Shown piece after piece: positions 1 to 64,000 of a stretch of DNA of 64,000 nt. Under the pieces are notes generated by a model. That model saw only the letters and a program-made list of their open reading frames with translations. It was not told the origin of the DNA and did no database searches. Position 1 is the first letter of the stretch, and every line of letters begins with the position of its first letter. A program made the translations under genes and the position numbers. Source of the stretch: Desulfocapsaceae bacterium. Its GTDB lineage: Bacteria > Desulfobacterota > Desulfobulbia > Desulfobulbales > Desulfocapsaceae. The stretch lies in assembly GCA_030653035.1 (NCBI GenBank), contig JAUSAB010000075.1, positions 1-64,000 of the forward strand. Direction: 5' to 3'.

Positions 1-122
1 CAATGTATCAAATTCTCCGGGTATTGCAGATGAACTTGTTTGACCGTCGCCCCTTCGACGAACTATTTAAACCTCCATGCAATCAATATGGGGTTTCGCC
101 ACAGAAATTGCTCTGGGAAATT

Positions 123-749
123 TTATAAGACAGCAGTGATATTTGATAATTCTGTTACGGAAAAAAATATAATCACGGCACAACTCTTCAAGATCATTCG
201 TTCTTGCGTCATAGGTTCCATCTTTTTTGGTACATTTGGAATTGATGAAACCTTAGAGGTTACTGAAGTGGTTACTGACGCAGTATTTTCTATAATTTTT
301 GTTACTTTATATGGTTCTGGGTCTTGTACCCGTGAAAAATAAACAGCAAATTTTTTCCCATTTACTTGAATGTGCTTTACAACCAATAAACTTAAAGCAT
401 TGTTTGGATCTTTTTCCTCTGTTTGACTTACCAGTTGATCTTTCGTTAACAATTTAAAAACCTGATCATCAGTATCACCAATCTGTATCTCTTTACCGTT
501 AACATAGAGTGAATCAACTGAAATTGATGAAACCTTAGGGGTTACGGACGCTGTAGTAATGCTGGCAGTATGTTCAAAACCCAACATTCCACCCATCTTG
601 CTTATAATCCAGGCACCAATGAAAATTACAATAACAGCTTGAATAAGCGTAACAGATTTTCTTATTGGCGTTTTAATGCCGCAATTTGGACATATCTTTG
701 CACCGTCGCTGACCTCTTTTCCGCACTCTCTGCAATTTCCAAGTGCCAT
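123..749 (-). CDS. Zinc-ribbon, single-span membrane protein
   Basis: The N-terminus has a double CxxC zinc ribbon (NCRECG ... ICPNCG, residues ~6-24), then one hydrophobic segment (~residues 33-53) and a hydrophilic domain with a 'VNGKEIQIGDT' stretch. This architecture is common in small membrane-anchored proteins of unknown role. An AAGGAGG site lies only 1 nt before the upstream ATG (755) but 8 nt before the ATG at 749, so I use 749. A linker (TASITTASVTPKVSSI) reappears further on as TASVTTSVTSKVSSI, so the C-terminal ~45 residues may be an internal duplication or a run-on after a rearrangement. It lies inside the integrated element and no function can be assigned. Confidence 0.7.
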   Translation of the reverse strand: MALGNCRECGKEVSDGAKICPNCGIKTPIRKSVTLIQAVIVIFIGAWIISKMGGMLGFEHTASITTASVTPKVSSISVDSLYVNGKEIQIGDTDDQVFKLLTKDQLVSQTEEKDPNNALSLLVVKHIQVNGKKFAVYFSRVQDPEPYKVTKIIENTASVTTSVTSKVSSIPNVPKKMEPMTQERMILKSCAVIIFFSVTELSNITAVL

Positions 750-789
750 TCCCATACCTCCTTTAGTTAATTTCTAACAGCCCTGATCA

Positions 790-891
790 TCAATGAGGGT
801 CGTTTACACGACGACAATCTTCTTCCTCTGTTATTTTCCATTTTCTGTAATTTGGCTCATCTTTTGCTTGAATATATGCAGCCGCAACCAT
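790..891 (-). CDS. Possible 33-residue ORF or gene fragment
   Basis: A short minus-strand frame starting MVAAAYIQAKDEPNYRKW has protein-like composition. The same frame stays open some 20 codons upstream of this ATG with no better start. It may be the 3' end of a lost gene rather than a working small protein. No ribosome-binding site is obvious and I do not recognise the sequence. Confidence 0.25.
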   Translation of the reverse strand: MVAAAYIQAKDEPNYRKWKITEEEDCRRVNDPH

Positions 892-1085
892 TCCAGCATG
901 GACACATATCGTTTTTAGACCGAAAAAACGGGACAGAATTATTTACTCGTTACCCATCCTCGTAACTGAAGATCAAGGCAGAAAATAAATCTGTATGCTT
1001 TTTGCTGGTTCCTTTTTGCTATAAACTGCTCTATATCCCAAACAGAATGGTATTAATGCCCATCTGAATGCCCCCCCCCTTCAAA

Positions 1086-1365
1086 TCACCCGCATATCCA
1101 GATGTGCTTCCCCATGGCCTGCAGGGCAGCGGCAATGCCGTCAATACAGGTGTTGTGACGCACGTTAGTCAGACGGTTTACTTCCTGCGGCAAGGTATTG
1201 AGGCGGTGGGTAAGCTCGGCAGGCAGGACTCTCTGGGTGATCATCTCATTGTGTAACAGCACTTTGGCTGATAAACTGGCCGGAAGCTCGGTAACAAGGC
1301 CAAAAGCGAGGCGTTCAGATGGCGGCGGTGTTTCTCTTCTTGGCTCCCCATGTTCTACAAAAACA
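1086..1365 (-). pseudogene. Start-less open frame overlapping an XRE gene's 3' end
   Basis: A minus-strand frame of about 90 codons is open from a TGA inside the last codons of the adjacent XRE gene to a TGA at 1086-1088. The translation (for example RLAFGLVTELPASLSAKVL, and further on RHNTCIDGIAAALQAMGKHI) has the amphipathic composition of real protein. It has no ATG, GTG or TTG near its 5' end; the first candidates are internal. It could be a gene fragment joined to the antitoxin array, or a domain reached by frameshifting from the XRE gene. I do not recognise the family. From 892 to 1085 I see nothing else. Confidence 0.35.
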
Positions 1366-1642
1366 GCCGATAGTCAGCGTTCAATACCTTGGCCAGTTTC
1401 TTTGCGTTCTCCTTGCCAATGGGTCGCTTGCCATTCTCCATTTCGGACAGGTGCCGACGATGAATTCCGGTCTGTGCCGCAAGCTGATCTTGTGTCCGGT
1501 TTTCACGGTAGCGAATACCACGAAGATAAACGCCGCCGGGGTTTGTCTCAAGGTCGGGGTTAATTGTAATGGCTGGAATACCCGCACCCGCCTTGATTGC
1601 CTCAAAACCATCAAGCAACTCCTGCTCAATATCTCGTTTCAT
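1355..1642 (-). CDS. XRE-family HTH regulator (antitoxin-like copy 1)
   Basis: A 95-residue protein with a C-terminal Cro/CI-type helix-turn-helix (~residues 41-90: YRENRTQDQLAAQTG ... HLSEMENGKRPIGKE). It ends NADYRLFL. The N-terminal KRDIEQELLDGFEAIK motif is typical of antitoxins encoded next to RelE/HigB-type toxins. The start ATG has GGAGAC about 9 nt upstream. It is the last of three related HTH genes downstream of one toxin gene, so it may be a spare antitoxin or a regulator of the island. DNA binding and autoregulation are inferred from the family. Confidence 0.75.
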   Translation of the reverse strand: MKRDIEQELLDGFEAIKAGAGIPAITINPDLETNPGGVYLRGIRYRENRTQDQLAAQTGIHRRHLSEMENGKRPIGKENAKKLAKVLNADYRLFL

Positions 1643-1674
1643 GGCCCCTGTCTCCTATCCACTTTGAAAAGAGA

Positions 1675-1986
1675 TTACAGAAACGCCCGGCAGTCTGCAT
1701 TTAACGCCCCAGCCAGTAGCTTTGCTCGTTCCATACCGATAGGCCGCTTGCCGTTCTCCATTTCAGAAATATGCTGCCGTGGAATACCGGTCAGTTCTGC
1801 AGGCTTGGTCTGGCTCAGATTTTCCCTGCTGCGAATGCCACGGAGATAGACCGCGCCTTCTGTCTGGCCGGGGTAGTGTTTGTTGAAAAAGTCTTCCAGA
1901 GTGAATGCAGCCGCATGATGGACACCGCCGTCGGTCTTGATTGCCTCTATGCCGTCAAGTATCTCTTGTCCTATGTCTCTTCTCAT
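1675..1986 (-). CDS. XRE-family HTH regulator (antitoxin-like copy 2)
   Basis: A 103-residue paralogue of its two neighbours, with the HTH in its C-terminal half (RENLSQTKPAELTGIPRQH, then SEMENGKRPIGMERAK). I chose the ATG at 1986 because it gives MRRDIGQEILDGIEAIK, aligning with the start of copy 1; the frame stays open to 2019, overlapping copy 3. The tail NADCRAFL replaces the Y of NADYRLFL. Substitutions in the recognition helix (Q to K in SQTKPAEL) suggest changed operator specificity or relaxed selection. Confidence 0.7.
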   Translation of the reverse strand: MRRDIGQEILDGIEAIKTDGGVHHAAAFTLEDFFNKHYPGQTEGAVYLRGIRSRENLSQTKPAELTGIPRQHISEMENGKRPIGMERAKLLAGALNADCRAFL

Positions 1987-1994
1987 GGCTCTAC

Positions 1995-2348
1995 TCACAG
2001 GAGTGACCGATAATCGCAATTCAACGCCTCAGCCAGTTTCTTTGCATTCTCCTTGCCAATGGGCCGCTTGCCGGTCTCCATCTCGGAGATATGTCGTTGC
2101 GGAATGCCTGTCCTGTCGGCAAGTTGTTTCTGGGTAAGGTCTTCTCTGTAGCGATAGGCGCGAAGGGCCACTTGTTTTTCCTTGCCCACATACTCAGGAA
2201 AAACTTCTTCAATGGTAAATGACGGCTCCTTTTCGCTTTCAACAGAATAGGCAAAGGATTTGATCTTGGACGCATTACTGCGACGAACACGTAAGCGGAT
2301 TGTGACCATCTCGTCATCAATAGGGGGCTTTTTCATGGCTACCGGCAT
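1995..2348 (-). CDS. XRE-family antitoxin, partner of the RelE-like toxin
   Basis: A 117-residue protein whose 5' end overlaps the toxin gene by 32 bp, the usual HigBA/RelBE-like coupling with toxin first. The C-terminal HTH reads REDLTQKQLADRTGIPQRH followed by SEMETGKRPIGKENAKK. The N-terminal half differs from copies 1 and 2 (MPVAMKKPPIDDEMVTIRL) and is probably the toxin-neutralising part. MKKPP at 2336 is an alternative start. By family it binds the toxin and represses its own promoter. Confidence 0.75.
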   Translation of the reverse strand: MPVAMKKPPIDDEMVTIRLRVRRSNASKIKSFAYSVESEKEPSFTIEEVFPEYVGKEKQVALRAYRYREDLTQKQLADRTGIPQRHISEMETGKRPIGKENAKKLAEALNCDYRSLL

Positions 2349-2607
2349 ATATCACCTCAATGAGTCTGATTTCGTTTTTGCTTTCCCGCCATACTGCGAC
2401 ATAAGTCGGGTTTCCCTTTTTTAAGTGGCAATGATGCTCAGAGTCAGACAGTTTGGAATAGTTGGGCCAGTCACCACGAACAGGGCCACCGTCTTCAATG
2501 TCCTTTGCCAGTTGGTGCAAAATCATCTGAATCTTGACAGGAAGCTTCTCCTTCTGCTTTCTGGCCTTGCCAACAATCTTCACCGTCCACTTCATAATAT
2601 ATACCAT
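2317..2607 (-). CDS. RelE/HigB-type mRNA interferase toxin
   Basis: A 96-residue basic protein with the RelE-superfamily pattern: N-terminal KWTVKIVGKARKQKEKLP strand and helix, central WPNYSKLSDSEHHCHLKKG, then YVAVWRESKNEIRLIEVIY. The C-terminal AGSHEKAPY is typical of this subgroup. Family members cleave mRNA at the ribosome. It sits directly upstream of and overlaps an XRE antitoxin. An internal start (MKWTV, 2595) is possible because neither ATG has a strong Shine-Dalgarno. It probably stabilises the integrated element. Confidence 0.8.
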   Translation of the reverse strand: MVYIMKWTVKIVGKARKQKEKLPVKIQMILHQLAKDIEDGGPVRGDWPNYSKLSDSEHHCHLKKGNPTYVAVWRESKNEIRLIEVIYAGSHEKAPY

Positions 2608-2632
2608 TTATTAGTATTAAACAAGACTGCTC

Positions 2633-4075
2633 CTACCCCTCGTTGATATTTACCACCTTTTCTTCCCCTGATATCAGGACTACTTGCCCGTATTGTTTCT
2701 TGATTCGTTCCTGTATGGCATCGGTGATCTTCTGCATAGGTTCACGCAGTCGGTCAACATTCAGGATGATATAGCCGCCGGTCACATCGCCAAGCTGTTG
2801 TCTATGGTTCAAGAGTGCCTTCACAGTGTAGCTGGATAAGTCCAGACTTTCGGCAAGGGTGGCAAAGGTGCGGCGCAGGTCATGGCATGAAAACTTAATT
2901 CCGGTAATCGCTATCACTTCGTCAATGGCCCGCTTTGGTTCCACGATATAGCCGGTCTTCCCTTCACCGGGAAAAACATACTGTGAAGCAAGCCGGGACT
3001 CTGCCAGGGCGACTCGGTTAAAAGCTGCCTGTTGTTGTTTCAATGGTAGTTTGCCAGCAGCAGCAAGGGCCGCTTTCGCCTCGGTTAGTTCTGTCTTCAA
3101 TCCTTCCTTGCGGTCGGTCAGAAGTGCTTGCAGGTAGTCACTCAATGGCAAGGTGTGAGGATCGCCATTTTTTGTATCAACGATGGTAAAACAGCCCTCT
3201 TGAAAATCTACCTGTTTCCATTGCAGAGTTGCTGCTTCTTGCCGTCTGAGTCCGGTAAAGAGCAAGAAAAGCAGATAGTCCCTCATGATGGTAGCATCCA
3301 GACCAGAAACGGCCCTGTACCATGCAGGCAAATCACTGTTTCTGATAAGGGTTCGCCGCCGATCCACTTGATACCATGCTTTTCTTTTCCGGCTTGAAAG
3401 AATATTGACAGGGTTCATGTATGGAGTGCCGCCTTCCTCATCTTCAAAGGCATAATTCAGGACAGCCCTCAAGACTCTCATGCAGCCATTTGCTGAAGCC
3501 TCTTTGCGCTTTAGCTCAGGTGCCGCTTTCAGTTTTGCCTTGCCGGTCTCGGTGGTGATCTCTTTCTTGAGTGCTTGCCTTTGCCGGTTTCCACTTGCTA
3601 TCGCCAGGTGACGGGTCTTTACCATGTCTCGCGTGATCTCTGCCGCTGGTTGCTCCAGCCAGTCAGCCAGGTACAACCGGCAAAGGTCTTGATAAACCTT
3701 AATTGTCCGGGGTTTCAAGTTCCCTTTTTGCAGATATTCGTCAAGTGCGGTCTGTAAAGTGATCTTTTGCCGGTCTTCTTCCTTTTTTCGCTTTCGGGCC
3801 TGCCTCTTATCTTCGTTCGGGTCAACGCCCCGCCCCATGTCGGCCAGGGTGCCCTCTGCTTGCTTTCGTGCCATCTCTACCGTGATTTTGTCAGCGGTAT
3901 CAATCTTGGTTCTCACCTGCTTGCCATTGACGCGCCGCATGGTGAAATAGGTTTTGCAGGTTGTCGAAATTCGAACACCAAAACCTTTCAGTACGTCATC
4001 AAAATAATCAACCCGGCCACTCTCAAGAAGGGACAACTTTTCAACTGCTGTCTTGGTAATATGAATTACGGGCAT
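2633..4075 (-). CDS. Tyrosine recombinase / phage-type integrase
   Basis: A 480-residue integrase of the P4-like group. The N-terminal DUF4102-type arm-binding domain (FDDVLKGFGVRIS, YFTMRRVNGKQVRTKI) is followed by a SAM-like core-binding domain (~100-230) and a catalytic domain (~250-450). Catalytic residues visible are Arg in TGLRRQEAATLQW, His-x-x-Arg in CHDLRRTFATLA, a second His in LLNHRQ and Tyr in GGYIILNVDRL. The start has GAGGTGAGACC just upstream. It begins ~235 bp from a tRNA-Thr 3' fragment and reads away from it, which fits site-specific integration at that tRNA gene. It appears intact. Confidence 0.93.
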   Translation of the reverse strand: MPVIHITKTAVEKLSLLESGRVDYFDDVLKGFGVRISTTCKTYFTMRRVNGKQVRTKIDTADKITVEMARKQAEGTLADMGRGVDPNEDKRQARKRKKEEDRQKITLQTALDEYLQKGNLKPRTIKVYQDLCRLYLADWLEQPAAEITRDMVKTRHLAIASGNRQRQALKKEITTETGKAKLKAAPELKRKEASANGCMRVLRAVLNYAFEDEEGGTPYMNPVNILSSRKRKAWYQVDRRRTLIRNSDLPAWYRAVSGLDATIMRDYLLFLLFTGLRRQEAATLQWKQVDFQEGCFTIVDTKNGDPHTLPLSDYLQALLTDRKEGLKTELTEAKAALAAAGKLPLKQQQAAFNRVALAESRLASQYVFPGEGKTGYIVEPKRAIDEVIAITGIKFSCHDLRRTFATLAESLDLSSYTVKALLNHRQQLGDVTGGYIILNVDRLREPMQKITDAIQERIKKQYGQVVLISGEEKVVNINEG

Positions 4076-4307
4076 GGTCTCACCTCAAGATATTGGTAAA
4101 AACTCGTCTATGGGTAACACTTGGAGAGAATTTTTGAAAAATCATCAATCTCAATGGGGGTTACAGGTCTCTTGCTGGGTAACACATGGGTAACACTTCA
4201 GGGAAAACACGAAGAAACTGTATAGAGCAGTGTAAGGGGTAAGTGCTTGAATGTCAAGAGATTGTAGAAGAAGGTAGAACAGGAAAAAACACCAAAAAAT
4301 CCATTTT

Positions 4308-4357
4308 GCTGATTCGTAATCAGTAGGTCTACGGTTCGACTCCGCATATCGGCTCCA
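4308..4357 (+). other. tRNA-Thr(CGT) 3' fragment, probable att site
   Basis: The sequence matches the 3' half of a tRNA-Thr: anticodon arm with loop TTCGTAA (anticodon CGT), variable loop, T-arm with GGTTCGACTCC, and acceptor end ATATCGGCTCCA. No 5' half (an acceptor strand starting GCCGATA, or a D-arm) lies upstream, so it cannot be a working tRNA. It is what integration into a tRNA gene leaves at the distal end. The intact tRNA and the other att copy should lie to the left, outside the window. Confidence 0.85.
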
Positions 4358-4365
4358 GTAATTAA

Positions 4366-4398
4366 AGGGTTTCAGGGTAATCCCTGGAGCCCTTTTTT
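4366..4398 (+). terminator. Rho-independent terminator behind the tRNA fragment
   Basis: A hairpin GGGTTTCAGGG / CCCTGGAGCCC with loop TAAT is followed by a T6 run. It is the normal terminator position for the tRNA-Thr transcript and marks host sequence beyond the att core. Confidence 0.8.
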
Positions 4399-4429
4399 AT
4401 TGCCCGACCGCTACGCGACCACTACGCTT

Positions 4430-4650
4430 TTTTTAGTGGATTTACGGAGAGCTTGAACCAGGGCCTGGGTATAAGATGGTGGTGGTGTGGATATCTTAAT
4501 GGCCGAGAGCAGATTGCACCAAGCGAAGATCTCCGGTGGCAGTCAAGGTGTCAGTGGCGTAGGCGTGGCGGAATTGATGATGGGACATGACATAAGAAAG
4601 TCCAGCCTTGCGCGAGGCGGTGGTCAGGGTCTTCTAGATGCTAAGGATCG
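4430..4650 (-). pseudogene. C-terminal remnant of a second tyrosine recombinase
   Basis: Minus-strand translation gives SHHQFRHAYATDTL, then GDLRLVQSALGH, a stop, and DIHTTTILYPG. These correspond to the H-x-x-R box, the conserved LG-H segment and the nucleophile-Tyr region of XerD-like or phage integrases. There are in-frame stops at GH* and at SI*KTL further upstream, and no N-terminal part. It belongs to a different integrase from the intact one and sits on the host side of the att site, so it marks an earlier insertion. Confidence 0.75.
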
Positions 4651-4748
4651 TGTTGTCTGTCTTCTCTTAAGGAACACCCATCCGGATTGTTTCCGTAGTG
4701 GGGACATCAACTCCCTAGACTCACCCGGTACTGGCATGAGCATGGGCC

Positions 4749-5576
4749 GGGCGACGTGAACATCAACAGGAACTGCACTCCAACACACCTCCATTCAGCA
4801 TATCATAGCTGATGGTTCCCCCTAGACCGGAAAGGGTTGTTTCAGGGTTATAGAGTTTAGGATCTTGTGTAGCAAGCGAGCTATCATATCTTATGGCCAC
4901 GGGACGATGGGTGTTCAATTTAGTGCCGATCCTGATCGGCACTGATCTACTTGTTATTTTTTTCCTTATTCTCTTCGTTCTGACAATTTTTACACTCACG
5001 ATCATCAAATATTGGTTCAAATTGAACATGTGCCCCCATACAATTAAATAGTGCAACTATCTGTGCAGCATGTTTTTTACAGCAGTTTGTCTGCCCCTTT
5101 GGAGTATGGGCAACACCAATAGCCGGAAATTTTATTTCACTCATTTTAAGTCCTCTTTGAAATTAAACTAACAGCCATTACAGCCGACATCGGTAAGTCA
5201 GCGTTATTGTTTTCGGTAATCAGTCACCATGTGCTGCTGACCTGCACGTTGAGGCCGAATGTAATAAGTCCCTGCGTTTGCCCCGAATGCGTCCACCGCG
5301 ATCGTCACGTCATGTAAATGAGTTGACTGAAACCTGACGGTTCCAGAGTGGCGACTGCGAGACCGTAGTATGACTATGATGCGGGCGTATGGCAGACAAC
5401 GTACTTTTGTCTTTGCCCCATGTAGTGTTTGAAAAATCATAGTGTGTATTCTTTACAGCGGCGTTCATTGTAATCGGGAGCAGAATTATGGCCCCAATCA
5501 TTAGCAACCTGACAGCATTCGGAGTGATAAACAAATAATCTAATGTTTACTCTTCACATTCATAGCCATAATTTAT
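4749..5576 (-). pseudogene. Decayed multiheme cytochrome, paralogue of the 23.3 kb gene
   Basis: The region aligns closely with the intact cytochrome at 23273-23995: N-terminus (NAVRLLMIGAIILLPITMNA), HYDFSNTTWGK, TTVSQSPLWNRQ, VTIAVDAFGANAG, and the block around IGTKLNTHRPVAI. Compensating indels destroy the first CXXCH, about 75 bp including the second CXXCH are missing, a ~295 bp insert splits the gene after the IRPQ codons, and the 3' end with the last two haem sites is gone. Homology runs from about 4749 to just upstream of the start. It is a non-functional duplicate. Confidence 0.85.
4947..5144 (-). CDS. 65-residue Cys-rich ORF inside the insert in the cytochrome pseudogene
   Basis: ATG with AGAGGA 9 nt upstream opens a 65-residue frame that lies almost wholly in the inserted segment (about 4956-5249). 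It has cysteines at NCCKKHAAQ, NCMGAH and DDRECKNCQN, and a Lys/Asn/Glu-rich tail. The stop codon falls in old cytochrome sequence, so the tail was fixed by the insertion junction. I do not recognise it. A metal-binding small protein or cargo of a small mobile element are possibilities, but neither is shown. Confidence 0.4.
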   Translation of the reverse strand: MSEIKFPAIGVAHTPKGQTNCCKKHAAQIVALFNCMGAHVQFEPIFDDRECKNCQNEENKEKNNK

Positions 5577-5623
5577 AGTCTTCTTGCCCTTATAAGCCAC
5601 ACATGTAACTATTTGCTATAAAA

Positions 5624-5658
5624 CTCCCTGGTCCTGCATTCTGGGGCCAGGGAGTTTT
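5624..5658 (-). terminator. Intrinsic terminator of the NHL/BACON gene
   Basis: A hairpin with arms CTCCCTGG and CCAGGGAG lies just beyond the stop at 5667. A T run follows on both strands (TTTTA on the minus strand, TTTTT on the plus), so it may work in both directions. Confidence 0.75.
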
Positions 5659-5666
5659 TCGGCAGG

Positions 5667-8270
5667 TTATCTGGCTTCCGGTCCGCTGATCTTTGCGGGC
5701 TGCTGGTCATTGCTTGTCTTGCTTTTATTTTCTTGGTCCTGTTTCTGCTGCTGTTCGCCAATAATGGCGATATCCTGAATGATGATGAGCCATGGAAACG
5801 TGCCGACCCTCAGGGTGACCGGGACCAGTACGTTACCGCTGGTCGAGCTGAAAGTGATGGTTCCGGTATAGGTGCCGGGCGCAAGAGCCGAGGCATCTGC
5901 ATTGATTTCAACCTTGTCGTCAGGTGTGGAGCCTTTATCCTTGCTTAATTTGAGCCAGCTCTGGTTCGCAGCTGCATTCCACTCTAATGGAGCTTTCCCT
6001 GCGGCATTAGCCACGGACAGGGCCAGGGTGGACGGGTTGGTGTTTGTCTTGGTCTTAAACGAGAGCCTGGCAGGACTGACGAGCAGGGGATTGGGTTCGC
6101 TTACATTTAGACTGACTGGAACCAGTACGCTGCCACCGGTGGAGTTGTTGCTGAAGGTGATGGTAGCGGTATGGGGGCCGAGTGCAAGAGCCGAGATATC
6201 CGCAACGATTGTTACCTGGTCAGGCGTGGCGCCTTTGCCCTTGCTTAACTTGAGCCAGCTTTGGTCAGCGGTTGCGGTCCAGTTCAAAGGAGGACAGATT
6301 TGCCCTTCAATCATCCCTGACAGGGTCAGCGAAGACAAGTTAGTTCCTTTCGTGGTGGCCAGAATGGACGGGCTGGTTTCCTTCGTGATCGTAAGCGAGA
6401 GACTGGCAGGGTTGACCTGTAGGGGGTTGGACTCGTTTATGGTCAGACTGACCGGCACCAGGATGCTGCCGCCGGTGGAGTCATTGATGAAGGTGATGGT
6501 AGCGGTATGGGTGCCGGTCTTAAGAGTCGAGATATTCACACCAATTTCAACCTGGTCAGGCGCACTGCCAGCAGCCTTGCTTAAATTGAGCCAGCTTTGG
6601 TCCGCGGTCGTGCTCCAGTGCAATGGATCGGTTTCGGCGTTAGCTACAGACAGGGTCTGAGGAGACGGGTTGGTGCCCGTCGTGGTCGTAAACGAGAGAC
6701 TGGCAGGACTGACCTGCAGGGGGTTGGGCTTGGTTATGCTGAGACTGACCGGGACCAGGACGCTGCCGCCGGTGGAGTCATTAATGAAGGTGATAGTAGC
6801 GGTATGGGTGCCGAGCGCAAGATTCGAGACATCCGCATCGATTTCAATCTGATCAGGAGCATGACCAGTGGCCTTGCTTAATTTGAGCCAGGGCTGGTCA
6901 GCGGTCGTACTCCAGTTTAATTTGTCGGTCCCGGTGTTCGTCACGGACAGGGGCTGGGTGACCGGGTTGGTTCCAGTTGTGGTCGTAAATGAGAGACTGT
7001 CAGGGCTGACCAGTAGGGGGTTGGGCTTGACAGTCAGGGTTACCGCTACCTTTTCCGTCATGCCCAAGACCATTATCGAAATGCTGCCCTGGTAGTTACC
7101 CTGGGCAAGACCGGTGTTTTTGACCCCAACAGCCAGCGCGCCTGTTTTCGTTGGCTCCAGGGTGCCGACTGCGGTATCCAGGTTGAGCCAGTCCGCAGTT
7201 GTTACCGCGGTCCAGGTCAGGGCCTGCTTCCCGCTGTTCTTAATGGTTACGTTCTGCGGGTCAGGGGCATTACCGCTCTCGGTGGTCGTAAAGTTAAGGG
7301 TGCTGGGCGCAAGGCTCATCGCCGAATGCGCATCGATCCCATAGACATCCACCTGTTCACCAAGCAGGGAAGCCACATACAGACGGCCGGATGTGGCCAT
7401 GCACAGTCCCAGCGGTGTGCGCAACGGATGGGTGCTGTTGTCGATCATGCCGAGAAAGACACCGGTTTTGCTATAGACCATGACCTTCTGCCAGCGGGAG
7501 TCGCTGACATAGATACGGTTTTCCGGGTCCACTGTTACTTGCATGGGTTTAACCAGCTGACCTGCATTCATGTCGTAGCCGAACTTGGGGTAGCTGCGAC
7601 GGAAGGTGCCGTCCATGCCCAAGAACTGGATGCGGGCCCCATCGACCATTTGCCCGGAAAACTCGTCCAAAATTAGCGGATGGTCGATGATGACCAGTTC
7701 AGAGGAGACGGGATCGATGGCAAGAGAGGTGGGATGGTAGAGCTGGCCGTTGCCCATGGCGCCGATACTCTTGAACAGTGCCCCGGAAGCGTTATAGACC
7801 CGGACCGTGTTGTTGTCCTTGTCCACCACGTAGATCTGGCCGCTAGTGTCAATATCAATATCAGCCGGTTCGATGAACTCTCCGTCGCCCTTGCCAAGTT
7901 TCAGCAGTTTGGTAAAGTCGGCGGCAAAGACAGTGACGTTGCCAAGCGATGCGCTGCCGACATAGATCCTGCCGGCCGCATCAACTGCGACGCTGATGGG
8001 CTTAGCCAGTCCAGTGAGGGTGGCCAGGTATTGGCCACTCTGGGTGAAGACCCGCACCCAGTTATTCTCAGACTCAGCCACGTAGAGCCGTCCCTGACCG
8101 TCCACCGCCACAGCAGTCGGCTTGTCCACCTGGGCATCGATTGACGGGAGCGGTTCAAAAACCGGCATAGTCGCGGCAAGGGCAGTGCCTCCGAAAGTGA
8201 AAGCAATCTCCGCAAGTACCAGGATCAGTAGGGAACAGAACACCGATGTCCCCAATTTTTCCTTTTTCAT
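5667..8270 (-). CDS. Secreted NHL-propeller plus five BACON-like domain protein
   Basis: An 867-residue exported protein. TAAGGAGG lies ~10 nt before the ATG at 8270, better placed than for the upstream TTG at 8279. A signal peptide ends near ALAAT. Residues ~40-310 hold NHL repeats (PTAVAVDGQGRLYVAESEN, PADIDIDTSGQIYVVDK). Residues ~320-825 hold five ~100-residue repeats, most beginning NPLxVxPxxLSF and containing a DQxWLKLSK-like segment and TATITFxNDSTGGSVLVPV; these are BACON-like beta-sandwiches. The C-terminus is a hydrophobic strand (WLIIIQDIAII) and a Gln/Lys-rich tail. It has no haem motif. It lies 77-86 bp downstream of the giant cytochrome in the same direction, so it is probably a surface partner or scaffold. 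Confidence 0.85.
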   Translation of the reverse strand: MKKEKLGTSVFCSLLILVLAEIAFTFGGTALAATMPVFEPLPSIDAQVDKPTAVAVDGQGRLYVAESENNWVRVFTQSGQYLATLTGLAKPISVAVDAAGRIYVGSASLGNVTVFAADFTKLLKLGKGDGEFIEPADIDIDTSGQIYVVDKDNNTVRVYNASGALFKSIGAMGNGQLYHPTSLAIDPVSSELVIIDHPLILDEFSGQMVDGARIQFLGMDGTFRRSYPKFGYDMNAGQLVKPMQVTVDPENRIYVSDSRWQKVMVYSKTGVFLGMIDNSTHPLRTPLGLCMATSGRLYVASLLGEQVDVYGIDAHSAMSLAPSTLNFTTTESGNAPDPQNVTIKNSGKQALTWTAVTTADWLNLDTAVGTLEPTKTGALAVGVKNTGLAQGNYQGSISIMVLGMTEKVAVTLTVKPNPLLVSPDSLSFTTTTGTNPVTQPLSVTNTGTDKLNWSTTADQPWLKLSKATGHAPDQIEIDADVSNLALGTHTATITFINDSTGGSVLVPVSLSITKPNPLQVSPASLSFTTTTGTNPSPQTLSVANAETDPLHWSTTADQSWLNLSKAAGSAPDQVEIGVNISTLKTGTHTATITFINDSTGGSILVPVSLTINESNPLQVNPASLSLTITKETSPSILATTKGTNLSSLTLSGMIEGQICPPLNWTATADQSWLKLSKGKGATPDQVTIVADISALALGPHTATITFSNNSTGGSVLVPVSLNVSEPNPLLVSPARLSFKTKTNTNPSTLALSVANAAGKAPLEWNAAANQSWLKLSKDKGSTPDDKVEINADASALAPGTYTGTITFSSTSGNVLVPVTLRVGTFPWLIIIQDIAIIGEQQQKQDQENKSKTSNDQQPAKISGPEAR

Positions 8271-8355
8271 GGCTGCCAATCCTCCTTATTCCTTCTCTTC
8301 AATCCTGTTTCCTCGGATTTCTTGTCGTGTTTCATGTGAGCTCTTGCTGTCCATC

Positions 8356-11300
8356 TTACGGTGCGCATTTACCCAGATCCTTGCAGCGCTGCAAGATCTC
8401 CGCATCACTCAAGGCGTTGCCGTAAATTCTCACTTCGTCTATGGTGCCGGGGAAGAAGCCGTACGCCCCACCACCAAAGGCGGTTGGGGCATAGACATTG
8501 GTTTTTGGTGAGGTCAGGCCGGTGCGGGCCAGGACACCGTTCAGGTAAATCCGGGGTTGCTTGTTGGTATAGGTGACGACGATATGGTTCCAGACCGTCC
8601 CCAGAGAGCCACTGTACACTGCCAGTGGTGGCATGTAGCCGCCACCGTGTTCGTAAACCGATATGCCGTTAGTGCCGACAGACACGCCGGCACCGCCATC
8701 CGAGCCACTTTGGTTGGCGCCGAACAAATATCTTTGGCCCGATGTACCGGCTGTCGAGATTGTGGATTCCGCATCGATCTCATGGATGGTGGTGGCCTTG
8801 ACCATGGCCTCAAGGGTAAAGTTGTTAGCCGGTATTCCCGCGCTGTAGGTCCATATGACATCATTGTTGCTGCCGTTAAAAATCAGGGCCTTGCCGAGAA
8901 ACGCTGTGGTGCCGTCCCAGACAGCTCCGTTTCTGATTGTTCCGGTATTGCTGCCGAAGGAATCAGCAGCAGTTGCACCGCTTCCCTCATCCAGATGCCA
9001 TTCGCTGATCAAATTATTGGTAGTAAATGTTGTCTCAGTGGAATAATTCGACCATACCCCGTTGCTGTCTTGATAACGTACCTTCCAGTAATAAAGAGTA
9101 CTGCCGGCCAGGGCCGTCGTGACAGTGTGACTTGTCGAGCCGGCAACTGTGCCGCTGTCATAGACGTTGACACTTGCATTTTTGATCTGCCACTGACTGG
9201 CCTGGTGTGTATCACCAGGATCAACAAATGCAGATGCAGTCAAGACCGGTTTGCGTTCCACCCCGGTCGCACCATTGGCTGGTTTGGAATTTACCGGTTG
9301 ATTGGGCGGCACATTGCTGATGGTGGTAAAGCTTGTTTCGTTCGAATAACTGGACCAGTCGCCCCTGCTGTCCTGGTAGCGTACTTTCCAGTAATGCACG
9401 GTGCTGAATAACGTGAGACTGCTGGTTATGGTGTGACTGGTTGACCCGGCGGTTGTGCCACTGTTGTAGACAATACCTGCGTCAAAGGCCGCCCCGCTGC
9501 CCGTGCTTATTAACCACTGGCTGGCCTGGTGGGTATCGCCTGCATTGCTGTCGGTAAAGACGGAGGCGGTCAGTGTCGGGAGAATGGAAATATTAGTATC
9601 GCCTGCTGCCGGAGTGGCATTAATCGGCTGGTTGGGCGCAGCATTGGTGATGACAAAGGAAGTATCACTGGAATAAGGAGACCATTCACCCTTATTGTCC
9701 TGGTATCTGACCCGCCAGTAATAGGTGGTGTTGGTGGTAAGCGCCGTTGTCACGGTGTGGTTTGTGGCAGGAGCAACCGTCCCGCTGTTGTAGATAGCCG
9801 TTCCACCGGATACGGTACTGATCTGCCATTGGCTTGCATAGTGGGTATCTCCTGCATCAGGGTCACTGAAGGGGGAGGCGGTTAAGGTTGGAAGCAACGC
9901 ATAGACATCCGTGGCGCCATCTGCAGGAATCAGGTTGATCGGTTGGGCGGGAAGAGCGTTGCTTGGTGTGGTATAGCTGATCTGGGCCGCTTGATTCTGC
10001 CAGTTGGGACAGGAATCGGTTTTAAGAGGATAGACCCGGTAGCAGTAGTTAGTGCCGGCAGTCAAACCGCTATCGGTAAACTGCATTTTTTTACCGTAGA
10101 GTGTTGCCACCTCGGTTGCGGACAATGCCCGGTCAAAAATCCTGGCATCATCGACCATGCCGTTGAAAGGCCACCTAAATGAAGTAACTGATGTACTGGC
10201 AGTACCAAGGTAGTATGAATTGGTACCGTAATCCAACTGGATACCGGTGTATGGTTTGCTGTTTTTGAGTTGACCATCCACATAGAGCGAGACGGTCTTG
10301 CCGGTAGCATCCACTACGCCTACTACATGATGCCACTGGTTAGGCTCATAGCTGTCAAATGAGGGGACCTTGATCTGAGTAGAGGCGTCACTAAACATGG
10401 AAAAATGGAATTGTTTATTTGGCAGATAACTAAGACAGGTATGTTGACCTGGGCGGCTCATAAAGCTGGCGCGTGTATCCATCCAGTTTACAAGGTCCAC
10501 GCCGGCGGGTACGGCCATGGGTTTTGCCCAGGCAGCGAAGGTAAAGCTTGCATCAGTGACATTCTGCAGGATGCCGGCGCCGGAGATCTCCACATAATCG
10601 TCAACACCGTCAAATTGGCCAACTACGCCCCGTTCAGGGTCAGTCGTGGTCGTAGTGCCCCCGAAGGCCGTACCGTGATTGCTGTCTGCGGCGCTGTCGC
10701 GCACCACTCCGGGAGTAGCTGTCCAGCTGCTTTCATCAAGATTCATCTTTAGCGCAGCCACTGGCAGGCCACCGACGGTATTGAAACGGAAGTTGTCAAC
10801 GATAGTGGTGATATCCTGACCGGTTGGTTCGGTACGATTGCCATGCTGGGCAAAGCCGGTCCAGGTTGGGGTGAGATCGGCAGTCAGCGGCTGGCTGTGT
10901 TTCAACAGCAGTTTCCAGTCTGTGCCGTCCCAGTAATAGCCGGATAGCTGTCGATTGCTGCGAACCATCCGTAAGGTGCCGGACGTGGCGGTGGTAGCGA
11001 ACGTGGCTGATTGATTCACCCCGTTTACAGTGGCGGAGAATACAAAACCATCCCTCATTCTGGCGACGAACATGTCGTTTGTCTTGCTGTTTGTGGTAGG
11101 CATATACATATCCATCCGCACATAAGAAAAGTATTTGGTCGGAGTAGGAGTGATAATGCCATTAGGCAGGGAGATGTCATACTGGATGTCAAAATCCTTG
11201 TCCCCGATAATACCGGCGAAATTCTTTGGTGCAAGAGAGGAATAGTTGTAGCCGGCTGTGCCTGTGCCATTGGCCACAGTATGCAACTGTACAGCGCCGT

Positions 11301-14300
11301 TCAGCCAGGTTACCGACGAAGAACCAGTGGTGTCCGAGACACTTGCCGGGACGACGCCTTGAACATTGGTAGTTGCCACTTGTGCCCCTGGCCACCAACC
11401 CGTCAGATCAAGACCTGTGGAAAAATCATCAAGCTCGTAAATAGTTGCCAGCCCAACAAATGGATTAGTGTTGTCGACGCCGCATATCCCATCCTGGCGT
11501 TCGATCCGATAACCGTTTTCGCCGTTGAAGGTGTCGATCCACGAGACCGTGCTATTGGCGATAAAAGGCTGGATACTCACGTTCAGGGAAGCGGGCGGGG
11601 TATAGGTGTATGCAGGAGTGCTACAGGCATCACCGACACCGTTGCAGTCGGAATCCAACTGGTTGGTATTGCTGGTGGTTGCGCAGTTGTCATTAGCGCC
11701 AGTTTTCGGACCATTAAATCTGGGGCCAACACAGATGCTGTCGCCATCACTGTCGTTATTGGGATCGTCTGGGCAAACATCGCAGGCATCACCGGTTCCA
11801 TCTCCATCGGTATCTACCTGACTAGTATTGCTGACAGTTGGGCAGTTGTCATTGATGCCGGTTTTAGGGGCCAGGAAGGAGGTGCCGTTACAGATGCCAT
11901 CGCCATCGGAATCGTTGTCAATATCAACAGGACATGGGTCACAGCCATCACCTTTGCCATCACCGTCAGTGTCAATTTGGAAAGGATTATAGAATGTCGG
12001 GCAGTTATCTTCTGCATCCGGTACGCCATCTCCATCTACTCCATTGCCAATGGGGGTTATAAATTTTCCAAAGGCGGTGTTGCTCTCAGATATTTTTGCT
12101 ATTGTGATTTCTGTATTGTCAATTGTCTGGATTACATGAACAAAGCCATTAGTTGAGGCGGTGTCGTTAGTCACAACGTAGATGAGCCTGCTATCAGGGG
12201 TTGAGGCAATACCCTTGGGCCTTATGATGCCGGTAATAGTTTTGATAACGCTATTGTCAGATGTTTGAATAACAGAAACAGAGCCGTCGGTGTAATTGGT
12301 CACGTAGGCTCGGGATCCATCCGGGGTAATGGCTATGCCGAACGGGTTTGTTCCAACATTGATAGTGGCAACTACGGTGTTATCGGAGGTCTGGATTACG
12401 GAAACGGTGTTGTCTCCATAATTAGTGACATAAACATATGCGCCATTTGGCGATACAGCTATCCCGTTGGGATTGGTGCCGACGAATATGGTTTTTATAA
12501 CGCTGTTGTCAGTAGTCCTGATGACCGAAACGGTATTGTCAGTAAAGTTGGTCACATAGACATAGTTGTTATTTGGCGTTACATCAACCCCGGTAGGACC
12601 TCTGTCGGTGGGGACCGTAGCCACGACAGTCTGGGTGGCCCGGGAGACAACGCTGACCGTGTTGTCGTCAAAGTTGGCAACATAGATGTTGTTGCCGTTC
12701 GGTGCTGCCGCAACTCCTTTCGGGTTATTCCCTACAGCGACTGTGGCAAGACGCTTGCGTGTCGATGTCTCGAGGAACAGGAGATGGTTTTTCGGGGGCG
12801 CAGGTGTATATTCAGCAGTATTTGGACTGCTATAAAAAGAGAGAACACTGGTAACGTAAGTAATGCTCGGGGTTGCGGAAACTCCAAAAGGCAAAGAGTA
12901 GTAGTAAGGATTGAATGACGTTTCCGTGTTGGTCACGGAGCCATCAACAGCATAAGTGATGGTGATGGGTTTTATTTGATACGTATTGGTTATGAATGCC
13001 GCCATTTTTTCATACCCAATACCCGTCAGACTCATTTTTGCTGGATTTTCGTCAGGATCAGGATCATTGGTGGGAATTGAAAGTTGAGCGGTAAAGGTGC
13101 CGGGACTGATCGGATCAAAATATACTCGCAAGTAGTTGGTTATGGCACCTACTGCAAGGGATTGATTGGACAGTCCATCGGGATTGACGGTAAAGAGCAC
13201 GGCAGGGAGTGGAAACGACCCAGTGGTCAGATTTGCTGTTCCGTCGTTTCTGGCCCAAAGATCTTTATACACAGGAGGAGCATTAATTTCGACATACCCG
13301 AAGTCAAGGCTTGTGATAGCGGGTGAGGTAGTTGTAAAAATGTCAATCAGGCTAATATCGGGTCCGGCAATTGTACCTTGTCCGGACACAGCAACCGTGA
13401 CCAGGCTTTTGTCTGGATCATTACTCTGAATATTTACTGTACTGTTGTAGGGGCTCAGGGCAGGTGGAGTAAAATCGACAAGAATCTGACACGTCCCGTT
13501 AGGCCAAAGACTTGATGAGGGTGTCATATAAGTCAAGCACGTGGAGCCAGCTTGGATGGAGAACGGCGCGGTTGTTGTAATGCCGCTGAACTCCAGATAG
13601 CCTGCACCGTCGTTTTTGACAGTAATTGTCCTGGTCTCTTTGGTGCCTTGTACCCGGTTGCCGAATGGCATCAACAGATCGTTTGCGGGGGAGACATCAT
13701 CGGTGACCGTAATGTCCGGTTCATTGGCTGTGCCGCTCAAGGTTACGGCTGTTGGATTTTCAACCGGGTCGTTACTGGGGATTAAAAATTTATAGGTAAA
13801 AGTGCCCTTTACAGAAGGAGTAAATTTGACCTGTACGGTACAACTGGCAGCAGCAGCCAGGGTTTTCGCTGAACAGTTATCGTTGCCGCTGACAATAGAG
13901 AATGGTTGTGCGCTCTGATTTGCCGTGGCAAGGTTGCCGATGATCAGGTTTGCCGTTCCGTCATTTTTGACTGTTATCGTCTGAGCGGTGGAGGCTCGAT
14001 TGATCGTTTGAATGCCAAAGTCTATGAAGTGGTCATCATTATATGAATATGAATCGGTGATGGTGATATTCGGTGAAGTAACATTGGGATCCCTGGCGGC
14101 TATGCAATCGCCATAACTGGAAGCGGCGGTGATGGCGGCTATGGTATCAGTCACCGTGTTGGTGGCGGTGCTGATGACCTTGACACCAGAGTTTGTATTG
14201 ATAAACAGTTGGTTCCCGTCAGGCGTGATGGATATGTTCGACACTCTGCCGTTATAGGGAAGTGATAGGGGGATGGTATTGATAACGATATCGTCAGAGG

Positions 14301-17300
14301 TGCGGATAACGCTGACCGCCCCGTACGTTCCCGCTGTATTTGCCGTATAGACATAGGCGCCGTCCGGGCTGACGACAATATCAATAGGCTGTTCAGGGAT
14401 GGAAATGTTTTTAATAAGCGTTTTATCAGAAGTACGGATGATTGCGACATTTCCTGTAATCGCCACATACGCCTTTGAGCTATCCGGTGAAAAAGCCAAC
14501 CCCGACGGCTGTGCAAGAGAGAGAGTCCCGGATTTCTGCAGAGAGCTTGTTCGGTACACATCGATGGTATTATAGGATTTGTTGGACAGATACACTTCTG
14601 AGCTGTCAGGGGAAACGGTGATACGTTCTGGTACTGAGGTTATTTGTATGGATTTGGTTATTGTATTATTTAAGGTGCTTGCAATTTTAAGAAAATATTC
14701 ATTTGTGTATCTAATGGGGGAGCCGCTGCCGCCTGTTTGTCTCCACTGATTTGCCAGGAAGTACAAATAGGCCCCGTTTGGAGAGATGGCAACTATGCTT
14801 GGATAACTTCCCGAGAATGTACTGGAGATGTATCCTGTTACAGGGTCATAGCCACGAATATATTCACCGGTGGGGTTGATCGGGATAGAGGGAAGGCTAA
14901 CTGAGGGTGAGAATGATGTGGGTGCGGGGACATAAAAACGCGACCCATCAGGTTTGACAGCAATACTCCTGGATTGACTGTCAGTGATATTCGTCATATC
15001 GGTGACGGATTTATCAAAGGTGTTGACCTTGTAGATTATTGTTCCACCGTTTGGAACATATGCGTATACCGGAATGATACCTGTACCGTCAACGGTAACT
15101 ACCACCGGGTTTTCATCGGGGTCATTACTGGAAATTTTAAAAGAGCTGCTGACTATCCCTTTGGCCGTTGGGGTAAAGAGGACATCAAAGGTGCAGCTGT
15201 CATTTAATGAAGGTGTTGTTGGCCGTAAGACCTTGTCTGGTGTGCAGGTGTTGTTGGCAATTGAAAAGGGGGCTGACAGGTGGGGCACTGCTGAGTCAAT
15301 TGTGACCGAGGTCAAATCACTGGAACCCTCATTGATGATTGTAATCGTTTGGGAGTAAGTTGTGGACACCTGAGAGTCATTGAACCGAATAGATATGCTG
15401 GAGACGGTAATATCCGGTCCTGCCGCAGTCCCGGTGCCCTTCAGGATAACGGTTGCCGGGCTGGCAGAGTCGTTACTCGGAATAATAAAGGTCCCGTTGT
15501 ATGCCCCGATTGCCGGTGGCTGAAAGCGAACACCGAAGGTACACGTTGCCGCAGGTGCCAGGGTCTGACCGGAACATAAATCTTGAGTGAAGGTCTGGGA
15601 AAATGTTTGGGTGTAATCCACAGGCAGTCCCATGGTGCCGATAGTTACAGGTGTTGAGCCATAGTTTTTAACGGTTACAGTCTTGAAAGATGCGGCAGTT
15701 GCAGCCACACTGCCGAAATCCAATGTCTGGTCGGCAATTTTAGAGCTGATGCCGACATTGGCAAAACTGAACTTATGGTTGTGGCACTCCATGCACGCTT
15801 TGCTGCTCGTGAGTTGACCATGTGGGGCGTGGCATTTTGCGCAGCCCGCCGCCTGGTTTAAATGATGATTATTGCCGGGGTGAGATGTGTCCGGGTGTGG
15901 TGAGCCGCCAAGAAGAGAATGACAGGTGCTGCAGACGCGGTCGGTATCGGTAGAGGAGTCATACATGTCTCTGAAGTCCGTGTCGGATGCTTCAAAACCG
16001 GTGACTGGCACCGGATTCCCATTCCCGCCGATCTTGCCGTCAATGGTTTCTTTGATCATGGCCAGCTTGGAGGTGCCGTGAGCATCATGGCAGGCAGAGC
16101 ATTGATATCCTGGAAGTGTCGCGTATCTTGCCTTGTCACCGTATGCGGGAAAGACGCTGGAGGCGGCAGTATTATATTTATTGTTTATGGCACCGGAGTG
16201 AATGGATGCTTCAGATTTGGCATCGTATCCCAGTACTCCGTTCGCGGTCTGGCCGAGCTTATGACAGTCGAGGCAGAACTGGCTGGCCTCAGAGGTGTAG
16301 GCAATTCCATCGTCCGTAATGGGAAAAAGACGGGTATATATGCCGGATTGTCCGTTTTTGTCTATATGCTGAGAATTCTTGTCGTGGCAGGTTGTGCAGA
16401 CAAAAGACGGTCCCTGGTTGCCTGTAGCATTGAAGGTACTGGTTGCGCCATGGCCGGTAGTAACAAAACTATCCTTGGCCGAGGCATATTTGCCGGTTTT
16501 GTCCGCCTTGCTGTTCGCTGGTGTCGAGCCGTTATGACAGTACATGCAAGAGCTGATCCGGTGGCGGTCATTGGTCGTGTTGAGGTTCCAGTTTGCTTTC
16601 GCTTCGGCAATACCTTCGGCCGTGCCGTGGCAATTATCGCATATCCTGGTATTGGCAAGCGTTCCGTCCGATGAATTCAATAAATCCACTTTCCCGTTAT
16701 TATGCCCACTATAACTTGTGTCGTGACATTCACTGCACTGCGCAATTGGTCCATAGCTGTAGCTGCCTGCCGCCCCGTAATTAGTGTGAATGACATGTGA
16801 TTTGTTATTTGAATAGGCAAACCCTGAGGAATCATAATGGCAGCCATTACAGTTGCCCCACCATCCCATCCCACCCCAGTCCTTATTCTTAGCCCAACCA
16901 GTCTCACTTAAAAGGCCCTCACCGTGACAGTAAACACCCGAACAAGTGCCACCTTTTTTGGTGCCGAGTGGACCGTCCTTGTACACCGCGGTAATGACAG
17001 TATTTGAGCGGGTGGCCTTGACATGGATAGGATAGTTGTCGTTATCGGCCTGGTCGATATTCAGAATTTTATTGGCGTGCCGAGAGTCCGTCCCCTTGGT
17101 TTCCGGATCAATGACGTTGACTTCTGAATGGCACTCAACACAGGTTGCAGATCCTCGAAAATTGCCATTATGTCCATCATGCGATCCTCCATCATTGTCA
17201 CTTTCGCCATCATAATGACAGTTTTGGCAGGTTATAATGGTGCTGCTCCATAAAGGAATATTGTTACTACGATAGTTATTATCCACGCCCTTGCCCGTGA

Positions 17301-18498
17301 ATTTGTTATCAGGGTTGTGGCAGGTCAGGTTGGCGCAAGTCACCTGTCCAGGGGTTGCGTTGCGGACATAAAGAGGGGCTCCCAGTCCACCGACTATGGC
17401 TGCCGTGTTGAAACCGGCCGGATCAAAGGCTACATCGACCAGGCTTCGGTTGTAGTTGGCCAGGAAGTGGGTCGGGGAGGTTGAAATGTTGGTGGAGTTG
17501 TGATTGTTGTTGAAGTGACATTCACTGCATTCGTATTTCAGGACACCAACATGGACGTTATGGGCATTTGTTGCCGGGGGATAGGCATGGCAGCCGTTAC
17601 AGCCCGCCTTAAAGCCTGTAGAGTGGGAATGACAGCCCGTGCAGTTAGCCCCTGTCAGACCGACATGCGGGCCAATCCCTGATCGGCTGCCGTCGTTACG
17701 AAAGTGGTTGGTCTGGTCATGGCAGACTTCGCAGATGCCATCCACATTCCCATCGCCATCGGCAAAGGAGTTAGTTCCGGTGGAGTTGAAAAATTTGACG
17801 GCTTTGACCCCGGATTTTGTGACCCCTTTTATTTCGGCCAGGTTAATGTTTGACCTGATTAATTTGCTGTAACTGATGCCCAAGGTGTTGTCGACAGCCG
17901 CATAGGTCAGGTCTATTGGCCCTTTTACCGTGAGGGTAGTGGCTGTGTTGCTGATGATTTTATAATTATAGTTGACCTGGGCAGTATTGGGTACAACCAC
18001 ATAGCCGGCATACTGGTCGACACTCCATATGGCGGTGGCAACCGTTATCGTTGTCGCATTTACTCCGGTTATTGTCCCGTTGTACGCATAGCTGGCCGCA
18101 CCGTATGTTTTGATCTGATCCTGAAGGTGCTGATTGTGACAGACCGAGCATTCAACGGTCCAGTTGCCGTATTTATTACTGGTGTTCAGGCTGGAATGGG
18201 TTTTGACATAGGGGGCCTGGGTCAAGTAATGAGGTGAATTCGGAGGTAAGGTGCCGCCTGTGTGGCAGCTCCAGCAGAGGCCGTTGGCAGTGGTATCGTC
18301 AAGGTCCTGAGAGGTATGAGTGAGCGGCGGCAGTAACTTGGGCTCAGATGAGGCCAGGTCATGACAGGAGCGACAGCCGATACCGCTGTTAGCATTGTGC
18401 GGCCAGTCCTCCGTGGCGTTGGCATTGATAAAGGGCAGGCATAATACGACACTGAGTAACTGGCAACCAATCAATTTGCCCCAGGTTTTTCGCCTCAC
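8356..18498 (-). CDS. Giant 21-haem cytochrome with adhesin-like extension
   Basis: A single open frame of ~3,380 residues. The GTG at 18498 has GGGAGGGGAG just upstream and gives a normal signal peptide (VRRKTWGKL ... INANA). Residues ~43-907 hold 21 haem motifs: 19 CXXCH and two CX4CH (CANLTCH, CSGVYCH), the latter as in Geobacter-type cytochromes. Then come Hydin/ASPM-like domains (~912-1143), a YVTN propeller (~1147-1470), three more Hydin-like domains (~1473-1830), a second YVTN propeller (~1837-2147), thrombospondin type-3 Ca-binding repeats (~2152-2297, DTDGDGKGDGCD), an FN3/LamG-like part, a LamG domain (~2584-2797), FN3-like repeats (PNQPINATPAAGDTN) and a final LamG ending at the stop. 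It is probably extracellular, combining electron transfer with binding to a surface, polymer or partner cell. No sorting signal is recognised. Confidence 0.9.
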   Translation of the reverse strand: MRRKTWGKLIGCQLLSVVLCLPFINANATEDWPHNANSGIGCRSCHDLASSEPKLLPPLTHTSQDLDDTTANGLCWSCHTGGTLPPNSPHYLTQAPYVKTHSSLNTSNKYGNWTVECSVCHNQHLQDQIKTYGAASYAYNGTITGVNATTITVATAIWSVDQYAGYVVVPNTAQVNYNYKIISNTATTLTVKGPIDLTYAAVDNTLGISYSKLIRSNINLAEIKGVTKSGVKAVKFFNSTGTNSFADGDGNVDGICEVCHDQTNHFRNDGSRSGIGPHVGLTGANCTGCHSHSTGFKAGCNGCHAYPPATNAHNVHVGVLKYECSECHFNNNHNSTNISTSPTHFLANYNRSLVDVAFDPAGFNTAAIVGGLGAPLYVRNATPGQVTCANLTCHNPDNKFTGKGVDNNYRSNNIPLWSSTIITCQNCHYDGESDNDGGSHDGHNGNFRGSATCVECHSEVNVIDPETKGTDSRHANKILNIDQADNDNYPIHVKATRSNTVITAVYKDGPLGTKKGGTCSGVYCHGEGLLSETGWAKNKDWGGMGWWGNCNGCHYDSSGFAYSNNKSHVIHTNYGAAGSYSYGPIAQCSECHDTSYSGHNNGKVDLLNSSDGTLANTRICDNCHGTAEGIAEAKANWNLNTTNDRHRISSCMYCHNGSTPANSKADKTGKYASAKDSFVTTGHGATSTFNATGNQGPSFVCTTCHDKNSQHIDKNGQSGIYTRLFPITDDGIAYTSEASQFCLDCHKLGQTANGVLGYDAKSEASIHSGAINNKYNTAASSVFPAYGDKARYATLPGYQCSACHDAHGTSKLAMIKETIDGKIGGNGNPVPVTGFEASDTDFRDMYDSSTDTDRVCSTCHSLLGGSPHPDTSHPGNNHHLNQAAGCAKCHAPHGQLTSSKACMECHNHKFSFANVGISSKIADQTLDFGSVAATAASFKTVTVKNYGSTPVTIGTMGLPVDYTQTFSQTFTQDLCSGQTLAPAATCTFGVRFQPPAIGAYNGTFIIPSNDSASPATVILKGTGTAAGPDITVSSISIRFNDSQVSTTYSQTITIINEGSSDLTSVTIDSAVPHLSAPFSIANNTCTPDKVLRPTTPSLNDSCTFDVLFTPTAKGIVSSSFKISSNDPDENPVVVTVDGTGIIPVYAYVPNGGTIIYKVNTFDKSVTDMTNITDSQSRSIAVKPDGSRFYVPAPTSFSPSVSLPSIPINPTGEYIRGYDPVTGYISSTFSGSYPSIVAISPNGAYLYFLANQWRQTGGSGSPIRYTNEYFLKIASTLNNTITKSIQITSVPERITVSPDSSEVYLSNKSYNTIDVYRTSSLQKSGTLSLAQPSGLAFSPDSSKAYVAITGNVAIIRTSDKTLIKNISIPEQPIDIVVSPDGAYVYTANTAGTYGAVSVIRTSDDIVINTIPLSLPYNGRVSNISITPDGNQLFINTNSGVKVISTATNTVTDTIAAITAASSYGDCIAARDPNVTSPNITITDSYSYNDDHFIDFGIQTINRASTAQTITVKNDGTANLIIGNLATANQSAQPFSIVSGNDNCSAKTLAAAASCTVQVKFTPSVKGTFTYKFLIPSNDPVENPTAVTLSGTANEPDITVTDDVSPANDLLMPFGNRVQGTKETRTITVKNDGAGYLEFSGITTTAPFSIQAGSTCLTYMTPSSSLWPNGTCQILVDFTPPALSPYNSTVNIQSNDPDKSLVTVAVSGQGTIAGPDISLIDIFTTTSPAITSLDFGYVEINAPPVYKDLWARNDGTANLTTGSFPLPAVLFTVNPDGLSNQSLAVGAITNYLRVYFDPISPGTFTAQLSIPTNDPDPDENPAKMSLTGIGYEKMAAFITNTYQIKPITITYAVDGSVTNTETSFNPYYYSLPFGVSATPSITYVTSVLSFYSSPNTAEYTPAPPKNHLLFLETSTRKRLATVAVGNNPKGVAAAPNGNNIYVANFDDNTVSVVSRATQTVVATVPTDRGPTGVDVTPNNNYVYVTNFTDNTVSVIRTTDNSVIKTIFVGTNPNGIAVSPNGAYVYVTNYGDNTVSVIQTSDNTVVATINVGTNPFGIAITPDGSRAYVTNYTDGSVSVIQTSDNSVIKTITGIIRPKGIASTPDSRLIYVVTNDTASTNGFVHVIQTIDNTEITIAKISESNTAFGKFITPIGNGVDGDGVPDAEDNCPTFYNPFQIDTDGDGKGDGCDPCPVDIDNDSDGDGICNGTSFLAPKTGINDNCPTVSNTSQVDTDGDGTGDACDVCPDDPNNDSDGDSICVGPRFNGPKTGANDNCATTSNTNQLDSDCNGVGDACSTPAYTYTPPASLNVSIQPFIANSTVSWIDTFNGENGYRIERQDGICGVDNTNPFVGLATIYELDDFSTGLDLTGWWPGAQVATTNVQGVVPASVSDTTGSSSVTWLNGAVQLHTVANGTGTAGYNYSSLAPKNFAGIIGDKDFDIQYDISLPNGIITPTPTKYFSYVRMDMYMPTTNSKTNDMFVARMRDGFVFSATVNGVNQSATFATTATSGTLRMVRSNRQLSGYYWDGTDWKLLLKHSQPLTADLTPTWTGFAQHGNRTEPTGQDITTIVDNFRFNTVGGLPVAALKMNLDESSWTATPGVVRDSAADSNHGTAFGGTTTTTDPERGVVGQFDGVDDYVEISGAGILQNVTDASFTFAAWAKPMAVPAGVDLVNWMDTRASFMSRPGQHTCLSYLPNKQFHFSMFSDASTQIKVPSFDSYEPNQWHHVVGVVDATGKTVSLYVDGQLKNSKPYTGIQLDYGTNSYYLGTASTSVTSFRWPFNGMVDDARIFDRALSATEVATLYGKKMQFTDSGLTAGTNYCYRVYPLKTDSCPNWQNQAAQISYTTPSNALPAQPINLIPADGATDVYALLPTLTASPFSDPDAGDTHYASQWQISTVSGGTAIYNSGTVAPATNHTVTTALTTNTTYYWRVRYQDNKGEWSPYSSDTSFVITNAAPNQPINATPAAGDTNISILPTLTASVFTDSNAGDTHQASQWLISTGSGAAFDAGIVYNSGTTAGSTSHTITSSLTLFSTVHYWKVRYQDSRGDWSSYSNETSFTTISNVPPNQPVNSKPANGATGVERKPVLTASAFVDPGDTHQASQWQIKNASVNVYDSGTVAGSTSHTVTTALAGSTLYYWKVRYQDSNGVWSNYSTETTFTTNNLISEWHLDEGSGATAADSFGSNTGTIRNGAVWDGTTAFLGKALIFNGSNNDVIWTYSAGIPANNFTLEAMVKATTIHEIDAESTISTAGTSGQRYLFGANQSGSDGGAGVSVGTNGISVYEHGGGYMPPLAVYSGSLGTVWNHIVVTYTNKQPRIYLNGVLARTGLTSPKTNVYAPTAFGGGAYGFFPGTIDEVRIYGNALSDAEILQRCKDLGKCAP

Positions 18499-18565
18499 GC
18501 TCTCCCCTCCCTGCAATAGACACTTTTCCGGCTTGGATTAGTCTATATTACATCTTAGTAACACA

Positions 18566-18730
18566 ATGACACCTTGATTAAAAAAACATCAAGGTGCGGA
18601 AGTACTGCCAACAGGTACTGATTTATCAGGGTTGCACTTTTGTTGCCGAGCAGGACCAAGAACTTTTTGGAGCGTGAAAAATGAATCACCGAACAAGGCC
18701 ATTATCAGGGTATTAGCATCGAAGAAAATA
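18566..18730 (-). repeat. Upstream repeat, copy A (also at 24011-24170)
   Basis: About 165 bp upstream of the giant cytochrome is closely similar to the segment upstream of the 5-haem cytochrome at 23995. Shared blocks include GACACCTTGATT, GGTACTGATTTATCAGGG and TTTTTGGAGCG. In copy A a perfect hairpin CACCTTGA/TCAAGGTG forms. Minus-strand translation of both copies gives related peptides (GNKSATLINQYLLAVLPHLD here) with a frameshift in this copy. It could be a shared regulatory leader or the relic of a duplicated gene end. The remainder up to 18816 shows nothing clear. Confidence 0.6.
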
Positions 18731-18816
18731 TGATTTCGACGCCTGATTCATTGACAGCAATTTTAATACCACTTTATAAAAAACTATTTATCATTCGATA
18801 TCAATAAGTTATGAGG

Positions 18817-19053
18817 TTAGGGATGTATTCTTGCCGTTTCCAGTCCACACTGCAACTGTTCAATTGTCAACAGCAAGTCTTTTGGCACCAGCTTAACTTG
18901 CTGGTTTTTGGTGTTATTTATTGAGGGAGGGGGTTGTTCAAATTTCGACAGTTCCTGGGCAACAGTGGCTGATCGTAAGAAAAATGGGGAGATGGTAGGA
19001 TTGGCCTCGTCCAGCGACTGTTCAATTTTCAACAGAGCAGTTCGGTAAGACAA
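18817..19053 (-). CDS. Possible 78-residue protein downstream of the regulator
   Basis: A minus-strand frame (TTG start, SYRTALLKIEQSLDEAN ... VKLVPKDLLLTIEQLQC) begins 22 bp after the response-regulator stop. The composition is protein-like and two segments resemble each other (TALLKIEQSL and LLLTIEQLQC). There is no clear ribosome-binding site and only a TTG start. I do not recognise it. Confidence 0.3.
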   Translation of the reverse strand: MSYRTALLKIEQSLDEANPTISPFFLRSATVAQELSKFEQPPPSINNTKNQQVKLVPKDLLLTIEQLQCGLETARIHP

Positions 19054-19075
19054 GAAAAAACATAGTTGCCTACAG

Positions 19076-20452
19076 TTATAAGTCAGCTTTTTTCAATGCA
19101 TAATTTTTGATCTTGCTGTACAGGGTACCCCGGGCAATGCCGAGTGCTTCGGCGGCCTGCGACAAGTTCCAGAGTTTTTCTTCAAGGACTTTACGGATCA
19201 CTTCGGCTTCGATTTCGGGCAGGGAGCTGGAGCTTAGTTTGAGGGAGAAATTTTTTTCAGCGACGACAGCGTGCTGAAGTTCATCTGGGAAATGTTCGAG
19301 GCGGAGCTCGCTGCCGGGGCAGAAGACCACGGCGCGCTCGATGGCATTGGATAACTCGCGCACGTTGCCCGGCCAGCGGTAGGCACAGAGCCGGTTCATG
19401 GTGCTCTGGTCGACGGAGCTGATCTGCTTGCCGCTCTCACGGTTAAACTTGCGCAGAAAAAAGTTAACGAGCAACGGGATGTCGGATTGTCGCTCGCGTA
19501 GTGGCGGCGCGGTGAGGGTGACGACATTGAGCCGATAGAAGAGATCCTCGCGGAAGGTTTTTTCGCGCATTGCGGCCGCCAGGTCTTTGTTGGTGGCACA
19601 GATGATGCGGGTATCGACCTGAATGGTTTCAGTGCCGCCGACCCGGTGAAAGGAGCCCAGCTCGAGCACTCGCAGCAGGGCGACCTGGGTCTGCAGGGGG
19701 ATCTCACCAATTTCGTCGAGAAAGATGGTGCCGCCTTGGGCGAGCTCGAAGAAGCCGACTTTGCGAGCCCCCGCACCTGTGAAGGCGCCTTTTTCATGGC
19801 CAAACAGGGCGCTGTTGATGAGGCCCTCGGTGAGAGCGGCGCAGTTGACCGGGACAAATATCTGGTCGCGGCGGGCACTGCGGGCGTGAATGGCGGCGGC
19901 GATCAGTTCCTTGCCGGTGCCGCTTTCACCGCGAATCAGGACGGTGATGTTGGTCGGGCCGATGCGTCTGACCCCGTCGAACAGTTCGTACATGGCGGGG
20001 TCCTGGCCGATCAGTTGTTCAAAATGGGCCTCGCTTTGCCCTTCTTTGTTATTATCAAGCAGATGGCGATGCTGGAGGATTTTGCCCAGCTGCATCTGCA
20101 GCGTGGTGATATCAAACGGCTTGAGGATATAGTCATAGGCGCCCGCCTTCATCGCCCGGACCGCTTCATGGGCCGAATTGATACCGGTGAGAATCAAGAC
20201 GAAAATATCGGGATAGTGCCGGTGGATTTCCTGCAGCAGGGCGATGCCATCCATGCCGGGCATGATCAGATCGGTGAGGACGATGTCGGCGCGCTTGGTT
20301 TCAAGCATGCGCAGGGCGGTCGGGCCATCCACAGCGGTTTCAATCGAAAACCGTTGATCCTCCCCCATTTCTCGACAAAAAATATTGCGGTAGGCCTCTT
20401 CGTCATCCACAAAGAGAAGGCGGGTTTGTTTCTCAACCACGGTAATCTCCAT
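19076..20452 (-). CDS. Sigma-54-dependent response regulator (NtrC/AtoC type)
   Basis: A 458-residue protein in canonical order: receiver domain (~10-125, phospho-acceptor Asp61 in VLTDLIMPGMDG), AAA+ sigma-54 interaction domain (~150-380; Walker A GESGTGKE, GAFTGA loop that contacts sigma-54, GGTIFLDEIGEI), and a C-terminal Fis-type HTH (LSQAAEALGIARGTLYSKI). It overlaps the 3' end of the sensor kinase gene by 20 bp, so the two are co-translated. Lying next to the cytochrome cluster, it probably activates sigma-54 promoters there, but I could not find a convincing -24/-12 site by eye. Confidence 0.95.
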   Translation of the reverse strand: MEITVVEKQTRLLFVDDEEAYRNIFCREMGEDQRFSIETAVDGPTALRMLETKRADIVLTDLIMPGMDGIALLQEIHRHYPDIFVLILTGINSAHEAVRAMKAGAYDYILKPFDITTLQMQLGKILQHRHLLDNNKEGQSEAHFEQLIGQDPAMYELFDGVRRIGPTNITVLIRGESGTGKELIAAAIHARSARRDQIFVPVNCAALTEGLINSALFGHEKGAFTGAGARKVGFFELAQGGTIFLDEIGEIPLQTQVALLRVLELGSFHRVGGTETIQVDTRIICATNKDLAAAMREKTFREDLFYRLNVVTLTAPPLRERQSDIPLLVNFFLRKFNRESGKQISSVDQSTMNRLCAYRWPGNVRELSNAIERAVVFCPGSELRLEHFPDELQHAVVAEKNFSLKLSSSSLPEIEAEVIRKVLEEKLWNLSQAAEALGIARGTLYSKIKNYALKKADL

Positions 20453-22499
20453 TCTCGGTTTGGAACAGGTTTGCTGAGAACGGGGTCACTACGTTCGGGT
20501 CGCGTGGTTTTGCTCTCAGATCAAGGGGGATGCACAGGGTGAAGGTGGTTCCTGCGCCGAGCTTGCTGGCAACATCGATGATACCCTTATGGCGGGTGAC
20601 AATGTCGTAGACAATACTCAAGCCGAGACCGGTGCCGACACCGATCTCTTTGGTGGTGAAAAAAGGTTCAAATATGTGTTCGAGCTTGTCGGGAGGGATG
20701 CCGCTGCCGTTATCGCTGATGGCAATGTAAATTTTCTTGTCTTCGGCCCAGCTCGTAATCTCGATTTTCCCCTGTTCGGCAATGGCCTGGGTGGCGTTGA
20801 TGAACAGATTGAGGAACACCTGGTTCATCTGTGCGGCACAGCAGTAACACCGGGGAATGTCACCGTAATTGCGCACGACTTCGATCTTGGTGTGCAACTC
20901 ATGACGAATGAGCGCAAGGGTACTGTCGATACATTGATGCAGATCGACGAGTTCGTGCCGCGTGACCTCCTTGCACGAAAAGTTACGCAGACCCTGTACG
21001 GTTTGACTGATGCGGGTGGTGCCGTCGCGGCATTCCGCCAGCATGACCGGCATTTCCAGTAGTATCTTATCGATGCCGAAATCCTGCCGCCCTTTCAGGC
21101 AAGCGGCAGCCAGCTCGTTATCGCCGCGGCGTTCGATCACTCCTCCCTGCAAGGCGAAAAAATGGCTCAGACGCTCCAAGTAACGCTCAAATGTACCCAA
21201 ATTATGACTAATAAAACCGATTGGATTGTTGATATCGTGGGCGATGCCGGCAGCAAGTTGACCGAGACAGGCCATCTTATCCTGATGCAGAATAGTGGCA
21301 TGTGTTTCCTGCAGTTCCCGATTCACCTCTTCCAGCGCCACCGTGCGCTTTGCCACCCGCTCTTCCAGTGTTTGGTTGAGAAGCTGCAGTTTCAATTCAG
21401 CCAGGCGCCGGTGGTCGATCTCTGCTTCCAGTTGACGGTTGGTTAGCGTGACATTAACGACTTCATCGTTGAGACGTTGCCGGGTGTCAGCCAAGCGCCG
21501 GTCCATTCTGCCCAGCACATGATAGGCGAAGAAAATCAGCACCAGACCCAGGCCGGCACTCACCAGAATAATCGGTACGATGAATGCTTTGAAGGAGGTT
21601 GTCTGCTGCGTGATGTTATGCAACACATGGAAGCCGCCAATTAACTGGTCTGAAAAGTCGAACAGTTGAAAGCCCTTGATGCGATAGACCTGTTGATCGA
21701 TGACAATGTTGCTGTATGTTTCCTCCGTAGCAAGGCGATCTACGGATAACAGCTTGATTTTATCCAACTTACTGGTATTGGGCAGGGTTTGATAGGCAAT
21801 CACCTGGTCACTGAATAAATCCCAGTTATTTAAGCGGCCGGCGTGTTCCCGGGCAAGTTCCCACCGTTCACGATCAAGCTGGTGTTTATCAAGGGTGATC
21901 AGAAAATCTTTTTTGACAATCGACTGCAGTTGTTTAAGGACGTAATCGACTTCGATCCCCAGCTCGATATAGCCGATTAACTTATCTTCCACCCGCCACG
22001 GCAAAACACCCCGATAGGTCAGCATGCCAAATCTGCCGAGTTCCAGGCCAAAGGCAAATTTCTGGCTGTTGGCTGCCTTGAAAAAGGTGTTGCGGGCCAC
22101 TGGATCGTCAAATTTATCGGGGTTGTGGACCCGGAGCAAGGTCGTACCTGTCAGGGTATGATAGTAAAGGTGCGAGATTCCGTGGAACTGGAAGAGCTGA
22201 TTCAACAACGGCAGGGAGTGCTGATAGAGGGTGTCACGGTCGTTAGCTATCATTGCCTGGCGCAGCTGAGTGTCGCGCGAGATCTCGATCATAATATTGA
22301 GCAGCAACGTTTCCCGATGGTCCTTGGATACATTGATGTAGGCCTGGGTAACCTCATAGTCGTGGCGCATATTGATCAGGTTCTGGTCGGCGCGGATGTG
22401 ATAAGCGCTGTAGATAAAGGTACAGAAAAGAACCACAATGGTAAGAGACAAAGGTATCAGTATCCTGCGACGAATCGGATCTTCAGAGTTATGCTTCAT
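20433..22499 (-). CDS. Membrane sensor histidine kinase, partner of the NtrC-type regulator
   Basis: A 688-residue kinase. An N-terminal membrane segment (~14-33) precedes a large periplasmic sensor region (~35-290, Cache-like, with PWRVEDKLIGYIELGIEVDY), a second membrane segment (IVPIILVSAGLGLVLIFFAY), a long coiled coil, HisKA with phospho-His in AAGIAHDINNPIGF, and HATPase with N box (NLFINATQAIAEQG), ISDNGSGIPP and GTGLGLSIVYDIV. The ATG at 22499 (MKHNSEDPIRRR) puts a normal basic N-terminus before the first membrane segment; the longer TTG frame from 22568 is less likely. The ligand is unknown. It forms an operon with the overlapping regulator gene. Confidence 0.92.
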   Translation of the reverse strand: MKHNSEDPIRRRILIPLSLTIVVLFCTFIYSAYHIRADQNLINMRHDYEVTQAYINVSKDHRETLLLNIMIEISRDTQLRQAMIANDRDTLYQHSLPLLNQLFQFHGISHLYYHTLTGTTLLRVHNPDKFDDPVARNTFFKAANSQKFAFGLELGRFGMLTYRGVLPWRVEDKLIGYIELGIEVDYVLKQLQSIVKKDFLITLDKHQLDRERWELAREHAGRLNNWDLFSDQVIAYQTLPNTSKLDKIKLLSVDRLATEETYSNIVIDQQVYRIKGFQLFDFSDQLIGGFHVLHNITQQTTSFKAFIVPIILVSAGLGLVLIFFAYHVLGRMDRRLADTRQRLNDEVVNVTLTNRQLEAEIDHRRLAELKLQLLNQTLEERVAKRTVALEEVNRELQETHATILHQDKMACLGQLAAGIAHDINNPIGFISHNLGTFERYLERLSHFFALQGGVIERRGDNELAAACLKGRQDFGIDKILLEMPVMLAECRDGTTRISQTVQGLRNFSCKEVTRHELVDLHQCIDSTLALIRHELHTKIEVVRNYGDIPRCYCCAAQMNQVFLNLFINATQAIAEQGKIEITSWAEDKKIYIAISDNGSGIPPDKLEHIFEPFFTTKEIGVGTGLGLSIVYDIVTRHKGIIDVASKLGAGTTFTLCIPLDLRAKPRDPNVVTPFSANLFQTENGDYRG

Positions 22500-22699
22500 A
22501 TCGCAAGGCAGTCTGGGTGAAATTGTCAAGTTTTTGATAGGGTGAGAGGTGATACCTGAATATTGCAAACAAGCGACAAAATGATATTAAAAAGATTGTA
22601 TCATCAAAAGATTAACGATGGAATTAAGTAAAAAAGGAGATTACCTTTTTATGAACGTAAAGAATAACAAACGTAGAGCCCGTGTGTCACCCAAAAAAT

Positions 22700-22878
22700 A
22701 TGGTTCATCCGGCTAAGCGTACATTATGGTAAAGTCCTTTGCCCATAATATAGCTTGCAGCTTATTTAGGTCTGATGGTTTTGGATATGGTGAAAATTGC
22801 GACTCCTTCCCTGTACCCAGTGCGGATATAACGACACTCTACCATACCAAAACCATGATAGAGTAAACTCGTGGACAT
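22700..22878 (-). pseudogene. N-terminal remnant of an ISL3-family transposase
   Basis: Starting at an ATG with GGAGAG upstream, the frame reads MSTSLLYHGFGMVECRYIR, then GVAIFTISKTIRPK and a stop, with AASYIMGKGLYHNVRLAG further on. The opening MSTSLLYHGFG is typical of ISL3 transposases, whose zinc-finger region should follow but is missing. Only about 60 of the ~400 codons remain. Confidence 0.7.
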
Positions 22879-23243
22879 GTAGAACTCTCCTTATCTTTTG
22901 CTTGGTCGCATTGATAAGGACTGCATGTCCATTCTTTTTACCACCCATTTTGGGGCCAAGTACACTCAATCTGGAAGATCCTCAATCCGGATGGATATTT
23001 GGGGGTAGTAGGTGACAAAAAATGTCAGACCGGTTGTCGTCGGAAAAGCAAGGAAGCTCCCCGAAATAAGGAGGCGGTTCTCTTTTATCTTAATACTGTC
23101 TTGATGGGTACTTGCAATTCAGGTAATTATTTCTTTACAATGACCCGCAAAGTTTTCAGAATTGACATCAGATGATCAAATAGGGACAGTGTTACATTGT
23201 AGCTTGAAACAGCAGATCCTTGCGGAGATGTATGAAAAAGAAT
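22879..23243. other. Non-coding stretch with no recognised feature
   Basis: Between the ISL3 remnant and the terminator of the next cytochrome gene I see no convincing coding frame. The segment may be degraded insertion-sequence DNA. Confidence 0.4.
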
Positions 23244-23265
23244 GACCTCATTACAGAAAGAGGTC
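23244..23265 (-). terminator. Hairpin terminator after the 5-haem cytochrome
   Basis: Arms GACCTC and GAGGTC with a 10-nt loop lie 8 nt past the stop at 23273. On the minus strand ATTCTTTTTC follows. The short stem makes it a modest terminator. Confidence 0.5.
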
Positions 23266-23272
23266 AATGGTT

Positions 23273-23995
23273 CTATTTTTTGTGGCAGGTGAAACAAAGT
23301 GCGCTGCCGTTGTTGGATTTGACAAGGGATTTTGTGTTCATATAATAGTTGGGAAATGTGAAACTGCTATGGCAGTCTGAGCAATTTCCGGTTCCACGGG
23401 CGACGTGAACATCATGACAGGAACTGCACTCCAATACACCTCCATTCAGCAAATCATGGCTGATGGTTCCCCCTAGACCGGAAAGGGTTGTTTCAGGGTT
23501 ATAGAGCTTAGGATCTTGTGTAGCGAGTGCGCTATCATATAGTATAGCCACGGGATGATGGCTGTTCAATTTAGTGCCGATCGCGATTGGCACTGCTCTA
23601 CTTGTTTGAGGCCGAATGAAAAAAGTCCCAGCGTTTACCCCGAATGCGTCCACCGCGATCGTCCCGTCATGGCAGGACAGGCAAAGCCTGGAGATGCTGG
23701 TGGGCTGAGTTGGTACGGCATTCAATGTTGGACTATTGTATAATGTAAATGAGTTCGCTGTAACCTGGTGATTCCAGAGTGGCGACTGCGAGACCGTAGT
23801 ATTGGCATGATGCGGTGTGTGGCAGACAACGCACATTTCGCCTTTACCCCATGCAGTGTTTGAAAAATCGTGGTGTGTATTTTTTATAGCGGCATTCATT
23901 GTTACTGGGAATAGAATTATGGCCCCAGTCATTAGAAATCTGACAGCATTCCGAGTGATAAAAAAAATAATCTGATGTTTACTCTTCACATTCAT
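23273..23995 (-). CDS. Pentahaem c-type cytochrome (SKHDFS-type family)
   Basis: A 240-residue exported protein with five CXXCH motifs (CVVCH, CLSCH, CSSCH, CSDCH, CFTCH). Conserved patches HHDFSN, CHTPHHANTTVSQSPLWNH, LCLSCHDGTIAVDAFG and HHPVAILYD also occur in the 4-haem (37.0 kb) and 12-haem (29.1 kb) proteins, so the three share an ancestral module. The N-terminus has ~13 residues before the hydrophobic core, so the true start may be internal. A decayed copy lies at 4749-5576. It is probably periplasmic or extracellular and carries electrons. Confidence 0.88.
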   Translation of the reverse strand: MNVKSKHQIIFFITRNAVRFLMTGAIILFPVTMNAAIKNTHHDFSNTAWGKGEMCVVCHTPHHANTTVSQSPLWNHQVTANSFTLYNSPTLNAVPTQPTSISRLCLSCHDGTIAVDAFGVNAGTFFIRPQTSRAVPIAIGTKLNSHHPVAILYDSALATQDPKLYNPETTLSGLGGTISHDLLNGGVLECSSCHDVHVARGTGNCSDCHSSFTFPNYYMNTKSLVKSNNGSALCFTCHKK

Positions 23996-24010
23996 AGCCT
24001 TAATTTACAG

Positions 24011-24170
24011 TGACACCTTGATTGAAAAAAACATCGAGATGCTGAAGTACCGCCAACGGGTACTGATTTATCAGGGCTGTATCCTTGTTGCCAAACAGGA
24101 ACGAGAGTTTTTGGAGCGTAAAAGACAAATTTCCAAACAAGATTATCAACAGGATATCACTATGGAATAA
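24011..24170 (-). repeat. Upstream repeat, copy B
   Basis: This is the counterpart of the 18566-18730 repeat, 15 bp upstream of the 5-haem cytochrome start. Here the minus-strand frame is open for 115 codons (24000-24347) and ends with LFGNKDTALINQYPLAVL followed by a Phe/Asn-rich tail. The encoded peptide is shared in part with copy A, so this copy may be nearer the ancestral coding state. I do not recognise the product, and the 5' half of the frame has doubtful composition. Confidence 0.55.
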
Positions 24171-24359
24171 TATACTCTTACCATAATCACATAATACAGT
24201 TAGTGCTTCACTGTTGCAACTCAATATTGCCTTCGACGTGAAACAGGAGATACTGACATCTTTACATGCAGAATGTGTAATGGGCATCATACCAACTGCG
24301 TATGGAGAAGATTCACGAGGAGCTCGTTCCTTTTTTGTCTGTAACATGGCGTCTCGTGT

Positions 24360-25349
24360 TTACATCTTGTGGCAATTATTACAATAGAGAGCCATGTTAC
24401 TGTTGTCATGGTTCAACAAATTTTGTGTGTTGCCGGCATGGGGATTATGGCAGCTGGCGCAGGTGAATTCCTTGTTCGGATTAAATGAATCTTTGGCATT
24501 TCGTACCGGGTGCCCTTTACCAACGAAACCTGCAATGACATGGCTGCCTGATGCCTTGTCCTCGTGGCAATTGATACAGAGATCAGTGGTCTGCATCCGC
24601 AGAAGCGCAGGCCATTCAGATCCGTGCGGGTTGTGACACATGGTGCAATGGCCGACCGCTGTGGGACCATGCATGATTTTTTTGCTTTTCCATCCTTTGA
24701 CTTCAGCGTTGTGGCAGGGATAACACACCTTATCGTCCGGCTTTGGCACTGTGTACTTCCGCTCTCCACGCAGCACTTCATGGCAGGTGAAACAGGTTCC
24801 TTGCGCAGCTGGCTTATGGACAAAGGTGTATTGGGTGTATTTTTTTTTGTGACAAACGTAACATGTTGATTTTTCAGGATTTTCTGGCCGTAGACTGCTG
24901 AGGGTGGGGTCCATGTCATGGCAGCCGGAGCAGCTTTTTTCATTGTTAATAACGTGAAAGAAGTATCGATTAAAGTTAGCAGGGGGTTCCCGAAAACTGG
25001 GGAAGAGGTCAGAGCGGAAGAAAATTTTCATTTCTTTTTGAGCAATGACCTTTCCCTGTTTCAGGCCGAGTAGTTCAATCGTATTTATTCCCTTGCTCAG
25101 GGTTACACCGAAGCAGACGTTGGTACTGTCGGGACGAACAGATATTTCCGTAGGTTTGTTCTCTCCAATGACGACGCGGATACCATCGAGAACCTGTTTC
25201 TCCACAGTAAGGACAATACTGAATTGTTCATTATCAACAAAGGAGTTGTCAGGAGGAAATTGTATGGAAATTCCTGTGCCGGCCCAACAGTCAATTGTGC
25301 AGAAAAACACTATTGGCAGCGCCGTAAGGAGAATATGTTGTTGTTTCAT
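24360..25349 (-). CDS. Octahaem cytochrome with N-terminal beta-sandwich domain
   Basis: A 329-residue exported protein. After the signal peptide (to ~residue 24) comes an Ig-like/cohesin-like region (~25-110) without haem motifs, then eight CXXCH motifs (CSGCH, CYVCH, CFTCH, CYPCH, CTMCH, CINCH, CASCH, CNNCH). Most are in the doubled-CXXCH arrangement, with CHNPHGSEWPALL and CHNPHAGNTQNLL repeats. The start ATG overlaps the stop of the TlpA-like gene (ATGA), so it is translationally coupled as the last gene of the chain 28353-24360. Confidence 0.9.
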   Translation of the reverse strand: MKQQHILLTALPIVFFCTIDCWAGTGISIQFPPDNSFVDNEQFSIVLTVEKQVLDGIRVVIGENKPTEISVRPDSTNVCFGVTLSKGINTIELLGLKQGKVIAQKEMKIFFRSDLFPSFREPPANFNRYFFHVINNEKSCSGCHDMDPTLSSLRPENPEKSTCYVCHKKKYTQYTFVHKPAAQGTCFTCHEVLRGERKYTVPKPDDKVCYPCHNAEVKGWKSKKIMHGPTAVGHCTMCHNPHGSEWPALLRMQTTDLCINCHEDKASGSHVIAGFVGKGHPVRNAKDSFNPNKEFTCASCHNPHAGNTQNLLNHDNSNMALYCNNCHKM

Positions 25350-26479
25350 TTCCGGTTCAGAAGTTGTTTAAGGGCATTTTTATAACTCGTTGCCGCTTGT
25401 TCGAGGTTGTTTTGATCCTCAAACATTTTTCCCCGGTACACATTAATCTGGAAGTCCAAAGGGTTCATTTCTTCAGCTTTGGCAAAAAGCTCAGCGGCCT
25501 TTTTTGTGTCGCCTTCCTTACCGGTCAGATAGCCGAGATAATAGTAGCATGGCATATAGGCCTCGTCTGCCTTTATCGCTTTTTCAAACATGGTCCTTGC
25601 AGCGGCACCGGAACTTTCCTCTGTCAGAATAAGGCCCATTTTGCACAGGGCTGCAGCATTGTCCGGTTTGCGGGTTAAGACTTGTTGGAACTGTTCTTTG
25701 GCTTGTGCAAGATCACCCTGGTCCTTGTAATAGGTGCCAAGGCTGAGATACGGCAAGATGAAGTTCGGGTCGGCCGTTATGGCCTTTTTGAATGACATTT
25801 CGGCGGTTTGAGCCGTACGTTTTGAACTCATGGCCTTGACACCCATATTAAAAGCGCGTACAGAATTTTTGTCTGGCTGATACCCGGTTATTTTCGCTGC
25901 CTCGGTCGGGGCTGACTTGCCCTCGATGGCAGCGGTAACGAAGTTAAGCATGTCCACAGTTCCTACCAGTGGGAAACCGTCCATTTCAAAGACGATTTTT
26001 CTGTCCTTGTCAAGGATGACCGTGGTAGGCACGGCAATAACCCCATAGTCGTGAAACGTGACAAGACCATGGTCAACCAGATTAGGAAAGGAGATTTGCA
26101 GGCGTTCGGTGACCCCCTTAATATCTGTCAGAGCCTGGGCATCAATGGTTTGTCTTTCCACATTGATACCGATAACAGAAAGCCCCTGGCTTTTATATTT
26201 CTGATGGAGTTTTTCCATCTCTTTGAGGGCCTTTTCCGACTGCCTGCTCCATGAGGCCCAAAAGAGGACCACGGTTAGCTTGTTTCCTTTGAGCGTTGAA
26301 AATCCCTGTTTGGTTCCGCTGTAATTCTGAAGTGTAAAATCCGGAGCTTCCGCTCCCACCCCGAGGGTTTGCAGGGCGGGAACGGAAATGCTGGTTTGCA
26401 GCAGGGCGATGGTCATTACAAGAATCATCAGACATGTCTTTTGTCTGAACGGAAAGCATATTATTGGCTTCACAGTCAC
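25346..26479 (-). CDS. TlpA/redoxin-like protein fused to TPRs, active-site Cys absent
   Basis: A 377-residue exported protein. Residues ~40-190 form a TlpA/AhpC-type thioredoxin fold (APDFTLQNYSG, VVLFWASW, the cis-Pro region VIAVPTTVILDKDRK). Residues ~205-375 carry about five TPRs. Where TlpA has WCxxC this protein has WSRQS, so it cannot act as a thiol-disulfide oxidoreductase; a binding or chaperone role is more likely. The GTG start directly abuts the TAG of the upstream TPR gene, and its stop overlaps the next cytochrome start. The context suggests a role in assembling or holding the multihaem proteins. Confidence 0.88.
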   Translation of the reverse strand: MTVKPIICFPFRQKTCLMILVMTIALLQTSISVPALQTLGVGAEAPDFTLQNYSGTKQGFSTLKGNKLTVVLFWASWSRQSEKALKEMEKLHQKYKSQGLSVIGINVERQTIDAQALTDIKGVTERLQISFPNLVDHGLVTFHDYGVIAVPTTVILDKDRKIVFEMDGFPLVGTVDMLNFVTAAIEGKSAPTEAAKITGYQPDKNSVRAFNMGVKAMSSKRTAQTAEMSFKKAITADPNFILPYLSLGTYYKDQGDLAQAKEQFQQVLTRKPDNAAALCKMGLILTEESSGAAARTMFEKAIKADEAYMPCYYYLGYLTGKEGDTKKAAELFAKAEEMNPLDFQINVYRGKMFEDQNNLEQAATSYKNALKQLLNRK

Positions 26480-26980
26480 CTACCTTGTTTCTTGTCCGTG
26501 TGAGCTGATGCCCTGTTTGAACTGCGTAAGGGCCCCTTTGGTGTCTCCAAGCTTTTCATAGATGAGGCCAAGTTCATAATGAGTCCGTGCCGGATTAGGA
26601 TTCAGCTCCAGCGCATCTTTCAAAATGGATTCGGCTGTCTTGAGATCCCCAGTCTGTGCCAGGATAATCCCTTTCCCGGTTTTGGCGCCACTGGAGCGAG
26701 GCTGCAGCTCCAGTGCCTTGTCAAAGGACGCCATTGCCTGTTGCGAATCGCCCTTTTCAAGGAGCAGGTCGCCAAGAATGACATGCGCTTTTGCTTGCGA
26801 TGGGTTCTCTGTTATACACAGCTTGATGGTAGCAATCCCCTCGTCAAGTTTTCCTTCATGGGCCAAAGTAGAGGCATTTTTTTCACACGATGCCTCATTG
26901 CCGGGTGCCGATGAAGCCAGCACCCAGCCCGGTCCACTTATAAGAGTAATCAATAATAAGTAGAGCGGTTTAATGTTCAT
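26480..26980 (-). CDS. Exported TPR protein
   Basis: A 166-residue protein with a signal peptide (cleavage near VLASSA) and about three tetratricopeptide repeats (residues ~40-155; AKAHVILGDLLLEKGDSQQA, ARTHYELGLIYEKLGDTKGA). The start overlaps the stop of the 15-haem cytochrome gene as ATGA. TPR proteins mediate protein-protein contacts. Sandwiched between cytochrome genes, it probably helps apocytochrome handling or complex assembly in the periplasm, as inferred from position only. Confidence 0.85.
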   Translation of the reverse strand: MNIKPLYLLLITLISGPGWVLASSAPGNEASCEKNASTLAHEGKLDEGIATIKLCITENPSQAKAHVILGDLLLEKGDSQQAMASFDKALELQPRSSGAKTGKGIILAQTGDLKTAESILKDALELNPNPARTHYELGLIYEKLGDTKGALTQFKQGISSHGQETR

Positions 26981-28353
26981 CTGTTTTTCACCTTTTCATC
27001 TCTGTCATATTTGAATTCCTGATGACAACCTGGCAGGCAGGCGCCGCCGTTTTTACTCTTAACAAACCCAACCGGCATCTGATAGGCCCCAAAGGCGACC
27101 TTATCGGTAATGTGTTTTGGATTTTTAGTTGCATGTGCATCGTGGCATGCCTTGCAGGTACGACCCTTGGGGGTTTTATTGACGTGTACAAAGTGAAGGT
27201 TTTGGTCACCGTTGCGGAAGCCCGTCAAAGTGGTTGTCTTCGCGTCTTTTACCAAGGTGTCGTTATGACACATGAAGCAGAGTTTGAAGTTGTCAGGGTT
27301 GTATGGAGCATAAAATTTTTGTAAAAAATTGCCTCTGAGTATGCGGGCACTTTGTGATCCATGAGTATTATGGCAGGCAGAACAGTCTTTTTCCAAAATA
27401 GGACCGTGATGACTTCCATTTTTCTCCAGCAGTATTTTCATGTTTGACACCGAGGTCCCATCTGCATGTTTATACTCTTTGTCATGACAGGAAAGGCAGA
27501 GATCCATGGGCGCCTTATCAAGCTGTTGAGGAAATGAAGAAACGTGGGGGTTATGACAGGCCAGACAGCCTTTGTCTGTAGTAAGACCGCCGTGTTTTAC
27601 CGTAACCTTGGCGATTTCATCTTTCTTGTCGGTATGACAGGTAAAGCAAAGGTCCTGGGTGCTCTCGGCCGGCAGATTGAATTTAAAATTGCTGCTGTGG
27701 GGGCTGTGGCATTGGATGCAACCATCTGTAACAGGGCCGTGAGCAAATTTCTTGTCGGCAAACTCATCCTTTTTGTCGGAGTGGCAGGAAAAGCAGACAT
27801 CGTTGCCTTTGGCCATCAGCAATTTGGGTGAGTCAGAAGAGTGGGGTGAATGGCAGACACTGCAACCGTCAGCCACGACCGGTCCATGGACAAATTTACC
27901 ACCAGCGATGGCTTTGTCATGGCACAGGAAACAGAGAGCGGGGCCCGCACCTTTGAGCTGAAACTTATTGGCGGATTGATGAGGATCGTGGCATCCTGTG
28001 CATTTTCCCTCTTTAACCGGTTTATGGACAACGGAACCGTTGTTTAATTTATCATGGCACTCATAACAGAGGGCTTCCGCACTTTTGATCGGCTGAAATG
28101 CATGCTGATCTTTTTTATCTTGCTTATGGCAGAAGGCACAGTCGCCTGAGGCCACAGGTCCGTGGACAAATTTATCTTTCCCCATGGTAGGGTGGCAGTC
28201 GGAGGTGGTACATGATTGCCCGGCCTTTATCGACACATGACTGGAATCCTTGGCACATGCCTCCAGTGCAAAAAGACTTATAACGCAAATAAAGGAACAT
28301 ACCGTGAGCAATGTTGACAATGGGTGTTTTTTCTTTTCTGTTCTTGTGTCCAT
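26977..28353 (-). CDS. 15-haem c-type cytochrome (doubled CXXCH type)
   Basis: A 458-residue exported protein with 13 CXXCH motifs, one CX4CH near the N-terminus (CTTSDCH) and one CX3CH near the C-terminus (CLPGCH). The repeating pattern FVHGPV ... CxxCHSPHSS and CHDPHQSANKFQL identifies tandem doubled-CXXCH modules with distal His ligands (VHGPV, KHGGL). AAAGGAAA lies before the ATG. It is the first gene of the coupled chain to 24360. A truncated copy of its first ~145 residues lies immediately upstream. It is likely an electron carrier across the periplasm or at the outer membrane. Confidence 0.92.
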   Translation of the reverse strand: MDTRTEKKKHPLSTLLTVCSFICVISLFALEACAKDSSHVSIKAGQSCTTSDCHPTMGKDKFVHGPVASGDCAFCHKQDKKDQHAFQPIKSAEALCYECHDKLNNGSVVHKPVKEGKCTGCHDPHQSANKFQLKGAGPALCFLCHDKAIAGGKFVHGPVVADGCSVCHSPHSSDSPKLLMAKGNDVCFSCHSDKKDEFADKKFAHGPVTDGCIQCHSPHSSNFKFNLPAESTQDLCFTCHTDKKDEIAKVTVKHGGLTTDKGCLACHNPHVSSFPQQLDKAPMDLCLSCHDKEYKHADGTSVSNMKILLEKNGSHHGPILEKDCSACHNTHGSQSARILRGNFLQKFYAPYNPDNFKLCFMCHNDTLVKDAKTTTLTGFRNGDQNLHFVHVNKTPKGRTCKACHDAHATKNPKHITDKVAFGAYQMPVGFVKSKNGGACLPGCHQEFKYDRDEKVKNR

Positions 28354-28475
28354 TCGTTTCCTTTCTCATGTTTGTCGTGAATTTATCATTTCTGTCCCCC
28401 CGTTAAGAGGCAAATTCTATTTTCAGTTTCTTACAAAACTAACAAGCAACTTGTACAGCATTTTATTATTTTTTA

Positions 28476-28913
28476 TTAGCCCCCTGACCTGCCTTTAGGA
28501 ACGTCTTTGAGTTGGAACTGTTTGGCTGATTGATGAGGATCGTGGCAGTCTGTACATTTGCCTATTACTGCCGGTGTATGCCCAATAAAGCCGGTGTTTG
28601 ATTTATCATGACACTCGTAACAGAGTGCTTCACTGTTGTTGATCGGCTGAAATGTATGCTGGTCTTTTTTGTCCTGCTTATGGCAGAAAGTACAGTCTCC
28701 TGAGGCCACAGGCCCGTGCACAAATTTATCTTTTCCCATGGTAGGGTGGCATTCGGAGGTTACACAGGACTGCCCGGCTTCTATCGACACGTTGCTGGAT
28801 TTATCATTTGCCGCATAACCCTCCAGTGTAAAAATACTTACAATGCAGATGAAAGGGCATAGCTTGAACAATGTTAACAATGGCTGTTTTTTCTTTTTTC
28901 TTCTTGCGTCCAA
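28476..28913 (-). pseudogene. Truncated tandem copy of the 15-haem cytochrome
   Basis: A 145-codon frame closely similar to the N-terminal third of the downstream gene (shared blocks PTMGKDKFVHGPVASGDC, CHKQDKKDQH, CHDPHQSA). It keeps four haem motifs (CVTSECH, CTFCH, CYECH, CTDCH), then stops after FQLKDVPKGRSGG where the full protein continues into CFLCH. The start codon is TTG where the full copy has ATG. The upstream flank is also duplicated (GTTTGTCGTGAA). It may be a dead fragment or a small tetrahaem protein; the lost ATG favours decay. Confidence 0.65.
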
Positions 28914-29058
28914 CGTTTTTTCTATCCTGTTTGTCGTGAAGTTGCCCCAGTCATACCTCTTGTTAGAGGAGGTATACTAAATGTCTGTGTCGTACCAGCT
29001 TAAGAGACAGCCCATGCTGCATTTCTCACTCTCGATGAGCCCGCTTGGCCATCTGCAT

Positions 29059-30774
29059 TTAGCCACTGTTATTATGTGTGTGAGAATGACAGACAAGGGT
29101 GCATCTGGGTGGTGAAGGGGTATAGGAAATCACCCCACTATTGGGGGTGACAACGTTTGTATTAAAGTTAATCAGCCTGTTGTAGCCTGACGAGCTATGG
29201 GAGTCATGGCAGGTCGCGCAAGATGTATGTGCGCCTGGACTTGTAATATGATTTTTATGTTTAAATACCGGACCAGCCACAACCGTAAGGATGACGTTTC
29301 GGTTATGACATTTATAGCAGAGAGCATAGGTCGCGGCACTTTCGTTCGCCCAGTCACTGGTGTCATAGTTTGCCACGAGCAGGTGTTTGTTGACGGAACC
29401 GTGCGGCCCATGAGCGCCTGCAGTAGGGTTGTCAGAGCCATGGCAGTCGGTGCAGTAGAGGATACTGGTGTTGGTATAGGGCGCCAGCAGGCTTGGCACA
29501 GCGGCCCCACTCGAGCCGTTGATTTCCACCCGATGAGAAGAGGGGTTGCCGGGCAAAAATTCAAGTCGAGTGTTCACCTGGGGGAACTTGCGGGTGATTT
29601 CAGGGGTTGTTATCACATTATTGGGGGCATCGGCATGACACTTGAAACAGATTTCATAGAGGTTTGCGGCATTCGTGGTCTTTGCTCCAGCGGCGGTAAT
29701 CCCTTGTACGCCAATATTTCTCCCTGAAACCAGAGGTGCTGCCGCCGTGGTATTCTTCACCTGGTGAGGATTGTGACAGTCTTCGCACTCCACGTGCTTG
29801 GTCACAGATGCCGTGAAATCCTCGTGGGCGTCATGTACTCCAAGGTAGCTAGCAACAGGATGGCGATAAACTTTAGTCAGTTCGTTTGCAATATTGCTCT
29901 GGATTGCAACCTGACCACTATGGCAGGCAAGGCAGTTATCCTCTTCATTGACCTGTTTTAATAGCCGTTGATGTCTGCCCGCAGTATGGGGCCGATGGCA
30001 GTTGCCACATGCGTTGTAGGCCACAGTGGTGGAGGCGCTTGGCAACGGATTAACGCCGGTGCCGCTATATGTACGGGTAGATGTGGCATGGATGCTGGCC
30101 GCCCAGCCGCTTTTGGTGTGACACGTGATGCAGAGCGCTGAACCTTGATTGGACTTTACCAAAAATTTCCCAAAGGCGTCGTCATGAGGATCATGACAGG
30201 CTGTGCACTGGAGTTGACCGGTACTGTCAAGTTTAACCGGCGAGATGCTTGTAAATGCAATCGTTGAAGCAGTAACAAGCTCAGTGTTTCCCCCGGTAAT
30301 GCTGCTTTGATAGTCAAAGGAAACCGGGTGGTCATCGGACAGGTCTGTGCCGAGAGAAGTGCTCCGGCCGCCAAGAGTGGTGGCGCCGCTGAAAGGTATC
30401 GGTGACGACTCAGAAAAAAGAACTGCTCCTAAAGCGATGGTCCCGTCATGACAACTCAGACAGAGTTTTGAGGCGCCGGTGGGCTGTCCATTCGACCCAA
30501 CATGTCCAGCCGGGGCCATCATGGTAGTGCTGGTATAAGGAATGTAGGTGCTGGTTTGAGCCGAGCGACTCCAGAGGTAGGGGATATCCGCGCGGGCGTT
30601 GTGGGGAGTATGGCAGAAGACGCAAACCTGGTCAAGTCCTGACGCTTTGATTGCCTGACCGCCGGAAGAAGAAAGATCGTGCTTGCTGAAACGAATGCTG
30701 TTTCCATGGACGAGTTCTCCGCTACCAAGCAGGAGTGCTGTGACTACAATAAAAATGCTTGTTGTTTTATTCAT
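29059..30774 (-). CDS. 12-haem cytochrome of the porin-cytochrome block
   Basis: A 571-residue exported protein with 11 CXXCH motifs (CVFCH, CLSCH, CTACH, CITCH, CGNCH, CLACH, CEDCH, CFKCH, CTDCH, CYKCH, CATCH) and a C-terminal CX3CH (CTLVCH). The N-terminal FSKHDLSSSG, CHTPHNARADIPYLWSR and LCLSCHDGTIALG match the 4- and 5-haem relatives. The start overlaps the NHL lipoprotein stop by 4 bp (ATGA), and that gene follows the beta-barrel gene by 9 bp, so the three form an operon. It probably carries electrons through or next to the barrel. Confidence 0.92.
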   Translation of the reverse strand: MNKTTSIFIVVTALLLGSGELVHGNSIRFSKHDLSSSGGQAIKASGLDQVCVFCHTPHNARADIPYLWSRSAQTSTYIPYTSTTMMAPAGHVGSNGQPTGASKLCLSCHDGTIALGAVLFSESSPIPFSGATTLGGRSTSLGTDLSDDHPVSFDYQSSITGGNTELVTASTIAFTSISPVKLDSTGQLQCTACHDPHDDAFGKFLVKSNQGSALCITCHTKSGWAASIHATSTRTYSGTGVNPLPSASTTVAYNACGNCHRPHTAGRHQRLLKQVNEEDNCLACHSGQVAIQSNIANELTKVYRHPVASYLGVHDAHEDFTASVTKHVECEDCHNPHQVKNTTAAAPLVSGRNIGVQGITAAGAKTTNAANLYEICFKCHADAPNNVITTPEITRKFPQVNTRLEFLPGNPSSHRVEINGSSGAAVPSLLAPYTNTSILYCTDCHGSDNPTAGAHGPHGSVNKHLLVANYDTSDWANESAATYALCYKCHNRNVILTVVAGPVFKHKNHITSPGAHTSCATCHDSHSSSGYNRLINFNTNVVTPNSGVISYTPSPPRCTLVCHSHTHNNSG

Positions 30775-31850
30775 CGCTGCGCCTCTTTCTGTTTGAGATA
30801 CTGAAAGATTTGAACGCGTTTATTATAGGAATCCGCCACATAAATTTTGTCATTTTTATCAATCCAGATACCAGCCGGCATCCAGAATTCTCCGAGTTCC
30901 TCGCCTAATCTGCCAAAATCCATCAGCAGCCGCCCTGTTTTGTTAAAGATCTGGATGTTGTCAAAAATGGCGTCCACCACATAGATATTGCCGTCACTGT
31001 CGCTGGCGATACCGCGTGGTCTGGCAAAATGACCCGGACTATCTCCGGCGCTGCCAAATGTCCACTGAAATACCCCTTCTGTGGAAAAAACTTGAATGCG
31101 GAAATTAAGGGCATCGGTAATAAGGAGAGTCCCCTCCCCGGTAACAGTGATATTGGTAGGGTTGTTGAACTGTCCTGCCCCCACACCCTTGGCGCCAAAC
31201 GTTCCCTTCAGTTTGTGGCTGTCGAGATCAAACCTGAAAACCTGAGCCAGTTTTGTATCGACAACGAGGAGCTCATTGCTTGCTTGATTGACAGCAACTC
31301 CGGTAGGCCGTTGAAAAAGGCCGTTGCCGATGGTGAGGGGAGAGTCGTCCCCTGCGCCGTTAAACACCTTGATAATGTTATCCTGAGAGTCGGAGACATA
31401 GATTCGTCCACCCTTATCAACGGCAATGCCGATGGGGGAGGTCATTGGATAATCGTCATCGGGGAAAGTGGAAAATTCCCCGGCGGTTGCATCAAAGACC
31501 TGGATTCTTCGCTGAAGGGTGTCAACGGCGTAGAGCCTGCCTGCACTATCTACCGTCACTCCATAGGGTGCAAGGGTATCATCTTCTTTACCGATAACAT
31601 AATTCCAAAAGAGCATCAAGGCACTTGGGGTAATTTTAAAATCTTCCGGCTTGGAAATACTGCTGATAAAGCGGATCCTTGGGGTTTCCTCGCCTTTGGG
31701 CCATACCAGGTCGACCGGTGGCGCTACTGGTTCAAGATTAGGTGACATACAGCCGAAAAGCCCGAAAAGAACCGCGAGCGACAAAGCAGTGAAGGCAGCA
31801 CTGAGAGGGGACCGCGTGTTGCCCATTTTTTTTATTAATCTCTTTATCAT
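30771..31850 (-). CDS. NHL-repeat lipoprotein of the porin-cytochrome block
   Basis: A 359-residue protein with a lipobox (LFGLFGC) giving a lipid-modified Cys at ~34, then about six NHL blades (YGVTVDSAGRLYAVDTLQRR, IGIAVDKGGRIYVSDSQDN, PRGIASDSDGNIYVVDA). The start has no strong Shine-Dalgarno, but lies 9 bp after the barrel stop and is probably read by coupling; an internal MGNTRS start is possible. It is paralogous to the NHL lipoprotein at 35714. It may be a scaffold docking cytochromes to the outer membrane. Confidence 0.88.
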   Translation of the reverse strand: MIKRLIKKMGNTRSPLSAAFTALSLAVLFGLFGCMSPNLEPVAPPVDLVWPKGEETPRIRFISSISKPEDFKITPSALMLFWNYVIGKEDDTLAPYGVTVDSAGRLYAVDTLQRRIQVFDATAGEFSTFPDDDYPMTSPIGIAVDKGGRIYVSDSQDNIIKVFNGAGDDSPLTIGNGLFQRPTGVAVNQASNELLVVDTKLAQVFRFDLDSHKLKGTFGAKGVGAGQFNNPTNITVTGEGTLLITDALNFRIQVFSTEGVFQWTFGSAGDSPGHFARPRGIASDSDGNIYVVDAIFDNIQIFNKTGRLLMDFGRLGEELGEFWMPAGIWIDKNDKIYVADSYNKRVQIFQYLKQKEAQR

Positions 31851-31859
31851 CTATAGAGC

Positions 31860-34037
31860 CTACCACATAGCGCGGATGATTTCCACGCGAGCGAGTTGTT
31901 CTGTTCGCTGGGAGTCGGTCTTTATGTAGTTTTGGTCGGTGAATTGATAACTGAGACGTGTTGTCCAGATGCGGTAGCGGAACTCAAGGCCGGCCTTGAG
32001 GCCGGTATTTTCCGTTTCTTCGAAATCGCTAATGTTCTTGTCGTAAAAACCCTCAAGGCGAAGTTTTGACCATCTATTCAGCAGCCAGTCACAGGTGGCA
32101 ATCCCGCCGTAAAAATCATTGGTCTCGTCGTGGTCTTTATAGTCTGTTTGGCCAAGATATCCCTTAACCGATAAGTAAATTGGTAACTGGGGTCTGTAGG
32201 ACAGCGTTTCTTGTATCTCGCTCCGGGTATAGGCTGGAGAGGATAGGCGGTTGTTGTCCTCATAACTGAGAGAAGTGCTTGACCAACCGATATCATAGCG
32301 GATATTGGTCCTTTGAATGGTGTCGTCGATCAGGTTTTGCGGCGTCTCACCAGAGAGAATGTTCTGCGTTATCCTAGTGATATTATAAGAAAAATACCAG
32401 TCATGCCAGAGATCGAAATTGAATCCGTAATTTTCGGTAAGCAAGGCGTCGTTATATGCTGCATCTCGCTGATAACGGTAGGTGACTGCAACGATTTGTC
32501 CATCAGTTATCGAACCGAAAGGCACGCGGTGTATCCGGACATAGCCGTTAATCTTTTCAACTGTGTAGTCAATGTTTTCAATATAAACGATGGTCCCGGA
32601 ATTGTTGGAGACAATGATGGAATCAAGGTTGACGTTATAATGATTCAGATAAATTTCATTATTAAGGCTGAGAAGATGTGTCTCATTGGTAACCAGGGCC
32701 TCGTTTGAGGTAAATCCGCTGCGGTCAGTGTAAAGATAGTCCCAGCCGCTATTCAAACCTAGCGTAGTCCAGGAAAGGGGACGGCTGTAGGAGAAATTGA
32801 GGAAACCGTCCCCTGTGGTCTCCTTTCCGTCGAAGTAATTGTTCCAACTTCCCCTGCTGCCGACATTGGTGGTCAGATTTTCATAAAGCAGGTGTGTCAG
32901 CCCGGCATCAAGTGTTGTCATGTCAGAACTGAAATCACCAGATTCCTGCCGGGTATGGGAAGCTGAATAGTTTGACTGCAAATTGGGGGTATGGCGCCAG
33001 CCCAGGTGTTCTCTGAAATTGAGGTTTTGCGTATCGAACCAGCCTGATTCCTGGGTACTGTAGGTCATGGCCGAGTCCAAGGTGACTCTATTGTCATCAG
33101 TGACGCGATAGTTGTTAAACAGATTATTATTAAAAGTTTTTATCTGGTTCGTGAGATTATTGCTGCTTGTCTTATCACCACCGCTGCTCCTCTTGTCATC
33201 ACTATAGGTGGAGGTCAGGTGAGTGTTACTTTTTTCGGTCTGATGTTCGGATGACAGGTTGAAGTCATCATGGGTATCATTTGATGTGTAAAAACCGGTT
33301 TGTTCATCCTCTGTGTGGTTATATCCAGCCGTGCTGGGCAGGATCTTGTATTTGAGTTGTCCATTGGCGCCATAGGAGTTGGAAATGGACTCGGTGTTAC
33401 CTGAGAAGGCAGCCCATTCAGATGTCTCCTGACGATTGCCAAAAATGTTGAGTGTATAGGGCTTGGCCTCCAAAAATGTCGCTGACATGGAATAATCCGG
33501 GGCAAAGGAGCTGGTTCTAGCCGTTTCACCTTGAATCGGTTCCTCTATTGATTGGATCAATTCCGGTCCAATCATCAGCGAGTATTTCATAAGAGCAGGA
33601 CTGTAAACCCATCCTGAAGTTTGGATGTTTAATTGCTCTTTAAATTTGTGGCTGGTGTCCGTGTCCGTTATACCGTTATGTGTCTGTGAGTTGTTTTTAA
33701 ATTCATAAGTGAGTTGCCCACCCACGGTAGGCCTTTTAATAAAATAATATTGTTTTTGCTGGCGGCTTTGTTTGCCGTTTTCAGGCTGTTTTGTCAGCCA
33801 TCGTTGCAATATTGTCTTGACCGGCAATGCCTCCTGGACAACAGGTTCAACTGGTTTTGAACTTTTTTCTTCGTTCAATTCCTCAATGTTTATGCTGTCG
33901 ATAGTCGGGGCAACAGGCTCAACTGATTCCGAACTTTTTTCTTCGGCGTAGATGAGCGCTGGATCGACAAAAAGAAGAAACAGTGATGCAAAGGTAAGCA
34001 GGGAAAGCGTCAATATATTAAAGCAAAAGTGTTTCAT
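31860..34037 (-). CDS. Predicted outer-membrane beta-barrel (porin of a cytochrome conduit)
   Basis: A 725-residue protein with a signal peptide (to ~residue 31), a short Glu/Pro-rich linker with a repeated EEKSSxxVEPV motif, then ~600 residues of alternating-hydrophobicity strands rich in Tyr, Trp, Asn, Ser and Thr, ending in an aromatic residue (RAMW). Many strand pairs read like LTYEFKNNSQTH and LRLEGFYDKNISDFEE. It has no haem motif. In Desulfobacterota such barrels with adjacent multihaem cytochromes form porin-cytochrome conduits; strand count and pore size cannot be judged here. It is the first gene of the operon running to 29059. Confidence 0.82.
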   Translation of the reverse strand: MKHFCFNILTLSLLTFASLFLLFVDPALIYAEEKSSESVEPVAPTIDSINIEELNEEKSSKPVEPVVQEALPVKTILQRWLTKQPENGKQSRQQKQYYFIKRPTVGGQLTYEFKNNSQTHNGITDTDTSHKFKEQLNIQTSGWVYSPALMKYSLMIGPELIQSIEEPIQGETARTSSFAPDYSMSATFLEAKPYTLNIFGNRQETSEWAAFSGNTESISNSYGANGQLKYKILPSTAGYNHTEDEQTGFYTSNDTHDDFNLSSEHQTEKSNTHLTSTYSDDKRSSGGDKTSSNNLTNQIKTFNNNLFNNYRVTDDNRVTLDSAMTYSTQESGWFDTQNLNFREHLGWRHTPNLQSNYSASHTRQESGDFSSDMTTLDAGLTHLLYENLTTNVGSRGSWNNYFDGKETTGDGFLNFSYSRPLSWTTLGLNSGWDYLYTDRSGFTSNEALVTNETHLLSLNNEIYLNHYNVNLDSIIVSNNSGTIVYIENIDYTVEKINGYVRIHRVPFGSITDGQIVAVTYRYQRDAAYNDALLTENYGFNFDLWHDWYFSYNITRITQNILSGETPQNLIDDTIQRTNIRYDIGWSSTSLSYEDNNRLSSPAYTRSEIQETLSYRPQLPIYLSVKGYLGQTDYKDHDETNDFYGGIATCDWLLNRWSKLRLEGFYDKNISDFEETENTGLKAGLEFRYRIWTTRLSYQFTDQNYIKTDSQRTEQLARVEIIRAMW

Positions 34038-34167
34038 TCATGTATGAAAATGAAGGGGTGACAAGCTTTGTTGCTTTTTAAAGTCGTTATAAAATTTTAA
34101 TTTACCGATGGATCAGGCTTGTTAGTTTAAACCTAAAAACGGCAGTTGCCTCATAATACACATATAG

Positions 34168-34250
34168 CTCCCCCTCATCCCACCCCTTCTCCCTCAGGGA
34201 GAAGGGCCAAAAACTCCCTCTCCTTTTGGGAGATGGTCGGGGTGAGGGAA
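34168..34250. repeat. REP-like palindromic repeat
   Basis: Contains the perfect palindrome CCCTTCTCCCTCAGGGAGAAGGG, preceded by CCCCCTCATCC and followed by a second imperfect hairpin (CTCTCCTTTTGGGAGA) and GGTGAGGG. A related element occurs at 51264-51432. This is the style of the intergenic REP families of many bacteria. Confidence 0.75.
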
Positions 34251-34418
34251 AAGCTTAGCAATACAATAAGTTATTGCAAAACAACCGTGTCTAACTGCCG
34301 TTTTCAGTTTAAAACAAACTAACAAGACGAGCAAAATCATTACAGTATCTTATGGTTTGTGAAAAACTTACCACATTCTTGCTATACATTTTGATATTTT
34401 TTACTGTATAAAATTTTC

Positions 34419-34472
34419 TTATTAACAGCAATGAAAAATGAATATTCATTCATTTTTCATTGCTGTTAATAA
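34419..34472. repeat. Perfect 25-bp inverted repeat
   Basis: Two exactly complementary 25-bp arms flank a 4-nt loop (ATTC). The left arm starts TTATTAACAGCAATG. It is AT-rich with no T run after it, so it is not a normal terminator. It lies ~380 bp upstream of the barrel gene. Confidence 0.85.
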
Positions 34473-34719
34473 CGCTCTGATATTAATATAATTAATAATC
34501 TTGTTTTTCCTGTTAGGGATATATGTTGTCTTGTGTGCGATACCATGGCGATATATATATATAAATTATTGTTTGTAGAATGGATGTTTTGTGAAAAGCA
34601 GCAAAGTTGTGAGGTTTGTAGTTTTTTAAGGAAGAGATAACTAAGAATATTTGTTTTCAGCTATTAATACTCGAATTCGAAGTTTACGCTTGTCCGTGAG
34701 ACTTCGACGTGAAGATTCT

Positions 34720-34930
34720 GTATGGCTTCCACTGGTTCACATAATGATCGGTAATACGAAAACGTTAACGGTGCTTTTCATGGTTTTTCTTCCAAATACC
34801 TTCAAGAGCATCTCGATGAGTTTTGTTACCGCATTAATCAGAGGTTCTGGAAACAGGAACTTCAACTATGTTTGCTCAACACATGCCTTGCTCATGTACC
34901 AATTTGGGTTGCTGAGTTTTATACATAGCC
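34720..34930 (+). pseudogene. C-terminal remnant of an IS1595-type transposase
   Basis: Plus-strand reading gives LPLVHIMIGNTKT in one frame, then after a frameshift NGAFHGFSSKYLQEHLDEF, CYRINQRFW and a stop at 34928. The H-G-SxKYLQxYLDEFxYRxNRR signature is that of IS1595-family transposases. Only the last ~70 codons remain, with a frameshift. The region 34473-34719 shows nothing else I can name. Confidence 0.75.
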
Positions 34931-34963
34931 ATTTTATAAAAAATGTCTGCCAGATAAACATTT

Positions 34964-35665
34964 TTACCTTCCTGGTTCCTGGTTTCCGGGAACCAGGACA
35001 ACAGGGATCTTAATTTCTTTGTACTCTTTTGTCAGCAGGTTTTTGTCAATGCCCATGTGCGGGTTGTGACAGGAGAGACATTCTTCTCCTTTTTGATGTG
35101 CTGGCGTTGCCAGGAATTTCCCTTCTTTGTGACAGGGAAGGCAGAGTATGGACGGTGCCTGACGCAGGGTTTTTACGTTATTGCTTTGATGCGGATCGTG
35201 GCATGCCAGGCAGTCACCCTTTGCCGCTGTGTTGTGCAGCCACAGATTGTCGGTCATGGCCCGTTTTGCAGTTTTGTCCTTATGGCATTGGGTGCAGAGC
35301 TCGTTTTTGGGAAGGGTCAACTTTCCGGGCTTGCCACCGCCTGTTTCAAAAACAGTTGCCGGTGTTCTCTTGACGCCGGGAGTGCCGAATGTGCCCATGC
35401 TTTCATGACAGGGATTACAGGTGCCTGCCGCCCAAACCGGGTGTGAAAACAGAGGTTTGGGAGCTGCCTGGGCTGGTTTTTCGAGAATCGTTGCAGGGGA
35501 GGGCGACGGCTGCTCTTTGACTTCGGCAACTGATTCCGAAGCATCCAGAGGCGGGACGCCGGTAAAGAAAAATGTGAGTACCTGATGCCGTGCTTGCGGC
35601 TCACATCCTGCCAGGAGGGCCGTCAAGGAAAGTATCATAGCGATGTGAGCGGACACCCTGACCAT
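34964..35665 (-). CDS. Pentahaem lipoprotein cytochrome
   Basis: A 233-residue protein with a lipobox (LLAGC, Cys ~21), a Pro/Ala-rich linker (~40-75) and five CXXCH motifs (CNPCH, CTQCH, CLACH, CLPCH, CLSCH) with doubled-CXXCH spacing (CHDPHQSNNVKTL, CHNPHMGIDKNLL). The C-terminal VPGNQEPGR runs into a GGTTCC/GGAACC palindrome (34973-35001), so the last codons may derive from a repeat. It follows the NHL lipoprotein gene by ~48 bp in the same direction, and is likely an outer-membrane-anchored electron carrier. Confidence 0.9.
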   Translation of the reverse strand: MVRVSAHIAMILSLTALLAGCEPQARHQVLTFFFTGVPPLDASESVAEVKEQPSPSPATILEKPAQAAPKPLFSHPVWAAGTCNPCHESMGTFGTPGVKRTPATVFETGGGKPGKLTLPKNELCTQCHKDKTAKRAMTDNLWLHNTAAKGDCLACHDPHQSNNVKTLRQAPSILCLPCHKEGKFLATPAHQKGEECLSCHNPHMGIDKNLLTKEYKEIKIPVVLVPGNQEPGR

Positions 35666-35713
35666 TTCTATTTCCCTTGTTGTCTCTCAATCAAGCAAGT
35701 TTTTGAAGGAGGG

Positions 35714-36802
35714 TTATTTGCCTGTCCAGTCGCCGTAGCCGTACACGTTGACTTTATTGGGCCCGGTTAGATTGCAGACATAGAGGAGATATTTCAGTTT
35801 GAAATCTTTGTCGGCATATTTGTTGAAAAACTTGACATTGTCATAATCAATGCGCAACCCTGCAGGCAGGTACAAATTCCCGGGACCGACTCCAGGACCA
35901 CCAAAAAATAAAAGCAGTTGGGCATTCTCGTTAAAAATCTGAATCTGTTCCGAGGCGGCATCGACGATATACAGATGTCCTTCACGGTCAATATCCAGCC
36001 CCTTAGGGCGAGCCAGACCGCCCACCTCATCGCCGTGAAAGCCGAAAACTTTGACGAATTTTCCATCGGGGTCAAATTTCTGGATCCTGAAATTAAAACC
36101 ATCAGTGACAAAGAGGTTGCCTTGGTTGTCAACCGTGATATTGGTTGGTTTGTAGAGTTCTCCTTCTGCTGCACCACCTTTACCAATGAGGAGTACTGTT
36201 TTGCCGGAGTCTTTATCGAGCACGACAATCTGGTTTTTGGGCATGTCGCAGACAAAAATGCGGTTGCCGTGAACGGCAACATCGACGGGTTTCTCAAATA
36301 TCTCTTTGTTGCCATAGGCTCGGACAAATTCATTTTTAGCATCAAAGACCACAATCTGTTGTCGCTTTATGTCGGCAACATATTTGACATCGTCCTCACT
36401 GACCCATATTCCCGAAGGGGTAGCGAGAGCTCCTGGGCCTTTATCTTCCAACATCTTGAAGCTGTTTTCGGCCAGATCCATAATGACTATCTTGTTGGCC
36501 GCTCTGTCTGTAAGATATATTTTCCCTAGAGAAGAGCTGACGGCGTAGGGCCTCCCGATAGCTGAAAAAGATTCCTTCGGTCCCGAGAGAAAAGTATCCA
36601 AACCATTGCTTTTGCTGTCTCCCAGATCTTCTTCCGAGGATATGGCGGTGAGAAACTGCAGTCTGGGTTGATCCGGTGGCTGCGGGTAGAAGGTTACCGC
36701 TGCCTTTTCTTCCACATGTTGGGCGGCGCAGGCGCTGAGAATAAAAAGACAGAGTAGTGTATACAGCCCCTGCTTGAAGATAAAGAGTTGAGTTCTCGGC
36801 AT
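35714..36802 (-). CDS. Second NHL-repeat lipoprotein
   Basis: A 362-residue protein with a lipobox (ILSAC, Cys ~25) and NHL blades from ~85 to ~325 (IGRPYAVSSSLGKIYLTDRA, PTNITVDNQGNLFVTDGFNF, PKGLDIDREGHLYIVDAASE). The opening PRLQFLTAISSEEDL matches PRIRFISSISKPEDF of the NHL lipoprotein at 30771, so the two are paralogues. Each is followed by a cytochrome gene, suggesting repeated lipoprotein-plus-cytochrome units in this locus. Confidence 0.88.
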   Translation of the reverse strand: MPRTQLFIFKQGLYTLLCLFILSACAAQHVEEKAAVTFYPQPPDQPRLQFLTAISSEEDLGDSKSNGLDTFLSGPKESFSAIGRPYAVSSSLGKIYLTDRAANKIVIMDLAENSFKMLEDKGPGALATPSGIWVSEDDVKYVADIKRQQIVVFDAKNEFVRAYGNKEIFEKPVDVAVHGNRIFVCDMPKNQIVVLDKDSGKTVLLIGKGGAAEGELYKPTNITVDNQGNLFVTDGFNFRIQKFDPDGKFVKVFGFHGDEVGGLARPKGLDIDREGHLYIVDAASEQIQIFNENAQLLLFFGGPGVGPGNLYLPAGLRIDYDNVKFFNKYADKDFKLKYLLYVCNLTGPNKVNVYGYGDWTGK

Positions 36803-36963
36803 GGTAGTCTTTGATGGTTGCGTAAAAAAATATGCAAAAAAACTTTATTTGCGAAGCGGCTACAATTTCAAAAATGAGTCACAGGCAGTCGATACTGCAG
36901 TGACTGGCCACTTGTACCGATAAAGCAGATAAAATATCTTTGGTAGGCTGTCATCAGTTTTTT

Positions 36964-37018
36964 AAAAAAAAAGCCAGTCCATACATTAGAAGTTCTTAAG
37001 GAATATGTATGGACCGGC
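36964..37018 (-). terminator. Strong intrinsic terminator of the 4-haem cytochrome
   Basis: On the minus strand a ~14-bp stem (GCCGGTCCATACAT paired with ATGTATGGACTGGC) is followed by nine T residues. It lies 31 bp after the stop at 37049 and isolates that gene from the NHL gene at 36802. Confidence 0.9.
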
Positions 37019-37048
37019 AGCAGGCAGGGGATGAATCTGACCAAACTC

Positions 37049-37672
37049 TTATTTGCTGTGACACTCAAGACAAAGTTCAGATCTTACCATAGTCACATTG
37101 ACCAGTTTGGGAAGACTGTACTTGTTATGGACATCATGACAGGATCCGCATTCCACCTGGTCAGCACCGGCACCAAACAGTTTAATTGACACTGGCAAAC
37201 TAGCTATAGCGTTCAGTCCACCGACATCAGCAAGAGGGTCATATTTAATAGATATCGGGTGGTCGTTGCTCAATGCAACCCCGAGATTGGCGGTGGTGGA
37301 GGGATAAGCTGCTTGGATTGTTAGGGAGCCAGCATGGGCGGTATAGGCGTCAATCGCTGTCACGCCATCATGACAGGAAAGACAAAATTTGGATACTCCT
37401 TGTGGTGTAGCCTGAGCGAGACCATCGAGTGTTGGACTATCGTACATCACGAACGTCTGTGTGGTATTATCATGATTCCACAAGACCTCATTTAAAGCGT
37501 TTTTGTTATTATGCGGGGCATGGCAGGGCAAGCAGATTTGTCCGGTCGCTGTCATAAAACCAGTTGCTGTGGCAAAATCATGTTTAGACCCTGTGATTAC
37601 AGCGGATGCCGTGGCACACACCCCCAAGCCTCCAAGCAATGCAAGTGATGTAACTAATAACTTTTTTTTCAT
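37049..37672 (-). CDS. Tetrahaem c-type cytochrome
   Basis: A 207-residue exported protein (signal peptide to ~ASAVI) with CLPCH, CLSCH, CGSCH and CLECH. Shared landmarks with the 5- and 12-haem proteins are GSKHDFATA, CHAPHNN, LWNHDNTTQTFVMYDSPTL, FCLSCHDGVTAIDAY and NDHPISIKYD. GGGGAGAAAT precedes the ATG. It has its own strong terminator and is probably a monocistronic, possibly abundant, electron carrier. Confidence 0.92.
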   Translation of the reverse strand: MKKKLLVTSLALLGGLGVCATASAVITGSKHDFATATGFMTATGQICLPCHAPHNNKNALNEVLWNHDNTTQTFVMYDSPTLDGLAQATPQGVSKFCLSCHDGVTAIDAYTAHAGSLTIQAAYPSTTANLGVALSNDHPISIKYDPLADVGGLNAIASLPVSIKLFGAGADQVECGSCHDVHNKYSLPKLVNVTMVRSELCLECHSK

Positions 37673-37775
37673 ATTTCTCCCCCTGATCCTGAAAATTATA
37701 TATTACTTCCAGTGTCCAGTGGCTGGAAGCTGTGAAAATCTCCTCAGTTCGCCAGAGGAGATAGAAATTTTTTTA

Positions 37776-37924
37776 ATATGAGCCTCTTGCAAAATGATCT
37801 TTTCGCCCAATCTCTTCGTTATGCTCAAAATTTTATCCTCGGAATATCAACTATATGCCTGCGGTAAAATTTTTCGCATGCCTCTATTTTGGACGAAAAT
37901 CTTCATTTTGCAAGAGGCTCATAT
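37776..37924. mobile_element. MITE-like element, 149 bp
   Basis: Near-perfect terminal inverted repeats begin ATATGAGCCTCTTGCAAAAT at both ends (22 bp exact, then imperfect to ~30 bp). The interior has no coding frame. It lies in the promoter-side region of the 4-haem cytochrome, ~100 bp from its start. A target-site duplication is not clear. Confidence 0.75.
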
Positions 37925-38061
37925 GTTAATAAAATAGACGCTGGAACCTGAAGCTTCAGCCTCAGGTGTCGCTCAACCAAGTATAATCCTTTATGAAGTC
38001 TGGCATATCCATATCATAATCATTTGTCATTGGCAAGCAAGAAATTGGGGTCTGTTTTTTT

Positions 38062-38210
38062 TGTGTGCAAACGGTGTGTTTGCCGATTTTAATAAGCCGG
38101 AATTCTGCTGCCCAATAAGAGGAGACGGTTAATGCTTTTGTGTAAACTGCACGTTTCCCGATTTCAATAAATCGGCATTCTGTCACGAAATAAGATAGGA
38201 AAACAGTTCA
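38062..38210. repeat. Two imperfect tandem 75-bp repeats with hairpins
   Basis: Each unit starts like TGTGCAAACGGTG / TGTGTAAACTGCA and contains a small hairpin (CCGATTTTAATAAGCCGG; CCGATTTCAATAAATCGG). The minus-strand frame at 37962-38186 crosses both units and is probably not a gene. From 38211 to 38665 I see only leader sequence for rsmE. Confidence 0.6.
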
Positions 38211-38665
38211 AGTCTGGCTTTCAATCTCTGATCGGCTATTTACATAAACAGATGCAGGCTGAAAAAAATGGACACCAATGTTTTGCCGAAGAGATAAAAA
38301 AACGGTATCATGTTTTTTCAGGATGGTTTTCTTTAGGGTACTTACGTGCTGGACAGGGTGTCCTTAGATTGCGGTATAATCTCGCAGGTATTCTTTCATG
38401 AACCATGCCATTTGTCAAAAATATTGTGTAAAAAAACAAGGCATTGGAATGTTGAGTTATTCTTGGTGCTGATTGTTTTTCAGCCTGCGTCCTTCTTGGT
38501 TTTTTCCGGAAAACGCAGGCAGAATACGGTGTTGCTTGGCAATAAAAGGCAACAGGATGACAAAAATTGTCACCACGGACGGTTGGTTGATTCCCACGCC
38601 ATAAAGGTTCCTTGAAAAATCGCCATTGAGAATCAAATGATCCTGTTAACTTCACAACGTATCGT

Positions 38666-39412
38666 ATGAACATTATCCTCATAGAACAACAGGAAGTCCA
38701 AGGGGGCAGGGTATTTCTTACTGATCGTCGGGCCACGCACCTGATCAAGGTGCTGCAGGTGCGGTTCGGTGATACTGTGCGGGTAGGGATCATTGACGGA
38801 CCAAGGGGGTGCGGCAAGGTTGCGGCCCTTGGTGCCAAGTTTCCCTTTCAGGTGGAGCTTGACGTGGAGTTTGCTGAAGAGATGGCTGAAAGGCCACCCA
38901 TTGATCTGCTCCTGGCCCTTCCCCGGCCCATTATGCTCAAACGTATTTTCAGTCAGGCCGCAGCCCTGGGGGTTGGGACTCTCTTTATCACCAACGCCCA
39001 GCGCGTAGAAAAGAGCTTTTGGAGTGCGACGCTTCTGAATGAAGAGGAATATCGTCCGCATCTGCTGCAGGGGCTTGAGCAGGCAGTTGATACCAGAGTG
39101 CCGGAGGTTTTTATTTATGAGCGATTCAAACCTTTTATTGAGGACGTGCTTCCGGGCAGAATTGCGCAGTATAGTCATCTTCTGATTGCCCATCCTGACA
39201 GCCCTGGCACCTTGAAAACAGTGATAACGGAACGGCCCGGGCGGATTCTCCTGGCAGTTGGTCCAGAGGGGGGCTGGATTGATTATGAGATTGATCGATT
39301 TGCGGAATGTGGTTTTGTTGCGTTCTCTCTGGGAAAACGGATTCTCAAGGTAGATACGGCGGTGGTTGCTCTCCATGGGCGGTTATCTGAGCGCCGAGAG
39401 AGCTTTTCTTGA
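38666..39412 (+). CDS. rsmE: 16S rRNA (uracil(1498)-N(3))-methyltransferase RsmE
   Basis: 248 residues. The N-terminal PUA-like domain (ATHLIKVLQVRFGDTVRVG) is followed by a SPOUT methyltransferase fold with the trefoil-knot SAM site: LLLALPRPIMLKRIFSQA, LAVGPEGGWIDYEIDRF and SLGKRILKVDTAVVAL. It methylates U1498 of 16S rRNA. The ILKVDTA segment replaces the more usual ILRxETA. Its ribosome-binding site is weak. It is the first plus-strand gene after the cytochrome locus. Confidence 0.93.
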   Translation: MNIILIEQQEVQGGRVFLTDRRATHLIKVLQVRFGDTVRVGIIDGPRGCGKVAALGAKFPFQVELDVEFAEEMAERPPIDLLLALPRPIMLKRIFSQAAALGVGTLFITNAQRVEKSFWSATLLNEEEYRPHLLQGLEQAVDTRVPEVFIYERFKPFIEDVLPGRIAQYSHLLIAHPDSPGTLKTVITERPGRILLAVGPEGGWIDYEIDRFAECGFVAFSLGKRILKVDTAVVALHGRLSERRESFS

Positions 39413-39446
39413 AGAAAGTTTTTCCGGCTTTCATTAATTCCAAAAA

Positions 39447-39552
39447 GCATTCAAGTTGCCACCGAGAAGGCAAACGAGCGGCAGCGGAGCAGTACGGGTT
39501 AGTACGGTGAGGAGCCGCGCAGTGCAGCCGACGAAGGTGCCGGCTTGAATGC
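39447..39552. repeat. 106-bp structured intergenic repeat
   Basis: Ends are complementary (GCATTCAAGTTGCCACC ... GGTGCCGGCTTGAATGC). The interior is GC-rich with short repeats (AGTACGGGTTAGTACGG) and differs from the AT-rich flanks. It lies between rsmE and gpmI with no coding frame and resembles a dispersed repeat, though I see only one copy here. Confidence 0.55.
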
Positions 39553-39637
39553 AAATTGGAAGAAGCAAGATTGTCGCCGATATTATTGAATGCAGAGAAA
39601 GATATATTTTAGGGAATTGTTGTCAACAGGAGAAGAT

Positions 39638-41263
39638 ATGTCAGAGTTAAGCCTCAAGCCACTTTCCGGATTCAATTCTTTTCCGGGACCGGTGGTTACA
39701 GTGATTATGGATGGGGTGGGGATCGGCCCTGAAAATGAGAGCAATGGGGTCTATATGGCCTACACCCCGGTGCTGGATGAACTTCTACAGGGTGAGTTGG
39801 CGACCCGTTTGAAGGCGCACGGAACCGCTGTGGGGCTGCCGTCTGATGATGATATGGGCAACTCCGAGGTTGGTCATAATACCCTCGGCGCCGGCCGGGT
39901 CTTTGCACAGGGGGCAAAGCTGGTGAACGAGGCGTTGAAGAGTGGCGCGGCCTTTACCAGTAAGGCCTGGCATGAGGTTCTTGGGCGCACTGGCGGGGGC
40001 GGTACTTTGCATCTGATCGGCCTGATCTCGGATGGCAATGTGCACAGCCATGTGGATCATCTCTATGCCCTGCTTGATCAATGTGTCCGGGACAATATTT
40101 TGCGAGTTAGGGTGCATGGTCTGATTGATGGCCGGGATGTGGGGCCGAGGAGCGCCCTGGAGTATTTTGCACCTCTTGAGCAAAGGCTGCGTGAGCTGTC
40201 TGTGGCTGGCCGTGATTACCGGATGGCGTCCGGCGGCGGCCGGATGAACACGACCATGGATCGCTATAACGCCGACTGGTCAGTGGTAGAGCGGGGCTGG
40301 AAGGCCCATGTGCTGGGAGAAGGCAGGCCTTTTTCTTCTGCCTGTGAGGCCATTCAGCATTATTATGATGAAGATCCGGTCATGACCGATCAGTATATGG
40401 AGAGCTTTGTGGTGGTAGAGGATGGAAGGCCGGTGGGGATTATGAAAGACGGGGATGCGGTCATTCTTTTTAATTTTCGGGGGGATCGGGCGATCGAGAT
40501 CTCGCGCGCCTTTGATGAGCCGGAACTGACCGAGTTTGATCGCAAGCGGGTTCCTGATCTTTTTTACGCCGGGATTATGCAATATGATGGCGATGCCCAT
40601 GTGCCTGCCAATTATATAGTAGAGCCGCCCGCCATTGACAAGACGCTTGGGGAATATCTCTGCGCGGCCGGGATCTCTTCGTATGCTATTTCCGAGACTC
40701 AGAAGTTTGGTCATGTAACCTATTTTTGGAATGGCAATAAATCAGGGTATATTGACGAAGCCCTGGAAACTTATGTGGAGATCCTGTCTGATAAAGTAAC
40801 CTTTGATCTGCGTCCCTGGATGAAGGCGGCAGAGATCACCGATCAGGTAATTGCCGCCATTGCCAGCGGCAGTTATAAGTTTATCCGTCTCAATCTGGCT
40901 AATGGGGATATGGTTGGCCATACCGGAGTGGAAATTTCAGTGCGGATTGCTGTGGAAACCGTGGATCTGTCATTAAAAAGGATACTTGCCGCCCTTGAAA
41001 AGGCGGGAGGCATTGCCCTGATAACGGCTGACCATGGAAACGCTGATTGTATGTGGACTGACAAAAAAGGCAAGCGTACAGCCATGGTGGCCCATACCCG
41101 GAATCCGGTACCGTTGATTGTTAAGGATTATAATCGCAAGAATAGTTTTCAGCTCAGTTATCTTGAGCAGCCCGGATTGTCTAATGTTGCCGCGACCGTT
41201 TGTAATTTGCTGGGGTTTGAGGCCCCAGAAGATTACGATCCATCATTGCTTGTGTTGTCATGA
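39638..41263 (+). CDS. gpmI: 2,3-bisphosphoglycerate-independent phosphoglycerate mutase
   Basis: 541 residues, close to the usual ~510-550. The ATG at 39638 has AGGAGA 6 nt before it, so I prefer it to the ATG at 39590. Alkaline-phosphatase-type metal site: VTVIMDGVGIG at the N-terminus, catalytic Ser in DDMGNSEVGHNTLGAG, and ALITADHGNADCMW plus VAHTRNPVPLIV at the C-terminus. It interconverts 3- and 2-phosphoglycerate with two Mn ions in glycolysis and gluconeogenesis. Confidence 0.95.
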   Translation: MSELSLKPLSGFNSFPGPVVTVIMDGVGIGPENESNGVYMAYTPVLDELLQGELATRLKAHGTAVGLPSDDDMGNSEVGHNTLGAGRVFAQGAKLVNEALKSGAAFTSKAWHEVLGRTGGGGTLHLIGLISDGNVHSHVDHLYALLDQCVRDNILRVRVHGLIDGRDVGPRSALEYFAPLEQRLRELSVAGRDYRMASGGGRMNTTMDRYNADWSVVERGWKAHVLGEGRPFSSACEAIQHYYDEDPVMTDQYMESFVVVEDGRPVGIMKDGDAVILFNFRGDRAIEISRAFDEPELTEFDRKRVPDLFYAGIMQYDGDAHVPANYIVEPPAIDKTLGEYLCAAGISSYAISETQKFGHVTYFWNGNKSGYIDEALETYVEILSDKVTFDLRPWMKAAEITDQVIAAIASGSYKFIRLNLANGDMVGHTGVEISVRIAVETVDLSLKRILAALEKAGGIALITADHGNADCMWTDKKGKRTAMVAHTRNPVPLIVKDYNRKNSFQLSYLEQPGLSNVAATVCNLLGFEAPEDYDPSLLVLS

Positions 41264-41544
41264 ACGGAAAAGTTTTTTGTTGGTGTGCGTTGAAGGGAGT
41301 TTTTATGTAAAAATACAACAAAATTAACACGTTATAAAAAAATAAATATTTTTATTTTTTTCTGGTTTTTCATGATACAATTTGCTATAAAAATATAACG
41401 TATTCATTGTGTGGTGTTTTTATTTTGACAGTAGTGTGATCATATAAAGTTTTTTGCCTTATGTGGATCTTGCTTTTTGTTGGTTTAAATTGCTACACAG
41501 CACAAAAGTAGTTTGATATACATTATTAGGAGTTAAAGGGTATC
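41264..41544 (+). other. AT-rich leader and promoter region of the cold-shock gene
   Basis: 281 bp without a coding frame, very AT-rich. It probably holds the csp promoter and a long 5' UTR, as is usual for cspA-type genes. GGAGTTAAAGGGT precedes the ATG. I could not define a -35/-10 pair with confidence. Confidence 0.4.
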
Positions 41545-41745
41545 ATGTTAGAAGGCACAGTGAAGTGGTTTAATGAGTCCAAGGGTTTTGGTTTTATCGA
41601 ACAAGATGGTGGCAAGGATGTTTTCGTACACTACTCTGCAATTGCTTCTGAAGGCTTCAAGACCTTGAACGAAGGCGACAGGGTTCAGTTTGAAATTACA
41701 GAAGGCCCTAAAGGACCTGCTGCTGCCAACGTGCGTAAAATCTGA
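41545..41745 (+). CDS. CspA-family cold-shock protein
   Basis: 66 residues forming one cold-shock domain: [15 protein letters not shown] (RNP1 KGFGFI), then DVFVHYSAI (RNP2 VFVHY) and [15 protein letters not shown]. It binds single-stranded RNA and DNA as an RNA chaperone. It is monocistronic, with a long AT-rich leader and a strong terminator. Full domain length, no anomalies. Confidence 0.96.
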
Positions 41746-41762
41746 TTGAGAACAGTTTTAAT

Positions 41763-41809
41763 TTTTGAGTTTACCTGAGTCTTTCGGGTAAACTCAAAAG
41801 ATTTTTTTG
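41763..41809 (+). terminator. Intrinsic terminator of the cold-shock gene
   Basis: A stem TTGAGTTTACC / GGGTAAACTCAA is followed by AAGATTTTTTT, about 18 bp after the stop codon. Confidence 0.9.
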
Positions 41810-42013
41810 ACGTTCTGCTCTCCTTGTATTTTTCTGTCCTCTTTTCTGCTCTCTCTTCTGTTTTATTCTATTTGAAAGTTTTATCTTTCTGTCCTTGCTG
41901 TTTTTTGTCATCACTCAGCTCTCTTCTTGCTTCTTCAAAGATGATAAGGGTATACTCTTACATTTGTTGTTCACCTCCCTTAGAGTACTTTTCAAGAAAA
42001 AGAGGAGTTTGTC

Positions 42014-43720
42014 ATGCAGAGTCTTACCAAAGCGCAGAAGGCACGTCTTGCCATTCGTACCTTTAAAACCCTGGCTGATGCCCTGACCTTGCGCGGTTAT
42101 TATAAACCTTCGGGAAGATCCGGGGAAAAACTTGCGGAATCGTTAAGGCTGTTTGCTCCTGAGATCTATGGATCCATGAGTGACCTCCGGGTGATGGAGT
42201 TGCAGGGGCTTGAGTATGTGATTGATCGGATGCCAAAGGGAATTGAAAAATGTAACCGGATTATCCTGACCGGTCATGAGGATTTTCAGAACACCTCTTT
42301 TGAGCAGGTCATTCCTTTGAAGCGTCGCCGTTTGTCCTATGTGGTCTCGGAAAAGGAGATCTGTTTTGTCATAACCAAGGGATTGACCGAGATTTACGAT
42401 ATCCTGACCCATATCACCTTCCTGAATATAGAGGCCCAGAAGATCGAGCAACAGATCTGTGATAAAGAAGGAGGTACCTGTTCCGAATGGCACGATCTGG
42501 GCAAGGCTGCGCGAGGAGAGCTTATACTTGAGGGAGCGGTACTGGATCAGGCTATCTGGAATCTCTCCATTATTCTGGGGCGAACCTACAAAGAGACGCG
42601 TGAAACCTATGAAAACATGAATAAAACCCATCATGGCCAGCGATATAATAATGGTTTGTTCTCCATTGTTTACGATATGGGGCAACGCGTTATCAGTGAG
42701 ATGAAATCGCCCGACGAGCATCTGACCATCTATTTTACGCCGTCTCTCCAGGAGATGATCGCCCACCACCAATACGCGTCAGCCTGGGCGCAAGTGGTGA
42801 AAGAACATCTGCATAAGCGTGGCCTTCATGAGCGGCCTCTCCATCTTATCAGCGCCAATATGCATTCTGTGAAAAATATTCTTTATGGTGCTGGGGCATT
42901 GAAGAAAATGGGAGAGAGTGTCCCGGCCAGTCTCTATGATATGATTCCGGCCCTGAAGGGGAAAGAGGATGAGGTAAGAACATTTGCCGAACAGTATGGA
43001 TTTTCCTTCCTTCCTGATCTCTCCGGGTCGAATATTGATGTTATGGTGATTGATGCGGCCGAGATTGTGAGTGATATTCTCCATCCAGAGCTGACGATTA
43101 ATATCGATTATATCCAGAAAGCAAGGCCGGTTATTGTGGTTATGGATTACGCCTTTGGTACCCAGGCCTTTGAGGTCATGGATGAATTCTTGTGCCCCTG
43201 TAATTTTGAGGACAAAACGATCACCTTAGATGTTGAGTCCATTTCCATAATGGGCAAGGCAGGTATTTTGCCAGGGAAAAAGGGAGATATCATGCTGGCC
43301 ACAGCCCATGTCATGGAGGGGACATCCCATAATTATATCGTTGCCAATGACTTGCGGGTTGATGATTTTGCCGGCAAGGCCGATGTGTATGTGGGACCGA
43401 TGGTAACGGTTCTGGGTACCTCTCTACAGAATCGTGATGTCCTGGAGCGTTTTTACAGTTCCAGTTGGAAGGCTGTAGGACTTGAAATGGAAGGGGGCCA
43501 TTATCAGCGAGCTATCAGTGCCGCAGTGATTCAGGGCCATATTTCCTCTCAGGTCCGAATCCGATATGCCTACTATGCCTCAGATAATCCTTTGCGCGGT
43601 GGTCAGACCCTGGCTGCTGGTTCTATGGGGGCGGAAGGGATCGTTCCCACCTATCTTATCACCAAGGTTCTGGTACAGAAGATTCTCAATCCGCCGGTGG
43701 ATAGAAGATGCGATTTATGA
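42014..43720 (+). CDS. Large conserved protein with nucleoside-phosphorylase-like C-terminus
   Basis: 568 residues, no signal peptide. GAGGAG lies 7 nt before the ATG. The C-terminal ~250 residues carry features recalling the purine nucleoside phosphorylase/AMP nucleosidase superfamily: VDVGP-like KADVYVGPMVTVLG and GLEMEGGHYQRAI. From memory the whole resembles DUF6909-type proteins of deltaproteobacteria, but I could not check. A cytosolic nucleotide- or nucleoside-related function is possible, not shown. It overlaps the downstream histidine kinase by 13 bp, so the two are co-expressed. Confidence 0.75.
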   Translation: MQSLTKAQKARLAIRTFKTLADALTLRGYYKPSGRSGEKLAESLRLFAPEIYGSMSDLRVMELQGLEYVIDRMPKGIEKCNRIILTGHEDFQNTSFEQVIPLKRRRLSYVVSEKEICFVITKGLTEIYDILTHITFLNIEAQKIEQQICDKEGGTCSEWHDLGKAARGELILEGAVLDQAIWNLSIILGRTYKETRETYENMNKTHHGQRYNNGLFSIVYDMGQRVISEMKSPDEHLTIYFTPSLQEMIAHHQYASAWAQVVKEHLHKRGLHERPLHLISANMHSVKNILYGAGALKKMGESVPASLYDMIPALKGKEDEVRTFAEQYGFSFLPDLSGSNIDVMVIDAAEIVSDILHPELTINIDYIQKARPVIVVMDYAFGTQAFEVMDEFLCPCNFEDKTITLDVESISIMGKAGILPGKKGDIMLATAHVMEGTSHNYIVANDLRVDDFAGKADVYVGPMVTVLGTSLQNRDVLERFYSSSWKAVGLEMEGGHYQRAISAAVIQGHISSQVRIRYAYYASDNPLRGGQTLAAGSMGAEGIVPTYLITKVLVQKILNPPVDRRCDL

Positions 43721-45636
43721 AAGGTCAACGTCTGGCCCTGGTTTCACCATGGGTGCTGGCTGCGGCCTGTGCCCTTCTGGCTTTGATCATCGGGGTGTTT
43801 GCCGTCAATAACTACCGGCGTGAAAAACGATTGATGACTGACGTTCTCTTGGAGCGTGGGGCGACTATTATTCGTTTTGTGACCTCAGGCGCCAGGACCT
43901 CATTTCTTGATGGCGTGCAGGAGGGCTTGCCTCCTGAGTGGAAATGGTCTGATCATATGCAGGAGATTCTGGAGCGCACCGCTGAACATCCCGGGGTTCG
44001 TTTTTTGGCCATCGTCGACACCTCGGGGCAGATTCTTGCCAGTTCCATGCCGGAAAAAGTGGGATCCCTTGTTGATGATGAGACCAGAACATTTGTCGGT
44101 TCTATTGTTGAGGAGGAGCACGGTCCGGGCCGGTTTCGTTATCGCGTGGGTGGGTCTCTAAGTGAATCTGGCAGTACTCCCGCTTTTCAAGTGGCCTCCC
44201 TTTTTGTCCCCATTGGAAAAAGGCAACTGGAGCAGCAGGGACCGCCAGCCACGCCGCGGGGGAGGATAAATGACTTGAAGCCCCCACGCGGCGCGGGTGG
44301 AGGCCGGATGATGGCGCATCGCACCTGCCCCTTGGAATACAGTGATGAGCTGGAGCGAGTGAGCCGGCAAAAATATAGTATCCTGGTGGAACTTGATCTG
44401 GCGGAATTGAACAAGGCAGTCAGACAGCAGCTTCTCCAGATTGTCATTCTGTCGGTTGTTTTGCTGCTGGTTGGCATTGGCGGCTGGCTGTCTCTGTTGA
44501 CCCTTGAAGGACTGAAGGGGTCACAGAGCAGGTTGAGCCGGATCAAGGCCTTTCGCGATACCCTTATCTCTTCTCTGCCGGTAGGGTTGATTGTTACTGA
44601 TAGCATGGGAAAGATTGTCCTGTGTAATCAGGTTGCGGAACAGATTGCCTCAGTGGTCGAAAGTGAGGTGGTGGGTTCTGTACCTCAGAATGTGCTGGCT
44701 GCAGAGCTGGCACTGGCGTTGCAGTTGAATCTTGCAGATCAGCAGAAGCCAACGGTTGGTGCGGTGCAAAAAGAAATTACCTTGCCTGATACGCAAGGGC
44801 GGATGCGAACCCTCCAGTTGTTCAGTCTGCCTGTGGTTGAGAGTGAAGGCGCTTCTGCCGGCGTCATGCTTCTTATTCAGGATGTGAGTCAGGTGAAATC
44901 CCTGGAAGAGGAGTTGCGCCGGAGTGAGAGGCTGGCTGCCCTTGGTAAGATGGCGGCTGGTGTTGCCCATGAATTGAGAAACCCGCTGAGTTCCATCAAA
45001 GGCCTGGCTATTCTGCTTAGATCACGGTTTCAGGAGGTCGTTCCTGCGTCGTCCTTGGCGCCTGCGACACCGGGGAGCTCTTGTTCGGTGAAAAACAACG
45101 ATCTGGAGACGGCTGATATCCTGGTGCAGGAGGTGGAGCGATTGAACCGCAGTATCGGTGAATTGCTTGATTATGCCCGTCCCCAGAAATTGATCAAGGA
45201 GGATGTCTACCCCGAAGAAGTGGTGCAAAAGGCCGTGTCGCTTATTCGCATGGATGCTGAGTCTGTAGGGGTGAAGGTGGAGATCCAGGCGGAGGATGGT
45301 CTGCCGGTGGTTCAGGCTGATCAGGATAAATTGAACCAGGTTTTTCTCAATCTCTTTTTGAATTCCATCCAAGCCATGGAGCATGGAGGCCGGCTGGATA
45401 TCCGGGTTGCGGTCCAAGGAAAAAATGTTCTGTTTACGGTCAAGGATACGGGATACGGCGTGAGCAAAGAAGATCTGCCGCGTATCTTTGATCCCTATTT
45501 TACCACCAAGCCCGAAGGGACGGGATTGGGACTCGCCATGTCTGTCAAGATCATCGAGGAACATGGCGGAACCGTGACCGTTGAGAGTGAACCGGGTGTG
45601 GGGACGACGGTGGTTGTCTCACTTCCCTGCATGTAA
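43708..45636 (+). CDS. Membrane sensor histidine kinase (ZraS/AtoS-like), no adjacent regulator
   Basis: 642 residues. Membrane segment ~12-34 (WVLAAACALLALIIGVFAV), periplasmic sensor ~35-230, second membrane segment (~IVILSVVLLLVGIGGW), PAS-like domain ~265-375 (PVGLIVTDSMGKIVLCNQ), HisKA with phospho-His in GVAHELRNPLSSIKG, HATPase with NLFLNSIQAMEHGG, VKDTGYGVSKEDL and GTGLGLAMSVKII. The sensor domain holds a Pro/Arg/Gly-rich insertion (RGRINDLKPPRGAGGGRMM). The start overlaps the preceding gene by 13 bp. No response regulator follows. Confidence 0.93.
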   Translation: MRFMKGQRLALVSPWVLAAACALLALIIGVFAVNNYRREKRLMTDVLLERGATIIRFVTSGARTSFLDGVQEGLPPEWKWSDHMQEILERTAEHPGVRFLAIVDTSGQILASSMPEKVGSLVDDETRTFVGSIVEEEHGPGRFRYRVGGSLSESGSTPAFQVASLFVPIGKRQLEQQGPPATPRGRINDLKPPRGAGGGRMMAHRTCPLEYSDELERVSRQKYSILVELDLAELNKAVRQQLLQIVILSVVLLLVGIGGWLSLLTLEGLKGSQSRLSRIKAFRDTLISSLPVGLIVTDSMGKIVLCNQVAEQIASVVESEVVGSVPQNVLAAELALALQLNLADQQKPTVGAVQKEITLPDTQGRMRTLQLFSLPVVESEGASAGVMLLIQDVSQVKSLEEELRRSERLAALGKMAAGVAHELRNPLSSIKGLAILLRSRFQEVVPASSLAPATPGSSCSVKNNDLETADILVQEVERLNRSIGELLDYARPQKLIKEDVYPEEVVQKAVSLIRMDAESVGVKVEIQAEDGLPVVQADQDKLNQVFLNLFLNSIQAMEHGGRLDIRVAVQGKNVLFTVKDTGYGVSKEDLPRIFDPYFTTKPEGTGLGLAMSVKIIEEHGGTVTVESEPGVGTTVVVSLPCM

Positions 45637-45796
45637 TTGAGGTTTTTGACGAAGTCTGAATCCTGCAAATTTCGCAGGATCTGTACCAATTCTCCTTATA
45701 AAATAAAGATTACCCCTCCGGTTATGACGGTTTTTATGCGAAATCATCTAACCAGCCCCTGAGGAGCAATGCTTATTCAGACTATCGAAGTTTCTC

Positions 45797-45831
45797 GCAG
45801 ATAAGCGAAGACTTTGAACGTGCTTATCTGC
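45797..45831. terminator. Hairpin between convergent genes
   Basis: Arms GCAGATAAGC and GCTTATCTGC with a 15-nt loop, between the kinase stop (45636) and the SBBP gene stop (45846). A smaller hairpin (ATCCTGC / GCAGGAT) lies at about 45660-45681. Neither has a long T run, so termination is only probable. Confidence 0.45.
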
Positions 45832-45845
45832 AAGTGGTTCTTTCT

Positions 45846-47846
45846 TTATTGGATTCCTCCCTTGGTGATGGCTGGTATAAACATCGGCCAGGGGAATTTC
45901 TTGAAGGTGGTGGAAATCTTTAAGATCACGATGTCATGGTCTCCGCTGTAAGCATGCAGGGGAGTACCCCAGGTGGTCTCACTATACCCTGTTATATAGA
46001 CATTTTCATTTCCGTCAACGGCTATAGCATAACCATGATCAACAAGAGAGGCAGCGCCGTAGAAGGTGTTCCCCTGAAGTATTCCTGAATTATTAAGTTT
46101 CAAGGCCGTGATGTCAGCGCTGCCGCTATAAGCATGTAGTGGACTGCCCCAGGTGGCCTGACTATACCCTGTTACATAGATCTTTCCACTTCCGTCAATG
46201 GCTATGCCATAGCCATAATCAATAGATGTCGAACCGTGGAAGGTATGCCATTGCAATGCCCCTGAACTGTTAAGTTTGAGGATAGTGATGTCACCTGACC
46301 CGCTTCCACTAAAGGAATGAACGGGATTGCCCCAGGTGTCTTGACTTGTACCTGTTACATAGGTATTCCCGCTTCCATCAACGGCAATGCCTTTGCCATA
46401 ATCATCATACGTTCCAGAGCCGTAGAAGGTATGCCACTGATATACTCCTGAACCGTTAAGCTTGAGGATCACGATATCAGCTTTTCCTCCTCCGCTATGA
46501 TCATGCAACGGAGTGCCCCAGGATGCATTACTATACCCTGTTATATAAGTATTCCCGTTTCCGTCAACGGCTATGCCATAGGCATAATCAGTAGATGTCG
46601 AGCCGTGGAAGGTATTCCACTGCAGTGTTGTTCCTGAATTATCAAGTTTGAAGATTACGATATCGGCGTTTCCTCCACCACCATGAGGATTAACCGGGCT
46701 GCCCCAAGTGGCAACGCTGATACCTGTTACGTAGATATCACTTCCATTAACGGCTATGCCAAGGCCGTAATCTGTACTTGCGGAGCCGTAGAAGGTATGC
46801 CACTGGTATGTTCCTGAACTGTCAAGCTTGAGGACCACGATATCAAAGCCTGAAGTATGAGCATGCAGCGGGGCGACCGGGCTGCCCCAGGAGGTATTGC
46901 TGTGACCTGTTACATAAACATTCCCGCTTCCGTCAACGGCTATACCTTTGCCTTCATCGGTATTTCCAGAGCCGTAGAAGGTGTTCCACTGCAAGGCGCC
47001 TGAATTGTCGAGCTTGAGGACCATGATATCCATGTTGCTGCCTGTGCTATGATTATGCACCGGACTGCCCCAGGATGTCTCGCTATACCCTGTTACATAG
47101 ACATTACCGCTGCCGTCAATGGCTATGCTGTTCCCTTCATCTTCAGCTGCAGAGCCGTAGAAGGTGTGCCACTGATAGGTTGGATCGATGATCAGTTCCT
47201 GGTCCTTGTTGTATGCTCCGGTTTTAAAACCAATGGTTCCGTTGTGTAGCTCGTATGCCACCTCGACTGCTTTTTTCCGGCCATCCACCATCTGCCAGGC
47301 TACGGGCGTGGACTCGGTGATATAGCCTTGCCGGGTGGCAAGTTTGATCTTAAGCGATCCGTCTTCCTGCAGTTCCGTGTCGGCGTTATATTTTAACCTT
47401 ATATCAGTAACATCAGCCCCGGGTTGAATGAAATAGGTGCTTTCGGCAATCCCCGTTTGCACAGCTTCATAGCGAAGGGTTATCCCGTCCCAAAGATCCT
47501 GGTATTCGACCCGTTGCAGATTGGCAAGCGTGTCTTCACGGTCTGGTGTTAATGCAATATCATCCTGGTGCCGATTTGTGTTATCTGCGGCGACAGCCTG
47601 CGGGACAATAGTATGGGCGCCGAGAAATTCTACACTTAAAAATCCAGCCGTATTGACAAGATATGCCTTATCCGGCTTGAATCCCATGACATGACTTCCA
47701 GCCTTGAATTGTAAAAGGTCATTTTTCACCGGCAGGGACTGGCTTTTTCCTCCACTGTTTGCACCGGCCATATTGGCCTGCAAACCACAAAAAATCACCA
47801 TCAATATGAGAAGCCAAATAGGATCTTTAATCCACTTGTGTTTCAT
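45846..47846 (-). CDS. Secreted SBBP-type beta-propeller repeat protein
   Basis: 666 residues from the ATG at 47846, which has GGAGGAAAAGACC upstream; the longer frame to 47897 lacks this. A signal peptide ends near MAGANS. Residues ~30-215 form an N-terminal domain typical of SBBP proteins (VEYQDLWDGITLRYEA, ELIIDPTYQW). Then seven ~55-residue repeats of the type WHTFYGSxxxDEGxxIAVDGSGNVYVTGYSxxSWGSP (shown as consensus) form a propeller. No catalytic motif is seen. It is an exported, possibly adhesive or structural protein transcribed alone. Confidence 0.87.
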   Translation of the reverse strand: MKHKWIKDPIWLLILMVIFCGLQANMAGANSGGKSQSLPVKNDLLQFKAGSHVMGFKPDKAYLVNTAGFLSVEFLGAHTIVPQAVAADNTNRHQDDIALTPDREDTLANLQRVEYQDLWDGITLRYEAVQTGIAESTYFIQPGADVTDIRLKYNADTELQEDGSLKIKLATRQGYITESTPVAWQMVDGRKKAVEVAYELHNGTIGFKTGAYNKDQELIIDPTYQWHTFYGSAAEDEGNSIAIDGSGNVYVTGYSETSWGSPVHNHSTGSNMDIMVLKLDNSGALQWNTFYGSGNTDEGKGIAVDGSGNVYVTGHSNTSWGSPVAPLHAHTSGFDIVVLKLDSSGTYQWHTFYGSASTDYGLGIAVNGSDIYVTGISVATWGSPVNPHGGGGNADIVIFKLDNSGTTLQWNTFHGSTSTDYAYGIAVDGNGNTYITGYSNASWGTPLHDHSGGGKADIVILKLNGSGVYQWHTFYGSGTYDDYGKGIAVDGSGNTYVTGTSQDTWGNPVHSFSGSGSGDITILKLNSSGALQWHTFHGSTSIDYGYGIAIDGSGKIYVTGYSQATWGSPLHAYSGSADITALKLNNSGILQGNTFYGAASLVDHGYAIAVDGNENVYITGYSETTWGTPLHAYSGDHDIVILKISTTFKKFPWPMFIPAITKGGIQ

Positions 47847-47945
47847 GGTCTTTTCCTCCATTTTTTGTTTTTTACCTCTGCCGCAGGAGTTGTGCAAAAT
47901 TTGATATACAAAAACAAGGTGATGGGTAAAATCTTAATGTGACGG

Positions 47946-48611
47946 TTAATTCAGGGTGGGTCTTATCGAATTGTTATCTCCAGATGAAGGTGGTGGCGGA
48001 GCTGCTTGGTTTACGAAGCACTTTTTCAGTCTGATAAAAAGTGCTTTGATCCCATGCCATATTTGGGGGAGAAGCCAAATGACGAGAAGAAGAAACAGAA
48101 AGAAAAGTCCTATGAAAACAATTGGATGATGCAGGGCGATCCAGAGTCCGGCGACGACCGATACATCTTCCAAGACTGATGCGATCCAGTTGCTGAAGGG
48201 TTCAGGAGAGGTGTTGATCAGGATTCTAGAGCCTGCTTTGAGGGAATGGGAGGTGGCGGAGATGGTCCCGCCCAGGATTCCGGCGGTAATGACCACTGCC
48301 GGATTTACCGGTCCTACGGCCCCGGCGGCCAGCATGACCCCGGCCGGGATGCGGATAAAGGTATGAATGGTGTCCCAGGCAGTGTCCACCCCCGGGGTTT
48401 TGTCGGCAAAGAATTCTACCGCATACATCAGGGCGGCGGCGCCAATTATCAGGGGATTCTGCAGGACGAGCAATTGCTCCGGGAGGACAATGTTGCCGGT
48501 CAGTCCGAGAAAGCCAAGGACTCCAATGGTCGCGTAAAGATTGATGCCGGCGGCCCAGGATGTACCCATCATCAGGGCAATGGTGGCGATAAGTTGCTGA
48601 TAGGCATCCAT
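47946..48611 (-). CDS. DUF4126-type integral membrane protein
   Basis: 221 residues with about five to six membrane segments (LIATIALMMGTSWAAGINLY at the start, a Gly/Ala-rich AGVMLAAGAVGPVNPAVVIT, then VFIGLFFLFLLLVIWLLP). The GTSWAAGINLYATIGVLGFL and FFADKTPGVDTAWDTIHTF blocks are typical of DUF4126 proteins, whose function is unknown. The C-terminus is Pro/Ser-rich and cytosolic. It lies downstream of glgB and a 65-residue gene on the same strand. Confidence 0.8.
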   Translation of the reverse strand: MDAYQQLIATIALMMGTSWAAGINLYATIGVLGFLGLTGNIVLPEQLLVLQNPLIIGAAALMYAVEFFADKTPGVDTAWDTIHTFIRIPAGVMLAAGAVGPVNPAVVITAGILGGTISATSHSLKAGSRILINTSPEPFSNWIASVLEDVSVVAGLWIALHHPIVFIGLFFLFLLLVIWLLPQIWHGIKALFIRLKKCFVNQAAPPPPSSGDNNSIRPTLN

Positions 48612-48644
48612 TCTCTACCCTCCTTTATTATCTATTCGCTGTGC

Positions 48645-48842
48645 TTACTCCTGGTTCTTGCATTCAGCCAAATGGTTGTTGAGAAACTCGCACTCTTTGG
48701 GTGAGAGATCAAATTTGATCTCGACCTGATGCAGCAGGAACACCCTGCTTTTTTCTGGATGCTCCCGGAGGAGTTCAGAAAAGGCGCAAACGGCCTTTTT
48801 CATTTTGTCGCCAGGGCGTTGCGTAGGTGTATGTGCAGACAT
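48645..48842 (-). CDS. 65-residue hypothetical protein after glgB
   Basis: Starts 3 bp after the glgB stop, so it is probably translated by coupling. The sequence (MKKAVCAFSELLREHPEKS, FDLSPKECEFLNNHLAEC) is helical and charged without membrane segments. I do not recognise a family. The tight spacing and protein-like composition support a real gene. Confidence 0.6.
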   Translation of the reverse strand: MSAHTPTQRPGDKMKKAVCAFSELLREHPEKSRVFLLHQVEIKFDLSPKECEFLNNHLAECKNQE

Positions 48843-48845
48843 TTT

Positions 48846-51074
48846 TCAAGAGACTCCTTTTGGGGAAAGCGGTTTTAAGATTACGCCCGCCAGTGGCGGC
48901 ACGGTGAGCCGGGTATGGAAGGGTGCCTGGGCATAGTGTTCGGCTATCGGCTGGTAACGGGTGTTGTCATTGGCGTTGCTGCCGCCATATCTTTTGTTGT
49001 CAGAGCAGAAGATCTCTTCATACTCGCAGTTGGTCGGCAGGCCCAACTTATAGTCATAATGGGTCTGCGGGGTGTAGTTAAACAGGCATACCAGATGGTC
49101 GGAGCGGTCTTTGCCATACCGGACATAGGAGATGATTGAGTTCTGCCGGTCTTCCAGATCCAGCCATTGAAATCCTTCCGGGCTGAAATCCAGCTGCCAC
49201 AGGCTGGGATTCTCCTTATAGAACCGGTTCAGTTCTTCGACAAAGGTCATCATTTGGGAATGGAGCGGGTTTTCGCGCAGAAGATGAAAATCCAGACCCT
49301 GTTTGCAGTACCATTCCGTCCATTGTCCAAATTCACTGCCCATAAAGAGCAGTTTTTTCCCCGGATGCATCCACATGGTGATCAGGAGCAGGCGCAGATT
49401 GGCAAATTTCTGCCAGAGATCCCCTGGCATTTTATCGAGGAGGGAGCGTTTGCCGTGCACCACCTCGTCATGGGACATGGGCAGAATAAAGTTCTCCGAA
49501 AAGGCGTAGATGATGGAGAAGGTGAGACTGTTGTGATGGTATTTCCTGAACAGAGGATCATTGCCAAAATAAGTGAGGATGTCATTCATCCAGCCCATGT
49601 TCCACTTAAAGCCAAAGCCCAATCCCCCCGTATCAGTCGGTTTGGAGACCCCATAAAAACTGGTGGATTCTTCTGCGATCATCAGAGTGCCCGGGTGGCG
49701 CTTATAGATGATGGAATTGAGATGACGGATAAATTCAATGGCCTCCAGGTTCTCCCGACCGCCATAGGCATTGGGGATCCATTCCCCTTCCTTGCGTGAA
49801 TAATCGAGATAGAGCATGGAGGCCACGGCATCGACCCGGAGTCCGTCAATGTGGTATTTATCCAGCCAGAAGAGGGCATTGGCGATCAGGAAATTACTTA
49901 CCTCGCGACGGCCGTAGTTGTAGATGAATGTCCCCCATTCCTGTTGCTCGCCTTTTCTGGGGTCTTCGTGTTCAAAGAGCGCGGTGCCGTCAAAGCGGCC
50001 CAGACTGTGCTCGTCTTTGGGGAAATGGGCCGGAACCCAGTCCAGGATCACCCCGATGTTGTTCTGGTGGCACTGATCGACAAAATACATGAAATCTTCC
50101 GGGATCCCGTAACGGCTGGTCATGCTGAAGGGGCCGGTTACCTGATAGCCCCAGGATTCATCCAGTGGGTGTTCCATCACCGGCATCAGCTCGATGTGGG
50201 TGAACCCCAGTTTTTTGACATAGGGGATGAGCTTGTCGGCCAGTTCCCGGAAGGTGAGAAAACGGTCGGGATCTGTTGGGTCACGCTGCCAGGAGCCGGG
50301 ATGGGCCTCATAGATGGCCATGGGTTGGTCATAGGGCGAGGCTTTGCTTCGGGCCTGTTGCCACTGCTGATCCTGCCATGCGTAGTGATTCAGGGGGCGG
50401 ACAATAGAAGCGGTTTTCGGCCGCAACTCCCCGTAGAACTGAAAGGGGTCGTTTTTTTCGAGGATGGCGCCATACTGGGTGCGGATCTCGAATTTATAGA
50501 GTTCATTCTCACTGATTCCCGGCAGGAACAGCTCCCAAATCCCCGATCCTCCGAGGCTGCGCATGGGGTGCACTCGTCCGTCCCAGCTATTGAAATTGCC
50601 CAGAACCGAGACCCGGGCGGCAGATGGGGCCCAGACCCGGAAGATGGTGCCGTCTATCCCGGAGCGAGTAGTCAGATGGGCCCCCATATGGTCGTACAAT
50701 TCATAATGGGTGCCGAAATTAAAGAGATAGCGGTTCTGCTCGTCCAGCGCCGGCAGGAAACGGTAAGGATCGTTGACGGTATGCACGGTTCCGTCAAAAT
50801 AGGTGATCTGGAACTGGTAGTTGTAGGGATCAAGGTCGGTATCAGGAAAGGCGGCCCGTGTCATTTCCAGTTCGTACATGCCTTCGTCGCAGGTCTTGCG
50901 CATGGGTAAGGAGAATGATGCGGTGACCAGGGAAACGGCGGAGGCATGGGGCTGGAAGGTGCGAATAATTACCGTTTGTTCGCTGGCCCCGGTAAAGTGG
51001 ACGCCTAAAAACTGGAAAGGATCATGATGAGTTGCGTGGATTATTTTATTTTGCTGTTCTTGCAGTTCGTTCAT
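48846..51074 (-). CDS. glgB: 1,4-alpha-glucan branching enzyme
   Basis: 742 residues, normal length. N-terminal CBM48 and GH13-associated beta domains (FLGVHFTGASEQTVIIRTF; FRVWAPSAARVSVLGNFNSW) precede the GH13 barrel. Catalytic residues are visible: nucleophile Asp in DGLRVDAVASMLYLDY, acid Glu in MIAEESTSFYG and Asp in PMSHDEVVHGK, with ELMPVMEHPLDESWGYQ before them. It makes alpha-1,6 branches in glycogen. No glg synthase or phosphorylase is adjacent in this window. Confidence 0.96.
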   Translation of the reverse strand: MNELQEQQNKIIHATHHDPFQFLGVHFTGASEQTVIIRTFQPHASAVSLVTASFSLPMRKTCDEGMYELEMTRAAFPDTDLDPYNYQFQITYFDGTVHTVNDPYRFLPALDEQNRYLFNFGTHYELYDHMGAHLTTRSGIDGTIFRVWAPSAARVSVLGNFNSWDGRVHPMRSLGGSGIWELFLPGISENELYKFEIRTQYGAILEKNDPFQFYGELRPKTASIVRPLNHYAWQDQQWQQARSKASPYDQPMAIYEAHPGSWQRDPTDPDRFLTFRELADKLIPYVKKLGFTHIELMPVMEHPLDESWGYQVTGPFSMTSRYGIPEDFMYFVDQCHQNNIGVILDWVPAHFPKDEHSLGRFDGTALFEHEDPRKGEQQEWGTFIYNYGRREVSNFLIANALFWLDKYHIDGLRVDAVASMLYLDYSRKEGEWIPNAYGGRENLEAIEFIRHLNSIIYKRHPGTLMIAEESTSFYGVSKPTDTGGLGFGFKWNMGWMNDILTYFGNDPLFRKYHHNSLTFSIIYAFSENFILPMSHDEVVHGKRSLLDKMPGDLWQKFANLRLLLITMWMHPGKKLLFMGSEFGQWTEWYCKQGLDFHLLRENPLHSQMMTFVEELNRFYKENPSLWQLDFSPEGFQWLDLEDRQNSIISYVRYGKDRSDHLVCLFNYTPQTHYDYKLGLPTNCEYEEIFCSDNKRYGGSNANDNTRYQPIAEHYAQAPFHTRLTVPPLAGVILKPLSPKGVS

Positions 51075-51263
51075 GATAGTTTTTTTTGGATGTTAGGAGT
51101 AAAAGAATCAGTCACGGTTCATGTCAGATTGAATCTCTTGACGACAAGAGGCCGGGTCTGATAGGATTCCGTCCATTAAATTACTTGATGAGTACGTAGT
51201 TTCAGCTTAACCCTTGTATGTTTCAAATTGATGTTATACTGAGTTTTCGGAAGGTATTGCACA

Positions 51264-51432
51264 GCCCGATAGCCCTTCTCCCTGAGGGAGAAGGTGGCCA
51301 AAGGCCGGATGAGGGGGACAGCAGGAGTTTGAAAGCAGGCATTCCCCACGTCACTCCTGCGCCGTCCATGGCGCTCGCGACACTATGGCATCCTTGCCAG
51401 TCGCCTAACCCTCTCCCTCAGGGAGAGGGGAC
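51264..51432. repeat. REP-like palindromic repeat pair
   Basis: Two palindromes, CCTTCTCCCTGAGGGAGAAGG near 51274 and CCCTCTCCCTCAGGGAGAGGG near 51410, flank ~110 bp that includes AAAGGCCGGATGAGGGGG. It is of the same family as the element at 34168. It fills the divergent gap between glgB and the YqgE gene; the rest of 51075-51524 shows nothing else. Confidence 0.75.
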
Positions 51433-51524
51433 TGTCCCGATATTTTTACTGAATCTTCATGCTAATCAGATTAAATTACCTTCTTGTTTGTTATAATACA
51501 TCGTATGAACAGAATTGAACAGAA

Positions 51525-52100
51525 ATGAATCCAGAGAATAAAGCCATAATTGACACCTTGACCGGTTCGTTTCTGATCTCCACCCCCAGGATGCCTGATC
51601 CGCGTTTCAGTGAGCAGGTTTTGTATATCTGCGCCCATAGCCATGAGGGGACAATGGCCCTGGTGATCAACCGACCGAATCCTTTTCTGACCCTGGATGA
51701 AATTCTGAGAGGCGCGAGCCTGCCGGTTCCTGAATCAAGATTGCCGCCGGTATATCGCGGTGGGCCTGTGGAGCCTGATTCCGCCTCTATTCTTTTCACC
51801 TCTGATTATCAGGCCGAACATCAGCTTGCGGTTAGCGCCACGATCTCCCTGAGCCGGGAGGCCAGACTGCTTGAAGATATTGCCAGGGGGCAGGGGCCGG
51901 AGAAATATCTTTTTATCCTCGGCTACGCAGGTTGGGGGCCTGGTCAGTTGGAGCAGGAGCTGGTTGCCGAAGGTTGGCTGGTAGTGCCGGCGGATGATGC
52001 CCTGGTCTTTGATGTCCCTGACGATGAAAAATGGCAGCGGGCGGCGTTGTTATACGGAATAGATATCTCCACCTATGGCGATGTGGTGGGGAATGCCTGA
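51525..52100 (+). CDS. YqgE/AlgH (UPF0301) family protein
   Basis: 191 residues covering the whole family fold: LTGSFLISTPRMPDPRFSEQ at the start, HEGTMALVINRP, YRGGPVEPDSASIL and FILGYAGWGPGQLEQELVAEGW. These are the hallmark motifs of the family, whose biochemical role is unsettled. It is followed closely by a cysteine-cluster gene and rlmH on the same strand, probably one operon. Confidence 0.93.
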   Translation: MNPENKAIIDTLTGSFLISTPRMPDPRFSEQVLYICAHSHEGTMALVINRPNPFLTLDEILRGASLPVPESRLPPVYRGGPVEPDSASILFTSDYQAEHQLAVSATISLSREARLLEDIARGQGPEKYLFILGYAGWGPGQLEQELVAEGWLVVPADDALVFDVPDDEKWQRAALLYGIDISTYGDVVGNA

Positions 52101-52154
52101 ACGTCTGCATAAAAGTCGCACATTAGAGGGCCGCAAAGGCCTGGCAGGATAAAA

Positions 52155-52556
52155 ATGGATGAGATGAAACAGATATTTGAGTGTCAGCGCTGCGGCTATT
52201 GCTGCCAGGGGAAAACGACCGTCTCGCTTGACGAGAATGACCGGCGGCGCATGGTCGAGGCCCTGGGACTGAGTGAAGATGAGGTGCGGGAAAAATATTG
52301 GCGGGTGACCGGCAATGTTACCCAGATGAAAACCGTGGACAATCATTGTGTTTTTTACGATAACGGCTGCACCGTCCATGGCGGACGACCTTGGCGTTGC
52401 GCGCAGTGGCCTTTGCATCCGTCTCTTCTCACAGATGAAAACAACTTTATCACCATTAAACAATCCTGTCCGGGCATGAATCAGCACATATCGTATGAGG
52501 AGTTTTGTCGTATTCTCAGGCCGATTATGGAAGCGCAGGGGATTATCCATTGCTGA
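52155..52556 (+). CDS. YkgJ-type cysteine cluster protein (putative zinc/iron-sulfur)
   Basis: 133 residues. The pattern CQRCGYCCQGKTTV at the N-terminus, then CVFYDNGCTVHGGRPWRCAQ and a last Cys in KQSCPGM defines the YkgJ/UPF0153 cysteine cluster, thought to bind zinc or an Fe-S cluster. The function is unknown. The stop lies 13 bp before the rlmH start. Confidence 0.88.
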   Translation: MDEMKQIFECQRCGYCCQGKTTVSLDENDRRRMVEALGLSEDEVREKYWRVTGNVTQMKTVDNHCVFYDNGCTVHGGRPWRCAQWPLHPSLLTDENNFITIKQSCPGMNQHISYEEFCRILRPIMEAQGIIHC

Positions 52557-52569
52557 TTGGGTGCTGGTC

Positions 52570-53037
52570 ATGAAGTTTGAGTTGCTGCTTCTGGGAAAGA
52601 CCAAGGACTCATATCTGGCAGAAGGGATTGCCGAGTTTACTAAACGGCTGCAGCACTACACCAAGGTCTCGGTCAAATGCATTCAGCACAAAAAAAAATC
52701 GCAGTGGAGTGAAGAACAGGAGAAAGAAGAGGATGGCCGTCTTCTTCTCAGTCATGTCCCGGTCGGGGCCTTGAAGGTGGCCCTTGATTTTCGTGGTCGC
52801 CAGTTTACCTCCGAAGGTCTGGCCGACCTGATTGGCCAGTGGGAGCTGCAGGGGATCAAACAGGTGAGTCTGCTCATCGGCGGACCCCTTGGCCATGCCA
52901 AAGAGCTGGTGGCGCAGGCCGATCTTCTACTCTCCTTGTCGCAGATGACTTTTACCCATGACATGACCCGGCTTTTTCTCCTAGAACAGTTGTACCGGGC
53001 CTATACTATCAAGGCGGGAGAAAAGTATCACAAATAA
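52570..53037 (+). CDS. rlmH: 23S rRNA (pseudouridine(1915)-N(3))-methyltransferase RlmH
   Basis: 155 residues, the standard RlmH length. I chose the ATG at 52570 (MKFELLLLGKTKDSYL) over the longer frame, which overlaps the cysteine-cluster gene. SPOUT-fold signature: VALDFRGRQFTSEGLADLI, LLIGGPLGHAKELV, LSLSQMTFTHDMTRLFLLEQ and RAYTIKAGEKYHK at the C-terminus. It methylates pseudouridine 1915 in helix 69 of 23S rRNA. Confidence 0.95.
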   Translation: MKFELLLLGKTKDSYLAEGIAEFTKRLQHYTKVSVKCIQHKKKSQWSEEQEKEEDGRLLLSHVPVGALKVALDFRGRQFTSEGLADLIGQWELQGIKQVSLLIGGPLGHAKELVAQADLLLSLSQMTFTHDMTRLFLLEQLYRAYTIKAGEKYHK

Positions 53038-53129
53038 GGCTGAAGACTAAAGACTGAAGGGAGTGCTGGTAAGGATTTGTCATCTATTCCTCAGACGTCA
53101 GTCTTCAGTCTTCAGTCTTCAGTACCTTG

Positions 53130-54080
53130 CTCCTGAAAGCTTGACCAGACCGGAAAACCTTTCTATACGTTTCTTCATGAGCTGCTCCCTTTTGTATGGT
53201 TTGAAATTTGTCGATATTTTTCATTATACAAAAGGAGTGGCTCATATTGTATGGATTATTGGATTGCGGGCTTTTTGCCCGCGTTAGACAAAACACGGGC
53301 GTGGAAATCCTGGTAAACGGACAGCTCACTTTGGCCTGTAAAGTTTTCAATTTCGATTCGGCATTTCATGATCTTGTAGTCTTCTTCCACTGGCCACCGA
53401 TCATGATACAAGTCAGCAAAAAGGTCATGGGGATACTGTTCCATATCTGTCAACGAAGTGATGAGTACCTCTGTTTCGCCGGATTCGAGTTCGATGCGAA
53501 TAAGGCGTAACTGTTATAGGGCAAGTATCCAGATTTCTTTTGGTGCAGGCAGCGGTAGAGGTAAGCGGGATCTTAAAAGAGACAAGCTGTTCAAGTTTTC
53601 CAGATCGAATAAATTTACGGACAATCTTCCATTTTTTAGCGGAAATCCTGGAACAAAAATGGGCGCCCTGAGAAAGGATCAGTTTGAAAATCCAGAAAGC
53701 AGGGTAGCCACGATCCAGCAAAACAAGGTCAAGATGGTTGAGATGTTCAAAATGGCTGGCGGCCATCTCTCTCTCGGAGTCCGGATTTTTGAAGCAATAT
53801 GTGTCCCTGAAAAAAAATGAGAGAAATAGAGCATTATATACCGGATTTGGGCAATAGTAACCAGTAACAGACGATAAAAATCTTCTCGTGCCAGGGGCCA
53901 CTCGTCATTGCAGGGCTCAGCCGCTGTTTTATGGTGTTGTCATGTAAGGTGTGGATGGGCCCTGTTTGTTCCTATTCTTTGAATAAGCCGAGACAATCCA
54001 GTATATTCCAGGTCACCGTCCGCTCGTAGATAAAACTGATTAACTGCATCATTCCAATACAATCGCCGTAGAGAAGCGGG
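53130..54080 (-). pseudogene. Degenerate IS4-type transposase
   Basis: Minus-strand pieces in several frames belong to one DDE transposase: REDFYRLLLVTIAQIRY and HFEHLNHLDLVLLDRGYPAFW (shown in part; the DRGY Asp) with FKLILSQGAHFCSRIS, then after frameshifts LYHDRWPVEEDYKIMKCRIE (catalytic Glu) and ENFTGQSELSVYQDFHARVL. At least three frame changes and stops inactivate it. No clear terminal repeats were found; short tandem CAGTCTTCAGTCTTCAG copies lie at about 53100. Confidence 0.82.
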
Positions 54081-54259
54081 GCACCTTCCAGATTTTCTTG
54101 ATATTATTTGGATTTGGTCAGGATAAGGTTAGATTGCTTTTTGTCCTCTTCATACTGTTGCACTTCTTGTTTTTTTTTTTGTTACTGTGTAATTGTTTAA
54201 TAGTATTCTTGTTTTTGTGTTTTTTGATAGAAATATCATTTTTGTGCCAGGAGATTAAT

Positions 54260-55231
54260 ATGTCACCAGCTGTTAAAAAGAAGCAACTATCTGTTTCGGA
54301 ACAAAAAGGAACTACCGACATTATCCGTCAGCTTGTTAAAAATCTTGACAATGAGTTGAAACAACATGCGTCGGATGAAATAAACAGTAAGATCATTGAG
54401 GTCTTGAACGCGCGACACAAGGAAGAAATTGTGGCATCAGCGTTGCTCAACTATTGTAATGCGGAAGAGTTGAAACCTTTTCAGGCTGAATTGATCAAAA
54501 TGCACGCCCATCTTGAACGAACCGGTAAAAAGATGATCATTCTTTTTGATGGACGCGACGCCTCAGGGAAAGGGGGGACGATCCGGGCTGTTACCCGATA
54601 TATGAATGAAAAACGATATCGGATCGAGGCCCTGGGAAAACCAACCGATGAGCAGAGAACCGAGTTGCATATGAAACGCTATATTGAGCGCTTCCCCCAT
54701 GCCGGTGAAATTGTCCTTTTTGATCGAAGCTGGTACAACCGGGCCATGGTTGAACCGGTCATGGGTTTTTGTTCTAATGAACAATATCATCGATTCCTGC
54801 ATAAAGTTACCACGTACGAACAGAACTTTATTTTGGATGCCGGGCGAACTATTCTTTTGAAACTCTATTTTTCAGTCACCAAAGAGGAGCAGGCCAAAAG
54901 ATTTGAACGACGCAAGAATGATCCTCTGCGTCAATGGAAACTGAGCGAAGTCGATCTGCAGGCGCAGGAATTATGGAATGAATTTACCGAAAAGAAAAAG
55001 ATTCTTCTGCAAAAGACCCATACCAAGAATTCAAAATGGTTTATTGTCCGCTCTGACAATAAACATCTTGCCAGGCTGGAAACTATGAAATTGATCCTTA
55101 ATTCAGTAAAATACCGGGGGCGGAGTCGAACGTTGGACTTTACCGCGAATTCTGAAATTGTTATTCCCGGTGACAAGGAATTACGAATTATGCTGAAACA
55201 GGAAAAAGAATTTGGTGTTCCTCTCAGTTAA
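54260..55231 (+). CDS. ppk2: Polyphosphate kinase 2 family protein (first of tandem pair)
   Basis: 323 residues from the ATG at 54260 (AGGAGATTAAT before it); the longer frame from 54098 is a hydrophobic run from T-rich leader DNA and unlikely. Walker A FDGRDASGKGGTIRAV, lid KPTDEQRTELHMKRYIERFP, Walker B VLFDRSWYNRAMVEPVMGFC, and FSVTKEEQAKRFERRKNDP. PPK2 enzymes transfer phosphate between polyphosphate and nucleotides. An N-terminal extension of ~85 residues precedes the kinase core. Confidence 0.93.
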   Translation: MSPAVKKKQLSVSEQKGTTDIIRQLVKNLDNELKQHASDEINSKIIEVLNARHKEEIVASALLNYCNAEELKPFQAELIKMHAHLERTGKKMIILFDGRDASGKGGTIRAVTRYMNEKRYRIEALGKPTDEQRTELHMKRYIERFPHAGEIVLFDRSWYNRAMVEPVMGFCSNEQYHRFLHKVTTYEQNFILDAGRTILLKLYFSVTKEEQAKRFERRKNDPLRQWKLSEVDLQAQELWNEFTEKKKILLQKTHTKNSKWFIVRSDNKHLARLETMKLILNSVKYRGRSRTLDFTANSEIVIPGDKELRIMLKQEKEFGVPLS

Positions 55232-55300
55232 TAAGGATGTTGAAGAGGCCTGTGTATAGTTGTTATCTTATTATTCCTCTACCATAAGGACATTTTCGTC

Positions 55301-56200
55301 ATGGCAAAAAACAACAAAAAGAGCGATGGAAAACAGCAGGTTAATCTTCTTGAGGGAACAGCTATAAGAAATCGTGATGCAAAAAAAGAAGATGATCGGA
55401 CTGCCGTATGGGTAAAAGAAAGTGATCTGGCCTATGAGGCGGAATTAAAGACCTTGCAGATAGAGTTGATGAAGCTACAGCAACATATGCAGAAGAGTGG
55501 TGAACGGATATTAGCCATTTTTGAGGGACGGGACGCGGCAGGGAAGGGTGGCACTATCCAACGGATTATAAGTAACCTCAATCCACGGAATACGAGGGTG
55601 GTGGCCCTGACAAAACCTAATGAAACCGAACAGAGTCAATGGTATTTTCAACGGTATATTGAGGAATTGCCCCATGCTGGTGAAATGGTTCTCTTTGATC
55701 GGAGCTGGTATAATCGGGCTATGGTTGAACCGGTAATGGGTTTTTGTACAGATGAGCAGAATAAACGATTTCTCAAAGATGCGCCGATGGTGGAAGAGCT
55801 TCTGGTAAAAGACGGGATAAAACTGTTTAAATTTTATTTTTCTGTCTCCAAGGAGATGCAGAAGGAACGGTTTGATTCCAGAAAAGTCGATCCGCTGAAA
55901 CAGTACAAACTTTCACCTGTGGACAATCTGGCTCAAAAGTACTGGGATCAGTATTCCGTCCGTAAATTCCAGATGCTGTCGGAGACCAATCGCTCCCTTT
56001 CTCCCTGGACCATTATCCGTTCAGATAATAAAAAAATGGCAAGGATCAACTGCATGAAGTTTATCCTTTCATCAATGAGCTATACTGACAAACTATCGGA
56101 TAAACATTTAACCCCTGACCCAAAGATTATTGTCTCAGGGATTGATGAATTGCAGCATATGCAAGAAAATTTGTTGACACCTGGAAAGTTGCATGGGTAA
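55301..56200 (+). CDS. ppk2: Polyphosphate kinase 2 family protein (second of tandem pair)
   Basis: 299 residues, closely related to the gene before it: Walker A FEGRDAAGKGGTIQRI, Walker B VLFDRSWYNRAMVEPVMGFC (identical between the two), FSVSKEMQKERFDSRKVDP, and TIIRSDNKKMARINCMKFIL. The Lys-rich N-terminus is shorter than in its partner. The two genes are 69 bp apart and probably co-transcribed, ending at a shared terminator. The paralogues may differ in nucleotide preference or direction. Confidence 0.93.
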   Translation: MAKNNKKSDGKQQVNLLEGTAIRNRDAKKEDDRTAVWVKESDLAYEAELKTLQIELMKLQQHMQKSGERILAIFEGRDAAGKGGTIQRIISNLNPRNTRVVALTKPNETEQSQWYFQRYIEELPHAGEMVLFDRSWYNRAMVEPVMGFCTDEQNKRFLKDAPMVEELLVKDGIKLFKFYFSVSKEMQKERFDSRKVDPLKQYKLSPVDNLAQKYWDQYSVRKFQMLSETNRSLSPWTIIRSDNKKMARINCMKFILSSMSYTDKLSDKHLTPDPKIIVSGIDELQHMQENLLTPGKLHG

Positions 56201-56222
56201 AGAGCAAGATCATAAATTAGAA

Positions 56223-56258
56223 AGAGAGCAGTAAAATCTATGCAATTTACTGCTCTCT
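56223..56258. terminator. Bidirectional terminator between ppk2 and pfk
   Basis: A perfect 13-bp stem AGAGAGCAGTAAA / TTTACTGCTCTCT sits between convergent genes (stops at 56200 and 56278). Pyrimidine-rich sequence follows on both strands. Confidence 0.75.
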
Positions 56259-56277
56259 TCTTCACTCTGGACTTACC

Positions 56278-57411
56278 TTAGAGGCAATCACCCAGGCAGG
56301 TACCCACGCTGCGGGCTGATTCAATCCAGGCATGATCCAGCGGCACCACCTTCCGTTGATTGACCACCTCTTCCAGCGGAACCGGCACAATCTTTCGGCC
56401 TTGCACCGCGATCATTACCCCGAAAACTCCTTCTTCGATCAGACGGACACAGGTCGTGCCAAGCTTCGTGGAGAGTACCCGGTCGGCGGCTGATGGAGTG
56501 CCCCCGCGTTGCACATGACCAAGAATGGTCAGCCTGGCCTCAAGTCCGGTTAATTTTTCCAGCATCTGGGCTAGATGCAGGGTGTGATTGGTTCGCTTGG
56601 TCTCGAACTCGGCCAGTTTGTCCATAACCTGCCGCAGTTCTTTCCGCTCATCCTGTGCCTTGGCCTCTTCTTTTCTGGTTTGGAGATTGGTCAAAGTCTC
56701 GTGTTCTTCCAGTGACAGTGCGCCTTCAGAGACTGCGACAATGCTGAAGTTGCGTCCCCGGTGCACACGTTTACGGATGGCATTAGCCACCAGTTGAATA
56801 TCGTAAGGGATCTCGGGGATGAGGATAACGTCGGCACCGCTTGCCAGGCCGGCGCCAAGTCCCAGCCAGCCACTATTATGGCCCATGACTTCGACGACAA
56901 TGATGCGATGATGGCTGTGGGCGGTGGAGTGCAACCGGTCGATGGCCTCGGTGGCAATGGAGAGAGCCGTGTCGTAACCGAAGGTGATGTCGGTCATGGC
57001 CACGTCATTGTCAATGGTCTTGGGTAGGGTGATGATATTGATTCCCTTTTGGGCCAGACGGTAGGCATTTTTCTGGGTTCCGCCGCCGCCGATACAGACC
57101 AGGGCGTCAAGATGGTGACGATGGTAGTTCTCAACGATCACATCCGTCATGTCCATCAGGGTTCCGCCAACCGGCATCTTGTGTGGTTTGTCGCGACTGG
57201 TGCCAAGAATGGTGCCGCCCAGGGTCAGCAGCCCCATCATCGACTCACCCTCCAGTTGGACAGTCCGGTTCTCCATCAATCCGCGAAATCCATCACGAAA
57301 GCCGATAACCCGCATATCGGTATTCATGGCGCCCTTACCGATGGCACGGATTGCCGCGTTGAGACCTGGGCAGTCGCCGCCTGCCGTGAGAATACCTACA
57401 TATTTTGCCAT
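56278..57411 (-). CDS. pfkA: 6-phosphofructokinase (ATP- or PPi-dependent)
   Basis: 377 residues from the ATG at 57411 (AGGGGC upstream), which gives the canonical start [20 protein letters not shown]; the frame is open farther without a good start. Substrate motifs: [64 protein letters not shown]. Gly follows the GG of the donor motif (GGGGT, as in ATP enzymes) while PKTIDND has the Lys found in PPi enzymes, so the phosphate donor cannot be settled. A charged insertion ([20 protein letters not shown]) lies at ~265-320. Confidence 0.93.
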
Positions 57412-57502
57412 GTGCGTATTGCCCCTGAAAAGGATGAAAAAAAAGCCCGTTGTTGTCAGTGCTTCCCTTTTGCTTGAACAGAACTCATAATCGATGAACT
57501 GC

Positions 57503-60061
57503 TTATTGCGGCAGACCGCAACATTTTTTATATTTTTTCCCGGAACCGCATGGGCAATCGGCATTGCGGCCAATTTTGTCAATTTCACGTTTTACCGGTT
57601 TTTGCGGGGCTGGTTCGGTTTCTTTTACACCTGCCGCTCCCATGTTTAACTGCAGTTCCTGGGCCTGGCGTCGGCGATGTTCCTCTTCTAGGCGTGTAAC
57701 CTCGTCTTCCTGGACCACATGTACCCGCATCAGGGTGGAAACAGTTTGTTCCTTGACCATCTCGATCATCCGCATAAACAGGTGGTACCCTTCTTTTTTA
57801 TACTCAATCAAAGGATTTTTCTGGCCATATCCTCTGAGCCCGATCCCCTGTTTCAGATGATCCATGGATAAGAGGTGATCTTTCCAGAGATCGTCAACCA
57901 TCTGCAGCAGCACCACTCGTTCTAGATGTCGCTGCACAGGCACAGTATTGCGTTGTTCCTGGGCGGTATAGGCATTGGCAACGAGTTCCCGCAATTTTTC
58001 CCGGAAACTCTCTTTGTCCATACCGGTCCGATCCTGTTCCGTCCATTCCGGTAGAATGTTGAACGTTTCCAGCATTCGTTTGTCAAAGTCTTGCCAGTCC
58101 CAATCTTCTGAGGCATGGCGGTCTCGAGAGAAATCCTCTACCACGGTATCAATCAGATCGGATATCATATTTTTAACAACGCCAACAAGATCTTCACCAG
58201 CCAGGACCTCACGACGCTGGCGGTAGATAACCTCGCGCTGCTTGTTCATGACATCATCATACTCGAGCAGGTGTTTACGAATATCAAAGTTGTGTCCCTC
58301 CACTTTGCGCTGGGCATTCTCAATGGCCTTGGAGATCATGTTGTGTTCAATGGGTTCATCCTCTTCCATACCCAGTTTGTCCATGATCCCGGCGATTCGC
58401 CCTGAACCGAAGATCCGGAGCAGGTCGTCTTCGAGCGAGAGGTAGAAACGGGAAGAGCCAGGATCGCCCTGGCGTCCGGACCTTCCTCGTAACTGGTTGT
58501 CAATACGTCTGGATTCGTGGCGTGAGGTGCCAAGGATATGGAGACCGCCCACTTCACGCACCCCTTCGCCCAGCTTGATATCGGTGCCGCGGCCCGCCAT
58601 GTTGGTGGCAATGGTGACCTTGCCCAGTTGGCCGGCACCGGCGATAATCTCGGCCTCACGATCATGCTGTTTGGCATTGAGCACTTCGTGGGGAACCTTT
58701 TCTTGCTGCAACATATGGGAGATTTTTTCGGACACATCAATGGAGATGGTTCCCACCAGGACCGGCTGGCCAATGGTATGCAGATTTTTAATTTCCTGTA
58801 CCACTGCCCGATATTTTGCCGCCTCATTTTTATAGATTACATCGGCAAAATCTTTGCGAACCATGGGCTGGTTGGTAGGCATGATGATGACGCTTAGATC
58901 ATAGATCTTCTTGAATTCAGGTGCCTCGGTGTCGGCGGTACCCGTCATTCCTGAGAGTTTGTCGTACATGCGGAAATAATTTTGGAAAGTGATGGAGGCC
59001 AGGGTCTGGTTTTCCTTCTGGATGGCGACATGCTCCTTGGCCTCAAGCGCCTGATGCAGGCCTTCACTGTAGCGCCGGCCTTCCATGGTGCGGCCGGTAA
59101 ACTCATCAACAATGATGACCTCACCATTGTTGACGATATAATCAACGTCACGTTGAAAAAGGGCATGGGCCTTCAAGGCCTGGGTCAGGTGGTGCAATTG
59201 CTCAATACTCGAAGGATCGTACAGATTCTCTACTTCCAGGAGTTGTTCACCCAATGCCACACCTTCTTCAGTCAAGGCTGCCTGTTTGGCTTTTTCATCA
59301 ACAATATAATGTTCATTCGCGTGAAAATGGGACATGATCTTGTCAACGTTAACGTAAAGATCAGTTGAAATCTCGGCCGGACCAGAGATAATAAGCGGCG
59401 TCCGGGCCTCATCAATCAGGATGGAGTCGACCTCATCAACAATAGCGTAATTAAACCCGCGCTGACAGAAATCACTTAACTCAAATTTCATATTGTCACG
59501 CAGATAATCAAAGCCAAACTCATTGTTGGTTCCATAGGTAACATCGGCAGCATAGGCGTCCCGACGGGCGGTATCATCCATGCCATGGATGATTTTCCCG
59601 ACGCTGATCCCCAGGAATTGATATACTTTGCCCATCCATTCCGCATCACGAGCGGCCAGATAATCGTTGACCGTGACCAGATGCACTCCCTTTCCGGTGA
59701 GGCCGTTGAGATAGGTCGGCAGGGTGGAGGTCAGTGTCTTCCCTTCGCCGGTCTTCATCTCGGCAATCTTGCCCTGATGGAGAATGACGCCGCCAATAAG
59801 CTGGACATCGTAGTGTCTCTCCCCCAGGACCCGTTTCGCCGCTTCCCGCATCACTGCAAAGGACTCAGGAAGGAGATCGTCAAGGGGCTCGCCTTTGACC
59901 AGACGCTCTTTAAAGGTCACGGTTTTGGCGGCAAGCTGGGCGTCATCAAGGGTCAGGAGGGAATCCTCAATTTCGTTGATCCGGTTCACCAGGGGCTTAA
60001 TCTGTTTGAGCGCCCGGTCATTGGTACTGCCGAAGATTTTTGTCAATAATTTTCCAATCAT
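57503..60061 (-). CDS. secA: Preprotein translocase ATPase SecA
   Basis: 852 residues, complete. Walker [20 protein letters not shown], Walker [21 protein letters not shown], the preprotein-binding region, NBD2 with [16 protein letters not shown] and [17 protein letters not shown], and the C-terminal zinc-binding SEC-C tail [13 protein letters not shown] that contacts SecB and ribosomes. It drives export through SecYEG, which all the cytochromes in this window need. Confidence 0.98.
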
Positions 60062-60070
60062 GTTATTTTG

Positions 60071-60550
60071 TTATTTAGAATTCATGGTGAAGACCAACGC
60101 TTCCTCGTCACAGTCAGGAAACTTATGGCAGTGGAGACAGTCGCTCCAGATCTTGTGGGGCAGATCCCGTTTGTCAATATCGGTAAAACCCTGTTTACGA
60201 AAGAAACCGGCCTGATAGGTCAGGGTGAAAATCTTTTCGATTTCAAGTTTTTTTGCCTCCTGAAGGCAGGCCTGGACTAATTGCGCCCCAATCCCCTGGC
60301 CTTGGGCGGCCTCCGAGACTGCCAGTGATCTGATCTCAGCCAGATTTTCCCAACTGATCTGCAGAGCGCTGACGCCAAGGATCTCTCCCGTCTCATTGGT
60401 GAGCACAATAAAGTCACGAAGATGGTCATAAAGAGAACTGATGGAACGACCAAGCAGCAGTCCTTTGGCTGCAAAATGATTGAGCAGGGAGTGGATCGTT
60501 TTCACATCATCCATGCGGGCGTTTCGTATCATTGTTTGTGTTGGTGTCAT
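60071..60550 (-). CDS. GNAT acetyltransferase, likely short N-acetylglutamate synthase
   Basis: 159 residues from the ATG at 60550. GNAT fold with acetyl-CoA motif IRSLAVSEAAQGQGIGAQLV. The C-terminal IWSDCLHCHKFPDCDEEALV is characteristic of the short ArgA-like N-acetylglutamate synthases of deltaproteobacteria, which start arginine synthesis. It lies 9 bp upstream of secA on the same strand. MIRNARMDD at 60532 is an alternative start. Confidence 0.8.
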   Translation of the reverse strand: MTPTQTMIRNARMDDVKTIHSLLNHFAAKGLLLGRSISSLYDHLRDFIVLTNETGEILGVSALQISWENLAEIRSLAVSEAAQGQGIGAQLVQACLQEAKKLEIEKIFTLTYQAGFFRKQGFTDIDKRDLPHKIWSDCLHCHKFPDCDEEALVFTMNSK

Positions 60551-60609
60551 TGTATTTGAATTTCCAATCTTTTCTGTCGGGTGGGTCAAATTAAGCCGCT
60601 GTAAATTAA

Positions 60610-60820
60610 TAACTGAAGTTTCCCACTTTTTCAAATTTGTAACTGTATGATATTGCAATATAAAGATATTTTATTTTTTTGGAAACCTAATTTCTGGGGT
60701 CGATATGTGAACCTAAAAAACAGACCAAAACAGTAACATGATGAAATTTTTACATTTTCTTGATTTTGACAGAGGCCGTCTTTGCTGATTTTTCCTGAAA
60801 AAAGTGGGAAACTTCAGTTA
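60610..60820. mobile_element. MITE-like element, 211 bp
   Basis: Perfect 22-bp terminal inverted repeats (TAACTGAAGTTTCCCACTTT at the left end) flank ~167 bp of AT-rich non-coding DNA. The repeats extend imperfectly outward (ATTAA / TTAAT), hinting at a target duplication. It separates the GNAT gene from the gene at 60854 and may supply the promoter for the GNAT-secA unit. Confidence 0.75.
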
Positions 60821-60853
60821 ATAATATGGCCACTTGAATGGCCAGAACGGCTC

Positions 60854-61057
60854 CTAATCTGATTTCTTGAGCACTGCGGTCGTGTTCATCTCTGCCTTCG
60901 TTATCTTTGAGGGCCGCAGGAAAGATTCTCCTGCCCAGACGCCCAGCAGAAACATCCAGAGAAAGATGCAGAAAAAGACGACGCCTACTCCGGCAATGGC
61001 GCTAAATGTCAGCTCAAACCTGATCTTTTTTTTCTGCTTTCGTAGTGTTGCGGCCAT
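60854..61057 (-). CDS. 67-residue single-span membrane protein after argS
   Basis: AGGAGC lies 9 nt before the ATG. The sequence is a basic N-terminus (RKQKKKIRFEL), one membrane segment (~18-43, GVGVVFFCIFLWMFLLGVWA) and a short tail ending KKSD. In related bacteria a SPOR-domain protein with a similar membrane anchor often follows argS. Here the SPOR part is absent and a MITE lies 34 bp past the stop, so this may be a truncated anchor. Confidence 0.6.
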   Translation of the reverse strand: MAATLRKQKKKIRFELTFSAIAGVGVVFFCIFLWMFLLGVWAGESFLRPSKITKAEMNTTAVLKKSD

Positions 61058-61073
61058 GTTGCAACAGCTCCTG

Positions 61074-62732
61074 TCACATCTCTTCTGGGGCCGTTAATCC
61101 GACGATTCGCAGTCCGTTCTGGAAGACCACCTGCAAGGCTTCCATCAGGCAGAGCCGGGATTGGCTGAGTCCTGTGGCATCAGTAATAACTTTGTGCCTG
61201 TTATAATAGCTATGAAACTGACCTGCAAGCTCCATCAGGAAAAATATGACTCGATGGGGGGCAAGACCTGTTGCCGCGTCTTCTATCATGGCGGGGAAAG
61301 CGGCCATGCTCTTTAATAATTTCAATTCCTCCGGCTCGACCAGCAGGGAGATATCCACATCCGGCAAGGGCAGTTTCTCCACACCCTTTTCACCAGCCTG
61401 ACGCAGGATTGAGCAGATCCGGGCATGGGCATATTGCACATAATAGACCGGATTTTCCTGACTTTCCTTGGTGGCCAGATCCAGGTCAAACTCAAGTTGG
61501 CTGTCGGCCTTGCGCATCATGAAAAAGAAGCGGGCCACGTCAACCCCAACCTCATCCAGGAGCTCGTCCACCGTGACAAAGGTCGCCTTGCGGGTGGACA
61601 TCTTCACTTGTTTACCATCACGCATCAGGGTTACAAACTGATGGAGGACCACCGTTACCTTGGAATCGTCATAGCCAAGGGCTCGTACCCCGGCCAGGAC
61701 GTCAGGGACGGTGGCGATATGATCCGAGCCGAAAATATTAATCAACCAGTCAAAGTTACGCCGGAATTTTTCCCGGTGATAGGCGATATCAGGAAGACGG
61801 TAGGTGGGTTCGCCGGAACTTTTGATGATAACCCGATCCTGTTCCTGACCAAATTCGGTGGTCTTGAACCAGGTAGCGCCCTCTTTTTCATAGACCAGCC
61901 CTTTGGCCCTGAGCTCGGCGACCACCGAGTCCACATGGCCATTCTCATAGAGGGTGTGTTCGTTGAAATAGTTGTCAAAGACGATCCCCATCCGCTGCAG
62001 GGTCCCGGCAATATCCTTGAAAATCAATTCTTTGGCCTTTTCGGTGAACGGGGCGACATCCATATGGTCTTTGAGAGAATCCCCATGCTCGGCAATCATC
62101 TCTCTGGCAATATCCTGGATATAATCTCCTTGATACCCGTCTTCCGGAAACTGGTTGGGCAGACCCAGCAGTTCCAGATATCGGGCCCGGGTAGACTCAC
62201 CGAGAACCCGCATCTGCCGTCCGGCATCATTGAAATAATATTCACGGAAGACATCGTGTCCTGTGGCGGTCAGCAGACGGGCGATGGTGTCGCCCAGGAT
62301 GGCCTGACGGCCATGACCAACACTGAGAGGGCCGGTGGGATTGGCGCTGACGAACTCCACCATCACTTTTTTGCCCTTGCCAATCGTGGACAGACCAAAA
62401 TGATCCCGTTGTTCAAGCACAGGGAAAAGCGTGTGCTGCCAAACCCTTGCCTTCAGGAAGATATTAACAAAGCCGGGGCCGGCAATCTCCAGATGATCAA
62501 TGAGTTCCGTTTCTTTCTCAAGAATGGCCACCAATTGGGCGGCGATCTGTCGGGGATTGCTTTTTTGGGCACCCGCGAGAATCAGGGCCATATTGGTGGA
62601 AAAATCCCCCTGACCTTCTCGTTTGGGAACTTCTACCGTATATTTCCCGGCCAGATCTGCCGGCCATTCTCCTACACTGTCACCCTGTTCAAAACAGGCG
62701 TCAATGACTTGCTTTAATCGTTGCCGTATCAT
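61074..62732 (-). CDS. argS: Arginyl-tRNA synthetase
   Basis: 552 residues, normal for a class I ArgRS. N-terminal additional domain (YTVEVPKREGQGDFSTNMAL), HIGH-type motif in SANPTGPLSVGHGRQAILGD, KMSKS-like loop KMSTRKATFVTVDELL, and the all-alpha anticodon-binding domain (VQYAHARICSILRQAGEKG; ending ALQVVFQNGLRIVGLTAPEE). It charges tRNA-Arg. It lies 17 bp after alr on the same strand. Confidence 0.97.
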   Translation of the reverse strand: MIRQRLKQVIDACFEQGDSVGEWPADLAGKYTVEVPKREGQGDFSTNMALILAGAQKSNPRQIAAQLVAILEKETELIDHLEIAGPGFVNIFLKARVWQHTLFPVLEQRDHFGLSTIGKGKKVMVEFVSANPTGPLSVGHGRQAILGDTIARLLTATGHDVFREYYFNDAGRQMRVLGESTRARYLELLGLPNQFPEDGYQGDYIQDIAREMIAEHGDSLKDHMDVAPFTEKAKELIFKDIAGTLQRMGIVFDNYFNEHTLYENGHVDSVVAELRAKGLVYEKEGATWFKTTEFGQEQDRVIIKSSGEPTYRLPDIAYHREKFRRNFDWLINIFGSDHIATVPDVLAGVRALGYDDSKVTVVLHQFVTLMRDGKQVKMSTRKATFVTVDELLDEVGVDVARFFFMMRKADSQLEFDLDLATKESQENPVYYVQYAHARICSILRQAGEKGVEKLPLPDVDISLLVEPEELKLLKSMAAFPAMIEDAATGLAPHRVIFFLMELAGQFHSYYNRHKVITDATGLSQSRLCLMEALQVVFQNGLRIVGLTAPEEM

Positions 62733-62749
62733 CTTTGCTCAATTATTGT

Positions 62750-63889
62750 TTAAATAGAGTTTCGTTCATTATTGTTACCAAACAGACAGAGTACTTCATA
62801 AGAGATGGTCCCCATCCATGCGGCAATTTCATCAGCCGTGACGGTCTCTGCCCCCTGTGAGCCCAGAATAACCACCTGGTCACCTGCCTTTACCCCTTCA
62901 ATTCCTGAGATATCTGCCATGCACAGGTTCATGCAGACCCGGCCAATAATCCTGGCCCGCTGTCCTTTAATAAGCACTTGCGCCTTATTGGACAAGGTGC
63001 GAAGAAATCCATCCGCATAGCCAACCGGCAGCACAGCAATTCTCGTCTCCTGTCCGGTGATAAAGGTGTGACCGTAACTGATCCCGGTTCCCGCCGGCAC
63101 TGATTTTACCTGAATAACCTGGGTGGTAAAAGACATGGCTGGAACAAGTTTTTCAGCGCTGTCATGTTGCTTGCCTTTTGTCCCGTCGGGATAATAACCA
63201 TAGAGAGATATTCCCAGACGCACCATATCACAACAAGTCTCAGGGTAATAGAGTACACCCCCGGAATTAGCGATATGGCAAAGGATGAGAGATCGATGAG
63301 TTGCCTGCCCGCAGACTTGTTTATATTTTTGAAACATCTCCAGTGTCTGTCTGGACGTGGGATCATCAGCCATGGGGAAATGGCTCATGATCCCGGCCAG
63401 AGATATGCCGGGAAACCTTTCCAGGTGGGCCAAAAAATCAGGAAGTTCAGAAGGATTGATTCCCAGCCGGCCCATGCCGCAATCGACCTTTAGGTGAACA
63501 GTTATCTCTTTTCCATTTCTGACTGCGGCCTGTGAGAGCAGTTCTATCGCCTGATAATCAAAGATGACCGGAGTCAGATCATAATCAAAAAAGAGTTGTT
63601 CCTGCGAGACCTGAAAACCGAGCAGCACAAAGATCTGACCCTGGATCCCGGCACACCGTAATGTAATGCCTTCTTCAATCTCGGCGACTCCAAAGGAATC
63701 ACATCCTGCCCCAGCAAAAATTCTGGCGGTCTCGATCATCCCGTGGCCGTAGGCATCGGCCTTGACCATGGCCATGATCCGGATATCCTTGCCGACCTTT
63801 TGCTGCAACATCCAGAAATTTGCCTGCAGGGCAGAGGAATCAATAGAGACTTGATTGAAAGATCTGGTAGACGAGGGAGAAGGGATCAT
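62750..63889 (-). CDS. alr: Alanine racemase
   Basis: 379 residues. The PLP-binding Lys is in MAMVKADAYGHGMIE. The barrel motifs HLKVDCGMGRLGINPSEL and SHFPMADDPTSRQTLEMF follow, then GISLYGYYPDGTKGK and the second catalytic base region GISYGHTFITGQETRIAV. It supplies D-alanine for peptidoglycan. The start overlaps the stop of the gene at the window edge as ATGA, so it is part of a longer operon with argS. Confidence 0.96.
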   Translation of the reverse strand: MIPSPSSTRSFNQVSIDSSALQANFWMLQQKVGKDIRIMAMVKADAYGHGMIETARIFAGAGCDSFGVAEIEEGITLRCAGIQGQIFVLLGFQVSQEQLFFDYDLTPVIFDYQAIELLSQAAVRNGKEITVHLKVDCGMGRLGINPSELPDFLAHLERFPGISLAGIMSHFPMADDPTSRQTLEMFQKYKQVCGQATHRSLILCHIANSGGVLYYPETCCDMVRLGISLYGYYPDGTKGKQHDSAEKLVPAMSFTTQVIQVKSVPAGTGISYGHTFITGQETRIAVLPVGYADGFLRTLSNKAQVLIKGQRARIIGRVCMNLCMADISGIEGVKAGDQVVILGSQGAETVTADEIAAWMGTISYEVLCLFGNNNERNSI

Positions 63890-64000
63890 TCTTTGTCCTG
63901 CAGGTCAAAGATACGTTTCCAGGCCAGCCAGGCATGCCGACTGGAAAAAAACAAGGCCCAGCCAATCGTCACATATAAGCCCCCCAGGATCTCTTTGGGT
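63886..64000 (-). CDS. 3' end of an unidentified gene (partial)
   Basis: The last 37 codons of a frame running off the window, ending WKRIFDLQDKE. The visible part has a hydrophobic stretch (ILGGLYVTIGWALFF) and Trp-rich segment, suggesting a membrane protein. Its TGA overlaps the alr start. The piece is too short to identify. Confidence 0.6.
   Translation of the reverse strand, partial: PKEILGGLYVTIGWALFFSSRHAWLAWKRIFDLQDKE

Follow-up and report, generated by a model that had tools for sequence, protein, structure and literature searches.

The window, a stretch of 64,000 nucleotides from a Desulfocapsaceae bacterium, carries a cluster of multiheme cytochrome genes on its reverse strand. Embedded in this cluster is a gene for a TlpA-like protein fused to tetratricopeptide repeats (TPRs), hereafter called TlpA-TPR. 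The genes and the features of TlpA-TPR are as follows.

24360..25349, reverse strand: 8-heme cytochrome (329 aa); its start overlaps the stop of the TlpA-TPR gene
25346..26479, reverse strand: TlpA-TPR protein (377 aa), with a GTG start, an N-terminal hydrophobic signal or anchor, a Cys-less TlpA-like domain and five TPRs
25352..25870, reverse strand: TPR region of TlpA-TPR (aa 204-376), five helix pairs
25991..26359, reverse strand: TlpA/ResA-like (AhpC-TSA) domain (aa 41-163), from Pfam and the ResA alignment
26027..26029, reverse strand: P151, the predicted cis-proline, from the ResA alignment and invariance in 52 of 52 relatives
26237..26248, reverse strand: S78-R-Q-S81 in place of CxxC (serine codons AGC and TCG)
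26480..26980, reverse strand: exported companion TPR protein (166 aa); its gene shares 4 nt with the 13-heme gene, and its position is conserved in relatives
26977..28353, reverse strand: 13-heme cytochrome (458 aa, 13 CXXCH motifs), related to MtrA/DmsE-type cytochromes
28476..28913, reverse strand: short 3-heme protein (145 aa), closely resembling the N-terminus of the 13-heme cytochrome
29059..30774, reverse strand: 11-heme cytochrome (571 aa)
30771..31850, reverse strand: NHL-repeat (beta-propeller) protein (359 aa)
31860..34037, reverse strand: exported protein (725 aa), probably an outer-membrane beta-barrel

Successive genes in the set 13-heme, TPR, TlpA-TPR and 8-heme either overlap or abut, all within 4 nt, which bears out an earlier sequence-only reading that placed the TlpA-like gene in a cytochrome operon. 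Their order is the same in relatives from the genus and the family. Upstream of this four-gene unit lie the genes for the 3-heme protein, the 11-heme cytochrome, the NHL protein and the probable barrel. The 13-heme cytochrome matches chain A of 6r2q (2.8e-15), an entry that we take to be MtrCAB, though the molecule label in the structure search differs. The barrel candidate has no match in Pfam or the PDB.

Other genes in the window are also of interest. The 3-heme gene is either a truncated duplicate or a short functional cytochrome; short 3-heme genes (144-186 aa) occupy the same place in genus relatives and are absent in four family relatives (G161, G145, G182 and G171). Positions 8356-18516 (reverse strand) encode a giant exported protein of 3386 residues; its N-terminal third contains 19 CXXCH motifs and is followed by HYDIN-like Ig domains, a YNCE/lactonase-type beta-propeller, TSP3 repeats and Laminin-G domains. 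It looks like a very large cell-surface multiheme cytochrome. Between the giant gene and the conduit cluster, at 19076-22568 (reverse strand), we recognized by eye an NtrC-type response regulator and a sensor histidine kinase, possible regulators of the cytochrome cluster.

The TlpA-like domain has lost the defining feature of its fold family. Residues 41-163 match Pfam AhpC-TSA (8.5e-20) and the solved ResA structure 4nmu (1.1e-16), and several Pfam TPR families match the C-terminal half of the protein. In alignments to solved ResA chains, S78 and S81 fall on both catalytic cysteines and the VPTT motif on the cis-Pro loop. The site reads W-S-R-Q-S (W77, S78, S81), and the whole domain contains zero cysteines. 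The alignment of P151 to the ResA loop suggests that the cis-Pro loop is kept opposite the former active site. Two earlier claims, that both redox cysteines are missing and that the fold motifs including the cis-Pro loop are nevertheless kept, thus hold up: the open reading frame is real, the AhpC-TSA match is clear, the serines sit at the ResA cysteine positions and P151 is invariant. The codons AGC and TCG make S78 and S81 true serines and rule out selenocysteine, a UGA stop or a frameshift at the site. A peroxiredoxin is likewise ruled out because the peroxidatic cysteine is missing from the cysteine-free domain. The hydrophobic N-terminus predicts an exported, periplasmic protein.

We modelled TlpA-TPR with AlphaFold from three input sequences. 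In the full-length model the TPR half has pLDDT values mostly of 80-93 and the TlpA half falls below 50; for the TlpA domain alone the mean pLDDT is 43.5. Because confidence is low for the TlpA half, the model lends no support to a peptide groove.

The Cys-less site is widespread and conserved. Searched with the single TlpA-TPR sequence, genome contigs yielded only two close relatives. When 395 genomes of the phylum were searched with a profile, the Cys-less family turned up in at least 26 genomes and at least 19 of 246 genera, and these counts are lower bounds since the best four candidates per genome were scored. Both cysteines are absent from all 13 Desulfobulbales homologues (32-80% identical), in which F73 and W74 are also invariant; W77, S78, S81 and P151 are identical across 14 homologues, down to 32% identity. 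Among 40 main-type sequences from across the phylum, position 78 is serine in 37 and asparagine in 3, position 81 is serine in 38 and alanine in 2, and P151 is present in all. A sister clade of 12 sequences mostly has glutamine at position 78, yet retains S81 in 11 members and the proline throughout (52 of 52 for both groups together); none of the 12 has CxxC.

The sequence-only reading had named close homologues with CxxC as the sign of a one-off mutation. None was found among about 60 relatives across the phylum, a search whose profile was made from Cys-less members, so that a CxxC TlpA-TPR fusion might escape detection. Together with the 14 conserved homologues, this result rules out a one-off mutation or sequencing error. 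Conservation at the site is far above chance, and the alignments indicate that cysteine loss is ancient and that the site is under selection. The invariant site and the absence of CxxC strongly support a conserved non-catalytic TlpA-TPR; the earlier reading had likewise proposed a non-catalytic version. Could redox chemistry persist by another route, using serine, a bound metal or heme, or a cysteine elsewhere? The strict conservation of the S-x-x-S pair would fit. However, 34 of 40 family members have no cysteine anywhere in the domain, homologues do not share the cysteines found in the TPR region of the window protein, and TlpA-TPR has no CXXCH motif. We consider this explanation very improbable.

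The CxxC TlpA proteins of the same genomes form one clade, apart from 60 Cys-less sequences (support 0.99). Both classes of serine codon are used for S81 (AGC in 12 sequences, TCN in 27). Within the genus, dN/dS is 0.13 for the TlpA domain compared with 0.20 for the TPR part. Low dN/dS, a serine held across codon classes and a conserved site all argue that the TlpA domain is constrained, not decaying.

Five loci (L153, L154, L155, L156 and L160) encode a further, more distant Cys-less TlpA-TPR type with, for example, FWGGD..KK at the site; this group occurs in other Desulfobulbales, mostly near 14-heme cytochromes that are about 570-605 aa long. Eight loci (L055, L056, L058, L059, L061, L062, L064 and L065) have two Cys-less paralogues in tandem, the first of which adjoins a 13-heme gene and carries Q-x-[RK]-S in place of S-x-R-S. 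In genome G064, a second, divergent copy (L079:6709-7806, reverse strand; FWSTWSRKS) lies about 3 kb away from the first; it is convergent with two 6-heme genes and does not adjoin a 13-heme gene.

Which gene is the partner of TlpA-TPR? Close full-length orthologues of the 13-heme cytochrome (E<=1e-140) occur in 14 of 253 Desulfobulbales genomes, and 13 of these are exactly the genomes with TlpA-TPR. The fourteenth is G251, where the contig stops about 280 bases past the TPR gene. Conversely, barrel homologues that lack an adjacent 13-heme gene (in G141, G069, G014 and at the G251 barrel locus) have no TlpA-TPR nearby, which rules out the barrel as the co-inherited partner. At the G172 barrel locus, which has a 12-heme gene, the Cys-less TlpA-TPR is short and divergent. 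The match with the 13-heme genomes and the absence from barrel-only loci indicate that TlpA-TPR tracks the 13-heme cytochrome. Related genomes rich in multiheme cytochromes have no TlpA-TPR, which counts against the holdase reading discussed below.

The link extends beyond Desulfobulbales, where Cys-less TlpA-TPR genes again adjoin 13-heme genes and often occur as two paralogues with a 4/5-heme gene between them. An open reading frame with at least four CXXCH motifs lies within 1.5 kb of 13 of 28 Cys-less loci, as against 2 of 30 CxxC TlpA loci (Fisher p=7e-4). When the span is widened to stretches of up to 17 kb, such a frame is present at 19 of 30 Cys-less loci and in 3 of 20 random stretches, drawn partly from the same genomes (p=1e-3). 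Both p values are optimistic because loci from related genomes are not independent. Neighbourhood and co-occurrence therefore back the proposed cytochrome link, though 11 of the 30 phylum-wide loci have no multiheme gene nearby.

Those 11 loci suggest a different view, in which TlpA-TPR belongs to a broad family of periplasmic adaptors with many clients, cytochromes being one use and S-x-x-S a helix-cap relic without a role in peptide binding. The family is phylum-wide, and some members adjoin glycerol-metabolism (glycerophosphate), transketolase or pseudouridine-synthase (tRNA-modification) genes. Moreover, serine at a helix start is a common cap, and the sister clade mostly replaces S78 with glutamine. 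Within Desulfobulbales, however, the gene is essentially always linked to one cytochrome gene, and only a few positions are invariant, the site residues included. On balance, we find a general adaptor improbable.

A second view accepts the cytochrome link but assigns TlpA-TPR no role in maturation. The TPR superhelix would clamp both neighbouring cytochromes, 13-heme and 8-heme, and the companion TPR protein into a mature periplasmic conduit, with the TlpA fold as a docking surface. TPRs serve as scaffolds as often as they serve as chaperones. The fixed gene order in Desulfobulbales, co-inheritance with the 13-heme gene and, in other families, a position flanking 13-heme and 4/5-heme genes would all be expected of such a scaffold. 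Against it, the TlpA domain is under tighter constraint than the TPRs, its invariant positions include the former active site and TlpA/ResA-type domains are classically maturation factors. A pure scaffold is unlikely, in our estimate, but is a more serious contender than the general adaptor.

We prefer a third reading, to which we assign a probability of about one half. From its sequence and genomic context, TlpA-TPR may be a periplasmic pseudo-oxidoreductase whose role towards the neighbouring MtrA-like 13-heme cytochrome is that of a non-catalytic holdase or assembly factor. Cysteine loss across the whole lineage, the added repeats and the 13-heme neighbour suggest that it probably holds or assembles the cytochrome rather than performing chemistry. 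The genome encodes System II, in the form of ResB and CcsA-type proteins, as well as a regular TlpA with CxxC (FFATWCPPC), so that thiol chemistry is available elsewhere. These components favour the holdase or assembly reading over the scaffold and the general adaptor, as do the precedents of thiol-less CcmG (PMC3601427) and CnoX (PMC8129009).

The earlier idea that TlpA-TPR may bind apocytochromes, or their CXXCH segments in particular, is an inference. We envisage that the TlpA groove and the TPR superhelix would bind the multiheme cytochrome as a polypeptide chain. TlpA-TPR and its 166-aa TPR partner could jointly hold this chain open for heme attachment by System II; alternatively, the two proteins might dock the cytochrome with the 8-heme and outer-membrane parts. 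Removal of the thiols would allow a chain with 26 heme-binding cysteines to be held without mixed disulfides, and cysteine reduction would be left to the separate CxxC TlpA. The S-x-x-S pair could, on the other hand, have been retained merely as a helix cap, which would count against the holdase reading.

A broader proposal is more tentative, and we would put it at somewhat less than even odds. The phylum-wide thiol-free family may include dedicated assembly chaperones for 13- to 14-heme MtrA-like conduit cytochromes. They would represent, in nature, what has been proposed for CcmG, a holdase role independent of thiols; gene duplication would have split binding from reduction. Little is understood of how bacteria fold and heme-load proteins that carry at least 13 covalent hemes, and TlpA-TPR is a candidate assembly factor for extracellular electron conduits. 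A literature search for TlpA, TPR and multiheme, with subscription papers mostly outside its scope, found no description of a Cys-less TlpA-TPR associated with multiheme cytochromes.

How does TlpA-TPR compare with known systems? The cluster resembles the MtrCAB and OetABI conduits in that an MtrA-related cytochrome has a predicted barrel and 8-13-heme proteins in its neighbourhood; it differs in its predicted barrel, which has no PDB match. Neither thioredoxin nor tetratricopeptide turned up when the text of the OetABI paper was searched. Among Cys-less members of the PDI family, PDILT has an S-K-Q-S site and is without oxidase or reductase activity (PMC3500226). However, PDILT, ERp27 and ERp29 are eukaryotic ER proteins without TPRs, and the parallel is one of analogy only.

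The layout of TlpA-TPR, a thioredoxin-fold N-terminal domain followed by C-terminal TPRs, is like that of CnoX (YbbN). CnoX is a holdase, and the E. coli protein has an S-x-x-C site and cannot reduce insulin (PMC8129009). Whereas CnoX has a thioredoxin domain proper, the TlpA-TPR domain matches AhpC-TSA, Redoxin and ResA. CnoX works with GroEL and DnaK and has kept its client-trapping cysteines; TlpA-TPR has a cysteine-free domain, and its hydrophobic N-terminal export sequence speaks against a cytoplasmic location. TlpA-TPR can be described as a TlpA-fold pseudo-enzyme, and its CnoX-like layout is most likely convergent.

CcmI and NrfG are periplasmic TPR proteins proposed to present apocytochromes (PMC3601427). 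TlpA-TPR shares periplasmic TPRs with them and has a weak match to TPR_CcmH_CycH (34.7 bits, under the family cut-off of 42). Unlike TlpA-TPR, they carry no thioredoxin-like domain, and the present genome uses System II.

The nearest relatives by fold are ResA, TlpA and CcmG (DsbE). By sequence TlpA-TPR has the same fold and the predicted cis-Pro loop, and like them it is exported and linked to c-type cytochromes. However, it lacks the CxxC that defines TlpA oxidoreductases; its family forms a separate clade in which both cysteines are replaced, nearly always by serine, and the domain is fused to TPRs. Thiol-less CcmG is reported to bind apocytochrome, and some cytochrome still forms when serine replaces one or both cysteines of CcmG (reviewed in PMC3601427). 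Such mutants have been used to argue that CcmG also acts as a thiol-independent holdase. In TlpA-TPR, evolution appears to have made the same change, kept it strictly and added TPRs, next to one particular multiheme cytochrome. The result is a natural, testable system in which the holding of apocytochromes could be told apart from the reduction of their cysteines.
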